A DNA stretch of 64,000 nt from Crossaster papposus (taxonomy: Eukaryota > Echinodermata > Asteroidea > Velatida > Solasteridae): the NCBI GenBank assembly GCA_037893245.1, contig JBAIAA010000401.1, positions 248,001-312,000 on the forward strand. Reading direction: 5' to 3'. A model generated the notes under the pieces. It did not search any database. It was not told the origin of the DNA and was given only the letters and a program-made list of their open reading frames with translations. The position numbers and the translations under genes are program-made. Shown in pieces: positions 1 to 64,000 of the stretch. Within the stretch, counting starts at the first letter, position 1, and the number at the start of each line of letters is the position of its first letter.

Positions 1-134
1 TCCGATGCCAGATATCAGCTTGTTTTAACGCGTCTAGGCCCATAAGCCGATTTTAAATGTACGTTTAAAACCGACCAACTACATATTTATTCCCCTATTT
101 CGGACAGTTTCTACTTATTAGTAACCAGACTCAC

Positions 135-325
135 CTCCTAGATTAGGTGCCTTATCAATGAGCGATGCTACCAGTACCAGACTGCCTTTCTTAGATCCCT
201 TCTCCTCCCGTCCCGCCGTCTTCATGACATCCTCAAATCCAGGCATCAGTGTGTCTTGCCATGGTATGATCTTTTTTTGAACATTGGTTTCCTTGTTGCA
301 TGCTTCAGATGCTGAATTGGTGAAG
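135..325 (-). CDS. TARBP1: TARBP1 exon E22 (start of the SPOUT methyltransferase domain)
   Basis: Contains NVQKKIIPWQDT and, at the end, LVLVASLIDKAPNLGG, the first strand and motif 1 region of the SpoU/TrmH fold ('[20 protein letters not shown]' in vertebrates). The donor is GTGAGT at 129-134, leaving one base. The acceptor is uncertain: AG at 326 (used) or 312; neither joins E21 in phase, so one short exon may be missing between 350 and 1384. Confidence 0.82.
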
Positions 326-3300
326 CTGCCATCTTGTTATTAAGGGGAACCAAATAACGTTACACCAACTTAATTCAAGTAAAACAGGGCTGCATTAAAA
401 GTCATTAGAAAGTCATTACAAAGTCATTACAAAATCCCTGAAAATGTTATGTTTTGGGTTGAAAGAAAACCAACCTAATGTTCTACCTTTCCTGAGAAAA
501 GCTCCACTAAAAATGATTGTTTACATCGGACACGATGGTACGCACACGTTTAATTTTCCTGTCGTTCACATTCAATATGCACAATACACGTTGTGTGTGT
601 CTATAAATTATACACAAAACCAATGCACAAAATGTAGTTTCTTACACATCCGCAAAAGGAGAACACTTTACGGCTGGAATCACGACTATATACCAGAAAA
701 GCTCAAGTTGTTGGGGTTCTCTAATAAAGTAGACCCTGAAACTCTTGTTTACACAAGAATAACACAAAAACGCCCTGGTTTTAGAGAATGGTTGTGTGGA
801 TGTTTATATCCTGCTTTTCAGTGCTCTTTTTGATTAACACCATTTCGTTCAAAATGTGTTTTAATTGTAGCCCAATTGAGCGCTTTCTAGACGTAAACGC
901 CAACAGTCCTTAATCCTTCAATTTTAATATACTTAGGCACATCCCTACAAAGTTTTAGTTAATTACACCTCTACTATTAACCAGTTCGCGCAGGGATTAT
1001 TTTAACATCGCCGAGGGGCGGGATTATTTTTAACGAAACTCGATCCGAAGCGGGTTCAGGCCAATAGTGCCGGGAAGCACACCCACTCATTTCCGGCCTT
1101 GCTCGCTGCTGACAGACAGTTCCGAACTTGAACTTGGCGTGTTTATGCGTCATCCGTTTTGAATTTGGGAAAAACTTTGCGTTTATATACGGCATCCGGC
1201 ACGAACTGGTTAAAGGGGCTTTATACAATAGGATAGGTAACAGTAAACGTCACAATGGAACTACCTGTACAACTCTAACAGTCCTGAATTCTTCCATATT
1301 AATATCATTTGGCACATCCCTTAGAGTTTTGGTTAATTACACCTCTACTAAAAGGTGCTTTATACAATAGGGTAGGTAACTACCTGTACAACTGCCGACA
1401 ACGTGAACATTGACTGGCTCTTACCGGGACCTGCCTGCAATGTCGATGGTTGTACAGTCAGGGTCGTGCGGTACTCCTTCTGTATCAGACTACACTCTGG
1501 GTTGCACAGACCAATTACAGGACGTGATTTGTGCGAGCTGCTCCACAACGAGGGGCAGTCTTTCTCGAAGAGCTGGGGTTGTAGGAGCTGGTCATCGGGA
1601 AGGGAGCTCAGGGCGGGAAGGATGTGGAACACAGTCTGTGGGGAAATACCAGAAGACGGACACTTTAGATGTGCTAGCAACACTTTTATTAGCCAGATTA
1701 TGACACAAGGATTGTTTTCACCTATTAATCCTTACACCGTGTTACTTCTATGTAGCACGCGCTGTGGGCCTCAAATGTTTTCACTTCACAAGCACGACTT
1801 CTTGTTGATTTAAAAACTATTCATGCTGGTACCCTCAATATGACTGTGCGTCGGAACCGGGCACTTGAACCGATACCCGACAATTAGCTAGGGCATAAAC
1901 AAAGGGTCTACGATTGACCGACCGTCCACGATTGAAAAATCGTGTACAAATCCTAAAGGAGGCCTTTCGAAAAAGTACAAACAAAATACAGGGGACAATA
2001 TGGGGTCAGCGATTGCTGGTGTTTTTATATTGCATGCCTTTGGGCAAGGCACTTTATCACTCATTGCTTCTCTTTCACATGTTTTAGTGGGAAACAGTTT
2101 TCATGACATTTCACACAATTTTTAAAACTTGTCCACACCTTTTTCACACAAGTGGGAAACCGTTTTCAGACCTTTTCACAAAGTGGAAAACGTTTTCACA
2201 CCTTTTCCCAAAGTGGTAAACCTTTTTCACACAGAAATTTCCCATTCCTATTTGCAGTGTGAACTTTTAATAGCACTGTATGTACTGTATGTACAGCCTA
2301 AAATGATGTTTGCAATAATGCAATACACTACACGGAGATTCAGATAGAAGAGTGCACACATTTTAACTCGGTAAAGCAAATTACGTACCTCCATGGTGTA
2401 ATCCTGCACAGGATGGACTTTGAAAAGATAGAAGTAACTGTCTAATTTGTTTGGAGGTGGCACTGCTGATCTGCAAAACAAAATTGAATGCATGGTAATG
2501 ATGGCATTATAAAAATGGCAAAGTCTTCAGCATGATGTCATCCAGAGCCACGCAGAGTTTAACAGGCTCTTGAATTGTCGCCCTCAAACCCTGCGGACTT
2601 CGCAGCAATCATTAAGTTGGCCAATACATGATATGAACGTCCACCCCTGGTAAAATGACAATTTCTACCACTATATTTAAATTTATTGGCGTTTACGTAG
2701 CTTTTCAGTCTTTTATGTTTCTTATTCTGTATAATATATAATAGCAAGGCTTTATTTCACGTTCTGTACGTTAATTTCTACAATTTTTCCGATTAATTTT
2801 AATTTTTACGTGAGAGGATGAACATACAACTGCTGTGCCGAGGTGAAACCAAGGGTGCTAAGCGTCCCCAAGGGTGTTCAAAACGTCATATCCCACATCA
2901 CAACAGTTAGCAATTGTTTCGTTATACCCCTGCCTTGAAGCTCAGCAGACATTTATGAGGACTGAAGATATAAAATGTTCAAGTAAAAACGTATTTTACA
3001 GTCCTTCATTTTTAAGCAGCGCGATCGCGCTCGCGCTCGCGCTCCTCTGCGCTTCCCAATATTTTCCGAGGAGAGCAAAACACAGCACTCCTTAAAAATG
3101 TCACAGGAGAAGTAATTTCTTCAGTTTGATTTGTATTAAATGCGAACCAGAACGACGTCCGTGGATTGTGTGTCATAGAAAAACCTATACTACAGTAGGG
3201 GGCCTACTAAGGTACTGTTTTGTTACGTACGCTTGCGGTATACTCATGCAGTATGTGTGCCACGATATATATATCTAGATATATCTAGCCAGCCATGAAC

Positions 3301-6300
3301 ATCACGAATGAACACTTAAAGGTATGTACAGGAATAAAACGATCCTATCTCTGCAATGCACGTGCGCGTGCACTGTTGTGTACATGTACTGTACATTGTC
3401 ATTGTACGTGTACATGTACTGTACATTGTCATTGTACATGTACATGTACATGTACAATATACCTGTAACACCCGTACCCCCAGTACTGTAGCTGGGCACG
3501 TGCATCTACATTGTACTTACTGAATGTACATGGTGTTCCGTACGAAAATACCAGGTGTGATTTTCAGTGCGCCTGATCGACTGCGAGTGCCTGACGCGTT
3601 CATGCAATACGTTTAGTGGTAAGATGGGGTACATTATTGTATATGGCACTGAGACTAAACAAAGAAGTACTGCGTGCACACACACTGTTAAAAAATGGGT
3701 AGCTAGCGCATGCATTAGCAAACTTTGACTCGGTGGATAATAATGTTCGTTTTCTATTAGTGAGTGTAAATAATAAACAAGTGCTACAATTACAGTAGTG
3801 GCAATTTACAAGTATTACCTTTATAGTGTGTTTTTTTTAGCTGTTTCGGACATACACATGTAGGCCAAAACAGCTCTTGTTTTCGTTTTATTTAAGGAGA
3901 GCAAATAGCTCTCCTTAAATCAACATCAGGATTTAAGGAGAGCGATTTTAAGCTTTTCCCGTGTTTATTAAAATGAAGGACTGATTTTACAATGCAAACA
4001 AAATGAACTCAGCTTCACGCGCGCTCAAAACAGCTGATCGTCTGCTCGTTCGCTGCTCCACTACAGTTTACTATCGTCATTAGTGTGTAGGTGAACATTG
4101 CCCGGGTACCAATGATAAACAGCTCACAGAAAAGCAATCGTGTGATATTACGTCCTCACATTGGGATATGAGTTGTTATACAAAGGACACGTGATCGTTC
4201 TAGACCAATACAAATAGAGTATCTAAGACAGAGGTATAAACAAATGTTTTATACAACACCCGTCATTGTTGATCACGTGCGTTGAGTTATTCAACACAAT
4301 GTAATTCAAATCATAGGGCAGTCGCAGTGCGATCGTTACTCAATCGCGCAGTCACAGATGCATCTTGTAGGCATTCATAGCCTTTCGGGGTTTTATGCCG
4401 ATGTTCTACGATGTTCTACAATGTTCTACGCATATGCAAATCTCAGCCCAATCGTCTGCACTCGTCTGTAATCCTGACTCTATTCTACCACAACCGGAGT
4501 ACATCGTAATAGACCGCAGCAGGTCGTGATGAATCGGCTTCACATTCGTACAGACGTCATTAATATACGTACAGAAATCATTGATATTCGTACCAGTGTC
4601 ACCCTATAGAAGGACCATGGGTATTTGTAGAAGGGTGCAATCTGGGCACTTCTCCTCCGATTCATCCCAATTAAAACTGCCGCGACTAATCGGGGGCTGG
4701 GGTCGCAAAAATTGTGACAGTGTGACCTAGGCTTAACCCTAACCCCCTAGGCTCTCGCACTAGGAAGCATACCAAACCTAACAAACTTCAACAGCTCACA
4801 CATGTTCAGTAATTTTTGGTACACTGTACTGAACCTAACAGTACTAAACCTGCCAAACTCCAACAGTTGAAGTTGTATTGACTTGGAACAGTGATAACTG
4901 GCCAGTGGTATTATGTGTTTTAGTGGGGACACACATACAAGGTGTAAGTGTACAGTTGACCAGGAACTGTGCCGTGACAATGTGGGTCACTCACGTATAA
5001 ATGCCTGTGCATTCTCAAAAGTCTCAAGTCTCATGCCTTTCTGTCCTGAACCTCACAGAATTCAACAGGGTCTCCCTGGGCCTTTGGTACTGAGTCAAAC
5101 AAAGTCTAACAACAAGTTGTTACGGTTTGGTACCAAACCTGCCAAAACCTAGCGAAAGCTGCAGTTGGAGTTTGGTGGGTTTGGGGTAGTTAGGGTTAAA
5201 GGTAGGATACACCATTTGCAGATATCAAAAATATTTACTACCGAATTATTAAGAAATATCTTACTCATTTGAAAGTATATAATGATTCTAGGTATCCAGC
5301 AAATTAGTGTGCTAAATATCCTGTAATTATTCCGAAAAATTAAACGTTATAAAGAAAAATTTACGATCGCAAAAACAAAGATAACATAAGAATAACTGCT
5401 CGACGCCGGTTGAAAACGAACGTCCTTTTTCGTTATTTTCTTGGCAACCATGATTGTAAAACTTCAGACAGGTCAGTTAAACGATATTTACTAAAAATAC
5501 AACCCCCCAAATCTACCCATTCATGATAATTCAAGCAATTACCAATGGTGTATCCTACCTTTAAGGCATCTTCCACAGTTTAAACTTGCTGCAGACAATA
5601 TTTTTTGCTAAAAAATATCCTGCTTCTAAAAAAGTAAAAAATTCTTACGTGCCATCTTGAAGAAAGCTCATGCATGACTGCAGCAACGGGAACGCGTTGG
5701 TGACGCTGCTCAATCCTGCCTGTGAGCAGTCTTGCCACATCTTCTTGGCACAGAGCAGAGCGAGATGCCTGATGGAGGATGTCTGGATCAGAGCCCAGGG
5801 GAACACCACAGGGAAAGCACGCTGGTAGAAGGATTCCTGGAGATGTGACGGACACAGTGTAGGAAAGCATTAACCAAACAGGCCGATAGTGCCTGTAAGC
5901 ACACCCACACATTTCCGGCCTTGCTCGCTGCTGACAGACATTTCTGGCCTTGCTCGTGGCGTGTTTATGCGTCATCCGTTTTGAATCTGGGAAAAACTTT
6001 GCGTTTATATACGTCATCCAGCGCGAACTGGTTAATTGGTATTACATGTAGCATACCACTTGAAGCTATCCTAAAAGTAACCAAATAAAATATTGCCAAA
6101 AAGCTTACATGTTTTAAACATATTTGACCCTAACCCTTTGAGTGCTTATACTAGAAATTGTCCTGAATCCGCCAAAGTCCATCAAGTTTGTCTTGTCCAT
6201 CATAATCCAGCAGTGTACATTCTTGAAAAAATCCTGAATCCATCAACAATCCACCAGCAAAAGTGTGATGGATTCTGACGAAAAATCAGGATACAATGCT

Positions 6301-9300
6301 GGCATAAAAATACTTTGCAGTGTTTTTCCGTTGAATCCTTAATATCCACCACCTCAAAATCCATTTTGCAGTACTGCACAATCCTGCAGTACTGCTGCGC
6401 TTAAAATTTTGAATTCCTCAGATTCCACCAGATTGTTCAATATTGAGGTATCCTGATACTGCCGAACTCCTCCAAAACAGAGAATGGACTTGGATGGATT
6501 CAGGTACGTTAGGCTTAATGACACTGCACTCTATGTGAAATTATTCCTTCTGGCATGCTGACTTTTTGAATTGAAGTTTTTTACAAAGCCCCCCCACCCC
6601 CTCTAAAGATCTAGAACCTGCTGACTTCACACCAGGGCCGGCCAGACCCAGAGCGCAGACCAGGTGTGTACACACAGTCGTGAACCACATAACGACCGAG
6701 GATCGATATTGTGTTTTCCTTTATTCCTTTACTATACCCTAACCCCATTACTTAGCGCTTGCCCCAACGATCGAGGACCGAATTCGGACAAGCAAACCGT
6801 CCTTCGAGGATCCTTTGTTCCCTTTGTTCTCTTTTGTGTTTCGATCCTCGATCGTAATACGATACAAGAACACACATTCTTTTGGTACATTGCGTTATGG
6901 GGACAACACTCTAAAATTCTAAAATTTTCAGCATCAACCTAATTTGTCCTCTTCTTCATTTTCTTTCATTATACCCTAACCCAATTTTCCCTTGTTCTAC
7001 CTTTACTGAAGACCCAACGCGCTATGGGGACTCGAAAATGTCCCCACTACTCGGTCTGTCTTTTCCAAACAAAAGAGCCTGTCCCCATAACTAGGTGGAT
7101 GCTCGTACAGGATCCCCTGCGAATGTGGCAAAGTGTACATCGGCGAGACTGACAGGGACCTCCCCACCAGACTCAACGAACACAAAGCCCATGGCAGAAA
7201 GGGAGACTTCGACAAATCATCCATTGTCGAGCACTCCCACACCGAAGACCATCAGATCAAAATAACGAACCAAATTTAAACCAACCTTTTGTTGTTCCGG
7301 CTGAACCATCCCCAGATGAGCAATCAGTGTGAGTAGTGGGCACACATTAGTCTCCATTGAACCCCTCAGCTATTAACAAAATGAAAGGATATCAGTTGCA
7401 AAACCACAAGTGAGTGAGTAAGTGAGTTTTGGGTTTTGCGCTGTGCCGGCATCAGTGGCCATATTAACGGCGGGAATGTGTACAAATATAAGACAATATG
7501 TAGTAATAAAAAACAAACAAGTGAACTGTGGAAAATATAAAAACTTGAAGTCAGAGGGAACAATTATCACACAGGAAAAGAATGAGAACGTTTCAAAAGA
7601 ATGAAAGAACCATTGTATAGAAGTATAACGATAGACTGATTCTAGGCAGTTTTCCAGGAGAATCCCGTGGGAGGCGGGCCACGGAGGATCCCCCAGACAC
7701 ACGGCACCCTGTCTAAATGGGTCCCTCAAAGCCGGCAATTTCCCTTGCAGTGCAAAACCACAAAGAAACACTACATACAAAAGGTAGGTAATACACATTT
7801 CAATCTGATCCTAATATTTGTGTTCCCGTTTAAAGGTAGGATACACATTTTGCAGATATCGAAAAATTTTACGACTAAGTAAATAACGACTGTAGGCACC
7901 CAGCAAAATGATTTCGCTAGATTGAATTAAAAAAAGAAAATATCACGATCGATGGACGTCGATTGCAGAAACAACGAAAACAACATAAGAACCACTGCCC
8001 AACGCGGGTTAAAAACGAACGCCGTTTTTCTTGCTTTCCTCAGCATCCATGATTGTAAAACTTCGGACAGGTCAGTTAAACAATATTTACTATAAAATAC
8101 AACCCCCAAATCCACGCATTCATGATCTGTCAAGCAATTCCCATGGGTGTATCCTACCTTTAAAGGTAATATACAGCATTTTTGTTGGCTGTAATTTTTA
8201 GAAATGGGTAGATTTGGGGTTTAGTATTTTGTAGCAAATATTACTAGTACACTGCATGGATGCTTTGGGGAAAAAAAAACTCTCTGTTCTTGGAGTTTGG
8301 TTGCCCGACAAAATGGAACAATTAACACTTTGACTGCTAAGCCCGAGAATTCTCGGGATAAACTTACCCCACCGTAACTGCTAAGCCCGAGATTTCTCGG
8401 GTTAGCAGTACAACGATTTGCCGCCCTCTGTTGATCAAGAATTAAAATGCTTTTCATGTATAACATGTCTTGACATTTTTTAACGTACACATCGGAATCA
8501 TATGCGGCTGGTTCCGGCCGTGTTTTGACCACTGGGCGGGTACCAACGATTGCGAAGTACCGGGGTGTTTACATTTTTCTGTATTTGGGGATTTAAAAAT
8601 GGCGGCGCCCAGGAAACGTTAGTTTAGACTATGTTATCGATGAAATATTTGCAAATAGCGACTCTAAAGCAAGTGAATTTGGAGGAGATGATGATTCTGA
8701 TACTATAGAATAGGAAGGTAATACCAGTGACGTTGGAAGTGAATCTAATCATTCGGAGGAATTAGACGATACTCGACGACAAAGTTTTGGCAATCGACAG
8801 TGCTAGTGAACATAGTGAATCTAGCGGTTCGGACCGTGGTCGTGGCAGAGGTTGTGGTAACCGTGGCAGAGGCCGTGGTAACCGTGGCAGAGGCTGTGGT
8901 AACCGTGGCAGAGGCCGTGGTAACCCTGGCAGAGGCTGTGGTAACCCTTTATTTAAATGTTTTTTATATTGGGGAGCATAATAGGGAGTGACGGGGGTAA
9001 AAACATATTTATTTGTAGTTCTCTAAAAAACTGCAGCACCGTGGGCGGTAACGGTGTAAAAAATGGCAGCAGTCAAAGTGTTAATAGAAATGTTTCAGGG
9101 ACAGACACTTCTGCCCACGTGTACCTGATGGCAAACAAACTATAGACTAACTATATTAGGTAAATTGGGAGGGGAGGCAGTGTTATAACAAAAACAATTT
9201 TTTCCAAAAGATGGTCAGCTGACCATTGTTGGAAATTGATACAGAAATACACTGATCCAGTAGGCCATGCCTGCCATGGCAACTGCTTAGCTAGTAACGT

Positions 9301-12300
9301 GACACGTGCCTGGCCGATCACTTGCACAGTGCATTACAACAGAGTGTAATTACACATATTAGTAGGTAAGTCTTTGGCTTAGAAAATGGCATATTTTTTT
9401 TACCTTTTACCTTTATTAACCAGTTCACGCCAAGATTATATTAACATCACCGAGCCGAGGGCGGGATTACTTTTAACAAAACTCGATCCGAAGCGGGTTC
9501 AGGACGATAGTTCTGGGAAGCACACCCACGGATTTCCGGCCTTGCTCGCTGCTGACAGATATTTCCGGCCTTGCTCGTGGCGGGTTTATGCGTCATCCGT
9601 TTCAATTCTGGGGAAAACTTTACGGGTTTATGCGTCATCCGGCGCGAACTGGTTAACATCATTGGAAATCAGATTTACAATGAACATAACAATTAAACAT
9701 GACTATGATTATAATCAGGCTGGTAACTAAATTTGGGGCTTTTAAATAAAACAAAAGTAAAAAATGGTGCGGTAAACTATGCTCAAGTGAAAAACATGTT
9801 CGCCGTACAAAATGGCAACAATTTGTTGGACCTAAAATCATGCACTGTGATGGTTCAATTTGTCATGGCGTGTGGCCTACTGGATTTGTCTAAATCTCCC
9901 TACCTTTCCCCCAAAAGCTAGACCCAAACAACATCAACTGTTCTATTCAATTTAATCCTCCAATTCCCACCTTTTGTTATCAGATATTCTCCCGACCAAA
10001 TTTTGCTCAGCAAAGTTATGAATTCCATAAGAAGCCATTAGAAAGCAATACAAAAATTATCAGAAAATATTGAAGCATTTTTACATGTACTGAGAAAACA
10101 CTGAATTGTTTTCAGACCAGCCTCGTAGGGTTTGTGCCCAGGGTTTCAAGTGATGTCCAGGTATGGAATTCTTTTATGACGTTCTGCTTGTCTATCAGGA
10201 CTTGCCTTTTGTATGTAATCCCATACTTTCTCCTCTAGGCTCGGTACAAGCATCATTAGCTGGGTAGCTGTCCATATCATGAGATATCTGACTGAGGATT
10301 GCTTCTCTCCGACTACCGACGTCAAGACGTCCTCCAATATCTGGCCGGCTCGCTCCTGATCCGAAGATGCAAAATTTAAACAAATTGTATAATAATTGTT
10401 TGCAGATATTTAATTTAACCGCCATACAGCTACACATGTTGTATGGATAAAACCACAATTGACATGTAACAGAGATAACAGAGATGTAGTGCCTCTGAGC
10501 GTGCAGATCCCATCCTTACCTTGTCTACATAGGGTACAAACACCAGTAACAGAGATGTAGTGCCTCTGAGCGTGCAGATCCCATCCTTACCTTGTCTACA
10601 TAGGGTACAAACACCAGTAACAGAGATGTAGTGCCTCTCTGAGCATGCAGATCCCATCCTTACCTTGTCTACATAGGGTACAAACACCAGTAACAGAGAT
10701 GTAGTGCCTCTCTGAGCATGCAGATCCCATCCTTACCTTGTCTACATAGGGTACAAACACCAGTAACAGAGATGTAGTGCCTCTGAGCATGCAGATCCCA
10801 TCCTTACCTTGTCTATATAGGGTACAAACACCAGTAACATAGATGTAGTGCCTCTGAGCATGCAGATCCCATACTTGCCTATAATTCGTCAATTACATTG
10901 GCTGCCTGATTCGTTCAGGATTAATTTTAAAATCCGTTTGTTGACCTTCAAAGCTCTTCATGGTCTTTCTCCAAAGTACTTACAGGATCTTGTTTCCATC
11001 CGGAAAGTATCTTCATATCAACTTAGGTCAGGGAATAATGGTATTTTCTTAGATTATCCCTCTGGTAAAATGTTGACTACATTTGGGGCTTTTTCTGTGG
11101 CAGCCCCTAAGCTTTGGATTGCGCTACCGTTTCATATACGTAGTGAACAGAAACTTACCTCTTTTAAATGTAATATAAAAACCCATCTTTTTAAAGCCGC
11201 TTTTTAGTGTGTTTTTTTGGTTTGCTCTTTTGTGTCTTTTGTTTGTCTTTCTTCTATGGTCGCCTTACAAGTTAGTTTAGATTTTTAGCATAGATAGGGT
11301 TTGAGGCGTCTGTCTCCTGAAAAGATCAAGACATTACCGATACCAGCAGGGATAGGCCTATGTACAATAAGTATTACTGTTTGTTCTCTGTTGGCGGGAC
11401 AGACGTATCCCCATACTTTTGTTTGGGCACTGGCCTGGTGACCAGTCTTTTTTCTTTGTCTTTTTTTTCCATTCTGTGCTTTTTAACATGTATTCTGCAC
11501 CTTTGATCATTTGTATGCAAGGGGCGCAATATAAATTTTAAATATTATTATTATTATTATCATTTTTACCTTGTCTGCATAGGGTACAAACACCAGTAGC
11601 ATCTGCCAGACTCGGATATTCATTCTATGTAGCTGGGTGTTCATGGTGTAACTGCGTATTGTGCTAGTCTTCAGCTCAAGAAACTGAAAATGAGGAAAAT
11701 GATTACATTAAATTCAGGCTAGCAAAGATATAATCGAATTCATTGGACCTCGAATGTGACCAGTTCAATATGAGACCAACTTCTACAATTGCGTAAAATA
11801 TGTGACCTGCTCTACAAAAAGGTGTCTTATGTCGCGAACAAATGAAATTGAGTTATATACATGGTAAGAAAGCCCACAACGTAAGCTTTCATTTAGTATA
11901 TAATAGAGATCCATAGCCCCTCTCATTTTGGAGACACAACATGTTTTAATTACTTTTTCGGAGTCTAAATTACACAACTGAGAAAACAGGCAAATACCCG
12001 GCTCTATTGTACTACAACAGAACGATGCACACAAAATGGTTCTTTTTTCCACTTTATTCATCAAAATCAACATTTCTTTTAATGAAACCTTAAACTGTAT
12101 AAACTAAAACAAATAAAAAACTCATTTTGATGAAATGTTTACCCTCTCAACGTTGAGCGGGCCATTACATGATAGTGCATAGCACGACTTAAGACACCTT
12201 TTGTAGAGCCGGTCACATATGACGTACGTTCGACCACATGATGTTCATGCACAAGGTTATAAATGGCAGGTTAACACATTCCCAATTTTTGAGCCGTATC

Positions 12301-15300
12301 GCCACAAACAGCAATTGCCTCAGGACGATTTATTCACCGGTGAAAAATCGGTGAAAGATCGCTAAAGATCAGGAAGCGCCCCGACATTTGTGGACATGTT
12401 CAAAATTGGCGGGGTTGATTCTTGGGGTATTCCTGTTGCATTCATAACTAATTCTGGATATTCTTGAAAGCATTCGTACAATTCAAAGTTTTTCTTGCTG
12501 TTAACGCAATTTAGAATTCCGCCGGATCATTATGAATGTATCAAGAACTGTACGAATATAAGAATAACATGCGAATACAGGAGATACCTTCATACCTTTT
12601 TCAACAACCCCTGCAAGAAGGCGTTGATGATTTGGCAACATTCAGCTGATCCTGTGGTTGCAATGAGCAGCAAGAAATTCGTCAGAATGACCCGTCGCTG
12701 GCCAGATCTCTGTTCTACACTGTCATTATGATACAAAGTAAGGAGTCGAGACCTGTGTTGAAATATTATACAACTATTCACTGCTTCGAGTGGTGTAGTG
12801 ATGTTGGAACAAAACTAGTAATGCACTGAAACTTGGTGATGACGTAGGCTCACAAGATTCGTATATGGCGAGCCGATTTATCATTTATTACTTTAACGCC
12901 ACAACATTTTCATTTAGAGATATAGATGAATGAAAGATATCTCTAACTATTTAAAGATATCTTTAATTGTGACCTGTCACCGCAATATGAGAGTAAAGTC
13001 GCACGATGTGATTCGGAGATATGGCCATCCAAAGTCAAAATATGAAGGGCTGGTCCATTTTGCGATTTTGCATAATTTGGGAAGCCTAAAGTAATCCATT
13101 ACATTTTCCCATTTTTAGGGCACGATCTGATGATCGAAAACCTCTTAAATTACACGATTTTGCATGGTGTTTGCATAGATTAAAGTCCATTAGTGGTCTA
13201 ATTAACACGGTAATTAAATATGCAAATTAGGTCCTCGTAACTATCCGACGTTTTTAAAATGTTGATAGTTCGTATGTGTGGAAAGTACATAGCCATTGCT
13301 ATGCTCAACCGAACCTTACTTCTCCTGTTTTGCAATCTTTTGCGTGTTTTGTTAAGATGTTTATTAAGTAAGTTTTCTCACAAACACGTTTTGTGAAACC
13401 CATGACTTTCAGGAGCGCTGTAAAATGTATTTATCGCAAAACCCCCAGGTGCTAGGGACCATTGAAAAGCTCTCTTTCTCAAGAATTTTTAAATACCAAT
13501 ATCTACATTTTTAATTTTCCGACTTTACTCATAATATTTAGAAATATCTCTAATTGTTTAGAGGTATCTCTATCCTAATTCATCTCTGTCCTGATACCCA
13601 CAAACCCTCATTTCAACGTCCGCCCAATTCTGTCTCATTTTGCCAGAACGCATCACATACTTTCTTTGTTTTAAGTGGCAAGACAATTTGTAAAAGTCCT
13701 ACCATGCGGTGATATCATCTTTCACAGCCTCAAGAAAGCTCAGTTGTAACAAGTAGACACTAATGTCTTGCTGTAGCCTAAATGGAAAAATAAAATAAAA
13801 AATCAGGTTGTGTAGAATTGATCTGACCTATCGCTCACTGACCCCACAGTACCTACGCCACTTTAGACCAGCTTATGGCATTTTGTAAAGTATTTTTTAT
13901 TTGTCCCGAATTTGTGCGCGTTCCGCATAATTTTTTTAATAAGTTTTCTGATTGGATAGTAAATCACAAGCTGTGTTGGCGATGGGTCAATTCTTATTGA
14001 CAGCAAGATTAGGCTGGCCCAGGTAAAGAAAGTTCATGACTATGCTTACCATTAGCAAAAAATTCCCTGCTTACTGTCGCAGAACATTCCATGCTTACGG
14101 CAAGTGTATTTCAGGGGTTAGCAAGGAACTTATGTGCATGCCTACATCTCGTAACTAAAGATTATGTGTTTACAAGATAAGTACAAATTTTTTTTTTTAC
14201 CTAGCAGTGTTTCAAGGTAGGATACACTATAGGTAATTGCTTGAATTATTAGTAATTGGTGAATTTGGGGGGTTTGTATTTTATAGTAAATATCGTTTAA
14301 CTGACCTGTGCTAAGTTTCATAGACCCCGAGAAAAACAATCGTTCGTTTTCAACCGGCGTCGGGCAGTTGTTCTTGTTGTTCCCAGGTGTTTTTTTCGCG
14401 ATCGCCGTCCGGCGATCGTTAATGTTTTTATAAAATTTAATCTTTCGAAACAATTACAGGATATCTAGCGCAATCATTTTGCTGGATGCCTAGAATCATT
14501 ATTTACTTTCAAATAAGCAAGATATTTCTTAATAATTCGGTAGTAAACATTTTTGATATCTGCAAATGGTGTATCCTACCTAAAGTGCAAAATGGTAATC
14601 GTAAGAACAGAATTCTTTGGTTAGCAGATGGAGCCTTAACCAGTTCGCGCCGGATGACGTATATAAACGCAAAGATTTCCCCAAATTCAAAACGGATGAC
14701 GCATAAACACGCCAAGTTCAAGTTCGGAAATGTATGTTAGCAGCGTGCAAAGCCGGAAACGCGTGGGTGTGCTCCCCCGCACTATCAGCCTGAACCCGCT
14801 TCAGATCGAGTTTCGTTAAAAATAATCCCGCCCGTCGGCTCGGCGATGTTAAAATAATCCCGGCGTGAACTGGTTAACATTGGGCCCACGTAAATCATAA
14901 AAACGTAAATCTTAAACAACGCTAAGCACCAGGGGCCAATTTCACGAAGCTGCTAAGCACAAAAATTTGCTTAGCATGAAAATCTGTCCTTAGTAAAAAC
15001 AAGGTAACAGACCAAATTTTAACGTGATCTTTATTGTTTTTGATTGATAATCAGCTGGTTTTTTGCTTAGCATGAAAAACACGTAGAATTTTGGCTGATA
15101 ACTTGTTTTTAATGAGCAAGACTTATTTGTGCTAAGCAAATTTTTGTGCTTAGCAGCTTCGTGAAATTGGTCCCAGAATGTCAAGGGCTACCTGATATCT
15201 TTATTGATTTTGGAACCCATGCTGCATATCTCTATCAGTAGTGGTATCTGATTACCGACGGCCCTCAGAGCCAATGTCCTGCTTTCTTCATCGTCCAGCT

Positions 15301-18300
15301 GACTTGCCCATTGACTGCACAGATGCTTGGCAAACACGGTGACAATCTTGGGTTTCCCCTCTCCCAGAGTTAAGATGCTGCTGATGACCTGATGGTAAAG
15401 AATTACACAAGGAATCAATAATACAAATCAAAACTTTAACCCTTTAAACTCAGGCCTGTTTTCGAAGATTTTGTACGTGTTGCTAGTTTGTATATATACA
15501 AATATCATTTACAGTGTACAGATCCCATATAATTATGTATCATTGGAAAGCTTACAAATAGGGCTATATTTTTGGGGAATATTTTGACCCCCAGGAGCTT
15601 TTAAGGGACTTATATTCAGATGTAGCTCGGGGCTGAGTGCAAAGGGTTAATGTAGACTCAGCAACTCAACTGTACTGCCCCAGACCTCCCTACCCATTAC
15701 TCCCCTTCATGCTTGAAACTGTCCAATTCAACACCTCAATGGTTTTACGGATTTAAAGTGAACTAGATCTCAAAAGCTGCAGGTCAACCAAATCAAACCA
15801 AATCCTGTGTTCACACCGAGAATCTGTACAGGCCATTACTAACGCGAACTGCCCGGGTAAAGATTAGCCTGGTTTCCGCCTTCTATTGTCCAGCAATATG
15901 AAGGCTGTTAAAGGGATCGTATACGTTTGGTAATTACTCCGAATATTTATGGCAATAAAAACTTACTTGGTATTAAGTACAGCAGCTTTGGATAGTATAA
16001 TGCATTTTTAGAAACTTTTCACTTTGAAGTACTGCGGTTATGGAAAACGATATCACTTTTTATCCCCAAAAATTTGAATCTGAGAAGCGTTACTGCAGTG
16101 ACGTTTCTGAGATTGTGTATTCTAATGCAGATTATTCTTCCTGCGTGAACATAACCGTTCCAGATTTTCGGCAATATCTCAAACTCGCTGCCACCTTTTA
16201 AAATGAAATTTTTACAGGTTAGTTTTATGGTATATATCTATAACTATATAGGATTGAAACAAACAGTGGGTTCCAATTACCAAACGTATACGATCCCTTA
16301 AACGTGCTAGAATATATGTACACCCTTGTGTGGATTTTTGCACAATTCTGAAGTGAAATGAGCAGCCACCGACAAAAAAAGGCAGAATACTTGAAAAATT
16401 GCTTTTTAAGAAGCAACCATGGAGATTTTGCCTTGAAACTGCCGAGGAAAGTGCGACTACTCACAGGAACAATGTAAACAATCGCTACCGTTCGCCAACA
16501 TTGTTTGTGTAGTTTTAATAGCAAATGTTGCCAATGTTCGTGTGATTGACACGCATGTTACAGGTGCTTAATTAGTTGTCAAATTGTCCAGTTCGTCAGG
16601 TGCCCAGTTGATTTTTGTGCAGGTGTCAGTTGGTAGGGGCCGAGTTTGTAACGTCACAAGTTGGTAGGTGCCAAGTTGGTAGGTGCCAAGTTGGTAGGTG
16701 CCAAGTTGGTAAGATGCCAAATTGACAAGATTACCTTGCCCAGAGCACGATGTATCTCCGTCCCCTTCTCTGCCACTAGGAAGCACTGCTGGAAGATCAG
16801 CTCCACTGCTGAGGAGTAAAGCAGCCAGAATGTCTGAGCTGTCCCCCTCCATTCATCCAGGGTGGTAGACCAGGCCGCATCTACTAGTTCAAGACACAGG
16901 GGTATAGTGTCTTGACCAATCTAGGCAAGGCAACGTACAGAGATATATATAAAGGGTGGTAAACAAAAAAACAGTTAACCCAAGTCTAAGATGATTGTTT
17001 ACCAACCTTTTACAATTCAACAGAATTTGTGTTCATAGTGTTGACGAGTAGGGCGTTTAGAAATAATCCTGAAAAAATGCTAGGTCTAGCTTACTTGAAT
17101 CTCAAGAAATGGCCCAATGAAGCAAAGTTGCTTAGGTTGATCAATCAAATAAGGAAAATGGTCAGTAGGGTCAGAGTTGGCCGCACAATCATAAGTAGAT
17201 GACTGTTTGGCAATGGCACATGCTAATTCACTCCAGCTGCAGTGCATTGAATGATTCTTTGTATACACTGAAGAGTAATGGGCATATGGCATTGCCTACA
17301 CAGTGTAATACAACGTGGCCTCATAGCATGACCCATGCCCTATGGCATTCCTTAAAGGGATTTGGAGCGCCATGTAAAAAAAAAGAGGTTGGTTTTTTTA
17401 GGGGAGGGGGCAGTTCTTGAAGTGCGTTGAAGTGTAAACAATAGCAATTTTACTTCAATGTAAAGACACAACCTCGCTACGCTAAAATAGGCGTAATTCC
17501 AAAATGGGAGGCCAAGTTTTGATAAAATAAAGACTATTTTTTTTATTTAAGACAATTTTGTATCAAAATGTGAAAACTGGTATTATTAAAATATGGTTAG
17601 GCCTTTTTTTTCTTCTGGGACACCCTGTATTTGTTCCATGCTTAGCAAAGGTTCTCTGCCTCTTGCAATGCAACTAGTATTACACCAAAACTTGGTAATG
17701 ACGTCAGCTCACAAGATTCGTGTATGGTGAGCCCATCTAACATTTATAACTTTATACGCGACGAGTTATTTAAAGATATCTCTAAGGGTGGGTTTTCACG
17801 GGGCAGAATGGATGCGAATGCCAAAAAAATGGCAAAGTCCAACATTCGGAGAAGTTTTTCTCTGAATATATCGCGACAATGCAGTTTGTGCGTAGTTCTC
17901 ACAACGTATGTGCGAATGTCGTGCGTAGTTCTCACAACGTATGTGCGAATGTCGTGTGTAGTGTTGCCGAACTATGGCCAGTCCACATACACGAAGAATA
18001 TGAGACTAAAATGGAAACAACACGAAAGTTGCACGAATCTCGAGCAACATTCATGCGGACATTCATGCGGACATTTCGCGACACATGCGAAAGTTTTGGG
18101 CATATTTCTTGAATAATGAACGTCGTGTGACATTCATACGACATTCGTACATATGTCGCGCGATTATCTTGCGACCAGCGATCCTATGCTTCTTTGGCAA
18201 AGTCACCTGTTCTCAAGAAGTACGCGAACAGTTCGTGAATAGCTCGATAAATGATCTGACAAACTTCGCTGCTTTCGCAAGACATGCGCGATACATTCTC

Positions 18301-21300
18301 CAAACTGTCGGAATCTGTTTGGGGTTTCACAAAGATTTTGCGAACATCACGCACGTCATGAGTAGGTCGTGCGCATATGACGAAGCTTTTAAGGCATTTT
18401 CGTAAGCAAATCACAAGCAAATCACAAGCAAATCACAACCCGGGATGCTAGAAACATTCGCAAAAAATTTCAAACTTTTTTTAAATTCTCGCCGAACTAA
18501 AAACGACTCCGATCCTGCGAACAATTGACGGCGCTTCCGAACACCTGCGCATGTTTGGCGAACGTTTGGAACCTAAAATACGAATGTTGGACTTTGCCAT
18601 TTTTTCAGCATTCGCATGCTTCGTGAATTGTTCGCGTGCCCCGTGAAAACCCACCCTAAATGAATTTGAGATCTAAAATAGATATCACTAAATAGCTGGA
18701 GATATCTCTAAATAATCGAAGATATCTTTTAATAATTAAAGTTATCTCTCTAATGCATTTAAAGATATCTCTATTTAACTCTAAAATGTTGTCACATGAG
18801 TTTTGTGAAATGAGCTCGCCATAGACAAATCTCGTGAGCTAATAACATCATCACCAAATTTTGGCGCATTACTAGTTTCGTTGCAACAGTTAAACGAAAT
18901 GGATTCCGATCTCGAGCTCCTTACCCTGCTAACCAACACCTTGGCACACTGCATTATTGGCACAGCATCGAGACCCTTGAACAAAGTCAGATCCCGTACA
19001 CAAGCAGCAAGAATGGCTTCATCTGGTTGACTATAAACGGGGAAGGGTACAGAACCTGTAGCTCCGCGATTCTGTAGCAGCACACCAAGGCATTGCCACT
19101 TGGTGTGCATTAAGAGGTTGCAGATACGGCGAAGGCTCGTGGTAGCACTACCATCAGGCCTAGGGGAAAGATTGAAAAGTTTAAGCCCATCAGATTTGAC
19201 TATACAGTGAAACCTCGGAATAACGAACACCACTCTGCCGAACATTTGGCTATAGATGAATCCAATCGCACACACAGTAGAGCGCAAACACGGACATTGT
19301 AGGGGGGGGGGGGCAGTATTTCAAAGAAGGCCTATTTATAAACCCCAGCCTAGGCTCAGTTACGGCTTCATTACTATTGCCAAACTGCACGAACGAAGCC
19401 AGAAGGAGACGAAGCTGGAGTTTGGTAAACGAACAAAATTAGCGTTGCATAGCCCCCTATTAAGAAACAGTGCCGCCAACTACAAAGACAGAAATGTCTT
19501 TGTTGGATTCAACACCATCATTGGTTCCAAATTTCTGTGTCCAAACATACCAAACATTGTGGTTGAAAATATGTCAACAGATTTTTCGAAATCCCACACG
19601 TATATATAATGCTATTTAGGGCCGTGTTTAATTCCCGAACGTCAAACGGCCGGTGTTTTATGTAGAAGATTGACGGGTGGCCATTATTTCCCCAATGAAT
19701 AGAAGGAAAAGCCAACCATTGCTTTAGAATACGGTATGATGAACACAAATTCGGTGTGGTGAATAAAAGAGGGCACACTTGAAATACACCACACAATTGG
19801 GTACCTGATGGACTTGCGGCTGAAATTCGCTATACCGAACGATCGATATACCAAACAAAATCTGTGAATCTTGTGATGTTCGTTATAGCGGCATTTTACT
19901 GTATTATAATCATAATTAGGGGGGTGGGGAATAATCATCCATACTTGCAGGTGGGATGCAGAATTGCAAAGGGCACGGCTACAATGTGGTCAAGTCAAAA
20001 GTATGTAAAAGGGCCTTAGGCAGCTGCCATACGACCCATAACCATGAAGCACAGCCAAAGATCACAATGCTAATTTGTTTGCGGAGAAAGGAAACCCAGA
20101 GAAAGCACTAATGGCAGATTACATGAAGGAATCAACGAACAACTCTATTCACATATGTGACCAGCTCCTACAAAACCCGACATAAGTCGCACAGGCTATT
20201 TCGAGATACAGCTCATCAAAGTTGAAATGAAGTGAAAAATCTAGGGGACATTGCTTTTTGTTTTTCGTTACTTTTTTATTCTTTAATATGTATACTTTAA
20301 CCTTCAGTTAGGTTAAACAAAATAAACTTTATTGGTGAAAAAGTACAAAAATCATGCATTTATTGAGGCAAACTGTGTCCTAAAAGTGGTAATTATGATC
20401 TCCCAAATGCATCAAATTAAAATCCTTATAAAAATGGAAGTATGTATGGTATAAAGGTGGTTTTGGTGACAAATGAAAGCTGAATGTGTACTAAAATGGA
20501 AATAACAACATCTCACTTTAAAAAAAAAACACACTTATGTCTGGTCACATATGTGACCAGCTCCACAAAAAAGGACAAGTCGCACTGTGCATTATCATGT
20601 AACGGTCCGATCCACTCAATGTTAAAGGATGAACATTTCATAAAAAATGTGATTTTTATTTCATGTGAAGAATTACGCCTTTAATACCTACAGTTTCAGG
20701 TTTCATTCACAGAAATGTTGATTTTAAAGTTGACAAAAAACTACAATTTTGTGTGCCTCGTTCTGTTGTTCTACAACAGAGCCAACTATTTCAAAGCCTG
20801 TTTTCTCAGTTGTGTATTTTGAACTCCAAGGAAGTAAATCAATATGTGTCATATCTCCAGAACAAGAGGGGCTATGGAGCTCTATTATATACGAAATGGA
20901 CGCTTACGTTGTGGGCTTTTCAACCATATATACTAAATTTCATTTTTGTTTGCGACATAATACCCTTTTTGGTGGAGTGAGTCACATTATGTTATACAGC
21001 TAACCAAGCCCCAACATACAATCTAGGGATGTAGAGAGGCGTGGGGGAAGCAATTGATAGGCGCATAACTTACACATCCTTCAGGGTAGTTGCATTATCA
21101 TTGAAGGTTAGCAATGGCGACAGCGTATCCCAAGGCAATTGGAGCAAATCGCTACCACGGTTCATCTGTAGCAACCACAGAAGCAGACGGCAGGCCACAA
21201 ATGTCTGAAAGTATCCCAGCTGGGGATTGGACTAGAAAGACAATGCAAGAAATAAAAACAAAACAGTTTTATTTTAGATCCGAACAAATTTTAGACAAAA

Positions 21301-24300
21301 AAAGACGTATATAAATGCGTGGGTGTGCTTTCCGGTACTTTCAGCCTGAACCCGCCTCGGTTCGAGTTTCATTACAAATAATCCCACGTCTTGGCTCAGT
21401 GATGTTAAAATAATCCCGGCGCGAACCGGTTAACAACAGAGGATACAATTCAACAAAAGACAAACTCATGAGGACTGAAAAGATCTCTTGTTCGTCTAAT
21501 GTGCTTCTGTCCTCATCAGGGGTTATGTAGTACATGTACACATTTACACGCACGTTTGTTTGTTTATGGTGTAAATCGAGGAGTTTCTTTTGTTCCTCTC
21601 GATAATTTCCTTTGTTTGTACTCTAGTTTTTCCGACGGCTCTCATTGGTTTTGTACACGAATCTCAATCGAGGACGTCCTCGATTCTAACCCTAACCCAA
21701 ATTCACCTTCGTGTCGCCAGGCATGTGTCCTCCATTTACACCATAAACAAACGCAGTTCATTCATGTGACAATAACAACTGTCTCTAACCTCCTTATTCC
21801 CTGTGCTTTGGGTCACGAGAAGCTTACAGCTCTCCATCAATCTCGTCTGTCCACTGGCAACAACGTTCCTCAGGAGAGAGTATCTTGGGCTCTTCTTCAA
21901 GAAAGTATGGGTAGATTCCAAGACAGAGACGTACAGCAAAACCCTGTTGATGTCGGCTGACTTGGAAATTAAAAGAATCATCAGTGTTGAAAGTATTTTT
22001 TTTTAATATAGTGGACCTTCTGTAAAAATGCTTCCTGCAAGTTCCATTCGCTGAGAATACTCTGGCTCACATATACATTCCTGTCCAAGAAAAATAAATA
22101 TTGTAATGTCTCTCGTTGCTGTAACATTTAACCAGTTCGCCCCGGATGACGTATATAAATGCAAAGTTTATCCAAGATTCTAAACGGATGAAGCATAAAC
22201 ACGCCACGAGCAAGGCCGGAAAATGTCTGTCAACAGCGAGCAAGGCCGGAAACGCGTGGGTGTGCTTCCCGATACTATCGGCCTGAACCCGCCTCGAATC
22301 GAGTTTTGTTGATGTTAAAATAATCCCGGCGCAAACTGGTTAAAGAGCCATTTTATGTAAAGAGAGACAAACAAACTTCAAAGTTGTAACTGTTATGTTT
22401 GAAACTGTTAAGCTGTATAGGGAGTCGGGAAGGGCTGAAACGATTTTTATGTTTAAAGATTTTATTTTAAGATTTCATGTGCCAAACCTGTTTGTCCACG
22501 GACGCCGGATTCCATCCGCTTGACTGAGCTCGACAGGAGCTTGATTTGATGATAAAAAATACTCCACTTTTAATAACCATAGATTTGTACTTAATTTTCA
22601 TTTTTATGCGTTTCTTTAACCCTAACCACCCCAATTCCTCCAAAATACTCTTTGCTAATTGCAGGATTTTGCAAGTCACTTGGAAGTTGATGCATCGGAG
22701 GAATTTGCAGGATCGAGGGCGTTTGGGGTTTTTGCCACTGAAGGATAATGCAGGATCCAGGTCATAAGGCCTAAATAAAACTAATGCTACCGGTAAATGA
22801 TTTTGCAGGAATGAGGTTAGTTGGGTATTTATCCAAATGAGGTTTTGGGAGGATTGAGGTTATTTGGCACTTTGTACTTTTCCACTGCTCATGCTCTATG
22901 CACATTCTCGATAGAGCTTCAGTAAAGGAGTAAGTTATCTGTCAAAGATAGAAAACATTGCATACCAATGGTCATGTGTGCAGAGTGCAGACCCTTGTTA
23001 GCAGCTGTTTGTTCTATAATTGGCTGATTTATAGCTCAATGGTAAACCCACTGCAGGATTTTGCAGGATTCAGGCTGTGATCAACAAGAATAAATATTTG
23101 AAACTTTTGCAAGATTCAGGTTACATAGAGTTTTAACACTTTGGAATTGCAGGATTTTTCAGGATTCAGGTTATGTGTAACAAAAAATGGGTTAGGGAGT
23201 TAGGGTTAATATAATTAAATCATTAGTTCAAGTCTATTATGACAATTTTTACCTGCCAATGTTTCCTTGGAATATTTCCTATAATTTAAAATATGACGTG
23301 CATTTTTACATCAACTTCAGATATGCACTCGAACTCTGACTGTCAAGCGAATGAAATCCGCCGTCCATGGACAAACAGGTTTGGCACATGAAATCTTTAA
23401 ACTACTACATCTCAGAGACAAAATATAGATTTACAATCATTTTTTCGTCACTTATGTTTAACGATCAATATTTTAGTAACATTAAAGTTGAATGATTAAG
23501 TTGTTGAATGATTAAGTTGTTGAATGCTCAACAAGTAGATGAAAATTGCTGTCAAATGTGGGTTTCCTTTTTTTATTTACCACCATGTAGTTTCTTAAAT
23601 ATATATTTCAATTTGTTATTAAAAGAGAAGAAAAAAAACTAGAAAATCAGCTGATCAGATAAAAAAGTTGCATGTCTGAACTAATTGAAGGGCAATTTCA
23701 GGCTACGCTGCAGAGCATGCTAGAAATGTGTCAATATTCATGTTTTAGGATTTTCTTTACTCTACCTGGGCTATATCAGATGAAAGAAGGCGTCTGTTGA
23801 TGAAAGAATAGATTTCCTCCTGGCATGAGGACATCAGAGAGAACATTTCCTGCCTCACTCGATCTGCAATAAAAAAAAAAATTGGAAATGATTCCCAATT
23901 CCCCGGTTGACAAAACATTAGGCGAGATTGACAGAAAAGCTACGATTACTTTCTGATTTAGAAGAAATTGTTAAAGAAGTAAAGAAAGTCACTGAAAAAA
24001 AAAAAAATGGGGCAGAATTTATCATTTTGGTAAGCATTTCAAGCACTTCTATGGGGCATTTTGTTTAGGCATTTTGTTCGGTCAAATTGATACTCATTTT
24101 ATTTATTTTAGAGATCCTTTATTGGAGTCACCATTTTTTTGGTTTAATTGAACAATAACAATAACAATGATGTTAACTATTTATATACCTTTTCCCTTAT
24201 GCATGGATTCGTCATCAGTGCTTGGATGAAGGAGGTACTGTAATATACCGTGGAGAAGCTGAAGGCCCGTGTCAGCCTTTATGACTGGTACATAGATGTG

Positions 24301-27300
24301 GCTGCCAATACATGAGAGAATAGAAGTCAATGGTGCTAGGATACGCTGTAGGTGCGACTCACTATCTGACGGATGATTGGAAGGCAATGAAGTGCTGAAA
24401 ACAAAAAAGAGATTGGAGTTATACTGATTAGAGCTGTACTAAAAAAGATACAGGTTAGGAATTCTTTAACCAGTTCGCGCCGGAGGACGTATATACGCGC
24501 AAAGTTTTCCCCAAATTCAAAACATATGATGCATAAACACGTCACAAGCAAGACCGGAAATGTCTGTCAGCAGCGAGCAAGGCCGAAAATGCGAGGGTGT
24601 GCTTTCCGGTTCCATCAACCTGAACCCAACTCGGATCGCATTGGGTTAACAATAATATCGCGCCTCGGCTCAGTGATGTTAAAATAATCCCGGCGTGAAC
24701 TGGTTAACCTTAAACTCCCTACCCTATTTTTCTTACACATAACCTGAATCCTGCAAAATCCTGCAGTTCCAAAGTGTTAAAACTTTATCTAACCTTTTGG
24801 TTCTTTTGAATCATTAGATGTTGGTTTAGCGCATAACACCAGGTTGGTGATCATCTACCGTCCACCTGGATCAACTGTTGCTTTCAGTACTTTCCTTGAC
24901 GAGTTTAGTTGTCTCATCGATAGCTACCTCTTTGCTGAGTCATCGTTAATCATAACCGGTGACTTTAATATCCATGTGGACAATTCATCTGATGTGAATT
25001 CTTCTAAGTTCGCTGATCTGTTATCCTCACATGGTCTGAAACAACACGTCACTACAGCCACCCATCGGCGTGGCCACATTCTAGACCTTCTTATCACGCG
25101 TTCTGATGAAGAGAATCTACTCTCCGACATTCACATTGAGGAAGGGATATCAGACCATTCTGCAATTTTCTTTAGTTTGTCTCTCCAAAAGCCAGCTATA
25201 CCCACGAAAACTGTTGTTTCCAGGAATCTTCGTTCAATTGATGTGAACGCTTTCTCCAAAGATATACATGCTCACAGGCTTGCTGAATCATGTGCTGAGG
25301 CAGATGTGAATACTGGAGTCGAATTGTACAACACCGCTCTGCGTAACATCTTGAATAAGCATGCGCCCGCTACAACGAAAACTTTTAAACTTCGTCCCAA
25401 CACCAGCTGGTATAGCAACGCAGTTTATGAAGCAATTCGTAAGCGAAGACTTCTGGAACGTAAGTGGAGAAAGTCTAGACTTGAAATTGATCGACAAATT
25501 TATTGTCAGCAACGACAACATACCATATCTCTGATTCGTTCAGCTAAACGTAAACACTATTGCAGAATTGTTGATAAATGCGCAGGTGATCAGAAGCAGC
25601 TCTTCAATGTTGTAAATCAGCTGCTCAACAGGAATACAGTTTCTTCGTTGCCATCACACGACTGTGAAGTATCCCTTGCAAATCGACTCAGCCAGTTTTT
25701 CACCTCAAAGGTGTTAACGATTCGAAACAGTCTGTTGTTCACCACAGTGTCTCCCCAGTCTGTTTCACTGCAACCACCTCCATCAGCGACACTGTCACTT
25801 CTCAAGTCAACCTCTCCTGAGGAACTTATGACACTGACAAAGTAGACACTTTCTTGGTCAGTACCCGACAGTTTGGTTGACCACAACCTCGGTCTGCTCA
25901 GGATCATTATTTCCTTGAAAGTGATTTCATTTTCATTACAAATAGTTACGCAGAGTGGTGCAGTGGGAGCGTAATGGGCCCATAACCCAGAGGCCCGAGG
26001 ACCGAAACCTCGCTCTGCTAAAGAGGTATTTTTGCTTCACTGTTATTCAAATTTAATAAATATTTTAGAATGTTTTTAGAATGTCTGCTTTTATTTTGTT
26101 TGTTGTTTTTCTAAATTTACATGAGACATGGTGGCGCAGTGGAAGCTTGCTGGGCCCATAACCCAGAGGTCCGAGGATCGAAACCTAGCTCTGCTAACAA
26201 GTTTTTGTCTGCTTACCGCCGGCATCACAGCGTTGAGACACTTCTTGCTCACTTGTCTAGCCACATTCTTCAACAGTTTGACAGGGGCAGAGTTACAGCT
26301 ACTGTATTGTTAGACTTGTCATCTGCCTTTGACACAGTAGATCATGACATTCTCATAAATCGATTATCTGCTCTTGGAGTCACAGGCACAGCACTACAGT
26401 GGTTCCAATCTTATCTCACTGATCGTCATCAATCAGTGTGCATCAAGAACACAAGATCTTCTCCGACTCCTCTTGTCTGTGGTGTCCCACAAGGGTCTGT
26501 CGGTGGCCCTTTGTTGTTCTCTATCTACACCAGTCCAATCGGCAAAATAATTCAGCGACATGACATCCAGTACCACTGCTACGCAGATGATTTACAACTC
26601 TACGTGTCCTTTGATCCAGTACAGTCCAGTGCATCCTCCGCCATTGAAAACCTTGAAGCATGCAGTAATGAGATCAGATTATGGACAACTGCCAATAGTT
26701 TGAAGCTGAATGATGCAAAATCAGACTTCATCTTATTTGGCTCTATTAAGCAGAATCTCAAGAAAATCAACATCTCATCAATACGGATCGGTTCTGCCAA
26801 CATTATCCCTTCGCTCACATGCCGCAACCTTGGTGTGATTTTTGATTCCCGGCTGACGTTCAATGACCATATCTCCGGCATATCCAAGTCAGTTAGATTT
26901 CACCTGCGCAATCTTGGATTTATTCGCAAATATTTGAACCGTACAGCGACCGAACAACTCGTGCATGCATTGATTTCATCTCGCCTGGACTTCTGCAATT
27001 CACTCCTCCACAACATCCCGCAATATCAACTAAACAGGCTCCAGCGACTTCAGAATGCTGCAGCTCGATTAGTTACACTAACCAAGCGCTCTGACCACTT
27101 CACTCCAGTACTGAAGTCTCTTCACTGGTTGCCTATATGCGATCGCATAGCATTCAAGGTTTTGCTGCTGGCTTTCCACACACTTAGTGGATTAGCACCA
27201 GAGTATCTCATTGATGCCCTACCGAGATACATACCAACACGGAGCCTGCGCTCTTCAGACTCTGTCAAACTCATTGTCCCTCGCACCCATCGTTCATGGG

Positions 27301-30300
27301 GTACTCGTGCATTTCAACACTCTGCTGCATCCCTCTGGAACAACCTTCCTTCGCACATCATTTCAGCCGACTCAACCAACCAGTTCAAGAGAGCACTCAA
27401 GACTCATTTATTTACTAAGTAATTTTTTGTCACATGTATTTTTTTGGCATTGTCAGTAGTCCTGAATCCTCCAATTTCAATGTTTGTATATACAAACACC
27501 CTAGGGAATTTGAGTTGGTATCTGATTTTGTATGTTTGTGTGTGTGTACTGTTCTTGTGGTTTTTTCCACCTATATGTTCTTTTTAATATCCACTTTTTA
27601 CTGTTTCTGTAATTGTTTATTTCTTTTATTGGTTTACTCGGGTTGGGTGTTGTTTTTATGTCATCCCTTTAGGACCGTAGAGTTATCTTGTTTTAATTAA
27701 TTGTTTAATGTTATTTTTCATTTTAATATTTTTAAATTATTAATATTGTAAATTATTATTTAATTATTATTAATTATTTTTATATTGTCTTTTTTTTGGT
27801 TTTTTTTGTTAAAATTGTAAAGTGCCCTGAGCGTCTTTTAGGCGGATTTTAGCGCTATATAAATTTCCATTATTATTATTATTATTATTAACCTGAATCT
27901 TGCAAAATCATCAAATTTGTATTACTGGTGACCAATGCCTAAATCCTTCAAACTCCTGCAGTGGGTTTACCAGCTAAAGCAGCCAAACATGAAACAGCTA
28001 CAAGGTCTGCACATATATGACCCTTGTATGCAAACATTACCTATCCTTGCCACATAACTTACACCCTGACTGAAGCTCTATGGAGAATGTCCATAGAGCA
28101 TGATGAGCAGTGTACAAAGTACAAACATGAACTCACTTTTCTACGCTTGTGTACTGAGCATCTACAGCAAGCAGCACCAGACAAGCAACTCGGGTGGGCT
28201 CCCCACTGTCCGCTAGATCCATGGAGGCATTGGACAAGGAACAGGGGTCAAAGGCCAATAGGGCAGTGACCTCAGAGAGTACGGCAGCCGCCAGGTCACC
28301 CCTTGCACCGAATACCTGGGTGTTCTGGCTCGCTTTTAACCACTCACACACCTGCACAATTTATAGAGGAAAACGTTAAAGGCTTCAATAGTCACTATTG
28401 TCTATCAACTCGACATTTATTTTCACATTGACATCTTCAGTTACAATTCTTATGCACATAAAGGAGAAAACATGTATGTATTAACAGTATTCATCAAAGA
28501 CATAATCGAAAGCATAAAAAGATGTCAACATATGCAGGAAAACGGTGAAGCAAAGCTTTTGTACCTTTCCCTGGTACAGGACAAAAACTACACACGGACA
28601 AAATCAGGACAATAGAGAGTGAGACCCGGTACAGTATGTTACATAATAACTAAGCAAATTTGAATAATATGGTCGCGCCCTTGTACTCCTGAATGGTAAG
28701 AAATTGTGAATATAATAAGCGCGTGTGTCGTTCTCGATAACAAATCAAAACAAATTCTCTGCGGAGTCAGTATGTTACCATATATTCTTTTAGACTAGGT
28801 AAAATATTATTGAGCCTGGAATTTCCCTTTAAAATCATTCCCTTTCAAGAGCAGAGTGTACTCCCAGCTTTGTTATTTGTATACCTGATTCCACAAAGCG
28901 CTGCCTCTCCGCAGGCAATTGTTGAAGAGACCCAACAGGCCAGACAGCTGGAGTAAACTGGTTGTGTCCCTGTCCTGTAGTCTCAGCACGGCCTGCAGCA
29001 TCAGACACTGCACCACGCTACGATAGGTGAACGACATCATGCCCACACAGGAAAACTGCATCTCTCTGAAACATGAGTGAGTGAGTGAGTTTTGGGTTTA
29101 ACGCCGTGCTGGCATCGGTGGCCATATTCACGGCGGGAATGTGTACAAATATAAGACAATAGGTAGTAATAAAAAAAACAATCAAGTGAACTGTGGAGAA
29201 TATAAAAACTTGGAGTCGAAAGGAACAATTATCACATAGGAAAAGAATGAGAACGTTTCAAAAGAATGAAAGAACTATTGTATAGACGTATAACGATAGA
29301 CTGATTCTAGGCAGTTTCCCAGGAGAATCCCGTGGAAGGCGGGCCACGAAGGATCCCCCAGACACATGTTATTTTCTCGCAGTATACAGCATTCACATTT
29401 CAACAAATTTGCCAGGATAGTTGTCAAGCACGATTCTTAAGATTTTGTGAGCGTTTGATGCTTCAAGCGATAAACATGCACAACTGACAAATGGTATACT
29501 ACAGTCATACAGGAGTGTGTTTTGGTGGTCACAAACAGTTAAACCAAAAACTGGTCGGTAGTTTTTGGTTGGTAAATTTCCAACAGGCAAGAATTACGCA
29601 CAATCGTGCAATACTCAATTCTCAAAAACAATTAACCAAAGAGAAACAACAGAACCAGTTTTTAGTTACCTCAGAATTTAGGACTGGCAAGTGTCTCCCA
29701 AAACTTTGTTTTCATGACAACACAAAAATCAATTCTCAGCCATAACATGTTTTAAGTCAACAGTGTCAGTTAACCAGTTGGCGCCGGGATTATTTTGACA
29801 TTGACCAGACGGGATTGTTTTTCATGAACCTCAATACCGAGACCAGTTCAGGCCAGCATCTGTCGGTCAGTGTTGTAGTCGAGACCCTTATGTCCGAGAC
29901 CGAGACCAAGGCTTTCGAGACGGAGATTCACACTTCCAAGACCGAGACTTTTGCAGACCTGAGAAACTGAGACTAAAACAACAACTTCCGAGACCGAGAC
30001 CAAAAATGAATAAAATGTATGGTGTTTAAGTCATTACCAAATCCAAATACCGGAACCAGTCTATGGTCGACATAGTGTACGTATAGAGGTCAACTTCAGA
30101 AAAACAAACATCGATGGAGATATAACAGTTTTGAGTTTAATTCACAAAACTTGACCTCTCTTTCTCTCTACGTAGTGTCGTACACCATTGTTTATGATCG
30201 GAATGAAGTCTAGATTTTTGTGGTGCATCGTAATTTTTGTGGCACAACGTATTTTGCTGTGCTCTCGACGGGTCTCAAGGGTAAAGTCTCAAGGGCATCT

Positions 30301-33300
30301 AAGACTGAAATCTAAGAACGAGACCCGTACATTAAAGACCGAGACAAGCCCTCTGAGACACAAGACTTTGCTTGGATGAGACCGAGACAAAGACCTAAAA
30401 AATAAATCTCGAGATGATCTTGAGACCAAGACCAGGTCTTGAGGCCTCCATCACTGCTGTGGGTAGCATACCCTGATATTTCCTGCCTCACTCGCTGCTG
30501 GTCGCCCGACAGACATTTCCGGCCTTGCTCGTTACATGTTTATCCGTCATCTGTTTTGAATTCCGGAAAAACTTTGCTTGTATACACGACAACCCATGCA
30601 AACTGATTAACCAAATTCAAAATGGATGACGCATAAACTAGAGTTAAGTACCTGAGACGTTGTAACTCAGTTGGTCCCCATGCACTGCATTCAGGTAGGT
30701 GCGTCAATGCATCAAAGACAAACGTCAGACTAATGGGGCTCCAGAATTGACGAGAAACTGCTGCGACAAACTCCCGCAAGAAAACTATGTATGCAAACCA
30801 AATGAAGTGACAACAGACGAAACAAATATTGTCACGACTTGATACTATTGGTAATTGCTTGAATTATCATAAATGGGTGGATTTGTGGGGGGGGGGGGGG
30901 GTGTATTTTATAGTACCTGTATAAATCTTTTAATTGACCTGTTAAAAGTTTTACAATCGTGGATGCCGAGGAAAGCAAGAAATACGGCATTCGTTTTTTA
31001 ATCGACGTTTGGCAGTGGTTCTTATGTTGTTCTTGGGTTTTTTTTGCGATCCGGCAATCGTGAATATTTTTAATATAAAATTCAATTTTTCGAAAGAATT
31101 ATAGGATATCTAGCGCAATCATTTTGCTGGATGCCTACAATCATTATTTACTTTCAAATAAGTAAAATATTTCTTAATAATTCGGTAGTAATGGTGTATC
31201 TTACCTTTAATAGGGATGACGCAAATGAGAGTGTTAACTAACATTTTAGGAGTATACACAAGGGCAAATGTGGACTTTGACAAATTGTGTTGGGGCATAA
31301 ACAAAGGGTTCATGATTGACCGACTTTCCACAATTGAAAAATCATGGGAGGTCTTTTAAAAAAGTACAAACAAAAGATGGCCAATAGTGGGTCCACGATT
31401 GCCGGTGTTTTTTGCCAGTGTTTTATCCATGGGTTTAACATGTTATGCATAGACATTCAAATATTGATTTGTGCATTAGGCAAACAAAAATCGAAAGGAA
31501 ACAAAAGATTATTTAAAGCTTGCATGTACATTGTAACTAGATAGATTTTCATGCAAGCAGGACTACATGTATGAGGTACTAATGGGCCTGCCTAATTGGG
31601 AAGGGGGGTGGGGTGGTCAGTACTCAGTATAAAATAAGGGGAATAATGTTCATGGTGATTTTTGGCAAAGATGCACCCCTGAATTCGGAAATTATGTGAT
31701 AGCATTGCAGCGATGGCTGATTTGGGAATGTTATCATCCTTTTGTTTAAATGGCCGCCAAAATGCTTCTTATCACATAATTAGCAGTGAGCTGGATACTC
31801 ACCGGGATGACGTCACCTGGCAGCGTATCATTTTTACTTCCCGGACGCGCGGCGGAATCGGCCGATGACGCGCTCATGAATATTTATGAGCTGTAATAAT
31901 ATGTGACCTGTCACCACAATATGAGAGTAAAGTCGGGAAAATTGAAAATTTAGATATTGGTATTTTCAATTTTTTGAGAAAGAGAGCTTTCCAATGGTAT
32001 ATAACACTTGGAAATATACATTTTACAGCGCTCCAGAAAGTCACGGGTTTCACAAAACGTGTTTGTGAGAAAACTTACATTGTGCGACTTTACTCTCATT
32101 TTGTGGTGACAGGTCACATATTGACTATCCACCCTCAAAATCATGTTATATTTGAATACAACATTTTTACCTTTTCTATGTGTTCCAAGAATCTCTATAC
32201 ATAACTGCATGAACCGTGTGAACGCTACGGCGATGAGCGGAGGGGTGACGCCATCTTGGGACTTGCCAGCATACAGATTGTCATCGTTGAGCACAGGCAA
32301 AACGGTACCTAACAAAAACTGAAATGAAATGGCGGACTTATATGAGCAATACAGGTGTTTACAAACAAATGATTCCTACAGACCAAATCAAAGCACTTCA
32401 TCACCATATCTTCCTAACCAGTTCGCGCCGGATGAGAAATATAAACGCAAGGTTTTCGCCAGATTCAAAACGGATGACGCATAAACACGCCACGAGCAAG
32501 GCCGGAAAATGTCTGTCAGCAGCGAGCAAGGCTGGAAATGCGTGAGTTAGTCTTGCATATGCACTGTGGACCTCTGAACAATATAGGTCCACACGATGCG
32601 GGAAGAGGTTACGGTTTGTGTACTTGCCCAGGTCCACAATCCGTTTTTCAGTTTCCGAAAAAGAGTGTTAGAGGAAAAACGGGTTAGGGTTATATATAGA
32701 AAAGATAGAAGAAACAGTTGAGAGGTCCCGAATAAAAATTTGAGGGTAAATTTGTTTTGGGGAAGCGAGAAAAATGAGTATTTACTCAACGTTTTTTAAC
32801 TACACGAAGACAAAGGAATGTCCACAGTACGTATATAAGGTAAAGCTATGTTGGTGTGCTTCCCGATACTGGCGGCCTGAACCTGCTTCGGATCGAGTTT
32901 CGTTAAAAATAATCTCGTGCCGTGGCTCGGTGATGTCAAAATAATCCCGGCTCTAACTGGTTAAGGCCCCTTTCGATAGAGGAAACCGTTGTGCACACAA
33001 TGTTTTGTGACGGATTATCTGAAAAACAGCTTGTACAATATTTTTGTAATAAAGATGACAGACAGTGCCGGAATTGGGCCATACCGCAAACATATGACAC
33101 ACATAAACTGACTTTTCGCACTGAGGGGCCAAAGGCCGGGGGAAAATAGAACCCTCTTCTTGGTCCTTCACAGGCACAAAGTATGCCAGTCCTTATATAA
33201 CAAACGTTTGACTGCTCCAAATGGTGTAGTATTAATAATAATAATAATGTTAGTTCTTATATAGCGCTTTAGACTCCCTCAATGTGGTGTATCAAAGCGC

Positions 33301-36300
33301 TTTACATTATTACCCCGGTCATTGGGCCCATGAAACATTCCAAATACCATCTCAGCTCCCTGGGGAGTATACATGCCATTTCAGCCCAAAGTAGCTAAAT
33401 TCAACCACAATAACCATCTCTGCCCTCACAGGTACCCATTTTACTCCTGGGTGGAGAGAAGCAATGAGTGACAGAGTGCCTTGCCCAAGGGCACATGTAC
33501 ATGTACTATAGTCCTAGGCCGGACTCGAACCCCCAACCTGTAGCTTTACCCACAGATTACAAATTCTATGCTCCGGACCACAGGGCCTTGGCACTACATG
33601 TACATGTATTACTATAGCCTCCCAAGAGGATCCATGGAGCATTCAATTTTTCCTGAGACGATGCCGAGGGAAAGTGGAATGCTCCGGGGATCACCGAGGG
33701 ACGCTAGTTGATTACACCACAAGATCAAGCAGTCAATATTGGTTATAAGACCAGCACAGCCTTGAGCAAGTTCAAGCAAGGACAACGGTTTTAAACCATA
33801 ATTGGACTATTCTGCTGGGGGTGTGCATAATTTAATACTGTGAACCAAGAATGTCTGAAATACTTTTGTTATTGTCAAAATGTCTGAAACGTGAACAATA
33901 GACATTTAACCCTCACCCTGCCAGATCCAGCACAGTGCATCTGTGGTGACTGCTTGACCTTGCTGGACTCTGCACACAAGTCAATGTGACAAAGTAGGCA
34001 ATCTGTTGTGTCTGGCAAGGTTTCTAGCCAAAATACCCTGGAGGGTTAGGGTTAATGTCTGAAACGTAAGTAGCGATTACGTTTCAGACATTTCAAATGT
34101 CTGAAATGTAAGCTTCCTAATAACCGATTACATTTTAGACATTTTCAAACCTCAAATTGTCTGAAACATAATCAGGTTAAAAAACATTGGCCCATGCACT
34201 TTGCCCTGGAAATGTCTGAAACATAATACAGCATATGTTTCAGTGATTGTAGCTTTGCCGATTGAGGTTGCTGTTTGCGCTTCAAACAGCTGAACATGGA
34301 GTACAAGTGTGAGTGCATATCATGCGGTTAATGTTTATGTTGTTAGATGCTGCCAATCGATCGTCACATAATCGTTGGAAAATTGTTGGACAATTGTCCG
34401 ACAATCGTCCGACAATCGTCAAACAGAGAGTGGCACCACGAAATGAGCGGAAAGTCGCACATGTCCAAAACAAGTTATTGGTCGAAACGTTCAATTTTCA
34501 AGTGGGAGGTCGGTTTCGAGTTGTTAACTCTTTATCATATCCCAACATTTTATAGCTCAATTAAAACTCTAAAGTGTGTTTTTTGTGGCTGAATTGCACT
34601 GATTGATAGTATAGTTGGCACGGTTCACGGACTTTGAACTCCGTTTTCCCAAAACAAGGTAGCGTGACTTCAGCTATTTCAAAATAGTATAGCGGCAGCT
34701 AGGAATAAGCTACAGCAACACACAATACATCATTTCAAAGCTAAGGACTTCTTTCTAGAAATGTAATAATGTCAATTTTTTAATTTTGCGACTTTCCACC
34801 TATTTCGTAGTGCCAGCAAGCCCTCTTGCGCCACAATATATTGTGTAAGCTGCGCCACTTTTGTTTGCTGCGCATAACAATTCGCTTACGACTGTTTCAC
34901 GAAAGTTTGACAGTGCGTAAGTCCACGGCTTACGCAACAAATTATGGCGTAGCTTGCGCAGTCAATTTAGGTGGCGTAAGATATGGCGTAGCGACTGAAA
35001 ATGACCTTCTTTACCAGCAAATCGTAATTGACGTGGAGCCCATCATTGCTCAACTTATTAAGACACTCACAGTTTCATGATTGAAGTAAAGGAATCGCTA
35101 TTTTCTCCGTGACAGAATTGTTAATGTTGCCACACGATTTCATGGAAAGTCGGACAAAACTATTTTTAAAATGATGGGCGAAGATGATACAACGACGATT
35201 TCGTGAAAGAACACAAATATACGCAAACAGTCATCGTAAACGTTGTTTAAAACGTTGTGCAGCTACGCCAAGTTTCGTGAAATGCTCCGTAAGGAAATGG
35301 CGCAGCTACGCAACATTTTGTTGCGTAAGCCTTACGCCACTTTTTTTTTAAATGGCGCAAGCTACGCACTTTTCGTGAAATCCACTGCAGGTCACATATA
35401 TTTGTGAGCTGTACCTCGGTTCCACCTTCTAGCCACATAGGACACGATGTAATGTCAAGCCGTAGATACTCCAGTAGACCCCACCGGGAGACCGTTCTGG
35501 TTTCATGCACAAAACATCGGGAGAACAGAACCATCAACCATGACGGATGCAGAATAGGCCTGTCACCTGGAATAACACAATAGAAAAAAACTAAAAGATC
35601 ACAAACAATACATTTGAATTTCCATTTGCTACATTAGAGCATCTTTAAGCCCCAGTCCCACCGAAAGCCGGATACGCTACGGATCACCCCGGATGCACTA
35701 CGGTTCATATCCGGGGTCATCAGGGAGTGGAACCGTAGTCAAACCGTGGGATCAAACACGCCAAGTTCAAGTTCGGAAATGTCTGTCAGCAGCGAGCAAG
35801 GCCGGAAATGCGTGGGGTGCTTCCTGGCACTATCAGCCTGAACCCGCTTCGGATCGCGTTTTGTTAAAAATAATCCCGCCCGTGGGCTCGGCGATGTTAA
35901 AATAATCCCGGCGCGAACTGGTTAAGTTAAGACGAGTTTAGCCGCGTTGCTATCGAAATTAGGATGTGTTGAACCCGTCTCAACTGTGTTGAAATCGATC
36001 CTAGTAAGGACAAGTTACCGATACTCTTCCTACTGGGTTTAGGCATACCTCGTGAATTAGAGTTGAACAGTTGAGTTTGTGTGTAGAGTTTGCCATATGG
36101 TGTTGGGATTTGCAAGGATGGGTATGCATGGTTCCTAGTATATTACACTAGGAGATATAGGGTTAATTCAAGCCACCTTGGAATAACAGTCGTGCAGTGT
36201 GACTGAACATCTTATTAAGGTTATTAAAAAAAAAAATAATATCTACGATTAGTGCTTACTTGAATGCAAAGTGCAAGCAGCTTGTATTAGAGAATTCATT

Positions 36301-39300
36301 CTGGGCATCACAGGAGTCACAACATGTACCTGAAATTAAAACAAACCAAAAAAGTAGTGGGACCAAAAAAGTAGGAAAAAGTAGGAAAATCCTTAAAACA
36401 TAACTTATACCTTGACTGAAACTCTATGGAGATCGTGCATAGAGCACGAGCAGTGTCAAAGTTAAAAGTTAAACCTCAATCCGTCAAAATCCTCATTTGG
36501 ATAAATACCCAAGCAACCTCAATCCTGCAAAATAATTCAGCATAAAAAGACGATTTTTGAGGATTTGGGATGGTTAGGGTTAAAAATTGATTTGAGAATT
36601 TAAGCTTGGCTGGTGATATACTGAGGACATCTTCTTTTAACGTTTGGAGACTTTTATCAGCTAACAAGTGAGTAAAGTTGAACTGAACTTTTTTTGCATG
36701 ATTTACAGAAATCCAGGGCCCTGTCTGACACTAGATATGAGAAGGCTTGTCCATGATATTAATCTCTAGACTTTTGATGAAGTTGTACGTACCTGAACTT
36801 CATCCAAAGTCTCATACATCAAGAAGAAATCTCCCCAGACAGCCAACAGCTTCTTCTGAGAATCCGTTGACCACCAGAATATAGCAGCGGGTTTCCATGT
36901 AGAACTCCTGCATGATTAAAATAGTAGGAATCTTTTTCAGTTTAGTTTAACCCTAACCCCCTAGGCCTTACTTTGGGCTAAAGAACTGCGTACTACAGAA
37001 TACTACTTAGTATTTTGTAGCATTGGGTCTCCCTGGACTGATGATTGGGTGTGTACTGACAGAGTACAGATACTGCCAACTACAAAATACTAATAGTGGC
37101 AATACAGGTCAGTAATACTTACCTGGCAAAAAATGCAGTAGTCCAGCATTGACCCATTGTGTCCCAAGTGACAATTTTTGCTGTAGAGTCTACACAGCAT
37201 ACATGGGCCATGCACACTCAGCAAGCAGAGGGACCCAATGCTAAAAAGTACTACGAGTGCAATAAGGGGTGAAGTACCCAATACTAAAAATTACTACAGG
37301 CATTGCACACAAGTCAGTGAGAGTACTGCATACTACTTTTTACTACTAGTAGTAAAAAGTAGCATTAGGTAGGGTTAGGGTTAAGGTGTTTGGGCATATG
37401 ACCTGTCACCACAAAATGAGAGTAAAGTCGCACAATGTAATTTGGAGATGGCCATCCAAAGTCAAAATGTGACCTGTTCCCACGAAACCCGGACAAAGTC
37501 GACTTTTTAGTTTTTCAGATTTTGCTTTTTTCAAATTCTCTAGGTTCTCAGCTTTAAAATGATGTTTCATTTACATATGTACCCCCACCCTATCTTCCCT
37601 GGGGTCTGGATTTAGTGATAAAACCCTGATAACCTAATTATGAGATAAACAGCTTTGAAGTTCAGAAAAGCGTATTATTTCTATACACAAATGTTTCACA
37701 AAATTGACCAAAAAAAACACTTCTGGTAGACGGATTTGGTTCAAATTTGAGGAGATTGTAGATTAATAGTGAGTGACTTAGGAAAACCTAAAACCTCAAA
37801 ATGGTAAAATCCATCCAGAAATGACTTCAGGAGTACATTGTGACAAAACACATTGTGCGACTTTGTCCGGGTTTCGTTGGAACAGGTCACAAATATGAAG
37901 GGGTGGTCATTTTTGAGATTCTGCGTAATTTGGAAAGCCCAAGTCCTCCTCTACATATTCCCATTTTTGGGGTGCAATCAGATGATGGATTAAAATCCAT
38001 CAGTGGTCTAATTAACACGGTAATTAAATATGCAAATTAGGTCTTCGTTACTGTCCCACATTTTTCGAAATTTTATGATTTTGTTGTTTACACAATAGTT
38101 CGTATACATGTGTGAAAAGTTTCAAGAAAAAAATAATTATTGGAACCATTAATGCTATGCTCAACCGAACCTTACTTGTCCTGTTTTGCAATCTTTTGTG
38201 ATTTGTTTTGGATGTTTATTATAAGTAAGTTTTCTCACAAACACGTTTTGTGAAACCCATGACTTTCTAGAGCGCTGTAACAAGTATTTATCGCAAAACC
38301 CCCAAGTGTTATATACCATTAGAAAGCTCTCTTTCTCAAGAATTTTAAAATACTACTAATATCTCAATTTTCAAATTTTCCGACTTTACTCTCATATTGT
38401 GGGGACAGGTCACATGTGTACACTCTAGGACTGTGCATCGATCAGAACGGGGTAACCCGAATACCCGACTGTTGATGTCAGGAACCAGCTCCAGATGATG
38501 GAATTGAGTAACCGTAACCAAATTTAGAAATTACAAAGTAACTTCTCAGACGAATACAGAGAAAAGAATTTGGAATGTCGATCATTTGTTGGGAATTTTC
38601 AAAATTAAACACGGCCACATGGGAAAACAACAAACATTGTATTTTTCTTGTACAATGTAGTAGTCTGATTCCTTTAACCTTTCTTCAGACGAAACATAAA
38701 TGTCAGGAAGTTATCAAGTTATTGTGAGCCACACAGCCACCATATGTATAAATGTGACCTGTCACCACAAAATGAGAGTAAAGTCGCACTATGTGATTTG
38801 GAGATATGGCCATTTCAAGTCAAAATATGAAGGGGTGCTCAATTTTAAGATTTTGCATAATTTGGAAAGCCCAAGTCCTCCTCTACATATTCCCATTTTT
38901 TGGGTCAGATCAGATGAACGAAAACCTCTTAAATTACGCGATTTTGAGCAGTTAGTGTTTGGATTAAAGTCGATTAGTGGTTTAATTAACACGGTAATTA
39001 AATATGCAAATCAGGTACTTGTAAGTATCCCACGTTTTCCAAATTTTGATATTTTGTTGTTTATGCAATTAGTTTGTATGTGTGAAAAATTTCAAAAAGA
39101 AATAATGATTAAAACATAGCCGTTGCTATGCTCAACTGAACCATACTTGTCCCGTTTTGTAATCTTTTGCGTGTTTTGTTTAACCCTAACTACCCCAAAC
39201 CCATCAAACTCCAACTGCAGCTTTTGGCAGGTTTTGGCAGGTTTGGTACCAAACCGTAACAGCTTGTTGTTAGACTTTGTTTGACTCAGTACCAAAGGCC

Positions 39301-41340
39301 CAGGGAGACCCTGTTGAATTCTGTGAGGTTCAGGACAGCAAGGCATGAGACTTGTCAAAATGTTAGAAATTTGGAGAATGCACAGGCATTTATATGTGAG
39401 TGACCCACATGGTCACGGCACAGTTCGGGGTCAACTGTAAGTGTATGTACACTTACACCTTGCATGTGTGTCCCCACTAAAATACATAATGCCACTGGCC
39501 AGTTATCACTGTTTCAAGTCAATAAAACTTCAACTGTTGGAGTTTGGCAGGTTCAGTACTGTTAGGTTCAGTACAGTTTACCAAAAATTACTGAACATGT
39601 GTGAGCTGTTGAAGTTTGTTAGGTTTGGTATGTTTCCTAGTGCGAGAGCCTAGGGGGTTAGGGTTAAGATGTTTAACCCTAACTCCCTCACCATTGTTAT
39701 TGAACAATACAATTCCTCCAAAATCCTCCAACTTCCTTTGTTGTGTAGGGAGTTAGGGTTAAAGTAAGTTTTCTCACAAACACGTTTTGTGACACCCTAA
39801 ATTTATAGAGCGCTGTAAAAAGTATTTATCGCAAAACCCCCAAGTGTTATGTACCATTGGAAAGCTCTCTTTCTCAAGAATTTGAAAATACCAATATCTC
39901 AATTTTCAATATTTCCGACTTTACTCTCATTTTGTGGTGACAGGTCACAAATGGCGGAAGGTCCTGAAAACATTTCTTTGCTATGGACATAGATCTGAAG
40001 AAAGGGTACAAAAAACGTGATAATAAAATGTGGACTAAACTAAATTCATGAAAATGGGGGCAGTGTTTGAAAATAGGTTTTTCCAGCAATTGACGGCTGG
40101 GAATTTTGTGTTGTGATTTTGCAGTATGCTTGAGACTAATATTCAATTAAATTGGTGCTTTCAGCAATCATTCTGGTCAATTAAAAATTCTCCCTTTCCC
40201 TTGTGGAACGTACCCAGGCTCTGAAGACCGTCCTTGGGATGCGCCAATCTCAGATGCTGAATGCATTATCAGCTCGTCAGGGATCTCTGAATGATTTAAA
40301 GATACACTCTCGATAGATCGCTTTAGCAGGAAGCATGCCTGTTTACGGGCCAGGGGGTCAGTGTGGACAAGACCCGTCTGAACCACCCTCCAAAAACCAT
40401 CGTCAGTGAGAAGGCTAGAGCAGGCAGCTGTCGACTGATCAGGGATGAAGGGTTTTAACTCGCCAGGGACGTAGAACTCTGACAGGCCGCACAGAGCAAT
40501 GTACACATTGGAGGTTTGTTTGGATTTCCCATCCGCCAACGTTCTGTAAATACCGAGGAGTCTCTTCCAGATCGCCGCTAGCCTGACTGAATGTTTATCC
40601 CTTGACAAGTCGAGGAGTTTCGGGAGCAAGATTCCCGAGACGTGTGAGCAAGTGGCCGCCTCGCTGAACTCCAAGACGTCTAAGAGACACTCGAAGCAAT
40701 CGTCAAACCATGGGTCCTCAACTTGTGCATACGCTGAATCGGTGTCCAATGATCCGACTGTTTCAAACGTGTAATACAGAATCTCCAAGACGTTCTTCAT
40801 TAAAAACACACAAGAGCCTTTTTCGTCGTCATTTTCGACCGATGTCAGGGAGACTAGCAGCCGCTGTTCCTCGCTGTATTTGCAGAGACTCTCCACGCAT
40901 TTTCGTCTGATTCCAGATTTCAGTTCCTGGTACCTCGACCCGTTAGGAGTCGATAATATAGCGGCAAAGAGTTGGTAAACCGACTGCTTTGTCTCCTCAC
41001 TGTGCGACCTATGTTGCAGGGCACTGTAGCCCACGGTCTCGACCAATCGGACGAGATCCGGTGAAGCGACGCATTGCGGGTCGGCCCGCATGGACTCCAG
41101 CAAGAACAGGATCATTTCCGACACGTGCTGCTGGCGATCGGTGGATTCCGCAAGGCCATCTCCCTCTGCCTCACTCTTGTCGCTAGCAACTCTGTGCAAC
41201 TCCACAGCTGAGTCAATGATCCGGCGCACAAGCTCCTTCAAGTCAAATGCGTGGCTGTTCTTTAGCAGGCTTACAATTTTGAAAGACATTCTGCCAAGCT
41301 GCTTATTTTGCCCACGTTTGATGATGCAGCTGATGTGGTA
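135..41340 (-). CDS. TARBP1: TARBP1 (tRNA Gm18 2'-O-methyltransferase), multi-exon, partial at both ends
   Basis: Spliced host gene on the minus strand; 22 exons total about 1,475 codons (human TARBP1 is about 1,620). TARBP1/Trm3 proteins have a long alpha-helical N-terminal region and a C-terminal SPOUT (SpoU) domain that methylates the 2'-OH of G18 in the tRNA D-loop. Identification rests on ordered similarity recalled from vertebrate TARBP1: a segment ending DPLARKQACFLLKRS, then VHVVTPVMPRMNSL, HPSWLMVLFSRCF, METVFHILPALSSL, and finally VQKKIIPW and LVLVASLIDKAPNLGG, which begin the SPOUT domain. Introns use GT-AG except one apparent GC-AG. Phases join without conflict except E12/E13, E18/E19 and E21/E22, where a short exon is probably missed. 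Exons upstream of 41340 were not found; the SPOUT core and its catalytic motifs lie left of base 1. No frame breaks are seen within exons, so the gene looks functional despite heavily invaded introns. Confidence 0.9.
345..900. other. Intronic, no recognised feature
   Basis: AT-rich intron of TARBP1. An open frame at 444-833 (plus) has no recognisable domain and no coding bias; I see nothing functional. Confidence 0.5.
905..1395. repeat. Tandem duplication of an intron segment, one copy containing a MITE
   Basis: The stretch about 905-980 plus 1214-1275 repeats with divergence at about 1276-1395 (shared landmarks: AACAGTCCT, GGCACATCCCT, AATTACACCTCTACTA, GCTTTATACAATAGG, GTAGGTAAC, ACCTGTACAACT). 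The left copy contains the TTAA element at 977-1213; the right copy lacks it and serves as an empty site. The duplication includes the 3' end of exon E21 and its splice donor. Confidence 0.75.
977..1213. mobile_element. Family A MITE (CCAGTTCGCGCC ends), TTAA target site
   Basis: 229-bp element flanked by TTAA at 977-980 and 1210-1213. Ends CCAGTTCGCG and CGAACTGG. It shares internal sequence with at least nine other copies in this window. TTAA duplication with short inverted ends is typical of piggyBac-mobilised non-autonomous elements. Confidence 0.85.
1384..1635 (-). CDS. TARBP1: TARBP1 exon E21
   Basis: 252 bp, phase 0 at both ends; acceptor CCACAG, donor GTAGTT. Starts TVFHILPALSSLPDDQLLQP, aligned with 'TIFYILPRLSGLIEDEW'. 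The last bases of this exon and the following intron are tandemly duplicated further downstream. Confidence 0.87.
2037..2078 (+). repeat. Fragment of the deuterostome-type SINE core
   Basis: Contains TTGGGCAAGGCACTTTATCA and CTCATTGCTTCTCT, the same core as in the full SINE at 33231-33595 (opposite orientation). Confidence 0.6.
2084..2235. repeat. Degenerate minisatellite, unit about 30 bp
   Basis: About five diverged units with AAGTGG, AAACSGTTTTCA and CCTTTTCAC in each. Intronic. Confidence 0.7.
2389..2470 (-). CDS. TARBP1: TARBP1 exon E20
   Basis: 82 bp; acceptor TTTGCAG, donor GTACGT. Encodes NKLDSYFYLFKVHPVQDYTM then E, matching 'EHFFFATFHPLKDYCLE' in vertebrates. Completes a threonine codon from E19 and ends in phase 0. 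Confidence 0.88.
2480..3250. other. Intronic, no recognised gene
   Basis: AT-rich, apart from a short GC-rich patch at 3018-3052 made of CGCGCTCGCGCTCGCGCTC. No coding signal. Confidence 0.4.
3260..3480. repeat. Simple repeats: AT/TCTAGA tract and (TACATG)n
   Basis: 3267-3291 alternates TATATATCTAGATATATC; 3370-3455 is built from GTACATGTAC palindromes. Low complexity. Confidence 0.75.
3480..4730. other. Intronic, with a short hairpin at 3889-3920
   Basis: TTTAAGGAGAGC and its reverse complement GCTCTCCTTAAA are separated by 5 bases. The rest shows no gene or element I can name. Confidence 0.45.
4733..5199. mobile_element. Family C element (CCCTAAC ends), TTAA target site
   Basis: TTAA at 4733-4736 and 5196-5199; ends CCCTAACCCCCTAG and GGTAGTTAGGG. 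Internal sequence rich in AACCTGCCAAAC-type repeats. The same element occurs inverted at 39180-39667. Its right TTAA is also the left TTAA of the next element. Confidence 0.8.
5196..5564. mobile_element. Family B MITE (AGGTAGGATACACC ends), TTAA target site
   Basis: 361-bp element with perfect ends AGGTAGGATACACCATT and AATGGTGTATCCTACCT, flanked by TTAA on both sides. Other copies at 7830, 14211, 30843 and 42795. Confidence 0.87.
5649..5836 (-). CDS. TARBP1: TARBP1 exon E19
   Basis: 188 bp; acceptor CTCCAG, donor GTAAGA. Encodes FYQRAFPVVFPWALIQTSSI then RHLALLCAKKMWQDC, aligned with '[28 protein letters not shown]' in vertebrates. Phase 0 in, two bases out. A short CCAGTTCGCGCC-family element lies 37 bp beyond the acceptor. 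Confidence 0.87.
5870..6035. mobile_element. Family A MITE, internally deleted
   Basis: TTAA CCA at 5870-5876 jumps directly to the second half of family A (GGCCGATAGTGCC onward) and ends GCGCGAACTGG TTAA. Sits 37 bp upstream of the E19 acceptor. Confidence 0.75.
6124..6518. mobile_element. Family C-like element, degenerate
   Basis: Left end ACCCTAACCCTTTGAG after a mutated TTAA (TTGA), right end CGTTAGGC before TTAA. Internal AATCCxxCA motifs resemble those of the copy at 22616-23209. Confidence 0.5.
7100..7279 (+). pseudogene. Penelope-like element fragment, GIY-YIG endonuclease
   Basis: The frame starting TGC at 7100 reads YRIPCECGKVYIGETDRDL, then TRLNEHKAHGRKGDFDKSSI and HSHTEDHQ before a stop. 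CG-VYIGET-R...RL-EH is the GIY-YIG core found at the C-terminus of Penelope-like retroelement proteins. No reverse transcriptase lies upstream, so this is a severely truncated copy. Confidence 0.8.
7397..7763 (+). mobile_element. SINE (TGAGTGAGTGAG head) with 13-bp target duplication
   Basis: Flanked by TGCAAAACCACAA at 7397-7409 and 7751-7763. The body begins GTGAGTGAGTAAGTGAGTTT and includes the CCGGCATCAGTGGCCATATT segment shared with the copy at 29072-29367. A long target duplication implies LINE-type mobilisation. The family is not named with certainty. Confidence 0.75.
7830..8163. mobile_element. Family B MITE, TTAA target site
   Basis: Element 7834-8159 with ends AGGTAGGATACAC and GTGTATCCTACCT, TTAA on both sides. 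Internal sequence about 85% like 5200-5560 by eye. Confidence 0.85.
8160..8255. mobile_element. Family B MITE, truncated, sharing a TTAA with the previous copy
   Basis: Starts AGGTAATATACAGCATTTTT directly after TTAA 8160-8163 and continues with AATGGGTAGATTTGGGGTTT, which in full copies lies near the opposite end. Truncated on the right. Confidence 0.6.
8322..9084 (+). mobile_element. piggyBac transposon, internally deleted
   Basis: TTAA at 8322-8325 and 9081-9084. Perfect 13-bp ends CACTTTGACTGCT and AGCAGTCAAAGTG. Two copies of TGCTAAGCCCGAGAWTTCTC lie near the left end. Inside is a broken piggyBac-like transposase start (next entry). The RNase H-like catalytic core is absent, so this is non-autonomous. 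Confidence 0.85.
8599..8981 (+). pseudogene. piggyBac transposase N-terminal remnant
   Basis: An ATG at 8599 (MAAPRKR, then stop) is followed in another frame by IDEIFANSDSKASEFGGDDD and later GNTSDVGSESNHSEELDD, the acidic leader typical of piggyBac/PGBD transposases. It is broken by stops at 8708 and 8803. A 24-bp repeat coding RGRGCGN-like units follows (8837-8945), then sequence near the right end. Confidence 0.65.
9416..9656. mobile_element. Family A MITE, TTAA target site
   Basis: Element 9420-9652, ends CCAGTTCACGCC and GGCGCGAACTGG with TTAA on both sides. Confidence 0.85.
9660..10200. other. Intronic, no recognised feature
   Basis: AT-rich sequence between a MITE and exon E18. An expected short TARBP1 exon could hide here, but I cannot identify it. 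Confidence 0.35.
10206..10355 (-). CDS. TARBP1: TARBP1 exon E18 with a GC splice donor
   Basis: 150 bp, phase 0 at both ends. Encodes ERAGQILEDVLTSVVGEKQS then VRYLMIWTATQLMMLVPSLE, matching 'NGIIDRIFQAGF...YFIEWIII' in vertebrates. The exon-intron boundary reads AAAAG then GCAAGT, a typical GC-AG donor. About 25 residues expected before the next exon are not found, so a small exon may be hidden between 5837 and 10205. Confidence 0.8.
10463..10880. repeat. Minisatellite, six units of 71-73 bp
   Basis: Units start near 10481, 10552, 10623, 10696, 10769 and 10840 (GAGATGTAGTGCCTCT). They are nearly identical, with a 2-bp CT insertion in two. A further partial unit resumes at 11565-11600 after a LINE insertion. 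On the gene strand each unit contains a strong splice-donor match. Confidence 0.9.
10880..11562 (+). mobile_element. LINE 3' end (CR1/L2-like), truncated, inserted in the minisatellite
   Basis: Encodes the typical C-terminal tail of CR1/L2-type reverse transcriptase proteins: LHWLPDSFRINFKIRLLTFK, ALHGLSPKYLQDL, AFSVAAPKLWIALPFHIR and FKCNIKTHLF, stop at 11205-11207. A non-coding 3' region ends in (ATT)n at 11547-11562. 5' truncated. Confidence 0.85.
11801..12216. mobile_element. Family D element (TGTGACC ends)
   Basis: Inverted ends TGTGACCTGCTCTACAAAAA and CTTTTGTAGAGCCGGTCACA. Related copies at 12968, 20156, 20552, 31902, 37396, 37468 and 38753. Superfamily not determined; the target duplication is short or absent. 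Confidence 0.75.
12596..12752 (-). CDS. TARBP1: TARBP1 exon E17
   Basis: 157 bp; acceptor ACACAG, donor GTATGA. Completes an arginine codon from E16 and ends in phase 0. Encodes RRVILTNFLLLIATTGSAEC, plausibly the vertebrate 'NRVWQTLLVLFPRL' segment. Similarity is weaker than in neighbours; the phase fit supports it. Confidence 0.75.
12810..13600. mobile_element. Partial GGCTCACAAGATTCG element with a family D insertion
   Basis: The left part (CTAGTAATGCACTGAAACTT, TGGTGATGACGTAGGCTCAC) matches the end of the element at 17674-18875. Inside, a TGTGACCTGTCACCGCAATA element runs from 12968 to about 13530, its right end decayed. Flanked by ATATCTCTAA-type repeats. Confidence 0.6.
13600..14210. 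other. Intronic, no recognised feature
   Basis: AT-rich; no inverted repeat or coding signal I can support. Confidence 0.35.
14211..14585. mobile_element. Family B MITE, old copy
   Basis: Ends AAGGTAGGATACACTATAGG and GGTGTATCCTACCT; flanking TTAA mutated (TTCA/TAAA). Opposite orientation to the copy at 5196. Confidence 0.75.
14636..14877. mobile_element. Family A MITE, TTAA target site
   Basis: Element 14640-14873, ends CCAGTTCGCGCCGGATGACG and CCCGGCGTGAACTGG, TTAA on both sides. Confidence 0.87.
14932..15174. mobile_element. MITE with GGGGCCAATTTCACGAAGCT ends
   Basis: Long inverted repeat: GCTGCTAAGCACAAAAATTT near the left end and its reverse complement near the right. The right end is 17 bp from the donor of exon E16. 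Family not identified. Confidence 0.8.
15192..15388 (-). CDS. TARBP1: TARBP1 exon E16
   Basis: 197 bp; acceptor CATCAG, donor GTAGCC. Begins VISSILTLGEGKPKIVTVFA and contains DDEESRTLALRAVGNQIPLL. Ends with two bases (AG). An inverted-repeat element starts 17 nt inside the downstream intron. Confidence 0.85.
15436..15650. mobile_element. TTAA element with CCCTTTAAACTCAGGC ends
   Basis: TTAA at 15436-15439 and 15647-15650; inner ends CCCTTTAAACTCAGGC and GGCTGAGTGCAAAGGG. piggyBac-like by target site. Confidence 0.7.
15908..16301. mobile_element. TTAA MITE with AGGGATCGTATACG ends
   Basis: TTAA at 15908-15911 and 16298-16301; perfect inverted ends AGGGATCGTATACGTTTGGT and its complement, about 24 bp. 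Confidence 0.85.
16655..16712. repeat. 17-bp tandem repeat beside exon E15
   Basis: Four units of TTGGTAGGTGCCAAG, starting about 25 bp inside the intron after the E15 donor. Confidence 0.85.
16735..16920 (-). CDS. TARBP1: TARBP1 exon E15
   Basis: 186 bp, phase 0 at both ends; acceptor CCTAG, donor GTAATC. Encodes IGQDTIPLCLELVDAAWSTT and later AQTFWLLYSSAVELIFQQCF. A 17-bp tandem repeat starts about 25 bp past the donor. Confidence 0.85.
16930..17670. other. Intronic, no recognised feature
   Basis: No gene or inverted repeat recognised; short A- and G-runs at 17377-17410. Confidence 0.35.
17674..18875. mobile_element. Inverted-repeat element (CTAGTATTACACC ends) carrying a nested MITE
   Basis: Ends CTAGTATTACACCAAAACTT and AAATTTTGGCGCATTACTAG; subterminal GCTCACAAGATTCG on the left and its diverged complement on the right. 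Contains AAAGATATCTCTAA repeats and the nested element at 17783-18659. The right end is 49 bp from exon E14. Confidence 0.7.
17783..18659. mobile_element. PIF/Harbinger-like MITE, 871 bp, TAA target duplication
   Basis: TAA at 17783-17785 and 18657-18659. Ends GGGTGGGTTTTCACGGGGCA and TGCCCCGTGAAAACCCACCC are perfect complements at the edges. A 3-bp TWA duplication with G-rich ends is typical of PIF/Harbinger. Inside, a 37-bp segment (CGTAGTTCTCACAACGTATG) is duplicated in tandem at 17891-17960. No transposase. Confidence 0.8.
18925..19159 (-). CDS. TARBP1: TARBP1 exon E14
   Basis: 235 bp; acceptor CCCTAG, donor GTAAGG. Completes the valine codon of E13. Contains ICNLLMHTKWQCLGVLLQNR and DAVPIMQCAKVLVSR, matching 'VLPVFHCLKVLVPK' in vertebrates. 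Confidence 0.88.
19203..19903. mobile_element. pogo/Tigger-like element, TA target duplication
   Basis: Ends CAGTGAAACCTCGGAATAAC and GTTATAGCGGCATTTTACTG flanked by TA. CAGT-AAACCTCG-TATAACGAAC is the hallmark end of pogo/Tigger (Tc1/mariner superfamily). 697 bp with no intact transposase; non-autonomous. Confidence 0.8.
20156..20549. mobile_element. Family D element
   Basis: Ends TGTGACCAGCTCCTACAAAA and TGGTCACA. Adjacent to a second copy, sharing ATATGTGACC context. Confidence 0.65.
20552..20986. mobile_element. Family D element, second copy back to back
   Basis: Left end TGTGACCAGCTCCACAAAAA; right end CCTTTTTGGTGGAGTGAGTC then ACA. Internal sequence resembles 11801-12216 (GAACTCCAAGGAAGTAA, CAAAGCCTGTTTTCTCAGTT). 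Confidence 0.65.
21074..21231 (-). CDS. TARBP1: TARBP1 exon E13
   Basis: Encodes TFVACRLLLWLLQMNRGSDL and ends LKDV before GTAAGT (phase 2). Two acceptors fit the frame: TCTAG at 21232, used here, or CCCAG at 21220 (12 bp shorter). Leucine-rich helical sequence. Confidence 0.75.
21304..21433. mobile_element. Family A MITE, left half missing
   Basis: Starts inside the family (GACGTATATAAATGCGTGGG) and ends GGCGCGAACCGG TTAA. Confidence 0.7.
21556..21753. mobile_element. Small inverted-repeat element
   Basis: GTTTGTTTATGGTGTAAATC at the left and ATTTACACCATAAACAAAC at the right, about 25-bp ends. Family unknown. Confidence 0.65.
21828..21960 (-). CDS. TARBP1: TARBP1 exon E12
   Basis: 133 bp; acceptor CCAAG, donor GTAAGC. 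Encodes SRHQQGFAVRLCLGIYPYFL and ends with two bases of a codon. The next recognised exon begins in phase 0, so a small intervening exon is expected or one boundary here is misplaced. Confidence 0.7.
22017..22080 (-). CDS. TARBP1: TARBP1 exon E11
   Basis: 64 bp; acceptor GGACAG, donor GTCCAC (weak, but starts GT). Found because it repairs the phase between E10 (0) and E12 (1). Encodes EPEYSQRMELAGSIFTE. Confidence 0.72.
22128..22343. mobile_element. Family A MITE, TTAA target site
   Basis: Element 22132-22339, ends CCAGTTCGCCCC and GGCGCAAACTGG; 51 bp from the acceptor of exon E11. Confidence 0.82.
22467..23400. mobile_element. TTAA element (GATTTCATGTGCCAAACCTG ends) with nested family C copy
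   Basis: Ends GATTTCATGTGCCAAACCTG and CAGGTTTGGCACATGAAATC; inverted repeat about 45 bp (on to TTTGTCCAYGGACG). TTAA on both sides. A family C element occupies 22616-23209 inside it. Confidence 0.78.
22616..23209. mobile_element. Family C element, TTAA target site (nested)
   Basis: TTAA at 22616-22619 and 23206-23209; ends CCCTAACCACCCCAATTCCT and GGGTTAGGGAGTTAGGG. The interior is full of GCAGGATTTTGCAGGATTCA repeats. A diverged inverse copy flanks the LINE at 24704-28130. Confidence 0.75.
23766..23863 (-). CDS. TARBP1: TARBP1 exon E10
   Basis: 98 bp; acceptor after a T-rich tract plus TTGCAG, donor GTAGAG. Encodes RVRQEMFSLMSSCQEEIYSF then INRRLLS, the vertebrate 'SEFILRRLTMNEL' region. 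Ends in phase 0. Confidence 0.86.
24189..24394 (-). CDS. TARBP1: TARBP1 exon E9
   Basis: 206 bp; acceptor TTTTCAG, donor GTATAT. Phase 2 in, 1 out. Contains HIYVPVIKADTGLQLLHGIL, matching vertebrate 'AYMPLLKTDRCLQLLLKLL'. Confidence 0.88.
24466..24707. mobile_element. Family A MITE, TTAA target site
   Basis: Element 24470-24703, ends CCAGTTCGCGCCGGAGGACG and CCCGGCGTGAACTGG. Its right TTAA (24704-24707) also starts the next element. Confidence 0.85.
24844..25845 (+). pseudogene. LINE ORF2 N-terminal part: endonuclease C-half and linker
   Basis: 333 open codons. VIYRPPG, LIITGDFNIHVD, GHILDLLITR and ISDHSAIFFSL are the later motifs of the endonuclease/exonuclease/phosphatase fold (GDFN, SDH). 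Then the linker TSWYSNAVYEAIRKRRLLER and KRKHYCRIVDKC. The frame stops where the foreign segment begins. Confidence 0.88.
25949..26020 (+). tRNA. Initiator tRNA-Met-like sequence (CAT), probably decayed
   Basis: 72 nt matching animal initiator tRNA-Met: GGGCCCATAACCCAGAGG anticodon arm (anticodon CAT at 25980-25982), T arm CGAGG-ACCGAAA-CCTCG, 3' strand CTCTGCTA. Base 1 is C rather than A (no pair with T72) and the first anticodon-stem pair is A/G. TTTTT follows at 26029-26033. Could be a tRNA gene with two defects or a tRNA-derived insertion. Confidence 0.6.
26125..26196 (+). pseudogene. Second initiator tRNA-Met-like sequence, acceptor stem decayed
   Basis: 72 nt: GTGGCGCAGTGGAAGC, GCTGGGCCCATAACCCAGAG and GGATCGAAACC are close to canonical, but the 5' acceptor strand (GACATGG) no longer pairs with CTCTGCT and the T stem has one mismatch. 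Followed immediately by ACAAGTTTTT and then LINE RT sequence. Confidence 0.6.
26199..27422 (+). pseudogene. LINE ORF2 C-terminal part: reverse transcriptase
   Basis: The open frame enters the RT domain at SAYRRHHSVETLLAHL, then VLLDLSSAFDTVDHDIL (first catalytic Asp), VPQGSVGGPLLF and YHCYADDLQLYV (YADD active site). C-terminal LKSLHWLPICDRIAFKVLLL and FKRALKTHLF end the protein. RT palm motifs upstream of SAYR (about 100 residues) are absent. Confidence 0.9.
28137..28351 (-). CDS. TARBP1: TARBP1 exon E8
   Basis: 215 bp; acceptor TGTGCAG, donor GTGAGT. Starts VCEWLKASQ, as in the vertebrate 'LCDWLRVNE' segment, and ends with two bases of a codon. Runs through PTRVACLVLLAVDAQY (vertebrate 'LMVLLAVDVEG'). 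Confidence 0.88.
28885..29065 (-). CDS. TARBP1: TARBP1 exon E7
   Basis: 181 bp. The first base completes AGA from E6; ends in phase 0 before GTATAC. Contains LMLQAVLRLQDRDTTSLLQL. A SINE copy begins within about 12 bp of the splice acceptor (see the finding). Confidence 0.85.
29072..29367 (+). mobile_element. SINE (TGAGTGAGTGAG head), second copy
   Basis: Same body as 7410-7700 (GTGCTGGCATCGGTGGCCAT, GGAATGTGTACAAATATAAG). Possible 5-bp ACATG duplication. Begins about 10 bp upstream, in gene sense, of the exon E7 acceptor. Confidence 0.78.
29770..30612. mobile_element. Family A MITE split by a GAGACCGAGACC-rich element
   Basis: Family A left half 29774-29877 and right half about 30462-30608. 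Between them is a 580-bp segment with edges CAGTGTTGTAGTCGAGACC and GGCCTCCATCACTG (partial inverted ends) and many GAGACCGAGACC copies. Old and diverged. Confidence 0.65.
30652..30784 (-). CDS. TARBP1: TARBP1 exon E6
   Basis: 133 bp; acceptor TAG, donor GTACTT. Encodes FLREFVAAVSRQFWSPISLT, aligned with the 'FLLKFIRKM' region. Phase 1 in, two bases out. Confidence 0.85.
30843..31210. mobile_element. Family B MITE, left end decayed
   Basis: Internal match to 14215-14581 over nearly its whole length; right end AATGGTGTATCTTACCT then TTAA 31207-31210. Contains an 18-base G run at 30885-30902. Confidence 0.75.
31902..32118. mobile_element. Family D element, short form
   Basis: Ends TGTGACCTGTCACCACAATA and TTTTGTGGTGACAGGTCACA; 217 bp. 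Right edge 52 bp from exon E5. Confidence 0.8.
32171..32318 (-). CDS. TARBP1: TARBP1 exon E5
   Basis: 148 bp, phase 0 in, one base left over. The acceptor at 32319-32321 was chosen because it gives FLLGTVLPVLNDDNLYAG in phase 0, matching vertebrate 'FIIGPLMDALSESSLYS'. Donor GTAAAA. A TGTGACC element ends 52 bp beyond the donor and a CCAGTTCGCGCC element starts about 100 bp beyond the acceptor. Confidence 0.88.
32415..32964. mobile_element. Family A MITE with a 300-bp insertion
   Basis: Left half 32418-32541 starts CCAGTTCGCGCC; right half about 32850-32960 ends CTAACTGG TTAA. The insert between, 32542-32845, begins GAGTTAGTCTTGCATATGCA and I cannot classify it. Confidence 0.7.
33231..33595 (-). 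mobile_element. tRNA-derived SINE with deuterostome-type core
   Basis: On the minus strand: a tRNA-like head with B-box GGTTCGAGTCC (33521-33531) and A-box-like TGGTCCGGAGC, then the core CCCTTGGGCAAGGCACTCTG, TTGCTTCTCTCCACCCAGGA and GTAAAATGGGTACC, then a LINE-like tail GCGCTATATAAGAACTAACA with (ATT)n at 33231-33248. The core matches what I recall of Deu/Meta-type SINEs. Confidence 0.8.
33906..34055. mobile_element. Family C-like MITE, 142 bp, TTAA target site
   Basis: TTAA on both sides; ends CCCTCACCCTGCCAGATC and TGGAGGGTTAGGG. Inserted in a region of repeated ATGTCTGAAACGTAA motifs (33850-34240). Confidence 0.75.
34800..35395. repeat. Diverged inverted repeat of AGCTGCGCCA/TACGCA motifs
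   Basis: TTGTGTAAGCTGCGCCACTT on the left; GTGGCGTAAG, GCGCAGCTACGCAACATT and GTTTCGTGAAATGC on the right. Probably an old MITE; ends not resolved. Next to exon E4. Confidence 0.45.
35415..35566 (-). CDS. TARBP1: TARBP1 exon E4
   Basis: 152 bp. Completes a serine codon from E3, then reads DRPILHPSWLMVLFSRCF, matching the conserved HPSW block. Ends GAG followed by GTACAG, phase 0. Confidence 0.9.
35755..35925. mobile_element. Family A MITE, left part missing
   Basis: Starts AAACACGCCAAGTTCAAGTT, ends GGCGCGAACTGG TTAA at 35922-35925. Confidence 0.75.
36260..36329 (-). CDS. TARBP1: TARBP1 exon E3
   Basis: 70-bp exon, AG acceptor (36330-36332) and GTAAGC donor, phase 0 in and 1 out. Encodes VHVVTPVMPRMNSLIQAA, one of the clearest TARBP1 signatures ('IHVIKPVLPKLNNL' in vertebrates). 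Confidence 0.9.
36469..36583. mobile_element. Short family C element, TTAA target site
   Basis: TTAA at 36469 and 36580; ends ACCTCAATCCGTCAAAATCC and TTGGGATGGTTAGGG. 107 bp. Confidence 0.6.
36793..36907 (-). CDS. TARBP1: TARBP1 exon E2
   Basis: 115 bp, AG acceptor and GTACGT donor. Completes the split glycine codon of E1 and ends in phase 0. Encodes VWGDFFLMYETLDEVQ, aligning with the vertebrate 'ENY-ILIMETLE' stretch. The intron upstream (36908-40213) holds nested TGTGACC and TTAA elements. Confidence 0.88.
36947..37384. mobile_element. Family C element, TTAA target site
   Basis: TTAA on both sides; ends CCCTAACCCCCTAGGC and TTAGGTAGGGTTAGGG. Interior with many TACTAxTTTTTAC motifs including TTTTTACTACTAGTAGTAAA. 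Confidence 0.75.
37396..38414. mobile_element. Family D element containing another family D element
   Basis: Outer ends ATGACCTGTCACCACAAAAT and ATTGTGGGGACAGGTCACA. The interior matches 38753-39949 (AAATATGAAGGGGTG, AATTAACACGGTAATTAAAT, CACAAACACGTTTTGTGA), interrupted by the copy at 37468-37891. Confidence 0.8.
37468..37891. mobile_element. Family D element, nested
   Basis: Perfect ends TGTGACCTGTTCCCACGAAA and TTTCGTTGGAACAGGTCACA (one indel). Inserted at CAAAA/ATATG; comparison with the uninterrupted sister at 38820-38829 shows at most a 2-bp duplication. Confidence 0.82.
39180..39667. mobile_element. Family C element, inverse copy of 4733-5199
   Basis: TTAA on both sides; ends CCCTAACTACCCCAAACC and GCCTAGGGGGTTAGGG. 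About 95% like 4737-5195 by eye, reverse orientation. Confidence 0.82.
39673..39762. mobile_element. 82-bp mini family C element, TTAA target site
   Basis: Ends CCCTAACTCCCTCACCATTG and GTGTAGGGAGTTAGGG. A nearly identical inverted copy is at 43177-43266. Confidence 0.8.
40214..41340 (-). CDS. TARBP1: TARBP1 exon E1 (N-terminal helical region, 1,127 bp)
   Basis: The longest host exon, about 375 codons. An in-frame ATG sits at 41289, but the frame stays open upstream to an AG acceptor at 41341-41343 (reading YHISCIIKRGQNKQLGRM), so it is probably not the first exon. The exon ends at a GTACGT donor in phase 2. Near the end is FWRVVQTGLVHTDPLARKQA, the best match to the conserved TARBP1 block. 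The protein is helical and leucine-rich, consistent with HEAT/ARM-like scaffolding. Confidence 0.85.
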
Positions 41341-41411
41341 CTGTTGATAGTATTCAGAAAATGCACCTTACTGAAATGATAAATTTAATAATACTGATTA
41401 ATTAACCATGA

Positions 41412-42053
41412 CCCTGCTAAATGCAACATAATGCACCAATGGTAAAAAGTTGTGGCAATAGTTGTTGCATTTAGCAGGCAATGCATTTCTCCTGGTATTT
41501 ATGTGTTTTGTTGCACGGGCTGACCGTGCAGGCTTGCTAGTCGGTATACGAGCATATAACCCTACACACTCACAGTGCAACATATTCCATTATAACACAC
41601 CTCTTGCTAGTTCTGTATTCTGGTTGGCTGAAACACGGTTACGTGGGGTTAACTAATATAGGCTAGTGCATGAGATTTGCGCCACCGTGAATTTGCGGAA
41701 AATAGTTCCGAAGCAGGCAATAGACTTAAATTGTTTGACTGGTTACAGCGCCCTCAAGAAGTTTGCCAGGCTCATCTTAATATGAAAAATGGCGGTTTCT
41801 TTTCTTATTTCATATTTTGGACCGAGGTGTGTTATAAAACACATACATGTATGGACTGGCATGATTCGGTCACTAGAGCACGTCTATCCCCCCTCAGGCC
41901 TGTGATTGACCAGAAGGGGTCACTCACACTCACAGTCCCTCGGGGAATAGACGTGCTCTAGTGACCTCATTTCCAGTCCATACTGTTGCATGTTGTTGCA
42001 TAATTTAGCAGGGTTATATTTAAGGTGTGTTGCATTATGTTGCATTTGGCAGG
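41412..42053. mobile_element. MITE (CCCTGCTAAATGCAACATAA ends) with an internal hairpin
   Basis: Ends CCCTGCTAAATGCAACATAA and TTATGTTGCATTTGGCAGGG. A second inverted repeat is nested at 41847-41986: GGTCACTAGAGCACGTCTAT versus ATAGACGTGCTCTAGTGACC. This lies upstream of the first recognised TARBP1 exon. Confidence 0.75.
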
Positions 42054-42794
42054 GTGCTCACAGAATACCCTATGGGGGTTAGGGAAGAGTGTAATACAGT
42101 GTTACACTGAAGGGCTTGTTAAAAGTCTCGGAAAAAGTAAAATTTTGTATCAATTTTAAAAAAGATTGCCAGCCAACAATCACTGTAAAACAGCGACTAT
42201 TCTCAAATACCGCCCCCAATTTATTGAATTTGCTAAAGGAAGTCAAGGAATCTGACTGCAAGAACAGCACTTTTGTCTTTGTTTTTTGTTCAGCTTCTGT
42301 GAACACAAAACTTTAAACAGGCCAGCGTCACAATATTTTTATTATAAAATACAAATCTTCTAACCTATTCATTTTTACAAATTACAGCAAAAGCAAATGG
42401 TATATCAGTGAATATTCGGCTTAACTATAGAATGCAGGGCCCAGCAGGGCCCACTCACAACTCTTAACTTTATTTACCCTATGACATAAACAGGTCAAAA
42501 GAAATAAGTCCCCCCTGGGAAATGTGCATTTTTCTGGAAAACAGTTAGGCTCCTTAACCTGTTACAAAAATGTAAAATGTAGTCTGAAATGTTACAAATT
42601 TATAGTGCAATAAAGTTTCACCCAACAGTTAACCTTCGCCTTGAAATGCTGCCATTTATGTGATGACCAATACAAAATGACACTTTCTTGCATAGGGATT
42701 AGACAAATGAAGAAAATCATGTTTTTTACAGATTTGTTAAATATTCTTTTCCAACTTCAATTAATTTTCCTCAAGTGTACAAATGTAAACATGC

Positions 42795-43180
42795 AGGTAG
42801 TATACACCATTTGCAGATATTGAAAATATTTACTACTGAATTATTAAGAAATACCTTACTCAATTGAAAGTAAATAATGATTCTAGGCATTCAGCAAAAC
42901 GATTGCGCTAGATATCCTGTAATTATTCCAAAAAAATGAATTTTATAAAGAAAAATTCGCTCTCACCGGACGGCGAGAGCGAAAAAACAAAGATAACATA
43001 AGAATAACTGCTCGACCCCGGTTGAAAACAAACGCTGTTTTTCGTGCTTTTCTCGGCATCCATGATTGTAAAACTTCGGAAAAGTCAGTTAAACGATATT
43101 CACTATAAAAAAATACAACCCCCCAAATCTACCCATTCATGATAATTCAAGCAATTACCAATGGTGTATACTACCTTTAA
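42795..43180. mobile_element. Family B MITE in the spacer of the foldback
   Basis: Element 42795-43176, ends AGGTAGTATACACCATT and AATGGTGTATACTACCT; right TTAA 43177-43180 shared with the next element. Left TTAA not preserved (TGC). Confidence 0.8.
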
Positions 43181-43266
43181 CCCTAACTCCCTACACAACA
43201 AAGGAAGTTTGAGGATTTTGAAGGAATTGTATTGTTTAATAACAATGGTGAGGGAGTTAGGGTTAT
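43177..43266. mobile_element. 82-bp mini family C element
   Basis: CCCTAACTCCCTACACAACA to GGGAGTTAGGG; inverse of 39677-39758. Confidence 0.78.
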
Positions 43267-43793
43267 TGGGTTTTTTTGTTTTTATTTTTCTAAATTTACG
43301 AAGTACAGTAAATTAGAGTCACCCAAGCAAAACAATTTTTTTAAAGCATAAAGGTTTTATGGAAAGTTAGTGTTTTGGTCTTTCGTTTCAGTAATGAAAT
43401 TAAAAACAAAAACATTAAATGCATGTTTACATTTTGTACACTAAGTTTAGGAAAGTTAATTGAAGTGAGGAAAGAATATTAGACAATTCTGTAAAAACAT
43501 GATTTTTTTTCCATTTGTCCAATCCCTATGCAAGAAAGTTCCATTTTTTATTGGTCATCACATTTAATAAATGGCAGCATTTCAAGGTGAAGGTTAATAG
43601 TAGGGTAAAACTTTATTGCACAATAAATGTGTAACATTTCAGACTACATTTTACATTTTTGTAACAACAGGTTAAGGAGACTAACACAGTCTTTCAGAAA
43701 AATGCACATTTCCCGGGAGGACTTATTTCTTTTGACCCGTTTAGAATGAAGTGGCCCTGTATTCTATGGGTATTGTGGTATACAGGTTTAGGG

Positions 43794-43863
43794 TTAGGCA
43801 TAAAAAAAAAAAATGTTATGTTGGCGTAACGGGCCAAAAAAAATAGGGTAGGTAGATCGGGAT

Positions 43864-43896
<33 letters not shown>

Positions 43897-44159
43897 CTCC
43901 CAGCAATGAAAATGATATGTTTTCTAATTGTTTAAACCGGTAGTGATACACGATAGCGTGTCCAGGTTCAATATTTTCACAATCCACACACACAACAATG
44001 AGAAACGGTCAGAAATAGTTTTAAACGTATTTATAACTAGATTTATATAGATTTTAATCATTAAATTTTGTCCCTTGAAAAAAAAACTATCCAGGGTCGG
44101 CCGTATTTTTAGGGTCGGTCGGGTTACGCCAACATAACATTTTTTTTTTTTATGCCTTA
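43794..44159. mobile_element. PIF/Harbinger-like MITE, TTA target duplication
   Basis: TTA at 43794-43796 and 44157-44159. Ends GGCATAAAAAAAAAAAATGT and ACATTTTTTTTTTTTATGCC; inverted repeat continues through TATGTTGGCGTAAC. 360 bp. A T-run of about 33 lies at 43866-43898. Confidence 0.85.
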
Positions 44160-44762
44160 GGGTCAGTCCATTCTATGTTCTAGGGTAAATAACGTCGAGA
44201 GTTGCGAGTGGGCCCTGCATTCTATAATTGCTCCAAATATTCTATAGAAGAAAACAAATGTATTGCCTACAAACATTGTTATTGTAGAAGTCAGTAGTTG
44301 GTAGGGTAGGCCTACCCATGGAGGAATGGCCTACCCTACAAAAGGGCTTCGAATTGGCAACGGTAATAAGACGTAAATAAAGAGCCATTTACACTACAGC
44401 CCATGTAGTTGGTAATACACCGACACCGTATTCCATAAAAAATACTGATCAGTGCACTTAAGATTTGGAAAATGGCCTATGGGAGACGTCATCCTTACTA
44501 TTTGAGTTGGGAGCCTTAAAATCTTGACGGCCTTGTCTACGTCTAACTAACTTCTCAGTGCAAATCAGTGCAGCCTTGCATGTGGATTCCGTGAGAAACT
44601 TGTCTGAAAATATACTTTTTAGGAAAAAAAGTTTTAGAAAAAAAGGGGCCGTTTTCCAAACTCTGGCTTCGGTTCTGTTGTGGCTGTAAATGAAGCCTCC
44701 GTAAGATAAAGCTTGTGTCTAGCCGACTAGACTACGGACGACTACATGCTGTACCACTAAGG

Positions 44763-44821
44763 GTACTACTACCCCCCCCCCCCCCCCCCCCCCCCCTCCC
44801 TCCCTCCCCTCCCCTCCATCC
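44763..44821. repeat. C-rich tract
   Basis: About 26 consecutive C followed by CCCTCCCTCCC blocks; the minus strand has four or more G-runs in close order, a G-quadruplex pattern. Assembly length in such a tract is unreliable. Confidence 0.8.
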
Positions 44822-44858
44822 TACCACCACCACCACGCCCCCAACTGCATTTGTAGCT

Positions 44859-44933
44859 AGACCGAGTTAAGATAATGCCCAAATGTTAAAAAAGCGATAA
44901 CTAGAGGCCAGTATTAACTCGGTCTAATTTGTA
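44859..44933. repeat. 75-bp hairpin MITE
   Basis: TAGACCGAGTTAAGATA versus TATTAACTCGGTCTA with a 40-bp loop. Confidence 0.65.
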
Positions 44934-45013
44934 GCCTTGTTATATCAATCATGATCAACTCCAGTCCCACTAATGTGCTGCACTACATACAGCGCAGCAT
45001 ACTGGGGGCACAC

Positions 45014-46036
45014 TTAGTCCGAGTAACTTGGACCCCAAAATCACTTTTTCAACATTTGGACATGGTCTGGTGATATTATTAGGGTCCAAGCAAGAGCCAT
45101 TTAAATCGCTGTACGAAATGTCTGCACATCGATCCCCAATGACCTCCCACACTTATCCCCCAAAATGTCACGGAAAACAGCCACTTACAAAAATGCTGCT
45201 TGTCCCCAGTAGGCACTAAGGATCAAGGAAGACTAACACTATCGGTGTGTTCTTACCTTTCAAAAAGTGAGAAAATCGGGCCTCAAAACGTGGAGCAATG
45301 TTTGGTCCATTCAAACAAGTGCATTTTAATCGACGAACATTGCTCCACATTTCGAGGCCCGATTTTCTCACTTTTTGGAAAGGTAAGAACACACCCATAG
45401 TGTTTCTTCCTTGATCATTTAATTATTGCCTACTGGGGACAAGCATGGAGAAATGTCTTATTTCTCCATGGGACAAGCAGCATTTTTGTAAGTGGCCGTT
45501 TTCCATGACATTTTGGGGGATAAGACTTATCCCCCAAAATGTCATGGAAAACGGCCACTTACAAAAATGCTGCTTGTCCCATGGAGAAATAAGACATTTC
45601 TCCATGCTTGTCCCCAGTAGGCAATAATTAAATGATCAAGGAAGAAACACTATGGGTGTGTTCTTACCTTTCCAAAAAGTGAGAAAATCGGGCCTCGAAA
45701 TGTGGAGCAATGTTCGTCGATTAAAATGCACTTGTTTGAATGGACCAAACATTGCTCCACGTTTTGAGGCCCGATTTTCTCACTTTTTGAAAGGTAAGAA
45801 CACACCGATAGTGTTAGTCTTCCTTGATCCTTAGTGCCTACTGGGGACAAGCAGCATTTTTGTAAGTGGCTGTTTTCCGTGACATTTTGGGGGATAAGTG
45901 TGGGAGGTCATTGGGGATCGATGTGCAGACATTTCGTACAGCGATTTAAATGGCTCTTGCTTGGACCCTAATAATATCACCAGACCATGTCCAAATGTTG
46001 AAAAAGTGATTTTGGGGTCCAAGTTACTCGGACTAA
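45014..46036. repeat. Perfect 1,023-bp palindrome with nested hairpins
   Basis: Arms 45014-45524 and 45526-46036 are exact reverse complements (511 bp each) around a single centre base, A45525. Each arm is itself an imperfect inverted repeat centred near 45320 (TTCTTACCTTTCAAAAAGTG versus CACTTTTTGGAAAGGTAAGA), and a small palindrome CATGGAGAAA-7-TTTCTCCATG sits near the centre on each side. No coding content; open frames are mirror images. Could be a recent foldback element or an assembly artefact. Confidence 0.9.
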
Positions 46037-46670
46037 TATACTATATAGGGCACAGTGCCCGGCACGAGTGGGACTCAGACTAGATCAACTGTCATGGCTC
46101 AGCCCGGCATGATCAGCGGCGGCTAGTTTAAAGTACAATTTGCAGTGCAATCCCATATAAGAACTTACCTTTATTATTATTAGCCTAAAGTAACTTAAAC
46201 TATACTAAACAAATTTATATTGGCAGTATATGTTCCCGTAAAATTTGCCAAGTTCATCTCTACTTGCTGTCATATTGATTGCGCCCTCTATAGATCAGTT
46301 TGATAAATTAACGTCACTCTATAAACGGAGATATTAGTCCAGCTGCTAAGGCCCATAATGTGGGACAATTGTGCATTTTGTGGTAAAAGCATGAAACTTT
46401 CTACAGTTGTTATATATACCCTAAATGTCGTTTTTAGACGTGGACCCACCTCGGATCTTGCCCTTTTTAGGGGCGGGGCTATGTTTTCTAAAAGTGGGGG
46501 GGGGGGGGGGAATTATGACTGTAATACATAATAACAATATAATGATCCTTTTGAAATCAATAGTTTTGTTTATTTCTGCCCCTTTTATGGGCGGAGTTAC
46601 ATTTTTGAAAAGTGGGAGGCATGATTTTCCGTTTTTCAGCTTGATTTTTATATGTTTGTTTTTTTAAGAC

Positions 46671-49600
46671 CAAGGTCTGACTTAAGAGCTCCTTTAGATC
46701 GGGCAGGAGTACAAGGAGTTCATCCAGCCTCTACCAATTTATCTTGCCAGTGCGGTAGAGTAGGCAATTAATCTTCATCAACATAGAAACGAGACAAGAA
46801 GAGGCCGGCTGTAACGCCTATTGCCATAACGGGCCCAGCTCAACAGGTACAGCTAGGAAACCGGTAAATGGTGATCCTTCTGGTGTCGAGCCAAAGTATG
46901 ACGAGCTGGGTCCAAACCAGCAAGGAAGAGTCAGCTCTGAAAAAAAGCATCACCAGGAACCACACGGATTTATGTATTTGCACCTATAATGTGAGAACAC
47001 TGAAGTCAGAAGAAGACCTAGACACCCTCCTTGAAGTAGAAGTTGCACATAATACGGCTCGCAGAAACACGAAGACCAATCAAGCTACGTGGGTGTGGCC
47101 ATACATTATTCACAACTTCTGCAACGAAACGGGGACTCAACGGAGTTGGATTTCTGGTTAATAAGGACATTGAAAATAATGTACTGAAATATAAAGTATC
47201 AGACAGGTTTGCGTATTTGAAATTACAAATCAACAAGCAACACGCAATGAAGATTATTCAAGTTTATGCACCCACTACATCTTATGATGATGAAGCAGTG
47301 GAAGATCTCTACACTGGCATAGACCGGACAATGACAACTGAATGTACATCCTTTACCATACTTATGGGAGACCTAAACGCAAAGGTGGGAGTGAGAAAAT
47401 GTGAGGAAAAGAAAGGTGTAGGCCCATTTGGGACAGGTAACCGGAACGAGAGAAGGCTTCTGCGATATGTTGCAAGTAGAAAGCTGTGAATTGGCAATAC
47501 ATGCTTTGAGAAACCAAAAGATAGATATTGGACATGGGAAAGTCCAAATGCAGCAACCCATAACTTGATAGACTATATCATCACCGACCACAAAGGAAAC
47601 TTAATGGATGTGGATGTTATACCAACGGTTGACACAGGCAGTGACCATATATTCGTCAGAGCAATAGTACGGATTAATACGAAGATGGAAAGGATTAGAA
47701 GAATGAAGCAGTCAAAGAAAAGACATATTGATCTGGGAAAGCTTTCCGACAAGCAACACCAATTGCAGCTTGAACTAAAGAATAGATTCTTACTTTTTGA
47801 AGACTCTGTAGAGGATGATCCAATTTATGTTGCATATGAGCAAGTCACCAGCATTATCATGAAGGAAGAGCACAGAAGCTAGCTAAAGGTCAAAAAGAGA
47901 AGGTAAACGCCACAAGTGGTTGCACAGAAGAGATCCGAAAGTTGAATGAAAAAAGAAAAGATCACAACCCTTCACACAGACATCAGTGAGAAATCAGATC
48001 GAGTATACAGAATTAAACAAGACGATCCGCAAGATGAGACGGCAGCAAAAGAGACAACACAGAACCAAAATGGTGAAAGAGGTGCTGGAGAGCAATTAAA
48101 ATGGCAAAAAATCATCAATTCAAAACTAGAGGGAGGAAAAAAGCTGTTATCATCACTGAAAACAAAAGATGGGACGGGAGTTACTGACAAAACTAAAATC
48201 ATAAAAAAACATTGAAGAGTTCTATAAAGAGCTGTACAACACTGATAGACCAAATTGGAGAACAGAAGAAGACTGGAATAAAAAGGCCGATAGTGTACAA
48301 CACATTATGAAGGAAGAAGTACAGAATGCTCTAGACCAAATGAAGAAAGGTAAGGCTTCTGGAGAGGACCAGTTAACTTCTGACATTTTAAAGCTGGGAG
48401 GATACTATTAAGATATTGACAAAATTGTTCAACAGGATCCTTCAACTGGAACAAGTTCCTACCCAGTGGAATAAATCTAAGGTCATCGTATTATTCAAAA
48501 AAGGGGACATGAAAGACATCAAGAATTACAGACCCGTCAGTTTGCCACTGTACAAAGTCTTTACCAAAATCATTCTTGCAAGAGTCCAAAAACAGCTTGA
48601 TGATAATCAGCCAAAAAGAACAGGCATGCTTCCGAGGAGGATTTAGAACATCAGATCATCGACACACCTTACGTCAGATAATTGAAAAGGCGAAAGAATA
48701 TCGTTTTAACATCTGCCTATAGGCTTCGTGGACTATGAGAAAGCATCTGATAGTTTAGACCATCAGTCACTTCTTGATGCATTGGAGAAACAGATCAGCA
48801 ATGGCAAATATATCCGTCTCATCAAAGCTATTTACAAAGATCCCAGTGCCAGAATTCATTTGAAAAATACTATATACCACCAGTACTTTCTAAAAGGTGC
48901 CAGACAGGGTGATCAAATTTCTCTCAAACTGGATTGGCAATCGAAAGGAATTGTAATAAATGGGGAACAAGGTTTGCAGATGACATCATGCTTGTCAGTC
49001 ATAATCCCTAGGAGCTGCAGATAATGATTCGTAAGTTGAGTGCAGAGAGTAAAAGGCAGGACTCAAAATGAACATCAAGAAGACCAAAGTAATGATGAGC
49101 AACAAGCTACAAGACAATACAATAACAGTTGATGGCACGACAATCGAGAAGGTGGATAGCTACATATACATTGGTAAAAACAACACCCTTGAAAACAAAA
49201 CGGCAGGTGAAGTGCGAAGAAGAATACAGTTAGCTTGGGTGAAATTTGAGAAACTCAGCATCATACTCAGAGACGAGGATCTCCCACTCTCCCTAAAAAG
49301 TCAGATCTTCAATCAATGAATAATTCTGGTACTATCCTACGGGACAGAAACTTAGAAATTGGAAAAGAAACATATAGAGTCACAGAAAGAGCAATGGAGA
49401 GGATCATGGTAGAAGTTACAGGAAAGAACAGGGTCAGAAATGAGGACTTACGAAAGAAAACAAATGCTAGGGACATCATACAGGAAATAAAAACAAAGAA
49501 ATGGAGATGGGCAGGCCATCTTGCAAGGCGTCATGACAACAGATGGACACATTGTATAACAGAATGGAACCCAAGACCACAAACGAGACGAAGAGGCAGA

Positions 49601-49738
49601 TCAAGTAGGCGTTGGATGGACGACATCAGAGAATTTGGAAGCGTTACATGGATGCGACAAGCACAAGAAAGATCAAGGTGGAATGGTGATGACGAGGCCT
49701 TCCTTCTGCAGTAGAATGACATATAGGCTAGATAGATA
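46671..49738 (+). mobile_element. RTE-clade LINE, near full-length but decayed
   Basis: Single-ORF type with endonuclease then RT, ending in a TAGATAGATAGA tail. No ORF1 upstream. Its insertion between the foldback arms splits no arm, so either the LINE landed in the spacer or the arms were captured around it. Confidence 0.8.
46868..49714 (+). pseudogene. RTE endonuclease-reverse transcriptase, multiply frameshifted
   Basis: Endonuclease motifs CICTYNVRTLKSEEDLDTLL, GVGFLVNK, TILMGDLNAKVG and LIDYIITD lie in different frames between 46970 and 47660. The RT follows with IVLFKKGDMKDIKNYRPVSL (48480-48540), VDYEKASDSLDHQSLLDAL and FADDIMLVS (from 48972). The C-terminus has WRWAGHLARRHDNRW and RGRSSRRWMDDI, typical of RTE/BovB-type proteins. 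At least eight frame breaks or stops; inactive. Confidence 0.88.
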
Positions 49739-50249
49739 GACATGCATACATGTACCCGTATTAAGGCGTGTCTCCCAGTGTTTAAAAATCTAGCCCCACC
49801 CATAAAAGGGGGGTATAATAAGAGAAGTTTCATTTGTGATCAATTTCCAATTATTATGTGCCTATTTGAGTAACATTAATGAACAAATAATAGTGATAAT
49901 GCACAAAGATACAAGTTTGTTAAAATAAGGACGCCCACTTTTAGGAATATCGAAACTCCGCCCACAAAAGGGCAATTTTTGACTTTTAATATTACCAAAA
50001 CAATTATTATGCTGTTCAAGCTTATATTTATTGCCAAACAATTTACAATCTTTCAATTCTAGAATAAGTTTTATCATTGTTTACATTTGAGACCCCCCTT
50101 TTTATGCAAATGAAGCTCCGCCCCCAAATAGGTGAGACCCAACGTGGGTCCACGTCTAAAACTGATATTTAGCCCAATACCAAGCACCATGGCAAATTTC
50201 ATGCTTTTACCACAAAGTGCACAATTGTTACCTTAGCAGCTGCACTATA

Positions 50250-51550
50250 TGCAATCAGACGTATGAAGCTCAATTCCACCGGTATAGGCCGTGTTACGTG
50301 ACCCCAAAATATGCTCAGAAAAATAATCTGTGGTACCAGTTTGGGAACAAAAAAAATTGTGTGATTCTACTCAGTTTGATGTCCTGAATCCGAAAATCAA
50401 TGTTGTCGGTTGCAGGGAATGGAACATAACCCACTTTTGGGGGCCCAAAATCAAAATTTTGGGCGCAGTCTTTAAATCTGCGCTATCAAAATTGCATTTG
50501 CACAAGTACCGTCGGCCTATTTCTCAGTTTTTACTAGTCTCTTTGCAGAACAACCCCCAATTACTCGTGCATTGGAACTAATGGAATAGCTAAATAGAAG
50601 GCAATCGACTGGTGGTGGCACGATCGGCCAATTGAGGCACGATCAACCGACAGCGAATGCAGCGCGATTCGATTCGGGCCTACCTGTTGTATCTCCCCCA
50701 TGCACCGGCCCCATGATCGCAGCAGCGCACGCAATGGACGGTTCGCGCAGATTAGCAGTTCGTGCAGATTAGCAGTTCGCGCCGCGCAGAAAGACTGAAT
50801 TGCGCCCAACGCGAGTTCTAATGTCTGTCCTAAATGTAAAAATGACAGTTGGCTTAGTTTTCCAAAAATCTTTATGTAACTTATTTTTGCATTCAATATA
50901 GTCTGGTCTAATTGGCACTTCTTTGAACCCTATAGTTGGTCATGATTTTCATTATGAAGCCTGTAAAAGAGGGTAGGTTAATATTTCAGTTTACCAACAA
51001 TTTCCCAAAAAACTATTTTCGGTTGATATTATGCTATACATGGGATACTTTATTGGCAATTGTACTTCATACAGGTGGTCGGTAGTAGCAATAATATACA
51101 TCATGCCAAAACAATTCAGGACTATACTATACTGCCTACTGGCATACATAAATTGAAGTCTTGCTGTTAAGTCCGGCAGATTGGTGGTCTATTCCTGTGT
51201 CATCATCCGGTAAATAAAATTGGTGCTGTCAGTACAGTCAAGTACTGCACTGAAGAGCTACTCCAATTCCAGATTGAAATTTTCATCCATTGATCCAAAA
51301 GATATGCTGTAAAAATAAATAAAAACAAAAACTGTAATTTGTTCATTCAAGAAAGATATTCTAATCAGAAGAGAATTTCTGAGTGCAATTTAACTTGCCT
51401 GTAAAACGCAGTGGCTATCGTTATAATGGCCTATGGCAGTTGACGAGCTGATTCCCAGACATACCCAGGCCGACACATTGACAATAATATTTTGATATCA
51501 ATCTTGGAACCATACTGGTTGATATTAGCCAGGTTCCAAGAGTGAAAGGT
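50250..51550. other. Intergenic, no recognised feature
   Basis: Mixed-composition sequence with GC-rich patches near 50640-50810. No gene, RNA or repeat I can support. Confidence 0.4.
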
Positions 51551-51553
51551 CCT

Positions 51554-51854
51554 GTCTTAGTGGGGGGCTGTGTAGCGCCGGCGCCGGTTTTGGGGCAGAG
51601 GGCGCTAGAACGATTCCACGGTGGAATCGCTCTGGTGGTTTCCGCGGGTGCGCGCGGGGGCCCGTGTTGGGTTGCGCGCACGCCAAACCAGTTAGATCGA
51701 GTTTTAGAGACCGCGTGTGAAGCGGAGTTTTGTACGACAGTTGTCGGTAGAGTTTTGGAGTAATAAACCAGGCTAAAGGCAGCCATTTTCACAGAAGAAG
51801 TGTTTCCGTGTGTCGGTTAATGCGTCAGGATACCCAGGGAGAAATCACGTTACA
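51554..51854 (+). repeat. 5' LTR
   Basis: 301 bp identical to 60058-60358 except G51646 versus A60150 (a CpG position). Ends in CGTTACA. The start is ambiguous: TGTA at 51571 would pair with the terminal TACA, but 16 further bases upstream (TCTTAGTGGGGGGCTG) are also shared by both LTRs. AATAAA at 51762-51767. Confidence 0.9.
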
Positions 51855-51855
51855 T

Positions 51856-51873
51856 TGGTGGCAGCGGTGGGAT
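51856..51873 (+). promoter_or_regulatory. Primer-binding site for tRNA-Leu
   Basis: TGGTGGCAGCGGTGGGAT, one base after the LTR, is complementary over 18 nt to the 3' end of animal tRNA-Leu(AAG/UAG) including CCA. Confidence 0.82.
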
Positions 51874-51893
51874 AGACTGACGAAGGAAAACAG

Positions 51894-52415
51894 GTGAAGT
51901 TTGGCATGTTTTTGAGGAAAACGAGTGGCCTGGGGGCCGACTCGCCATGCGGCGAGGAGGCCGGCCAAGGGATGGGCCCAGGAAGCGGGGCTCAGACTAC
52001 GGAGGGGTCCGGCGGACAAGGGATCACGCCGGGGGACCTGGAGGCTTTCTTTAGGGATGTACCTGAAAGTTCTGGGGGGGGCATGGGGTCCTGGGAGTCG
52101 GGTTGTTTTGTGGGAGAGGAATTGGGGGATGAGAGCGGGGATTTTGGGGACATGGACAAAGGGCCGGGGGGTGGCAAGGCGTCCACTCCGATTTGGAGTG
52201 AGGGCGCCCTCACCCATGAACGGTCCGGAGTCCCAGTCGAGTTTGGGAAGGGCCCGGCCCGCGCAGCGGAGGGCGGCGCGGCAGACGGTGTGTTCCCCAC
52301 GGGACGTTCCCGAGCCGCGTCCGCCGATGCGGCGGGGGCGGGGCCACGTCAAAACTGTTCCCAAGGGTCTGAAAATAAGAGTACCGAGTCCCGGGGGGCC
52401 CGGCCCGTGCCGTAG
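51894..52415 (+). CDS. Retrotransposon leader ORF, in frame with gag-pol
   Basis: 173 codons, Gly/Ser/Glu-rich and low complexity (MFLRKTSGLGADSP start). It ends with TAG at 52413-52415, followed without a gap and in the same frame by the ATG of the long ORF. It is probably the N-terminus of the same polyprotein interrupted by an amber codon, or a separate leader peptide. Confidence 0.6.
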   Translation: MKFGMFLRKTSGLGADSPCGEEAGQGMGPGSGAQTTEGSGGQGITPGDLEAFFRDVPESSGGGMGSWESGCFVGEELGDESGDFGDMDKGPGGGKASTPIWSEGALTHERSGVPVEFGKGPARAAEGGAADGVFPTGRSRAASADAAGAGPRQNCSQGSENKSTESRGARPVP

Positions 52416-55400
52416 ATGGCGGCGCGACCGATGAGTTGCGTCATACGGAGCGACCCCAGGTTGTTGCCGGCGGTGCGGCGGGGGCGGGGCCCCGTTGGGG
52501 CAGTTTCGGGGCCTGCCAGGCCACCCCAGAGTGTTTCCGGTCCAGGGGGGGGGGGCCCGCCCAGGAGTGAAGGGGGCGGGGCGGGCGGGGGGTCGTTCCA
52601 ATCGGAACGCCCGCGGGCCAGATCCGCCGGAAGCAGTGGAAGGGAACACTCGAGACTGCTACTCACGAGGGGGCGGGGAGCGGAACCAGTGGAGCTGCTC
52701 CTCACAGGGAGCAACGGGACGAGGCTGCTACGCACACGAGGCAACGGGTCGGAACAGCCGGAGCTACTGCTCGTGGGGACCAACGGGACGGAGCTGCTCC
52801 GCGCACAGGGGAATGGAGCGAAGTCGTCGGAATTGCCCCGCGCGCAAGCGCATGGAGCGGAACCGATGGAGCTGCTCCGCACACGACTCAGCGGGGCGGA
52901 GTTGCTGCAGCTGCTCCTCACACGACCGGACGGGGCGGAGCTGTTGGAACTGCTCCGCGCGCATCCCAATGGAGCGGAGCCGACGGGTCTGCTCCGCGCA
53001 CGACTCAACGGTGCGGAGCAGCCGAGTTCGCTCCTCCCACCTCCCTACGGAGCGGAGCAACCAGGATTGCTCCTTACGCAACCCAATGGAGCGGAGCAAG
53101 CGGAGCTGCTCCGCACACGCCGCGACGGTGCGGAGCAGTTGCTCCTCACACCTCCCTACGGAGCGGAGCAACCGGGATTGCTCCTCACACAACCCAATGG
53201 AGCGGAGCAAGCGGAGCTGCTCCGCACACGCCGCGACGGTGCGGAGCAGTTGCTCCTCACACCTCCCTACGGAGCGGAGCAACCGGGATTGCTCCTCACA
53301 CAACCCAATGGAGCAGAGCAAGCGGAGCTGCTCCGCACACGCCGTGGCGGTGCGGAGCAGTTGCTCCTCACACCTCCCTACGGAGCGGAGCAACCGGGAT
53401 TGCTCCTCACACAACCCAATGGGGCGGTGCCGTCGACACTGCTCCGCACACAAAGCAATGGAGCGGGGCCGACGGGGCTGCTCCGCGCAAGACTCAACGG
53501 TGCGGAGCAACCGAGTTCGCTCCTCACACCTCCCTACGGAGCGGAGCAACCAGGATTGCTCCTCACACAACCCTATGGAGCGGGGCCGGCGGGGCTGCTC
53601 CCCACACGACCGGATGGCGCGGAGCTGCTGGAGCCGCTCCGCGCGCGAGCCAGGAGGGCGGAGCCGCCCTGGCCTGGCCACACGCCAGCCGAGGGACCGT
53701 CCCGAGGGGGAGATACCGGGGCGAGCAGCTTGGCGGTGCCCCCCGGTGGACCCGGACGGGCCCCCGTGGCGGGGCGGAATGACGGAGCGGGCGTCGGGGG
53801 AACTACACCCGGCCGGACGGCAACGGGAGCCGCCGCCGCATCGGAGCTTGTGGGGTCGGGCGGCCGGAGGCCGATGATGCTGCCAGACAAGTTCGACGGC
53901 GTCGCGTCCTGGTCGGACTACTTGATCCATTTTGAGAGCGTCGCGGCCGTCAATCATTGGAGTGAGGCAGAGAAGACGATGTACTTGGCGTCCCACCTCA
54001 AGGGTACGGCGCAAGAAGCCCTAGCGGATATGGCGCCAGAGGCACGGGGGGAATATGCGACTATTTTGGAGAGCTTCGAGCACCGATTCGGCGTGACAGC
54101 ACAGGTTCCGCTTCATCGGGCCCAGTTGTCCATGCGGACGAGGGGCCGCGATGAGTCGCTCAGCAGCCTAGGGCAGTCCATTCGGAGGCTGGTGCTGAAA
54201 AGCTATCCGAAGTTGCCTGCCCAAGCCCGGGAAGATTTGGGCGTGGAGGCATTTCGGCGGGCCCTGGGGGAGGAACAACTGCAGCGGCATCTGTTCTCCC
54301 GGAAGGCGGCGACATTGACCGAGGCCATTACGCTGGCAACGGAGATGGAAGCCTTCATGAAGTCCCAGGAGTTCGACCGGAGAGGGAAGGCCGGGACCAG
54401 GGACGTGAGGGTGGTGGAGCAACTCGCCCCCGCCCCCGTCGAGGAGCCGGTGGACGTCCTACCAGTGGGATACAACCCGCCAAAACGGGCTCAGGTAGAG
54501 TGCTATGGATGCCACAAGCGTGGCCACATCGCGAGGTTTTGCCCCCGCCAGCAAGGGAAGAGTAGCCCCCCACCTCGTCGGGCCGGAGAGGGAGGGGCAC
54601 GGGGATCAGCGCCCCTCCGACCGACGGCCCCGGCTCGACCAGCTGCGGCGGGGAAGCCGGGCGCCAACTACTTGGAGGGGATGGTGGCGGGAAGGCCGGT
54701 GCGTTGCCTTCTCGACACTGGGGCGACGGTGAGCCTGATCGCCGGGAAGTTCTACCACGCGTGGCTCGACAAGAAGGGACAGAGTCGCCGCCCCGCGACC
54801 CCGGGGCTAAGGATGGCAGACGGCAGCCCCATGCCGACAAAAGGGAAGGGAGGTTTCGAGTTACAGCTGGGCGACCTCCGTATGACTCACAGTTTCACCG
54901 TGGCCGAGATCGAACCAGACGTGATCCTGGGAATAGACTTTTTGGCCAAGTACCACTGCAAGTGGCACTGGGACGACAACACGGTCACCCTCGACGGAAG
55001 GACATTTCCGCTGGGGAGTGCCACCCGCGCACCTATCGTGGCGAGGGTACAAGTGGCGGAGAACGTGGTGGTACCGGCCGGTCACGAGGCGATCCTCGCG
55101 GGCGAGATACGGAACGGGTCGCGGGTGGGGGTAGGAATGGTCTACCCCAGTCTGGAGGCGACGGACAGCTGCCGGGTGGCGGTCGCCACCGGCCTGGTCG
55201 ACACCACAAATGGGAAGGTGCCCGTGAGGGTTTTCAACCCGACGGCCGATCCGGTGACGGTGTACCAAGGTAGTCGTCTGGCCTTGTTCTCGCCAGTGGA
55301 GGAGTTGGACGTTTGGGAGCTAGAGGAGGGGCAGCGGGAGTTCACCGCCGGGGTCGCGTCTGCGAACGGCCAGCGGGAGGTACCTCCCCACCTGCAGGAT

Positions 55401-56723
55401 CTCTTGGAGCGAGGGTCAGCGGACTTGGACCATGCTCAGCGTTCCCAACTGGCGGGACTCCTGACGGACTTCGCCGGCGCGTTCACCGGGCCCGATGGTC
55501 GCCTGGGGCGCACGGAGATGGCCCGACACGCCATCAACACGGGGGCCGCGACACCGATCCGCCAGCCGCCCAGGAGGTTGCCGCTACACAAGAAGAGGGA
55601 GGCCGATCAACAGGTACAACAGATGCTGCGGGGTGGGGTGGTGGAGCCGTCCGGGAGCCCTTGGTCGTCGCCGGTGGTGCTGGTCCGGAAGAAGGATGGC
55701 ACCGTCCGTTTCTGCGTCGACTATCGGAAGGTCAACGAGGTGACCATCAAGGACGCCTACCCCATCCCCAGGATTGAGGACAATCTCGATGCGCTCAGCG
55801 GGGCGAAATGGTTCAGCACCCTCGACCTAGCCAGCGGTTACTGGCAGGTCGGCATGGAAAGGGAGGACAGGGAGAAGACGGCGTTTGGCATGCCGAACGG
55901 GTTGTACCAGTTCACCGTGATGCCGTTCGGACTGTGCAACGCGCCGGCGACGTTTGAGCGGTTGATGGAAAAGGTGCTGAAGGGACTACAATGGCAGGTG
56001 GCGGTGGTCTATTTGGACGACGTGATCGTGTGGGGGACGACGTTTCAGGAACATCGGGAGAGGTTGGCGGTGGTCTTGGAGCGCTTCCGGGCGGCGGGGT
56101 TGAGGCTCAAGCCGAAGAAGTGTAGCCTTTTCAAGAAGGAGGTGTCCTTCTTGGGCCATCTCGTGTCGGCTGACGGGGTCCGGACAGACCCGGAGAAGGT
56201 CAGGGTGATCAGGAGCTGGCCGCAACCCGCCAATCTGACCCAGGTGAGGAGTTTCTTGGGGTTGGCGTCCTACTATCGGCGGTGGTTCATCTTGGGGTTC
56301 GCCGAGATTGCTCGCCCTCTCTACGCCTTGACCGCCAAGACACAGAGGACTTTCTTTTGGTCAGCTGCTTGCCAGTCGGCGTTTGAACAGCTAAAGGACG
56401 CTTTGACCACGGCACCGGTGCTACGTTATCCGGATGTCGAACACCGCTACATCTTGGACACCGACGCCAGTAACTGCACCATCGGGGTGGTGCTGGCACA
56501 GGAGGGGGAGGAAGGTGAGCAGGTGATAGCTTACGGGAGTCGCACGTTGTCTAAGGCCGAGCGCAACTACTGCACCACTCGGAGGGAGTTTTTGGCTGTG
56601 GTCCACTTCGTGCACTACTTCAAACATTATCTCCTCGGCAAGCGGTTTCTGCTCCGGACGGACCATGGGTCTCTACGGTGGTTGTTCAATTCCCGGGAGC
56701 CAGAGGGACAGACGGCCAGGTAG
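52416..56723 (+). CDS. Gag-protease-RT polyprotein segment
   Basis: 1,435 codons. Residues about 80-430 are a degenerate 13-residue repeat array. Residues about 485-660 hold a retrotransposon Gag domain (SWSDYLIHFESVAAVNHWSE). A CCHC knuckle CYGCHKRGHIARFC is near 696, and the protease active site LLDTGATVSLI near 768. RT has VRFCVDYRKVNEVT, PFGLCNAPATFERLM and VYLDDVIVWG (active site near 1200). RNase H begins YILDTDASNCTIG and runs to an in-frame TAG at 56721-56723, where the family normally has Trp. Gag and Pol share one frame. Confidence 0.92.
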   Translation: MAARPMSCVIRSDPRLLPAVRRGRGPVGAVSGPARPPQSVSGPGGGGPPRSEGGGAGGGSFQSERPRARSAGSSGREHSRLLLTRGRGAEPVELLLTGSNGTRLLRTRGNGSEQPELLLVGTNGTELLRAQGNGAKSSELPRAQAHGAEPMELLRTRLSGAELLQLLLTRPDGAELLELLRAHPNGAEPTGLLRARLNGAEQPSSLLPPPYGAEQPGLLLTQPNGAEQAELLRTRRDGAEQLLLTPPYGAEQPGLLLTQPNGAEQAELLRTRRDGAEQLLLTPPYGAEQPGLLLTQPNGAEQAELLRTRRGGAEQLLLTPPYGAEQPGLLLTQPNGAVPSTLLRTQSNGAGPTGLLRARLNGAEQPSSLLTPPYGAEQPGLLLTQPYGAGPAGLLPTRPDGAELLEPLRARARRAEPPWPGHTPAEGPSRGGDTGASSLAVPPGGPGRAPVAGRNDGAGVGGTTPGRTATGAAAASELVGSGGRRPMMLPDKFDGVASWSDYLIHFESVAAVNHWSEAEKTMYLASHLKGTAQEALADMAPEARGEYATILESFEHRFGVTAQVPLHRAQLSMRTRGRDESLSSLGQSIRRLVLKSYPKLPAQAREDLGVEAFRRALGEEQLQRHLFSRKAATLTEAITLATEMEAFMKSQEFDRRGKAGTRDVRVVEQLAPAPVEEPVDVLPVGYNPPKRAQVECYGCHKRGHIARFCPRQQGKSSPPPRRAGEGGARGSAPLRPTAPARPAAAGKPGANYLEGMVAGRPVRCLLDTGATVSLIAGKFYHAWLDKKGQSRRPATPGLRMADGSPMPTKGKGGFELQLGDLRMTHSFTVAEIEPDVILGIDFLAKYHCKWHWDDNTVTLDGRTFPLGSATRAPIVARVQVAENVVVPAGHEAILAGEIRNGSRVGVGMVYPSLEATDSCRVAVATGLVDTTNGKVPVRVFNPTADPVTVYQGSRLALFSPVEELDVWELEEGQREFTAGVASANGQREVPPHLQDLLERGSADLDHAQRSQLAGLLTDFAGAFTGPDGRLGRTEMARHAINTGAATPIRQPPRRLPLHKKREADQQVQQMLRGGVVEPSGSPWSSPVVLVRKKDGTVRFCVDYRKVNEVTIKDAYPIPRIEDNLDALSGAKWFSTLDLASGYWQVGMEREDREKTAFGMPNGLYQFTVMPFGLCNAPATFERLMEKVLKGLQWQVAVVYLDDVIVWGTTFQEHRERLAVVLERFRAAGLRLKPKKCSLFKKEVSFLGHLVSADGVRTDPEKVRVIRSWPQPANLTQVRSFLGLASYYRRWFILGFAEIARPLYALTAKTQRTFFWSAACQSAFEQLKDALTTAPVLRYPDVEHRYILDTDASNCTIGVVLAQEGEEGEQVIAYGSRTLSKAERNYCTTRREFLAVVHFVHYFKHYLLGKRFLLRTDHGSLRWLFNSREPEGQTAR
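52640..53660 (+). repeat. Array of 39-bp (13-residue) repeats inside gag
   Basis: About 25 units of the type NGAEQAELLRTRR. Three to four consecutive units form a 111-bp higher-order repeat, nearly identical at about 53050-53380. Each unit carries self-complementary GGAGC/GCTCC motifs, giving many potential small hairpins, and several frames on both strands remain open. Confidence 0.88.
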
Positions 56724-57626
56724 ATTCAGAGGTTGGGGTGCTACGAGTTCGACGTAGAGCATCGGGCAGGCAAGAAACACACGAACGCCGACGCAGTTTC
56801 TAGGATTCCGTGCGGCCAGTGCGGGCGCTCGGGAGAGGTCAGTCAGGAATGCTTTACGAAGGGACCACTGTTGGGGGCCGTCGGTGGAGCCGAGCACGAG
56901 GAGACCGCCACAGTGGAGGGACTCCTGGCGGCTTGGGAGCCGGAGGAGTTGAGGCGGGAGCAACGCGACGACCCGGAGTTGGGCCGGATCGTCCGCTGGT
57001 TGGAAGAGGGAGCCCCCAGACCCGTTTGGTCGGACGTGTCGGCCCTAGACGAGGGCACGAAAGTCTGGTGGGCAAAGTGGGAGACCCTCCGTCTGTCTCG
57101 CGGGGTGTTGCAGATCAGATGGGAGCAGCTCCGGGACGGTCCCCCGGTGTGGAAGGTGGTGGTTCCGCGGACGCGGGTGGAGGACGTCCTGCGACTGACG
57201 CATGACGGCAGGACGTCGGGGCACCTGGGGATCGCTCGGACGACCGTTCGGCTGAAACAGGCGCCGGTGTACTTCCGGGATATGAGTCGCCGGGCGGAGG
57301 AGTGGTGTCGGAAGTGCCACAAGTGCGGGTCCAAGAAGCCGCCTCCTCGACCCCTCCGGGCACCGTTGCAGCAGTACTTGGTGGGCGCGCCTATGGAACG
57401 CCTGGCGATCGACCTCACGGGGCGGTTCCCGAAGACCAAAGCAGGGAACACGAGCATCATGGTGGTGGCGGATTACTTCACGAAGTGGGTGGAGGCATTT
57501 CCGATCCCGGACCAGACGTCGCGCACCGTGGCCCAGACCCTCGTGGAGCAGGTGGTCACCCGGTTCGGGGCTCCCCTCGAGATCCACACGGATCAGGGGA
57601 AGGAGTTCGAGGCCCGGCTATTCTAG
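56724..57626 (+). CDS. RNase H end and integrase N-part
   Basis: Continues the same frame after TAG. RNase H tail YEFDVEHRAGKKHTNADAVS; integrase zinc-binding HLGIARTTVRLKQ with CRKCHKC; catalytic core starts LAIDLTGRFPKTKAGN (first Asp) and IHTDQGKEF (second Asp). Ends at a second in-frame TAG, 57624-57626. Confidence 0.9.
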   Translation: MQRLGCYEFDVEHRAGKKHTNADAVSRIPCGQCGRSGEVSQECFTKGPLLGAVGGAEHEETATVEGLLAAWEPEELRREQRDDPELGRIVRWLEEGAPRPVWSDVSALDEGTKVWWAKWETLRLSRGVLQIRWEQLRDGPPVWKVVVPRTRVEDVLRLTHDGRTSGHLGIARTTVRLKQAPVYFRDMSRRAEEWCRKCHKCGSKKPPPRPLRAPLQQYLVGAPMERLAIDLTGRFPKTKAGNTSIMVVADYFTKWVEAFPIPDQTSRTVAQTLVEQVVTRFGAPLEIHTDQGKEFEARLF

Positions 57627-58010
57627 GATACCTGCCGCCTACTGGGCGTCCACAAGACCCGTACTACGCCGTTCCACCCACAGTCCGACGGGATGGTGGA
57701 GCGGTTCAACCGCACAGTTAAGACAATGCTGAGTTTGTTCGTGCAGGAGAACCAGGATGACTGGGACGAGCACCTTCCGTACGTCATGATGGCGTACCGT
57801 TCGTCACAACATGACAGCACCAAGTTCACGCCGAACATGCTGATGCTGGGCCGGGAGGTACGACTTCCTGTAGACTTGGTGGTGGGACAACCGGAGGAGC
57901 CGACAGGGACGACGGAACAGGAGTACGTGGAGGAGCTACGGGCCAGGATGGAGCGCGCGCACCAGTTCGCTCGGCAGCACCTGAAGGCAGTCAAACACAC
58001 CAGAAGAGAC
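57627..58010 (+). CDS. Integrase C-part up to a frameshift
   Basis: Continues in the same frame: the third catalytic residue is the Glu in SDGMVERFNRTVKTML, followed by YVMMAYRSSQHDSTKFTPNM. After KHTRRD (about 58010) the frame must change; a 2-base gain or 1-base loss in GACACTACG explains it. Confidence 0.88.
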
Positions 58011-59932
58011 ACTACGATCGGCGAACAGGGGGGACCGGCTACGAGCCGGGACATGCAGTGTGGCTCTACACCCCCTCCAGGAAGGTGGGCCGTACACCCA
58101 AGCTGCAGTGCTGGTGGGACGGTCCCTTCGTGGTACTCAAGAGAATGGGCGACGTCACTTACCGGATCAAGAAGTCGCCTCGCGCCAAGGCCAAGGTGGT
58201 CCATTTTGATCGACTGAAGCCGTACTTGGGGAACGCCCGGATCGGTTGGTGGAGGCGTGCGACGGCGGACCAACCGGGGAGGCCCGACGGAGGGGAGGAA
58301 GTGGGGCAACCACCGGCCAGAGAGGGAGCTGCACCAGAGCACGACACTGGGGCGGAGGTTCCCCTGGCGGGGCTACCACCGGGGGCGGAGGACCGATCGG
58401 ATGGAGGGGGGCCGCCGCCGATGGTGGTGGAGGCGGCCCCAACCGTTCCGGAGGCGGAGGTCACCCCGGACAAGGAGGGACTGCCACCGTTAGTAATGGA
58501 GGCAGTCCCACCCATTCGGTGGACGGATGACGTCCGGGACGAGCAGGCGGGGACGGAAATCGTTCAGGGTCCGGCGGGGGTCACCCCGGACAAGGAGGGA
58601 CAGCCACCGATAGTAGTGGAGGCAGTCCCACCCGTTCGGGGGACGAATGACGTCCGGGACGAGCAGGCGGGGACGGAAGTCGGTCAAGGTCCGGGGGAGC
58701 TGGGCGCGGGGGGTGGCCAGCCACCCTCTCCGGCAGCGGGACCAGACGCGGGGAGGTCTACGCGCGCCGGCCGGAGAGTGGTCCGGCCTAGTCGTTTTTG
58801 TCAAGCAGTAACGTCTTCGGTGAAGTGTCCCCACTGTGATAGGGGGTTCACACGCAAGAGCAACCGTCGCAGGCACGTCCGTACTGCGTGCGAGAAGCTT
58901 CATCCGGAGCGCCCGTACGCGTGCGGGCATGGCTGCGGCGTGAACTTCTACCGGGAGGACATCCGGGATCGGCACCATCAGTATTGCCGGGGGGGCTTGG
59001 TGGTGGGCTTGATGGCGGGGATGGACGTGCTGGAGATTCACCCTAGTGAGGATGAAGGGGAGCTCGTCGGATCCGCCAGTCGAGGTTCTTCTCCGCCTTG
59101 CCTCTCTCGACATGGGAGCCCGGATCTTCCTCGGGCCGGGGGGACCACTCGGACTCTCCCCGGCATCGGTCGTCGCCGCCAGGCAAGAGACGACGGGGGC
59201 CGGCTCCCGCGGGGGAGCCGGGGGGGGGGGGAGCTTCATGCGGAGCGAACGTCCCGGTCTTCCCGTATGGAGCAGGACGGGGCGGTCAGCCAACCTCGTC
59301 AGGAGACAAGGGGACCACCTAGGCCGGCCCCGGGCCGCTGGACGGGTCAGCGGGGACGGGGGCGCTGCTCACGCCCTTCCGAAGACAGCAGGGCCGCCGG
59401 ATGTTCTCCGTCACCGGTTCGGACGGATGGGGGGACGCAGACTGAGCCGTCGGCGCCGCCGCCGGTACCGACCGTCCGGTGGCGTGGACAGCCCCAGGTC
59501 GTGCCGGCTGGTGGCCAGCTGCAGTTGCCGGACGGGACCTGCGTGCTCCTGGAGGTTGACGGCGTGCTCCGGAGCCGGCATAGCGTGAGGGAGGTCGCCA
59601 CCCACATGCCGGTGCCACTATGCGAGCACCTGCGAGACGAGTGGCGACTGGAAACGACGCCTATTGGGTTGGATGACAACGGCCATCGGATGTGGCGGAC
59701 ATCCGTGGTCCACTCCTATGAGGTGCCGGGGAGGCTCCTACAGACTTATGACGGGCGGCAGTATGGACAGTACTTCGTAGACGCTGCGGTGGCCGGTCAG
59801 CCTTCTCTGGGAGGGATGTTACCTCCGGGGGCCCCTCCCCCACCACGTTACCCTGACGACATGCCGAGGGAGTTTTGGGAGCAGCTGTTCCGGCAGACGG
59901 AAGTTCAGCGCCGGCCACCTCCCACTTCCTAG
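58011..59932 (+). CDS. Integrase tail plus zinc-finger C-terminal extension
   Basis: After the frameshift: the GPY/F-like module HAVWLYTPSRKVG and WWDGPFVVLKRMGDVTYRI. Next come a Pro/Gly/Glu-rich linker with a 120-bp tandem duplication (58459-58698) and two zinc-finger-like motifs, CPHCDRGFTRKSNRRRH and CGHGCGVNFYREDIRDRH (58823-58990). A further linker leads to a compact domain of about 130 residues (VLLEVDGVLRSRHSVREVAT; YEVPGRLLQTYDGRQYGQYF). The extension exceeds 550 residues, far more than usual after a gypsy integrase. The last domain is unrecognised. Confidence 0.8.
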
Positions 59933-60057
59933 CGGGAACTTTTGTAGTTGTTTTTCTTGCTGTTCTTTTCTTTGTGTTGTAAGGCTTGGCGTGTGCGTTC
60001 CCGGCGCGGGCCCTAAGGGCGGGGCGGCGGAGCCGTTGTTGTTTGAGGGCAAACAAA

Positions 60058-60358
60058 GTCTTAGTGGGGGGCTGTGTAGCGCCGGCGCCGGTTTTGGGGC
60101 AGAGGGCGCTAGAACGATTCCACGGTGGAATCGCTCTGGTGGTTTCCGCAGGTGCGCGCGGGGGCCCGTGTTGGGTTGCGCGCACGCCAAACCAGTTAGA
60201 TCGAGTTTTAGAGACCGCGTGTGAAGCGGAGTTTTGTACGACAGTTGTCGGTAGAGTTTTGGAGTAATAAACCAGGCTAAAGGCAGCCATTTTCACAGAA
60301 GAAGTGTTTCCGTGTGTCGGTTAATGCGTCAGGATACCCAGGGAGAAATCACGTTACA
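60058..60358 (+). repeat. 3' LTR
   Basis: See the 5' LTR. Preceded by a weak purine stretch; the G-run AGTGGGGGG that would serve as polypurine tract lies inside the shared block (60063-60071). AATAAA at 60266-60271. Confidence 0.9.
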
Positions 60359-61430
60359 GTATTGTCATTTTCAGGGAATCAGATAGCTACTACGTTGTTG
60401 CCTAAAAATATCAATACAAATCACCAATGGCAAAACAATATTACGATAGTGCTAGAACTATATAACATAAGGCACCCTAGTAGGGGTATAAACATCCCCT
60501 GCCTGACCTTTCCCCCATACTTTGCAATAAAATGACATTTCCATCTTTGGTGGTTAACAGTTTTGGGTGGATTCTTCTGTGGTTATGGGAAGTATTGCGA
60601 ACCACTGTGCTGATGTTCTTTGGCGCCTTGCAAAATTGGGAACCGATTTCAAAATTAAAACAAAACCAAAACCCTTGCCTAAAATACGACAAATATATTT
60701 GTTAATATAATACTATAGCTCCATTCCTTGTTTTTTTTCTTACTTTCCACATAAGTCCTTTTCGCTGCAGATCGTGGCAACTCCCGTGTGGAAAAAACAA
60801 TGCGACACACGACGACACAACTCCGACCAGGCATAATCGGTTGTATTCGCCTTCGCCGCGCTGGTCGCGTCGTGGCATTGATTTTCATACACCAATTTCA
60901 TGTTAGTTACACTTGTCATTTTTTTTCCTCATAACTTTCTAGGTACTAACTTACTTCTTCACATACAAAAATGCGGTTTCTGAATCTGTGCCATCGGCAG
61001 AAGCTTGAATGATGATTCTCTCCATTTGACGAGAAAATTTGACTCACGCATGGCGCATGCATTTGTTTACATATAGTGCGCCACCTATCGACACACTTTT
61101 GTATGGAAAGCCGCATCTTTTAGAAATCGATCGTAAATAATGGGATGGGGGACATAACTTTGTATAGTTTAAATTTATTTTTAAGATGCATCCTTCTCAC
61201 CAAAATGATTTCGAAATGTATATCAATTTGTGAAATGTAAGTGGGGGTGGGGGCTACTATTATTAGCCTAAATAAATTCATTGTCACTGCGACGTCATCG
61301 ATTCAAGGACCAAAAACGGGTCTTTCGAGGCCTAATTTCACCCCTTTGTTCCATTCGCTTGCTCCGACAACATGGATTTTTGAATTCGCAGTGGTTCAAT
61401 TTATGTGTATGGGAATTTTCATTCTGTTCC
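60359..61430. other. Intergenic, no recognised feature
   Basis: No gene or repeat identified. A G-run of GTGGGGGTGGGGG lies at 61240-61252. Confidence 0.4.
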
Positions 61431-61499
61431 CCGTCAGGTGCCACCAGGCAACACGAAAAACGGGGACGTAACACGGCCTATTAGGGTATCTCGAATGTA

Positions 61500-61805
61500 A
61501 ATTGCAACCCCGCCACCATGTCGGTTCCTGTCTTTTCTGACAATAGAATAATTTGGTAGAGTTATTTCGTCATCAGAGATTGAGGCGTCGCAAAATGTTT
61601 CGTTTAGACAGATGATGTCGAATGGATTTTTAGACATTACAATCTTAAAATGGTCAAATTTGTTTATGAGGCTTCTTACATTAAGATGGGCAAATGAGAA
61701 ACCCCCGGAACTTTGATTGCAGATAATACCATCTGTTATGTCTATTTTAGAACCTTGCCTTGTGGGTTGAGCAGCTCCCTGACCATTTTCAGATGTTGGT
61801 TCCAC
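61500..61805 (-). pseudogene. LINE ORF2 start: endonuclease N-terminal motifs
   Basis: FAHLNVRSLINKFDHFKIVM, FDIICLNETFCDASISDDEI and RHGGGVAIYIRD are the first motifs of the endonuclease fold (N-R-L, E-T, GGGVAIY). The sequence breaks after IYIRD. Confidence 0.88.
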
Positions 61806-61939
61806 TCCTGGCCTCGATAATGTGTCGGGGGTGCTCTGGTCTGGGATACTGGCTGCCGTCGTTGATTAAGGTTGATTTGGTGCCGTTTCTGACTGGGTGC
61901 GGGTAATACTGGTTGGCCATTAGAAAACCCATCGGAACA

Positions 61940-62873
61940 TCACGGGTCGCTGTAGTCCGCTTCGTCAGGACATCAGAGTACAAACTCTGACCGAAAGGGG
62001 TTCTCTGATGTGGAATGCGACTATCAAAGGTCTTTGGTGGTCCTTTAATGTGTTGGATAATGTTCGTGGCAAGTAGGCGCACTCCTGCTGAGTCGAGGTG
62101 CACACCGTCCGACACAAGGTGGTTTGAGTTTATGTTACCGTTGTCAATGAAGCCCCAGTTATTTCGCTTTGCTATGGACTTGAGCAGATTATTAGAATCA
62201 TCTACTCTCTTGCACTGTGGCACCGTTTGGTTTTTACGGTGTATGATCGAAGATATTGTCACTGATCTTGGTTGTAGTGACTCGCCGAGGGAGGTGATCT
62301 GAGCGGCAATAGTCTCCGGGTTTCGGATGTGTTGTTGGTCCCAACATGGAGAATTACCCGAGATACATCGTGCTTGGTCGACAGCTGTATGGCGTGGGGA
62401 GCAAGATCTTGGATTTTTGCTCCACGCATGGTGTGGCACATCACTTTCTTTTGCCTGCTCAATCTCCTGGGCTGAAGCCGTTTTATCATCGAGTCACCGA
62501 TTAGAAGCACATCTGCACAGTGGTGTTCAGTTGGTGTGGATACTGATCGTTTCACTTTAGGTGCCGGTTTGTCCTTTGCAGTGGTCAGCTTCTTGTGCTT
62601 TTTCCGGTATTGATTCAGCTGCTCGTCAAATTCTAAGGACATTTTAGTTTTTGAGGGATGGGGCAAATTGTTTGGGGTTGGGGTTGGACAGGATCCCTGC
62701 TCCTCGGTATCAGGCTGGCCGTTTAGCTGCAAGACTTCGAAGTACGTGTCGATCACCAACTCGGCCTCGGTTCGGGAATCACCGGTGCTGGAGTCGGTGA
62801 TGACGGGATCCTCTGTCGCCAATGCAGCGAAGCGGTTGCTTGTCGGTATCAGAACCGCTGGGCCGACATCCAA
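61940..62873 (-). pseudogene. LINE ORF1: SGNH/GDSL-type hydrolase domain, one frameshift
   Basis: VLLIGDSMIKRL carries the catalytic GDS serine block, ILHVGTNNTS is block III (Asn), and SDGVHLDSAGVRLLATNI is the Asp-x-x-His block V. The first two are in one frame and the last in another, with the shift near 62320. Such esterase-like ORF1 proteins are known from CR1 and L2 LINEs. Confidence 0.82.
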
Positions 62874-62961
62874 TGTACAGTGGCTCGCTGGACTGAGATC
62901 CGCTGTACGGTGGCTCGCTGGACTGACTAGACGTGTGGGCGTCCATGGCAGTGGTTCCGGC

Positions 62962-63300
62962 TCAGAGCACTCGGCGGGCGTTCTGAATCATCATGGGCTT
63001 CACGAGAAGAGCGTCACATTCCTTCTTCAGGTGGTCTATTGTTTCCCTTTGAGAACAAGAAGATCGAGAAATCTGGCCAGATAGTGTTGAAAATTTCTGA
63101 TCAAGTAATTTTATGTCATTTTGAACCTGTATGACGGCTTGATAAATGACCTGTGGGGTGGGTTCGGGGACTTGATCGGGGGTTGTGACACCTGTTAAGT
63201 CCCGATCTGTAATATGCCTTGTTTGCTTGTAATTTATCTGACAAGCTGAACTAAGACAAGACATGGGAAAAGTGTTCCGATGACCAAAAATATACAGACA
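62962..63300 (-). pseudogene. LINE ORF1 N-terminal part (putative)
   Basis: SDDIKDLCLYIFGHRNTFPM then a heptad-like stretch VIQVQNDIKLLDQKFSTLSG, plausibly a coiled coil. Assigned to the LINE by position and orientation only. Confidence 0.5.
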
Positions 63301-63369
63301 TAGGTCCTTGATGTCATCGGATGCTGTTTGATTAGATCTACGGGATTTAAGTGACAAAACGGTACTTAG

Positions 63370-63669
63370 CTTTGTTGACGAGTTGATGAAATGGATCAAG
63401 GAGAACCAGATCCTGTGGAACAGTAAGCTCATCCTCTTCAAGCGCACTGACATGAAAGAAGCACTCTGGACCGAAAAGGGCCAACAGCTTGAGAAGACAG
63501 CCAAGTACCTCAGGGGGTGGTGGTGGTCCATCAAGGACAACTTCACCAGGCTGGATACAAAAAGAGCGGGGATGAGCCCAAGGAGTTGACCGAGAGGGAG
63601 GAGTGGATCCTCAACACCTGCTCCTTCTTGAGGCCACTTGTCCGCCACAAGTCACAGCCATTGAGAAGT
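63370..63669 (+). CDS. MADF/SANT-like protein, exon 1 with one frameshift
   Basis: FVDELMKWIKENQILWNSKL, then LILFKRTDMKEALWTEK and YLRGWWWSIKDNFTRL fit a MADF/Myb-SANT-like three-helix DNA-binding domain (spaced Trp). It continues with ELTEREEWILNTCSFLRPLV. A base appears missing in the A5 run at about 63560, shifting the frame. The donor AGT/GTAAGT gives the exon end. The 5' end is lost or lies under the adjacent LINE. Such proteins occur both as host factors and beside Harbinger transposases. Confidence 0.65.
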
Positions 63670-63787
63670 GTAAGTATAAATAAATATCATTGCCAATTTA
63701 TCCTGATGACCTTCATTGCATTCATGTGCAATTATTATTTGCCATTTCTTCTGTTTTCTTGTGGCTAATGCATTGTTATTATTGCAG

Positions 63788-64000
63788 ATCAGAGCAGACC
63801 TTGCCGGGCAGGGGAATGACACCTTGGCACAGGCGGAGGCAGCGGCTGCCCAAGCTGGCCTTGCAGACATGGAGGAGGAAGATGGCTTCCCTGCAGAGAC
63901 CCCTTCCACCTCGGGAACCAACACCACCACCAAGAAGGGCAAGAAGCGCAAGCAGGATGATGACCCCACCCTGCAGACCCTCCAAGAGAACCTGCTTCAG
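63788..64000 (+). CDS. MADF/SANT-like protein, exon 2 (runs off the window)
   Basis: Acceptor TATTGCAG at 63780-63787, phase 0. Encodes IRADLAGQGNDTLAQAEAAA, an acidic/Ser-Thr linker and a basic patch TTTKKGKKRKQDDD, then LQTLQENLLQ at the window edge. No stop inside the window. Confidence 0.65.
   Translation, partial: MRADLAGQGNDTLAQAEAAAAQAGLADMEEEDGFPAETPSTSGTNTTTKKGKKRKQDDDPTLQTLQENLLQ

Follow-up and report, generated by a model that had tools for sequence, protein, structure and literature searches.

A perfect palindrome in Crossaster papposus is one copy of a high-copy foldback transposon family

Foldback transposons and their inverted repeats

Mutator-like elements typically combine target-site duplications (TSDs) of 9 bp with terminal inverted repeats (TIRs) that are hundreds of bases long, and within the same account Rehavkus is described by a minisatellite before the 3' TIR and a PHD-finger transposase (PMC6446971). 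Tm1 is a Mutator/Foldback family of root-knot nematodes, in which TIRs were 100% identical over the compared parts in 5 of 61 elements, with a mean of 93.15% (PMC3169594). In Drosophila, the TIRs of Galileo are >99% identical within two copies that differ from each other by ~7% (PMC2775673, PMC3573991). Galileo copies also occur at Drosophila inversion breakpoints, where chimeras have been ascribed to ectopic recombination exchanging TSDs (PMC2775673). Further, inverted repeats are maintained in Caenorhabditis, the published account of which is one source of possible mechanisms (PMC1803023).

The palindrome described here lies in the window, i.e. the whole stretch of 64,000 nucleotides of Crossaster papposus DNA that was analysed. 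It is exact over 1,023 bp (511 + 1 + 511 bases), with the left arm (45014..45524, plus strand) matching the right arm (45526..46036, minus strand) at 511 of 511 positions around A45525, a length far beyond chance expectation. A sequence-only reading of the locus had claimed both this perfect symmetry and an imperfect hairpin within each arm, and both claims were borne out. The left arm consists of an outer terminal segment U (45015..45150, plus strand), the first stem X of an inner hairpin (45151..45302, plus strand), a loop and the second stem X' (45336..45524, plus strand), which in usual copies is followed by U'; at the far end, the right outer terminal segment U' (45900..46035, minus strand) mirrors U. 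X and X' differ by 11 mismatches in 164 aligned positions (6.7%) and by seven gap runs, one of 34 nt. The inner hairpin looks old, whereas the outer symmetry is perfect, at 0 differences in 511 positions (95% upper limit 0.58%). Besides the palindrome, no inverted repeats of comparable size were found in 44000–47200.

The family and its termini

The complete mobile element measures 1,021 bp, TAGTCCGAG...CTCGGACTA (45015..46035), and its ends are common to independent copies, most with 9-bp TSDs there. Arm matches begin at arm position 1–2, and the outermost T/A pair (45014/46036) was rejected as part of the element, being outside the conserved family end. Terminal repeats had also been thought to continue beyond the palindrome. 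This was not upheld: the termini typical of the family are TAGTCCGAG (45015) and CTCGGACTA (46035), and the outer homology is a 22-bp match at 73% that is located in the flanks and does not extend the terminal repeats. The supposed extension into ATCAACT...AGTCCCACT consists of flank sequences instead, with inverted repeats AGTCCCACT/AGTGGGACT at 44963–44971 and 46067–46075 and a direct repeat GATCAACT at 44953–44960 and 46083–46090. Perhaps these flank repeats represent an older short insertion that the palindrome jumped into. Pieces resembling them were seen by eye beside two other copies (L044, L067).

The assembly searched comprises 1.02 Gb in 1,841 contigs. Searching it for the arm alone, as the sequence-only reading had proposed, revealed a dispersed high-copy family: 1,104 candidate places were returned, 40 of which were scored and gave 116 matches. 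The terminal 21-mer TAGTCCGAGTAACTTGGACCC has 323 forward and 251 reverse exact occurrences, against 0 for the reversed-pattern control, with positions given for the first 100. Common fetched copies are ~610 bp long and form a single hairpin in the order U-X-loop-X'-U'. An inverted repeat over the whole length, many dispersed copies and no listed ORF of at least 80 aa inside the palindrome are features of foldback and MITE elements. The window palindrome belongs, as a single copy, to a family of foldback transposons that is non-coding and high in copy number. The earlier suggestion of a foldback element holds, as the boundaries of the palindrome coincide with those of the family, whose dispersed copies have TSDs of ~9 bp.

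Other arrangements of the family sequence were also observed. Inverted pairs of the terminal 21-mer only ~110 bp apart (C99:256335, C113:1716864 and C123:488430) suggest a very short palindromic subfamily. U-X copies are numerous within a larger, young repeat (L035–L059; contigs C31, C59 and others); on C31 most of them point the same way, at distances of tens of kilobases or more, and most of those inspected begin after GGGCAAACA, as if from one insertion site. The left flank of L070 is similar to that of these U-X copies. A phage similarity search gave no match.

Elsewhere in the window, direct repeats at 51554–51854 and 60058–60358 (99.7% identical) bracket a GC-rich (62–68%) stretch whose frames have matches to reverse transcriptase, RNase H, aspartyl protease and integrase. 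This stretch (51554–60358) is a young Ty3/gypsy-type element, far richer in G+C than its surroundings, and the first part of its frame contains tandem repeats of 39 and 111 bp (52790–53664). LINE-type endonuclease and reverse transcriptase frames occupy 24844–27422; a tRNA match lies between them (25949–26020) and an 88% repeat of the same at the start of the second frame (26131–26197). A 370-codon frame on the minus strand (40177–41289), which we take to resemble TARBP1, had no Pfam match at E 0.001.

Target-site duplications were scored by an automatic rule run over all 91 fetched loci, of which 45 had an end pair, corresponding to 25 distinct insertions. With a match of at least 8/9, a TSD was present at offset 0 in 16 of the 25 (control 1/600) and at an offset of up to 15 bases in 20 (control 2/600), the controls being pairings of flanks from different insertions. 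The sole offset-0 control match paired L009 with L025, which have common flanks and are probably one insertion. No TSD was scored for L019, L062, L070, L074 and L084; L070 had been misplaced by the rule, and its TSD by eye is GGCAAAAAT/GGCAAACAT. Similarly, a TSD was found in 17 of 23 hand-picked copies (control 1/506). Direct repeats flanking other copies have 9 bases, once 10, and a mariner-like TA duplication was dropped after the 9-bp duplications were observed. For the window copy, the candidate left TSD GGGCACACT (45006..45014, plus strand) matches the candidate right TSD GGGCACAGT (46048..46056, plus strand), which lies 12 bp past the element end, with 12 extra bases ATATACTATATA (46036..46047, plus strand) in between. 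This duplication is imperfect (8/9, offset 12), and the chance of such a match within the first 30 bases is ~0.004.

Both the 23-copy set used for TSDs and a 21-copy set used for arms were hand-picked from the fetched loci, and 26 of 50 loop-centred places were covered. Fetched copies outside both sets are C784, C520, C794, C89, C719, C253, C106, C691, C135, C118, C268, C603, L032–L059 (U-X copies in the larger repeat), L072, L073, L075, L081, L083, L089 and L090, while L074 and L084 belong to the TSD set only. C794 (6/9) and C118 (3/9), outside the 23, have no clear TSD.

By its ~9-bp TSD length and long TIRs only, the family is filed as Mutator-like; it is putatively non-autonomous. Mutator-like elements have TSDs of 8–11 bp, mostly 9, and long TIRs; the family agrees on both counts, its arms measuring a few hundred bases (511 for the window copy), although the window copy itself has only the 8/9 match at offset 12. 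The duplications of 9–10 bp depart from the 7-bp TSD of Galileo (P superfamily). Merlin is another superfamily with ~9-bp duplications. Membership of such a superfamily rather than Mutator is rather improbable in our judgement. No autonomous copy was found, and visual inspection of the 30 longest frames in the loci fetched by then revealed no transposase of Mutator-like type; foldback structure moreover occurs in several superfamilies, the described Galileo being of P type with 7-bp TSDs. Against this stands the association of 9-bp TSDs and TIRs of hundreds of bases with Mutator-like elements (PMC6446971).

An inverted dimer and block-wise symmetry of arms

In the window, the order U-X-loop-X' is followed by its own reverse complement, and U' and U are absent at the centre, where the single base A (45525..45525) sits in the X'–X join, GATAAG-A-CTTATC. 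Relative to the usual ~610-bp hairpin, the window copy is thus an inverted dimer. The join pattern GGGGATAAGN{0,8}CTTATCCCC matched in the window and at a single other site, in a bacterial-type contig, and nowhere else; this search was exact over 18 fixed bases and hence misses diverged dimers. The contig of L060 (G000:C8:3992261) encodes bacterial-looking proteins (trigger factor and FolD by eye) and looks like that of a symbiont or contaminant. A genome search with a 121-bp query over the dimer centre crossed the join only in the window, and yielded no second dimer, among 40 scored of 808 candidates. Because no second dimer was found, movement of the dimer itself cannot be shown.

The left arm contains a 25-bp mini-palindrome insertion (45445..45469) flanked by 9-bp direct repeats GGGACAAGC (45436–45444 and 45470–45478), and the exact symmetry places the same insertion, mirrored, in the right arm (45581..45605). 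It is absent from four compared relatives, and the arm matches of many relatives break at arm position 432 and restart at 457. Two independent mirrored insertions are implausible, and the presence of the same insertion in both arms therefore indicates that one window arm was copied from the other.

Three further copies bear on how arms become symmetrical: C18 (within C18:3799390-3800460), C116 (within C116:1659570-1660660) and L080 on contig C334 (within C334:791219-792259). In whole-element comparison, the arms of C18, of C107 (the same insertion) and of C116 are identical save one base beside the loop, and C18 and C116 have a common asymmetric loop. C18 and C116 differ by 13 substitutions and two indels, and every one of these is mirrored, standing in both arms. 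All 15 differences lie within arm positions 122–351, i.e. in 230 of 418 positions, for which the probability is ~0.0001 in a post hoc test. L080 has the same asymmetric loop and an exact 9/9 TSD; on the left, it agrees with C18 (state A) at both indels and at 12 of the 13 substitutions, and on the right with C116 (state B), again at both indels and 12 of the 13 substitutions. In a maximum-likelihood tree of 18 arms, the left arm of L080 grouped with C18 (support 87) and its right arm with C116 (support 98). Sister arms in that tree were those of L079 (92), L091 (98) and L082 (88), the L079 pair having support 0 in a quicker tree. As comparison of these A/B, A/A and B/B elements around one asymmetric loop shows, the arms of one element can turn identical as a block. 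Most simply read, A/A and B/B elements would have arisen from an A/B element via arm-to-arm copying.

Steady homogenisation is at odds with the wider family. The two arms were sisters in 8 of the 21 hand-picked copies and not in the other 13, and only three (window, C18 and C116) had no arm difference within the first 300 bases. Copy-private substitutions summed over the 21 copies comprised 203 in one arm and 6 mirrored, columns with >40% gaps having been dropped from the comparison. The window copy had 0 private substitutions, one-arm or mirrored, in the compared stretch, and its 9 mirrored departures from the majority are all common to other copies. Nine carriers of the C18 insertion, identical over 80 bases of flank on each side, had four private substitutions, all four unmirrored and each in one arm only. 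In addition, L080 moved, or persisted, with unequal arms. The excess of one-armed private substitutions, the low share of sister arms and the one-armed mutations of the C18 carriers together indicate that arm-to-arm copying is episodic.

The exact symmetry (511/511) at a single locus could in principle come from an artefact of assembly or polishing, in which a read turned back at 45525 or a consensus copied one arm onto the other; the right flank (46037–46314) is likewise without a second assembled copy among the scored matches (40 of 227 candidates). A read that had turned back would show the left flank twice, yet the flanks differ and the symmetry ends at the transposon ends. Other copies in the same assembly retain ~2–17% arm mismatches, near-perfect palindromes with intact TSDs occur at two independent insertions (C18 and C116), and the nine carriers of the C18 palindrome are concordant to within one base each. 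Assembly fold-back is therefore unlikely as the source of the palindrome, and the assembler or template-switch error that had been raised at the outset retains only a slight probability. Very recent formation by one inverted duplication, with no conversion between arms, is a possible if somewhat doubtful explanation. One duplication suffices for the window copy, mirrored insertion included, the arms differ at 0 of 511 positions (the upper limit being that given above), and private mutations in other copies are mostly one-armed. However, youth leaves the C18/C116/L080 set, with its mirrored differences around a common loop, unexplained, and the imperfect window TSD is a mild sign of age.

Recombination of an A/A with a B/B element could instead have produced L080 as a chimera, rather than L080 descending from the common ancestor of the two. 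A precedent in which arm identities follow the same pattern has been published for Galileo, but its reciprocal exchange swapped TSDs (PMC2775673), whereas the TSD of L080 matches at 9/9. Moreover, arm-to-arm copying at some time is needed in any case for the differences by which A/A and B/B mirror each other's arms, and a chimeric L080 is unlikely in our view. Arm-to-arm copying, as an occasional event, is the best explanation of C18, C116 and L080. Of the two origins named by the sequence-only reading, extreme youth and homogenisation, both remain in play; the family evidence favours copying between arms, episodic and not continuous.

A non-autonomous Mutator-like foldback transposon, rewriting between its arms and a fold-back origin of the dimer form, taken as one explanation, the account that we consider probable. 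The element would presumably be mobilised by a transposase made elsewhere. While single-stranded, or once broken, in the course of replication or repair accompanying transposition, it would fold, and a template switch of synthesis from arm to arm, or correction of the mismatched hairpin, could rewrite one arm from the other; a tie of arm copying to transposition or its repair is what we infer. For the window copy, synthesis may have folded back and switched where X' borders U' (GATAAG/CTTATC), copying U-X-loop-X' and the 25-bp insertion into a second, inverted half. With two family ends retained, the dimer would have been inserted, or have remained, as a unit of 1,021 bp.

A more speculative and, to us, doubtful extension is that the fold serves the family for proof-reading: in some transposition cycles, or close to them, a hairpin stage would let one arm template the other, with the window dimer as a mis-registered product. 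If true, decayed A/B elements could be reset to A/A or B/B, and transposition ends restored with no intact donor required. In eukaryotes, long perfect palindromes that lack a spacer are usually considered short-lived, and members of this family stand at perfect or near-perfect symmetry in three independent places (window, C18 and C116). The A/A, B/B and A/B trio around one asymmetric loop may serve as a natural record of whole-block arm copying, and the origin and persistence of palindromes becomes testable with reads from this species.

Comparison with known systems

The family resembles Tm1 in its foldback composite inverted repeats, its TSDs (8–10 bp, mostly 9, in Tm1) and the presence of MITE-like members; unlike the window family, in which none was found, Tm1 has members with a putative transposase (PMC3169594). 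This likeness is one of description and not of compared sequences, and the Tm1 account, in the parts available to us, contains no A/A, B/B and A/B sets (PMC3169594). Nor was a published set of this kind found in a limited literature search covering titles, abstract openings and passages. Galileo is similar in its high within-copy arm identity and in the existence of chimeric copies with unequal arms, and differs by its placement in the P superfamily, its 7-bp TSDs and a middle of ~350 bp between the TIRs (PMC2775673, PMC3573991).

The proposed copying is comparable to quasi-palindrome correction in yeast, where imperfect inverted repeats are perfected from the opposite arm by template switch; the yeast arms have a few bases, whereas the mirrored block here has ~230 bases per arm (PMC3820800). 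Similarly, FoSTeST, described for animal TIR transposons and proposed for the capture of outside sequence rather than for inverted self-dimers like that in the window, combines fork stalling and template switch with subsequent transposition of the rearranged element (PMC8277862).
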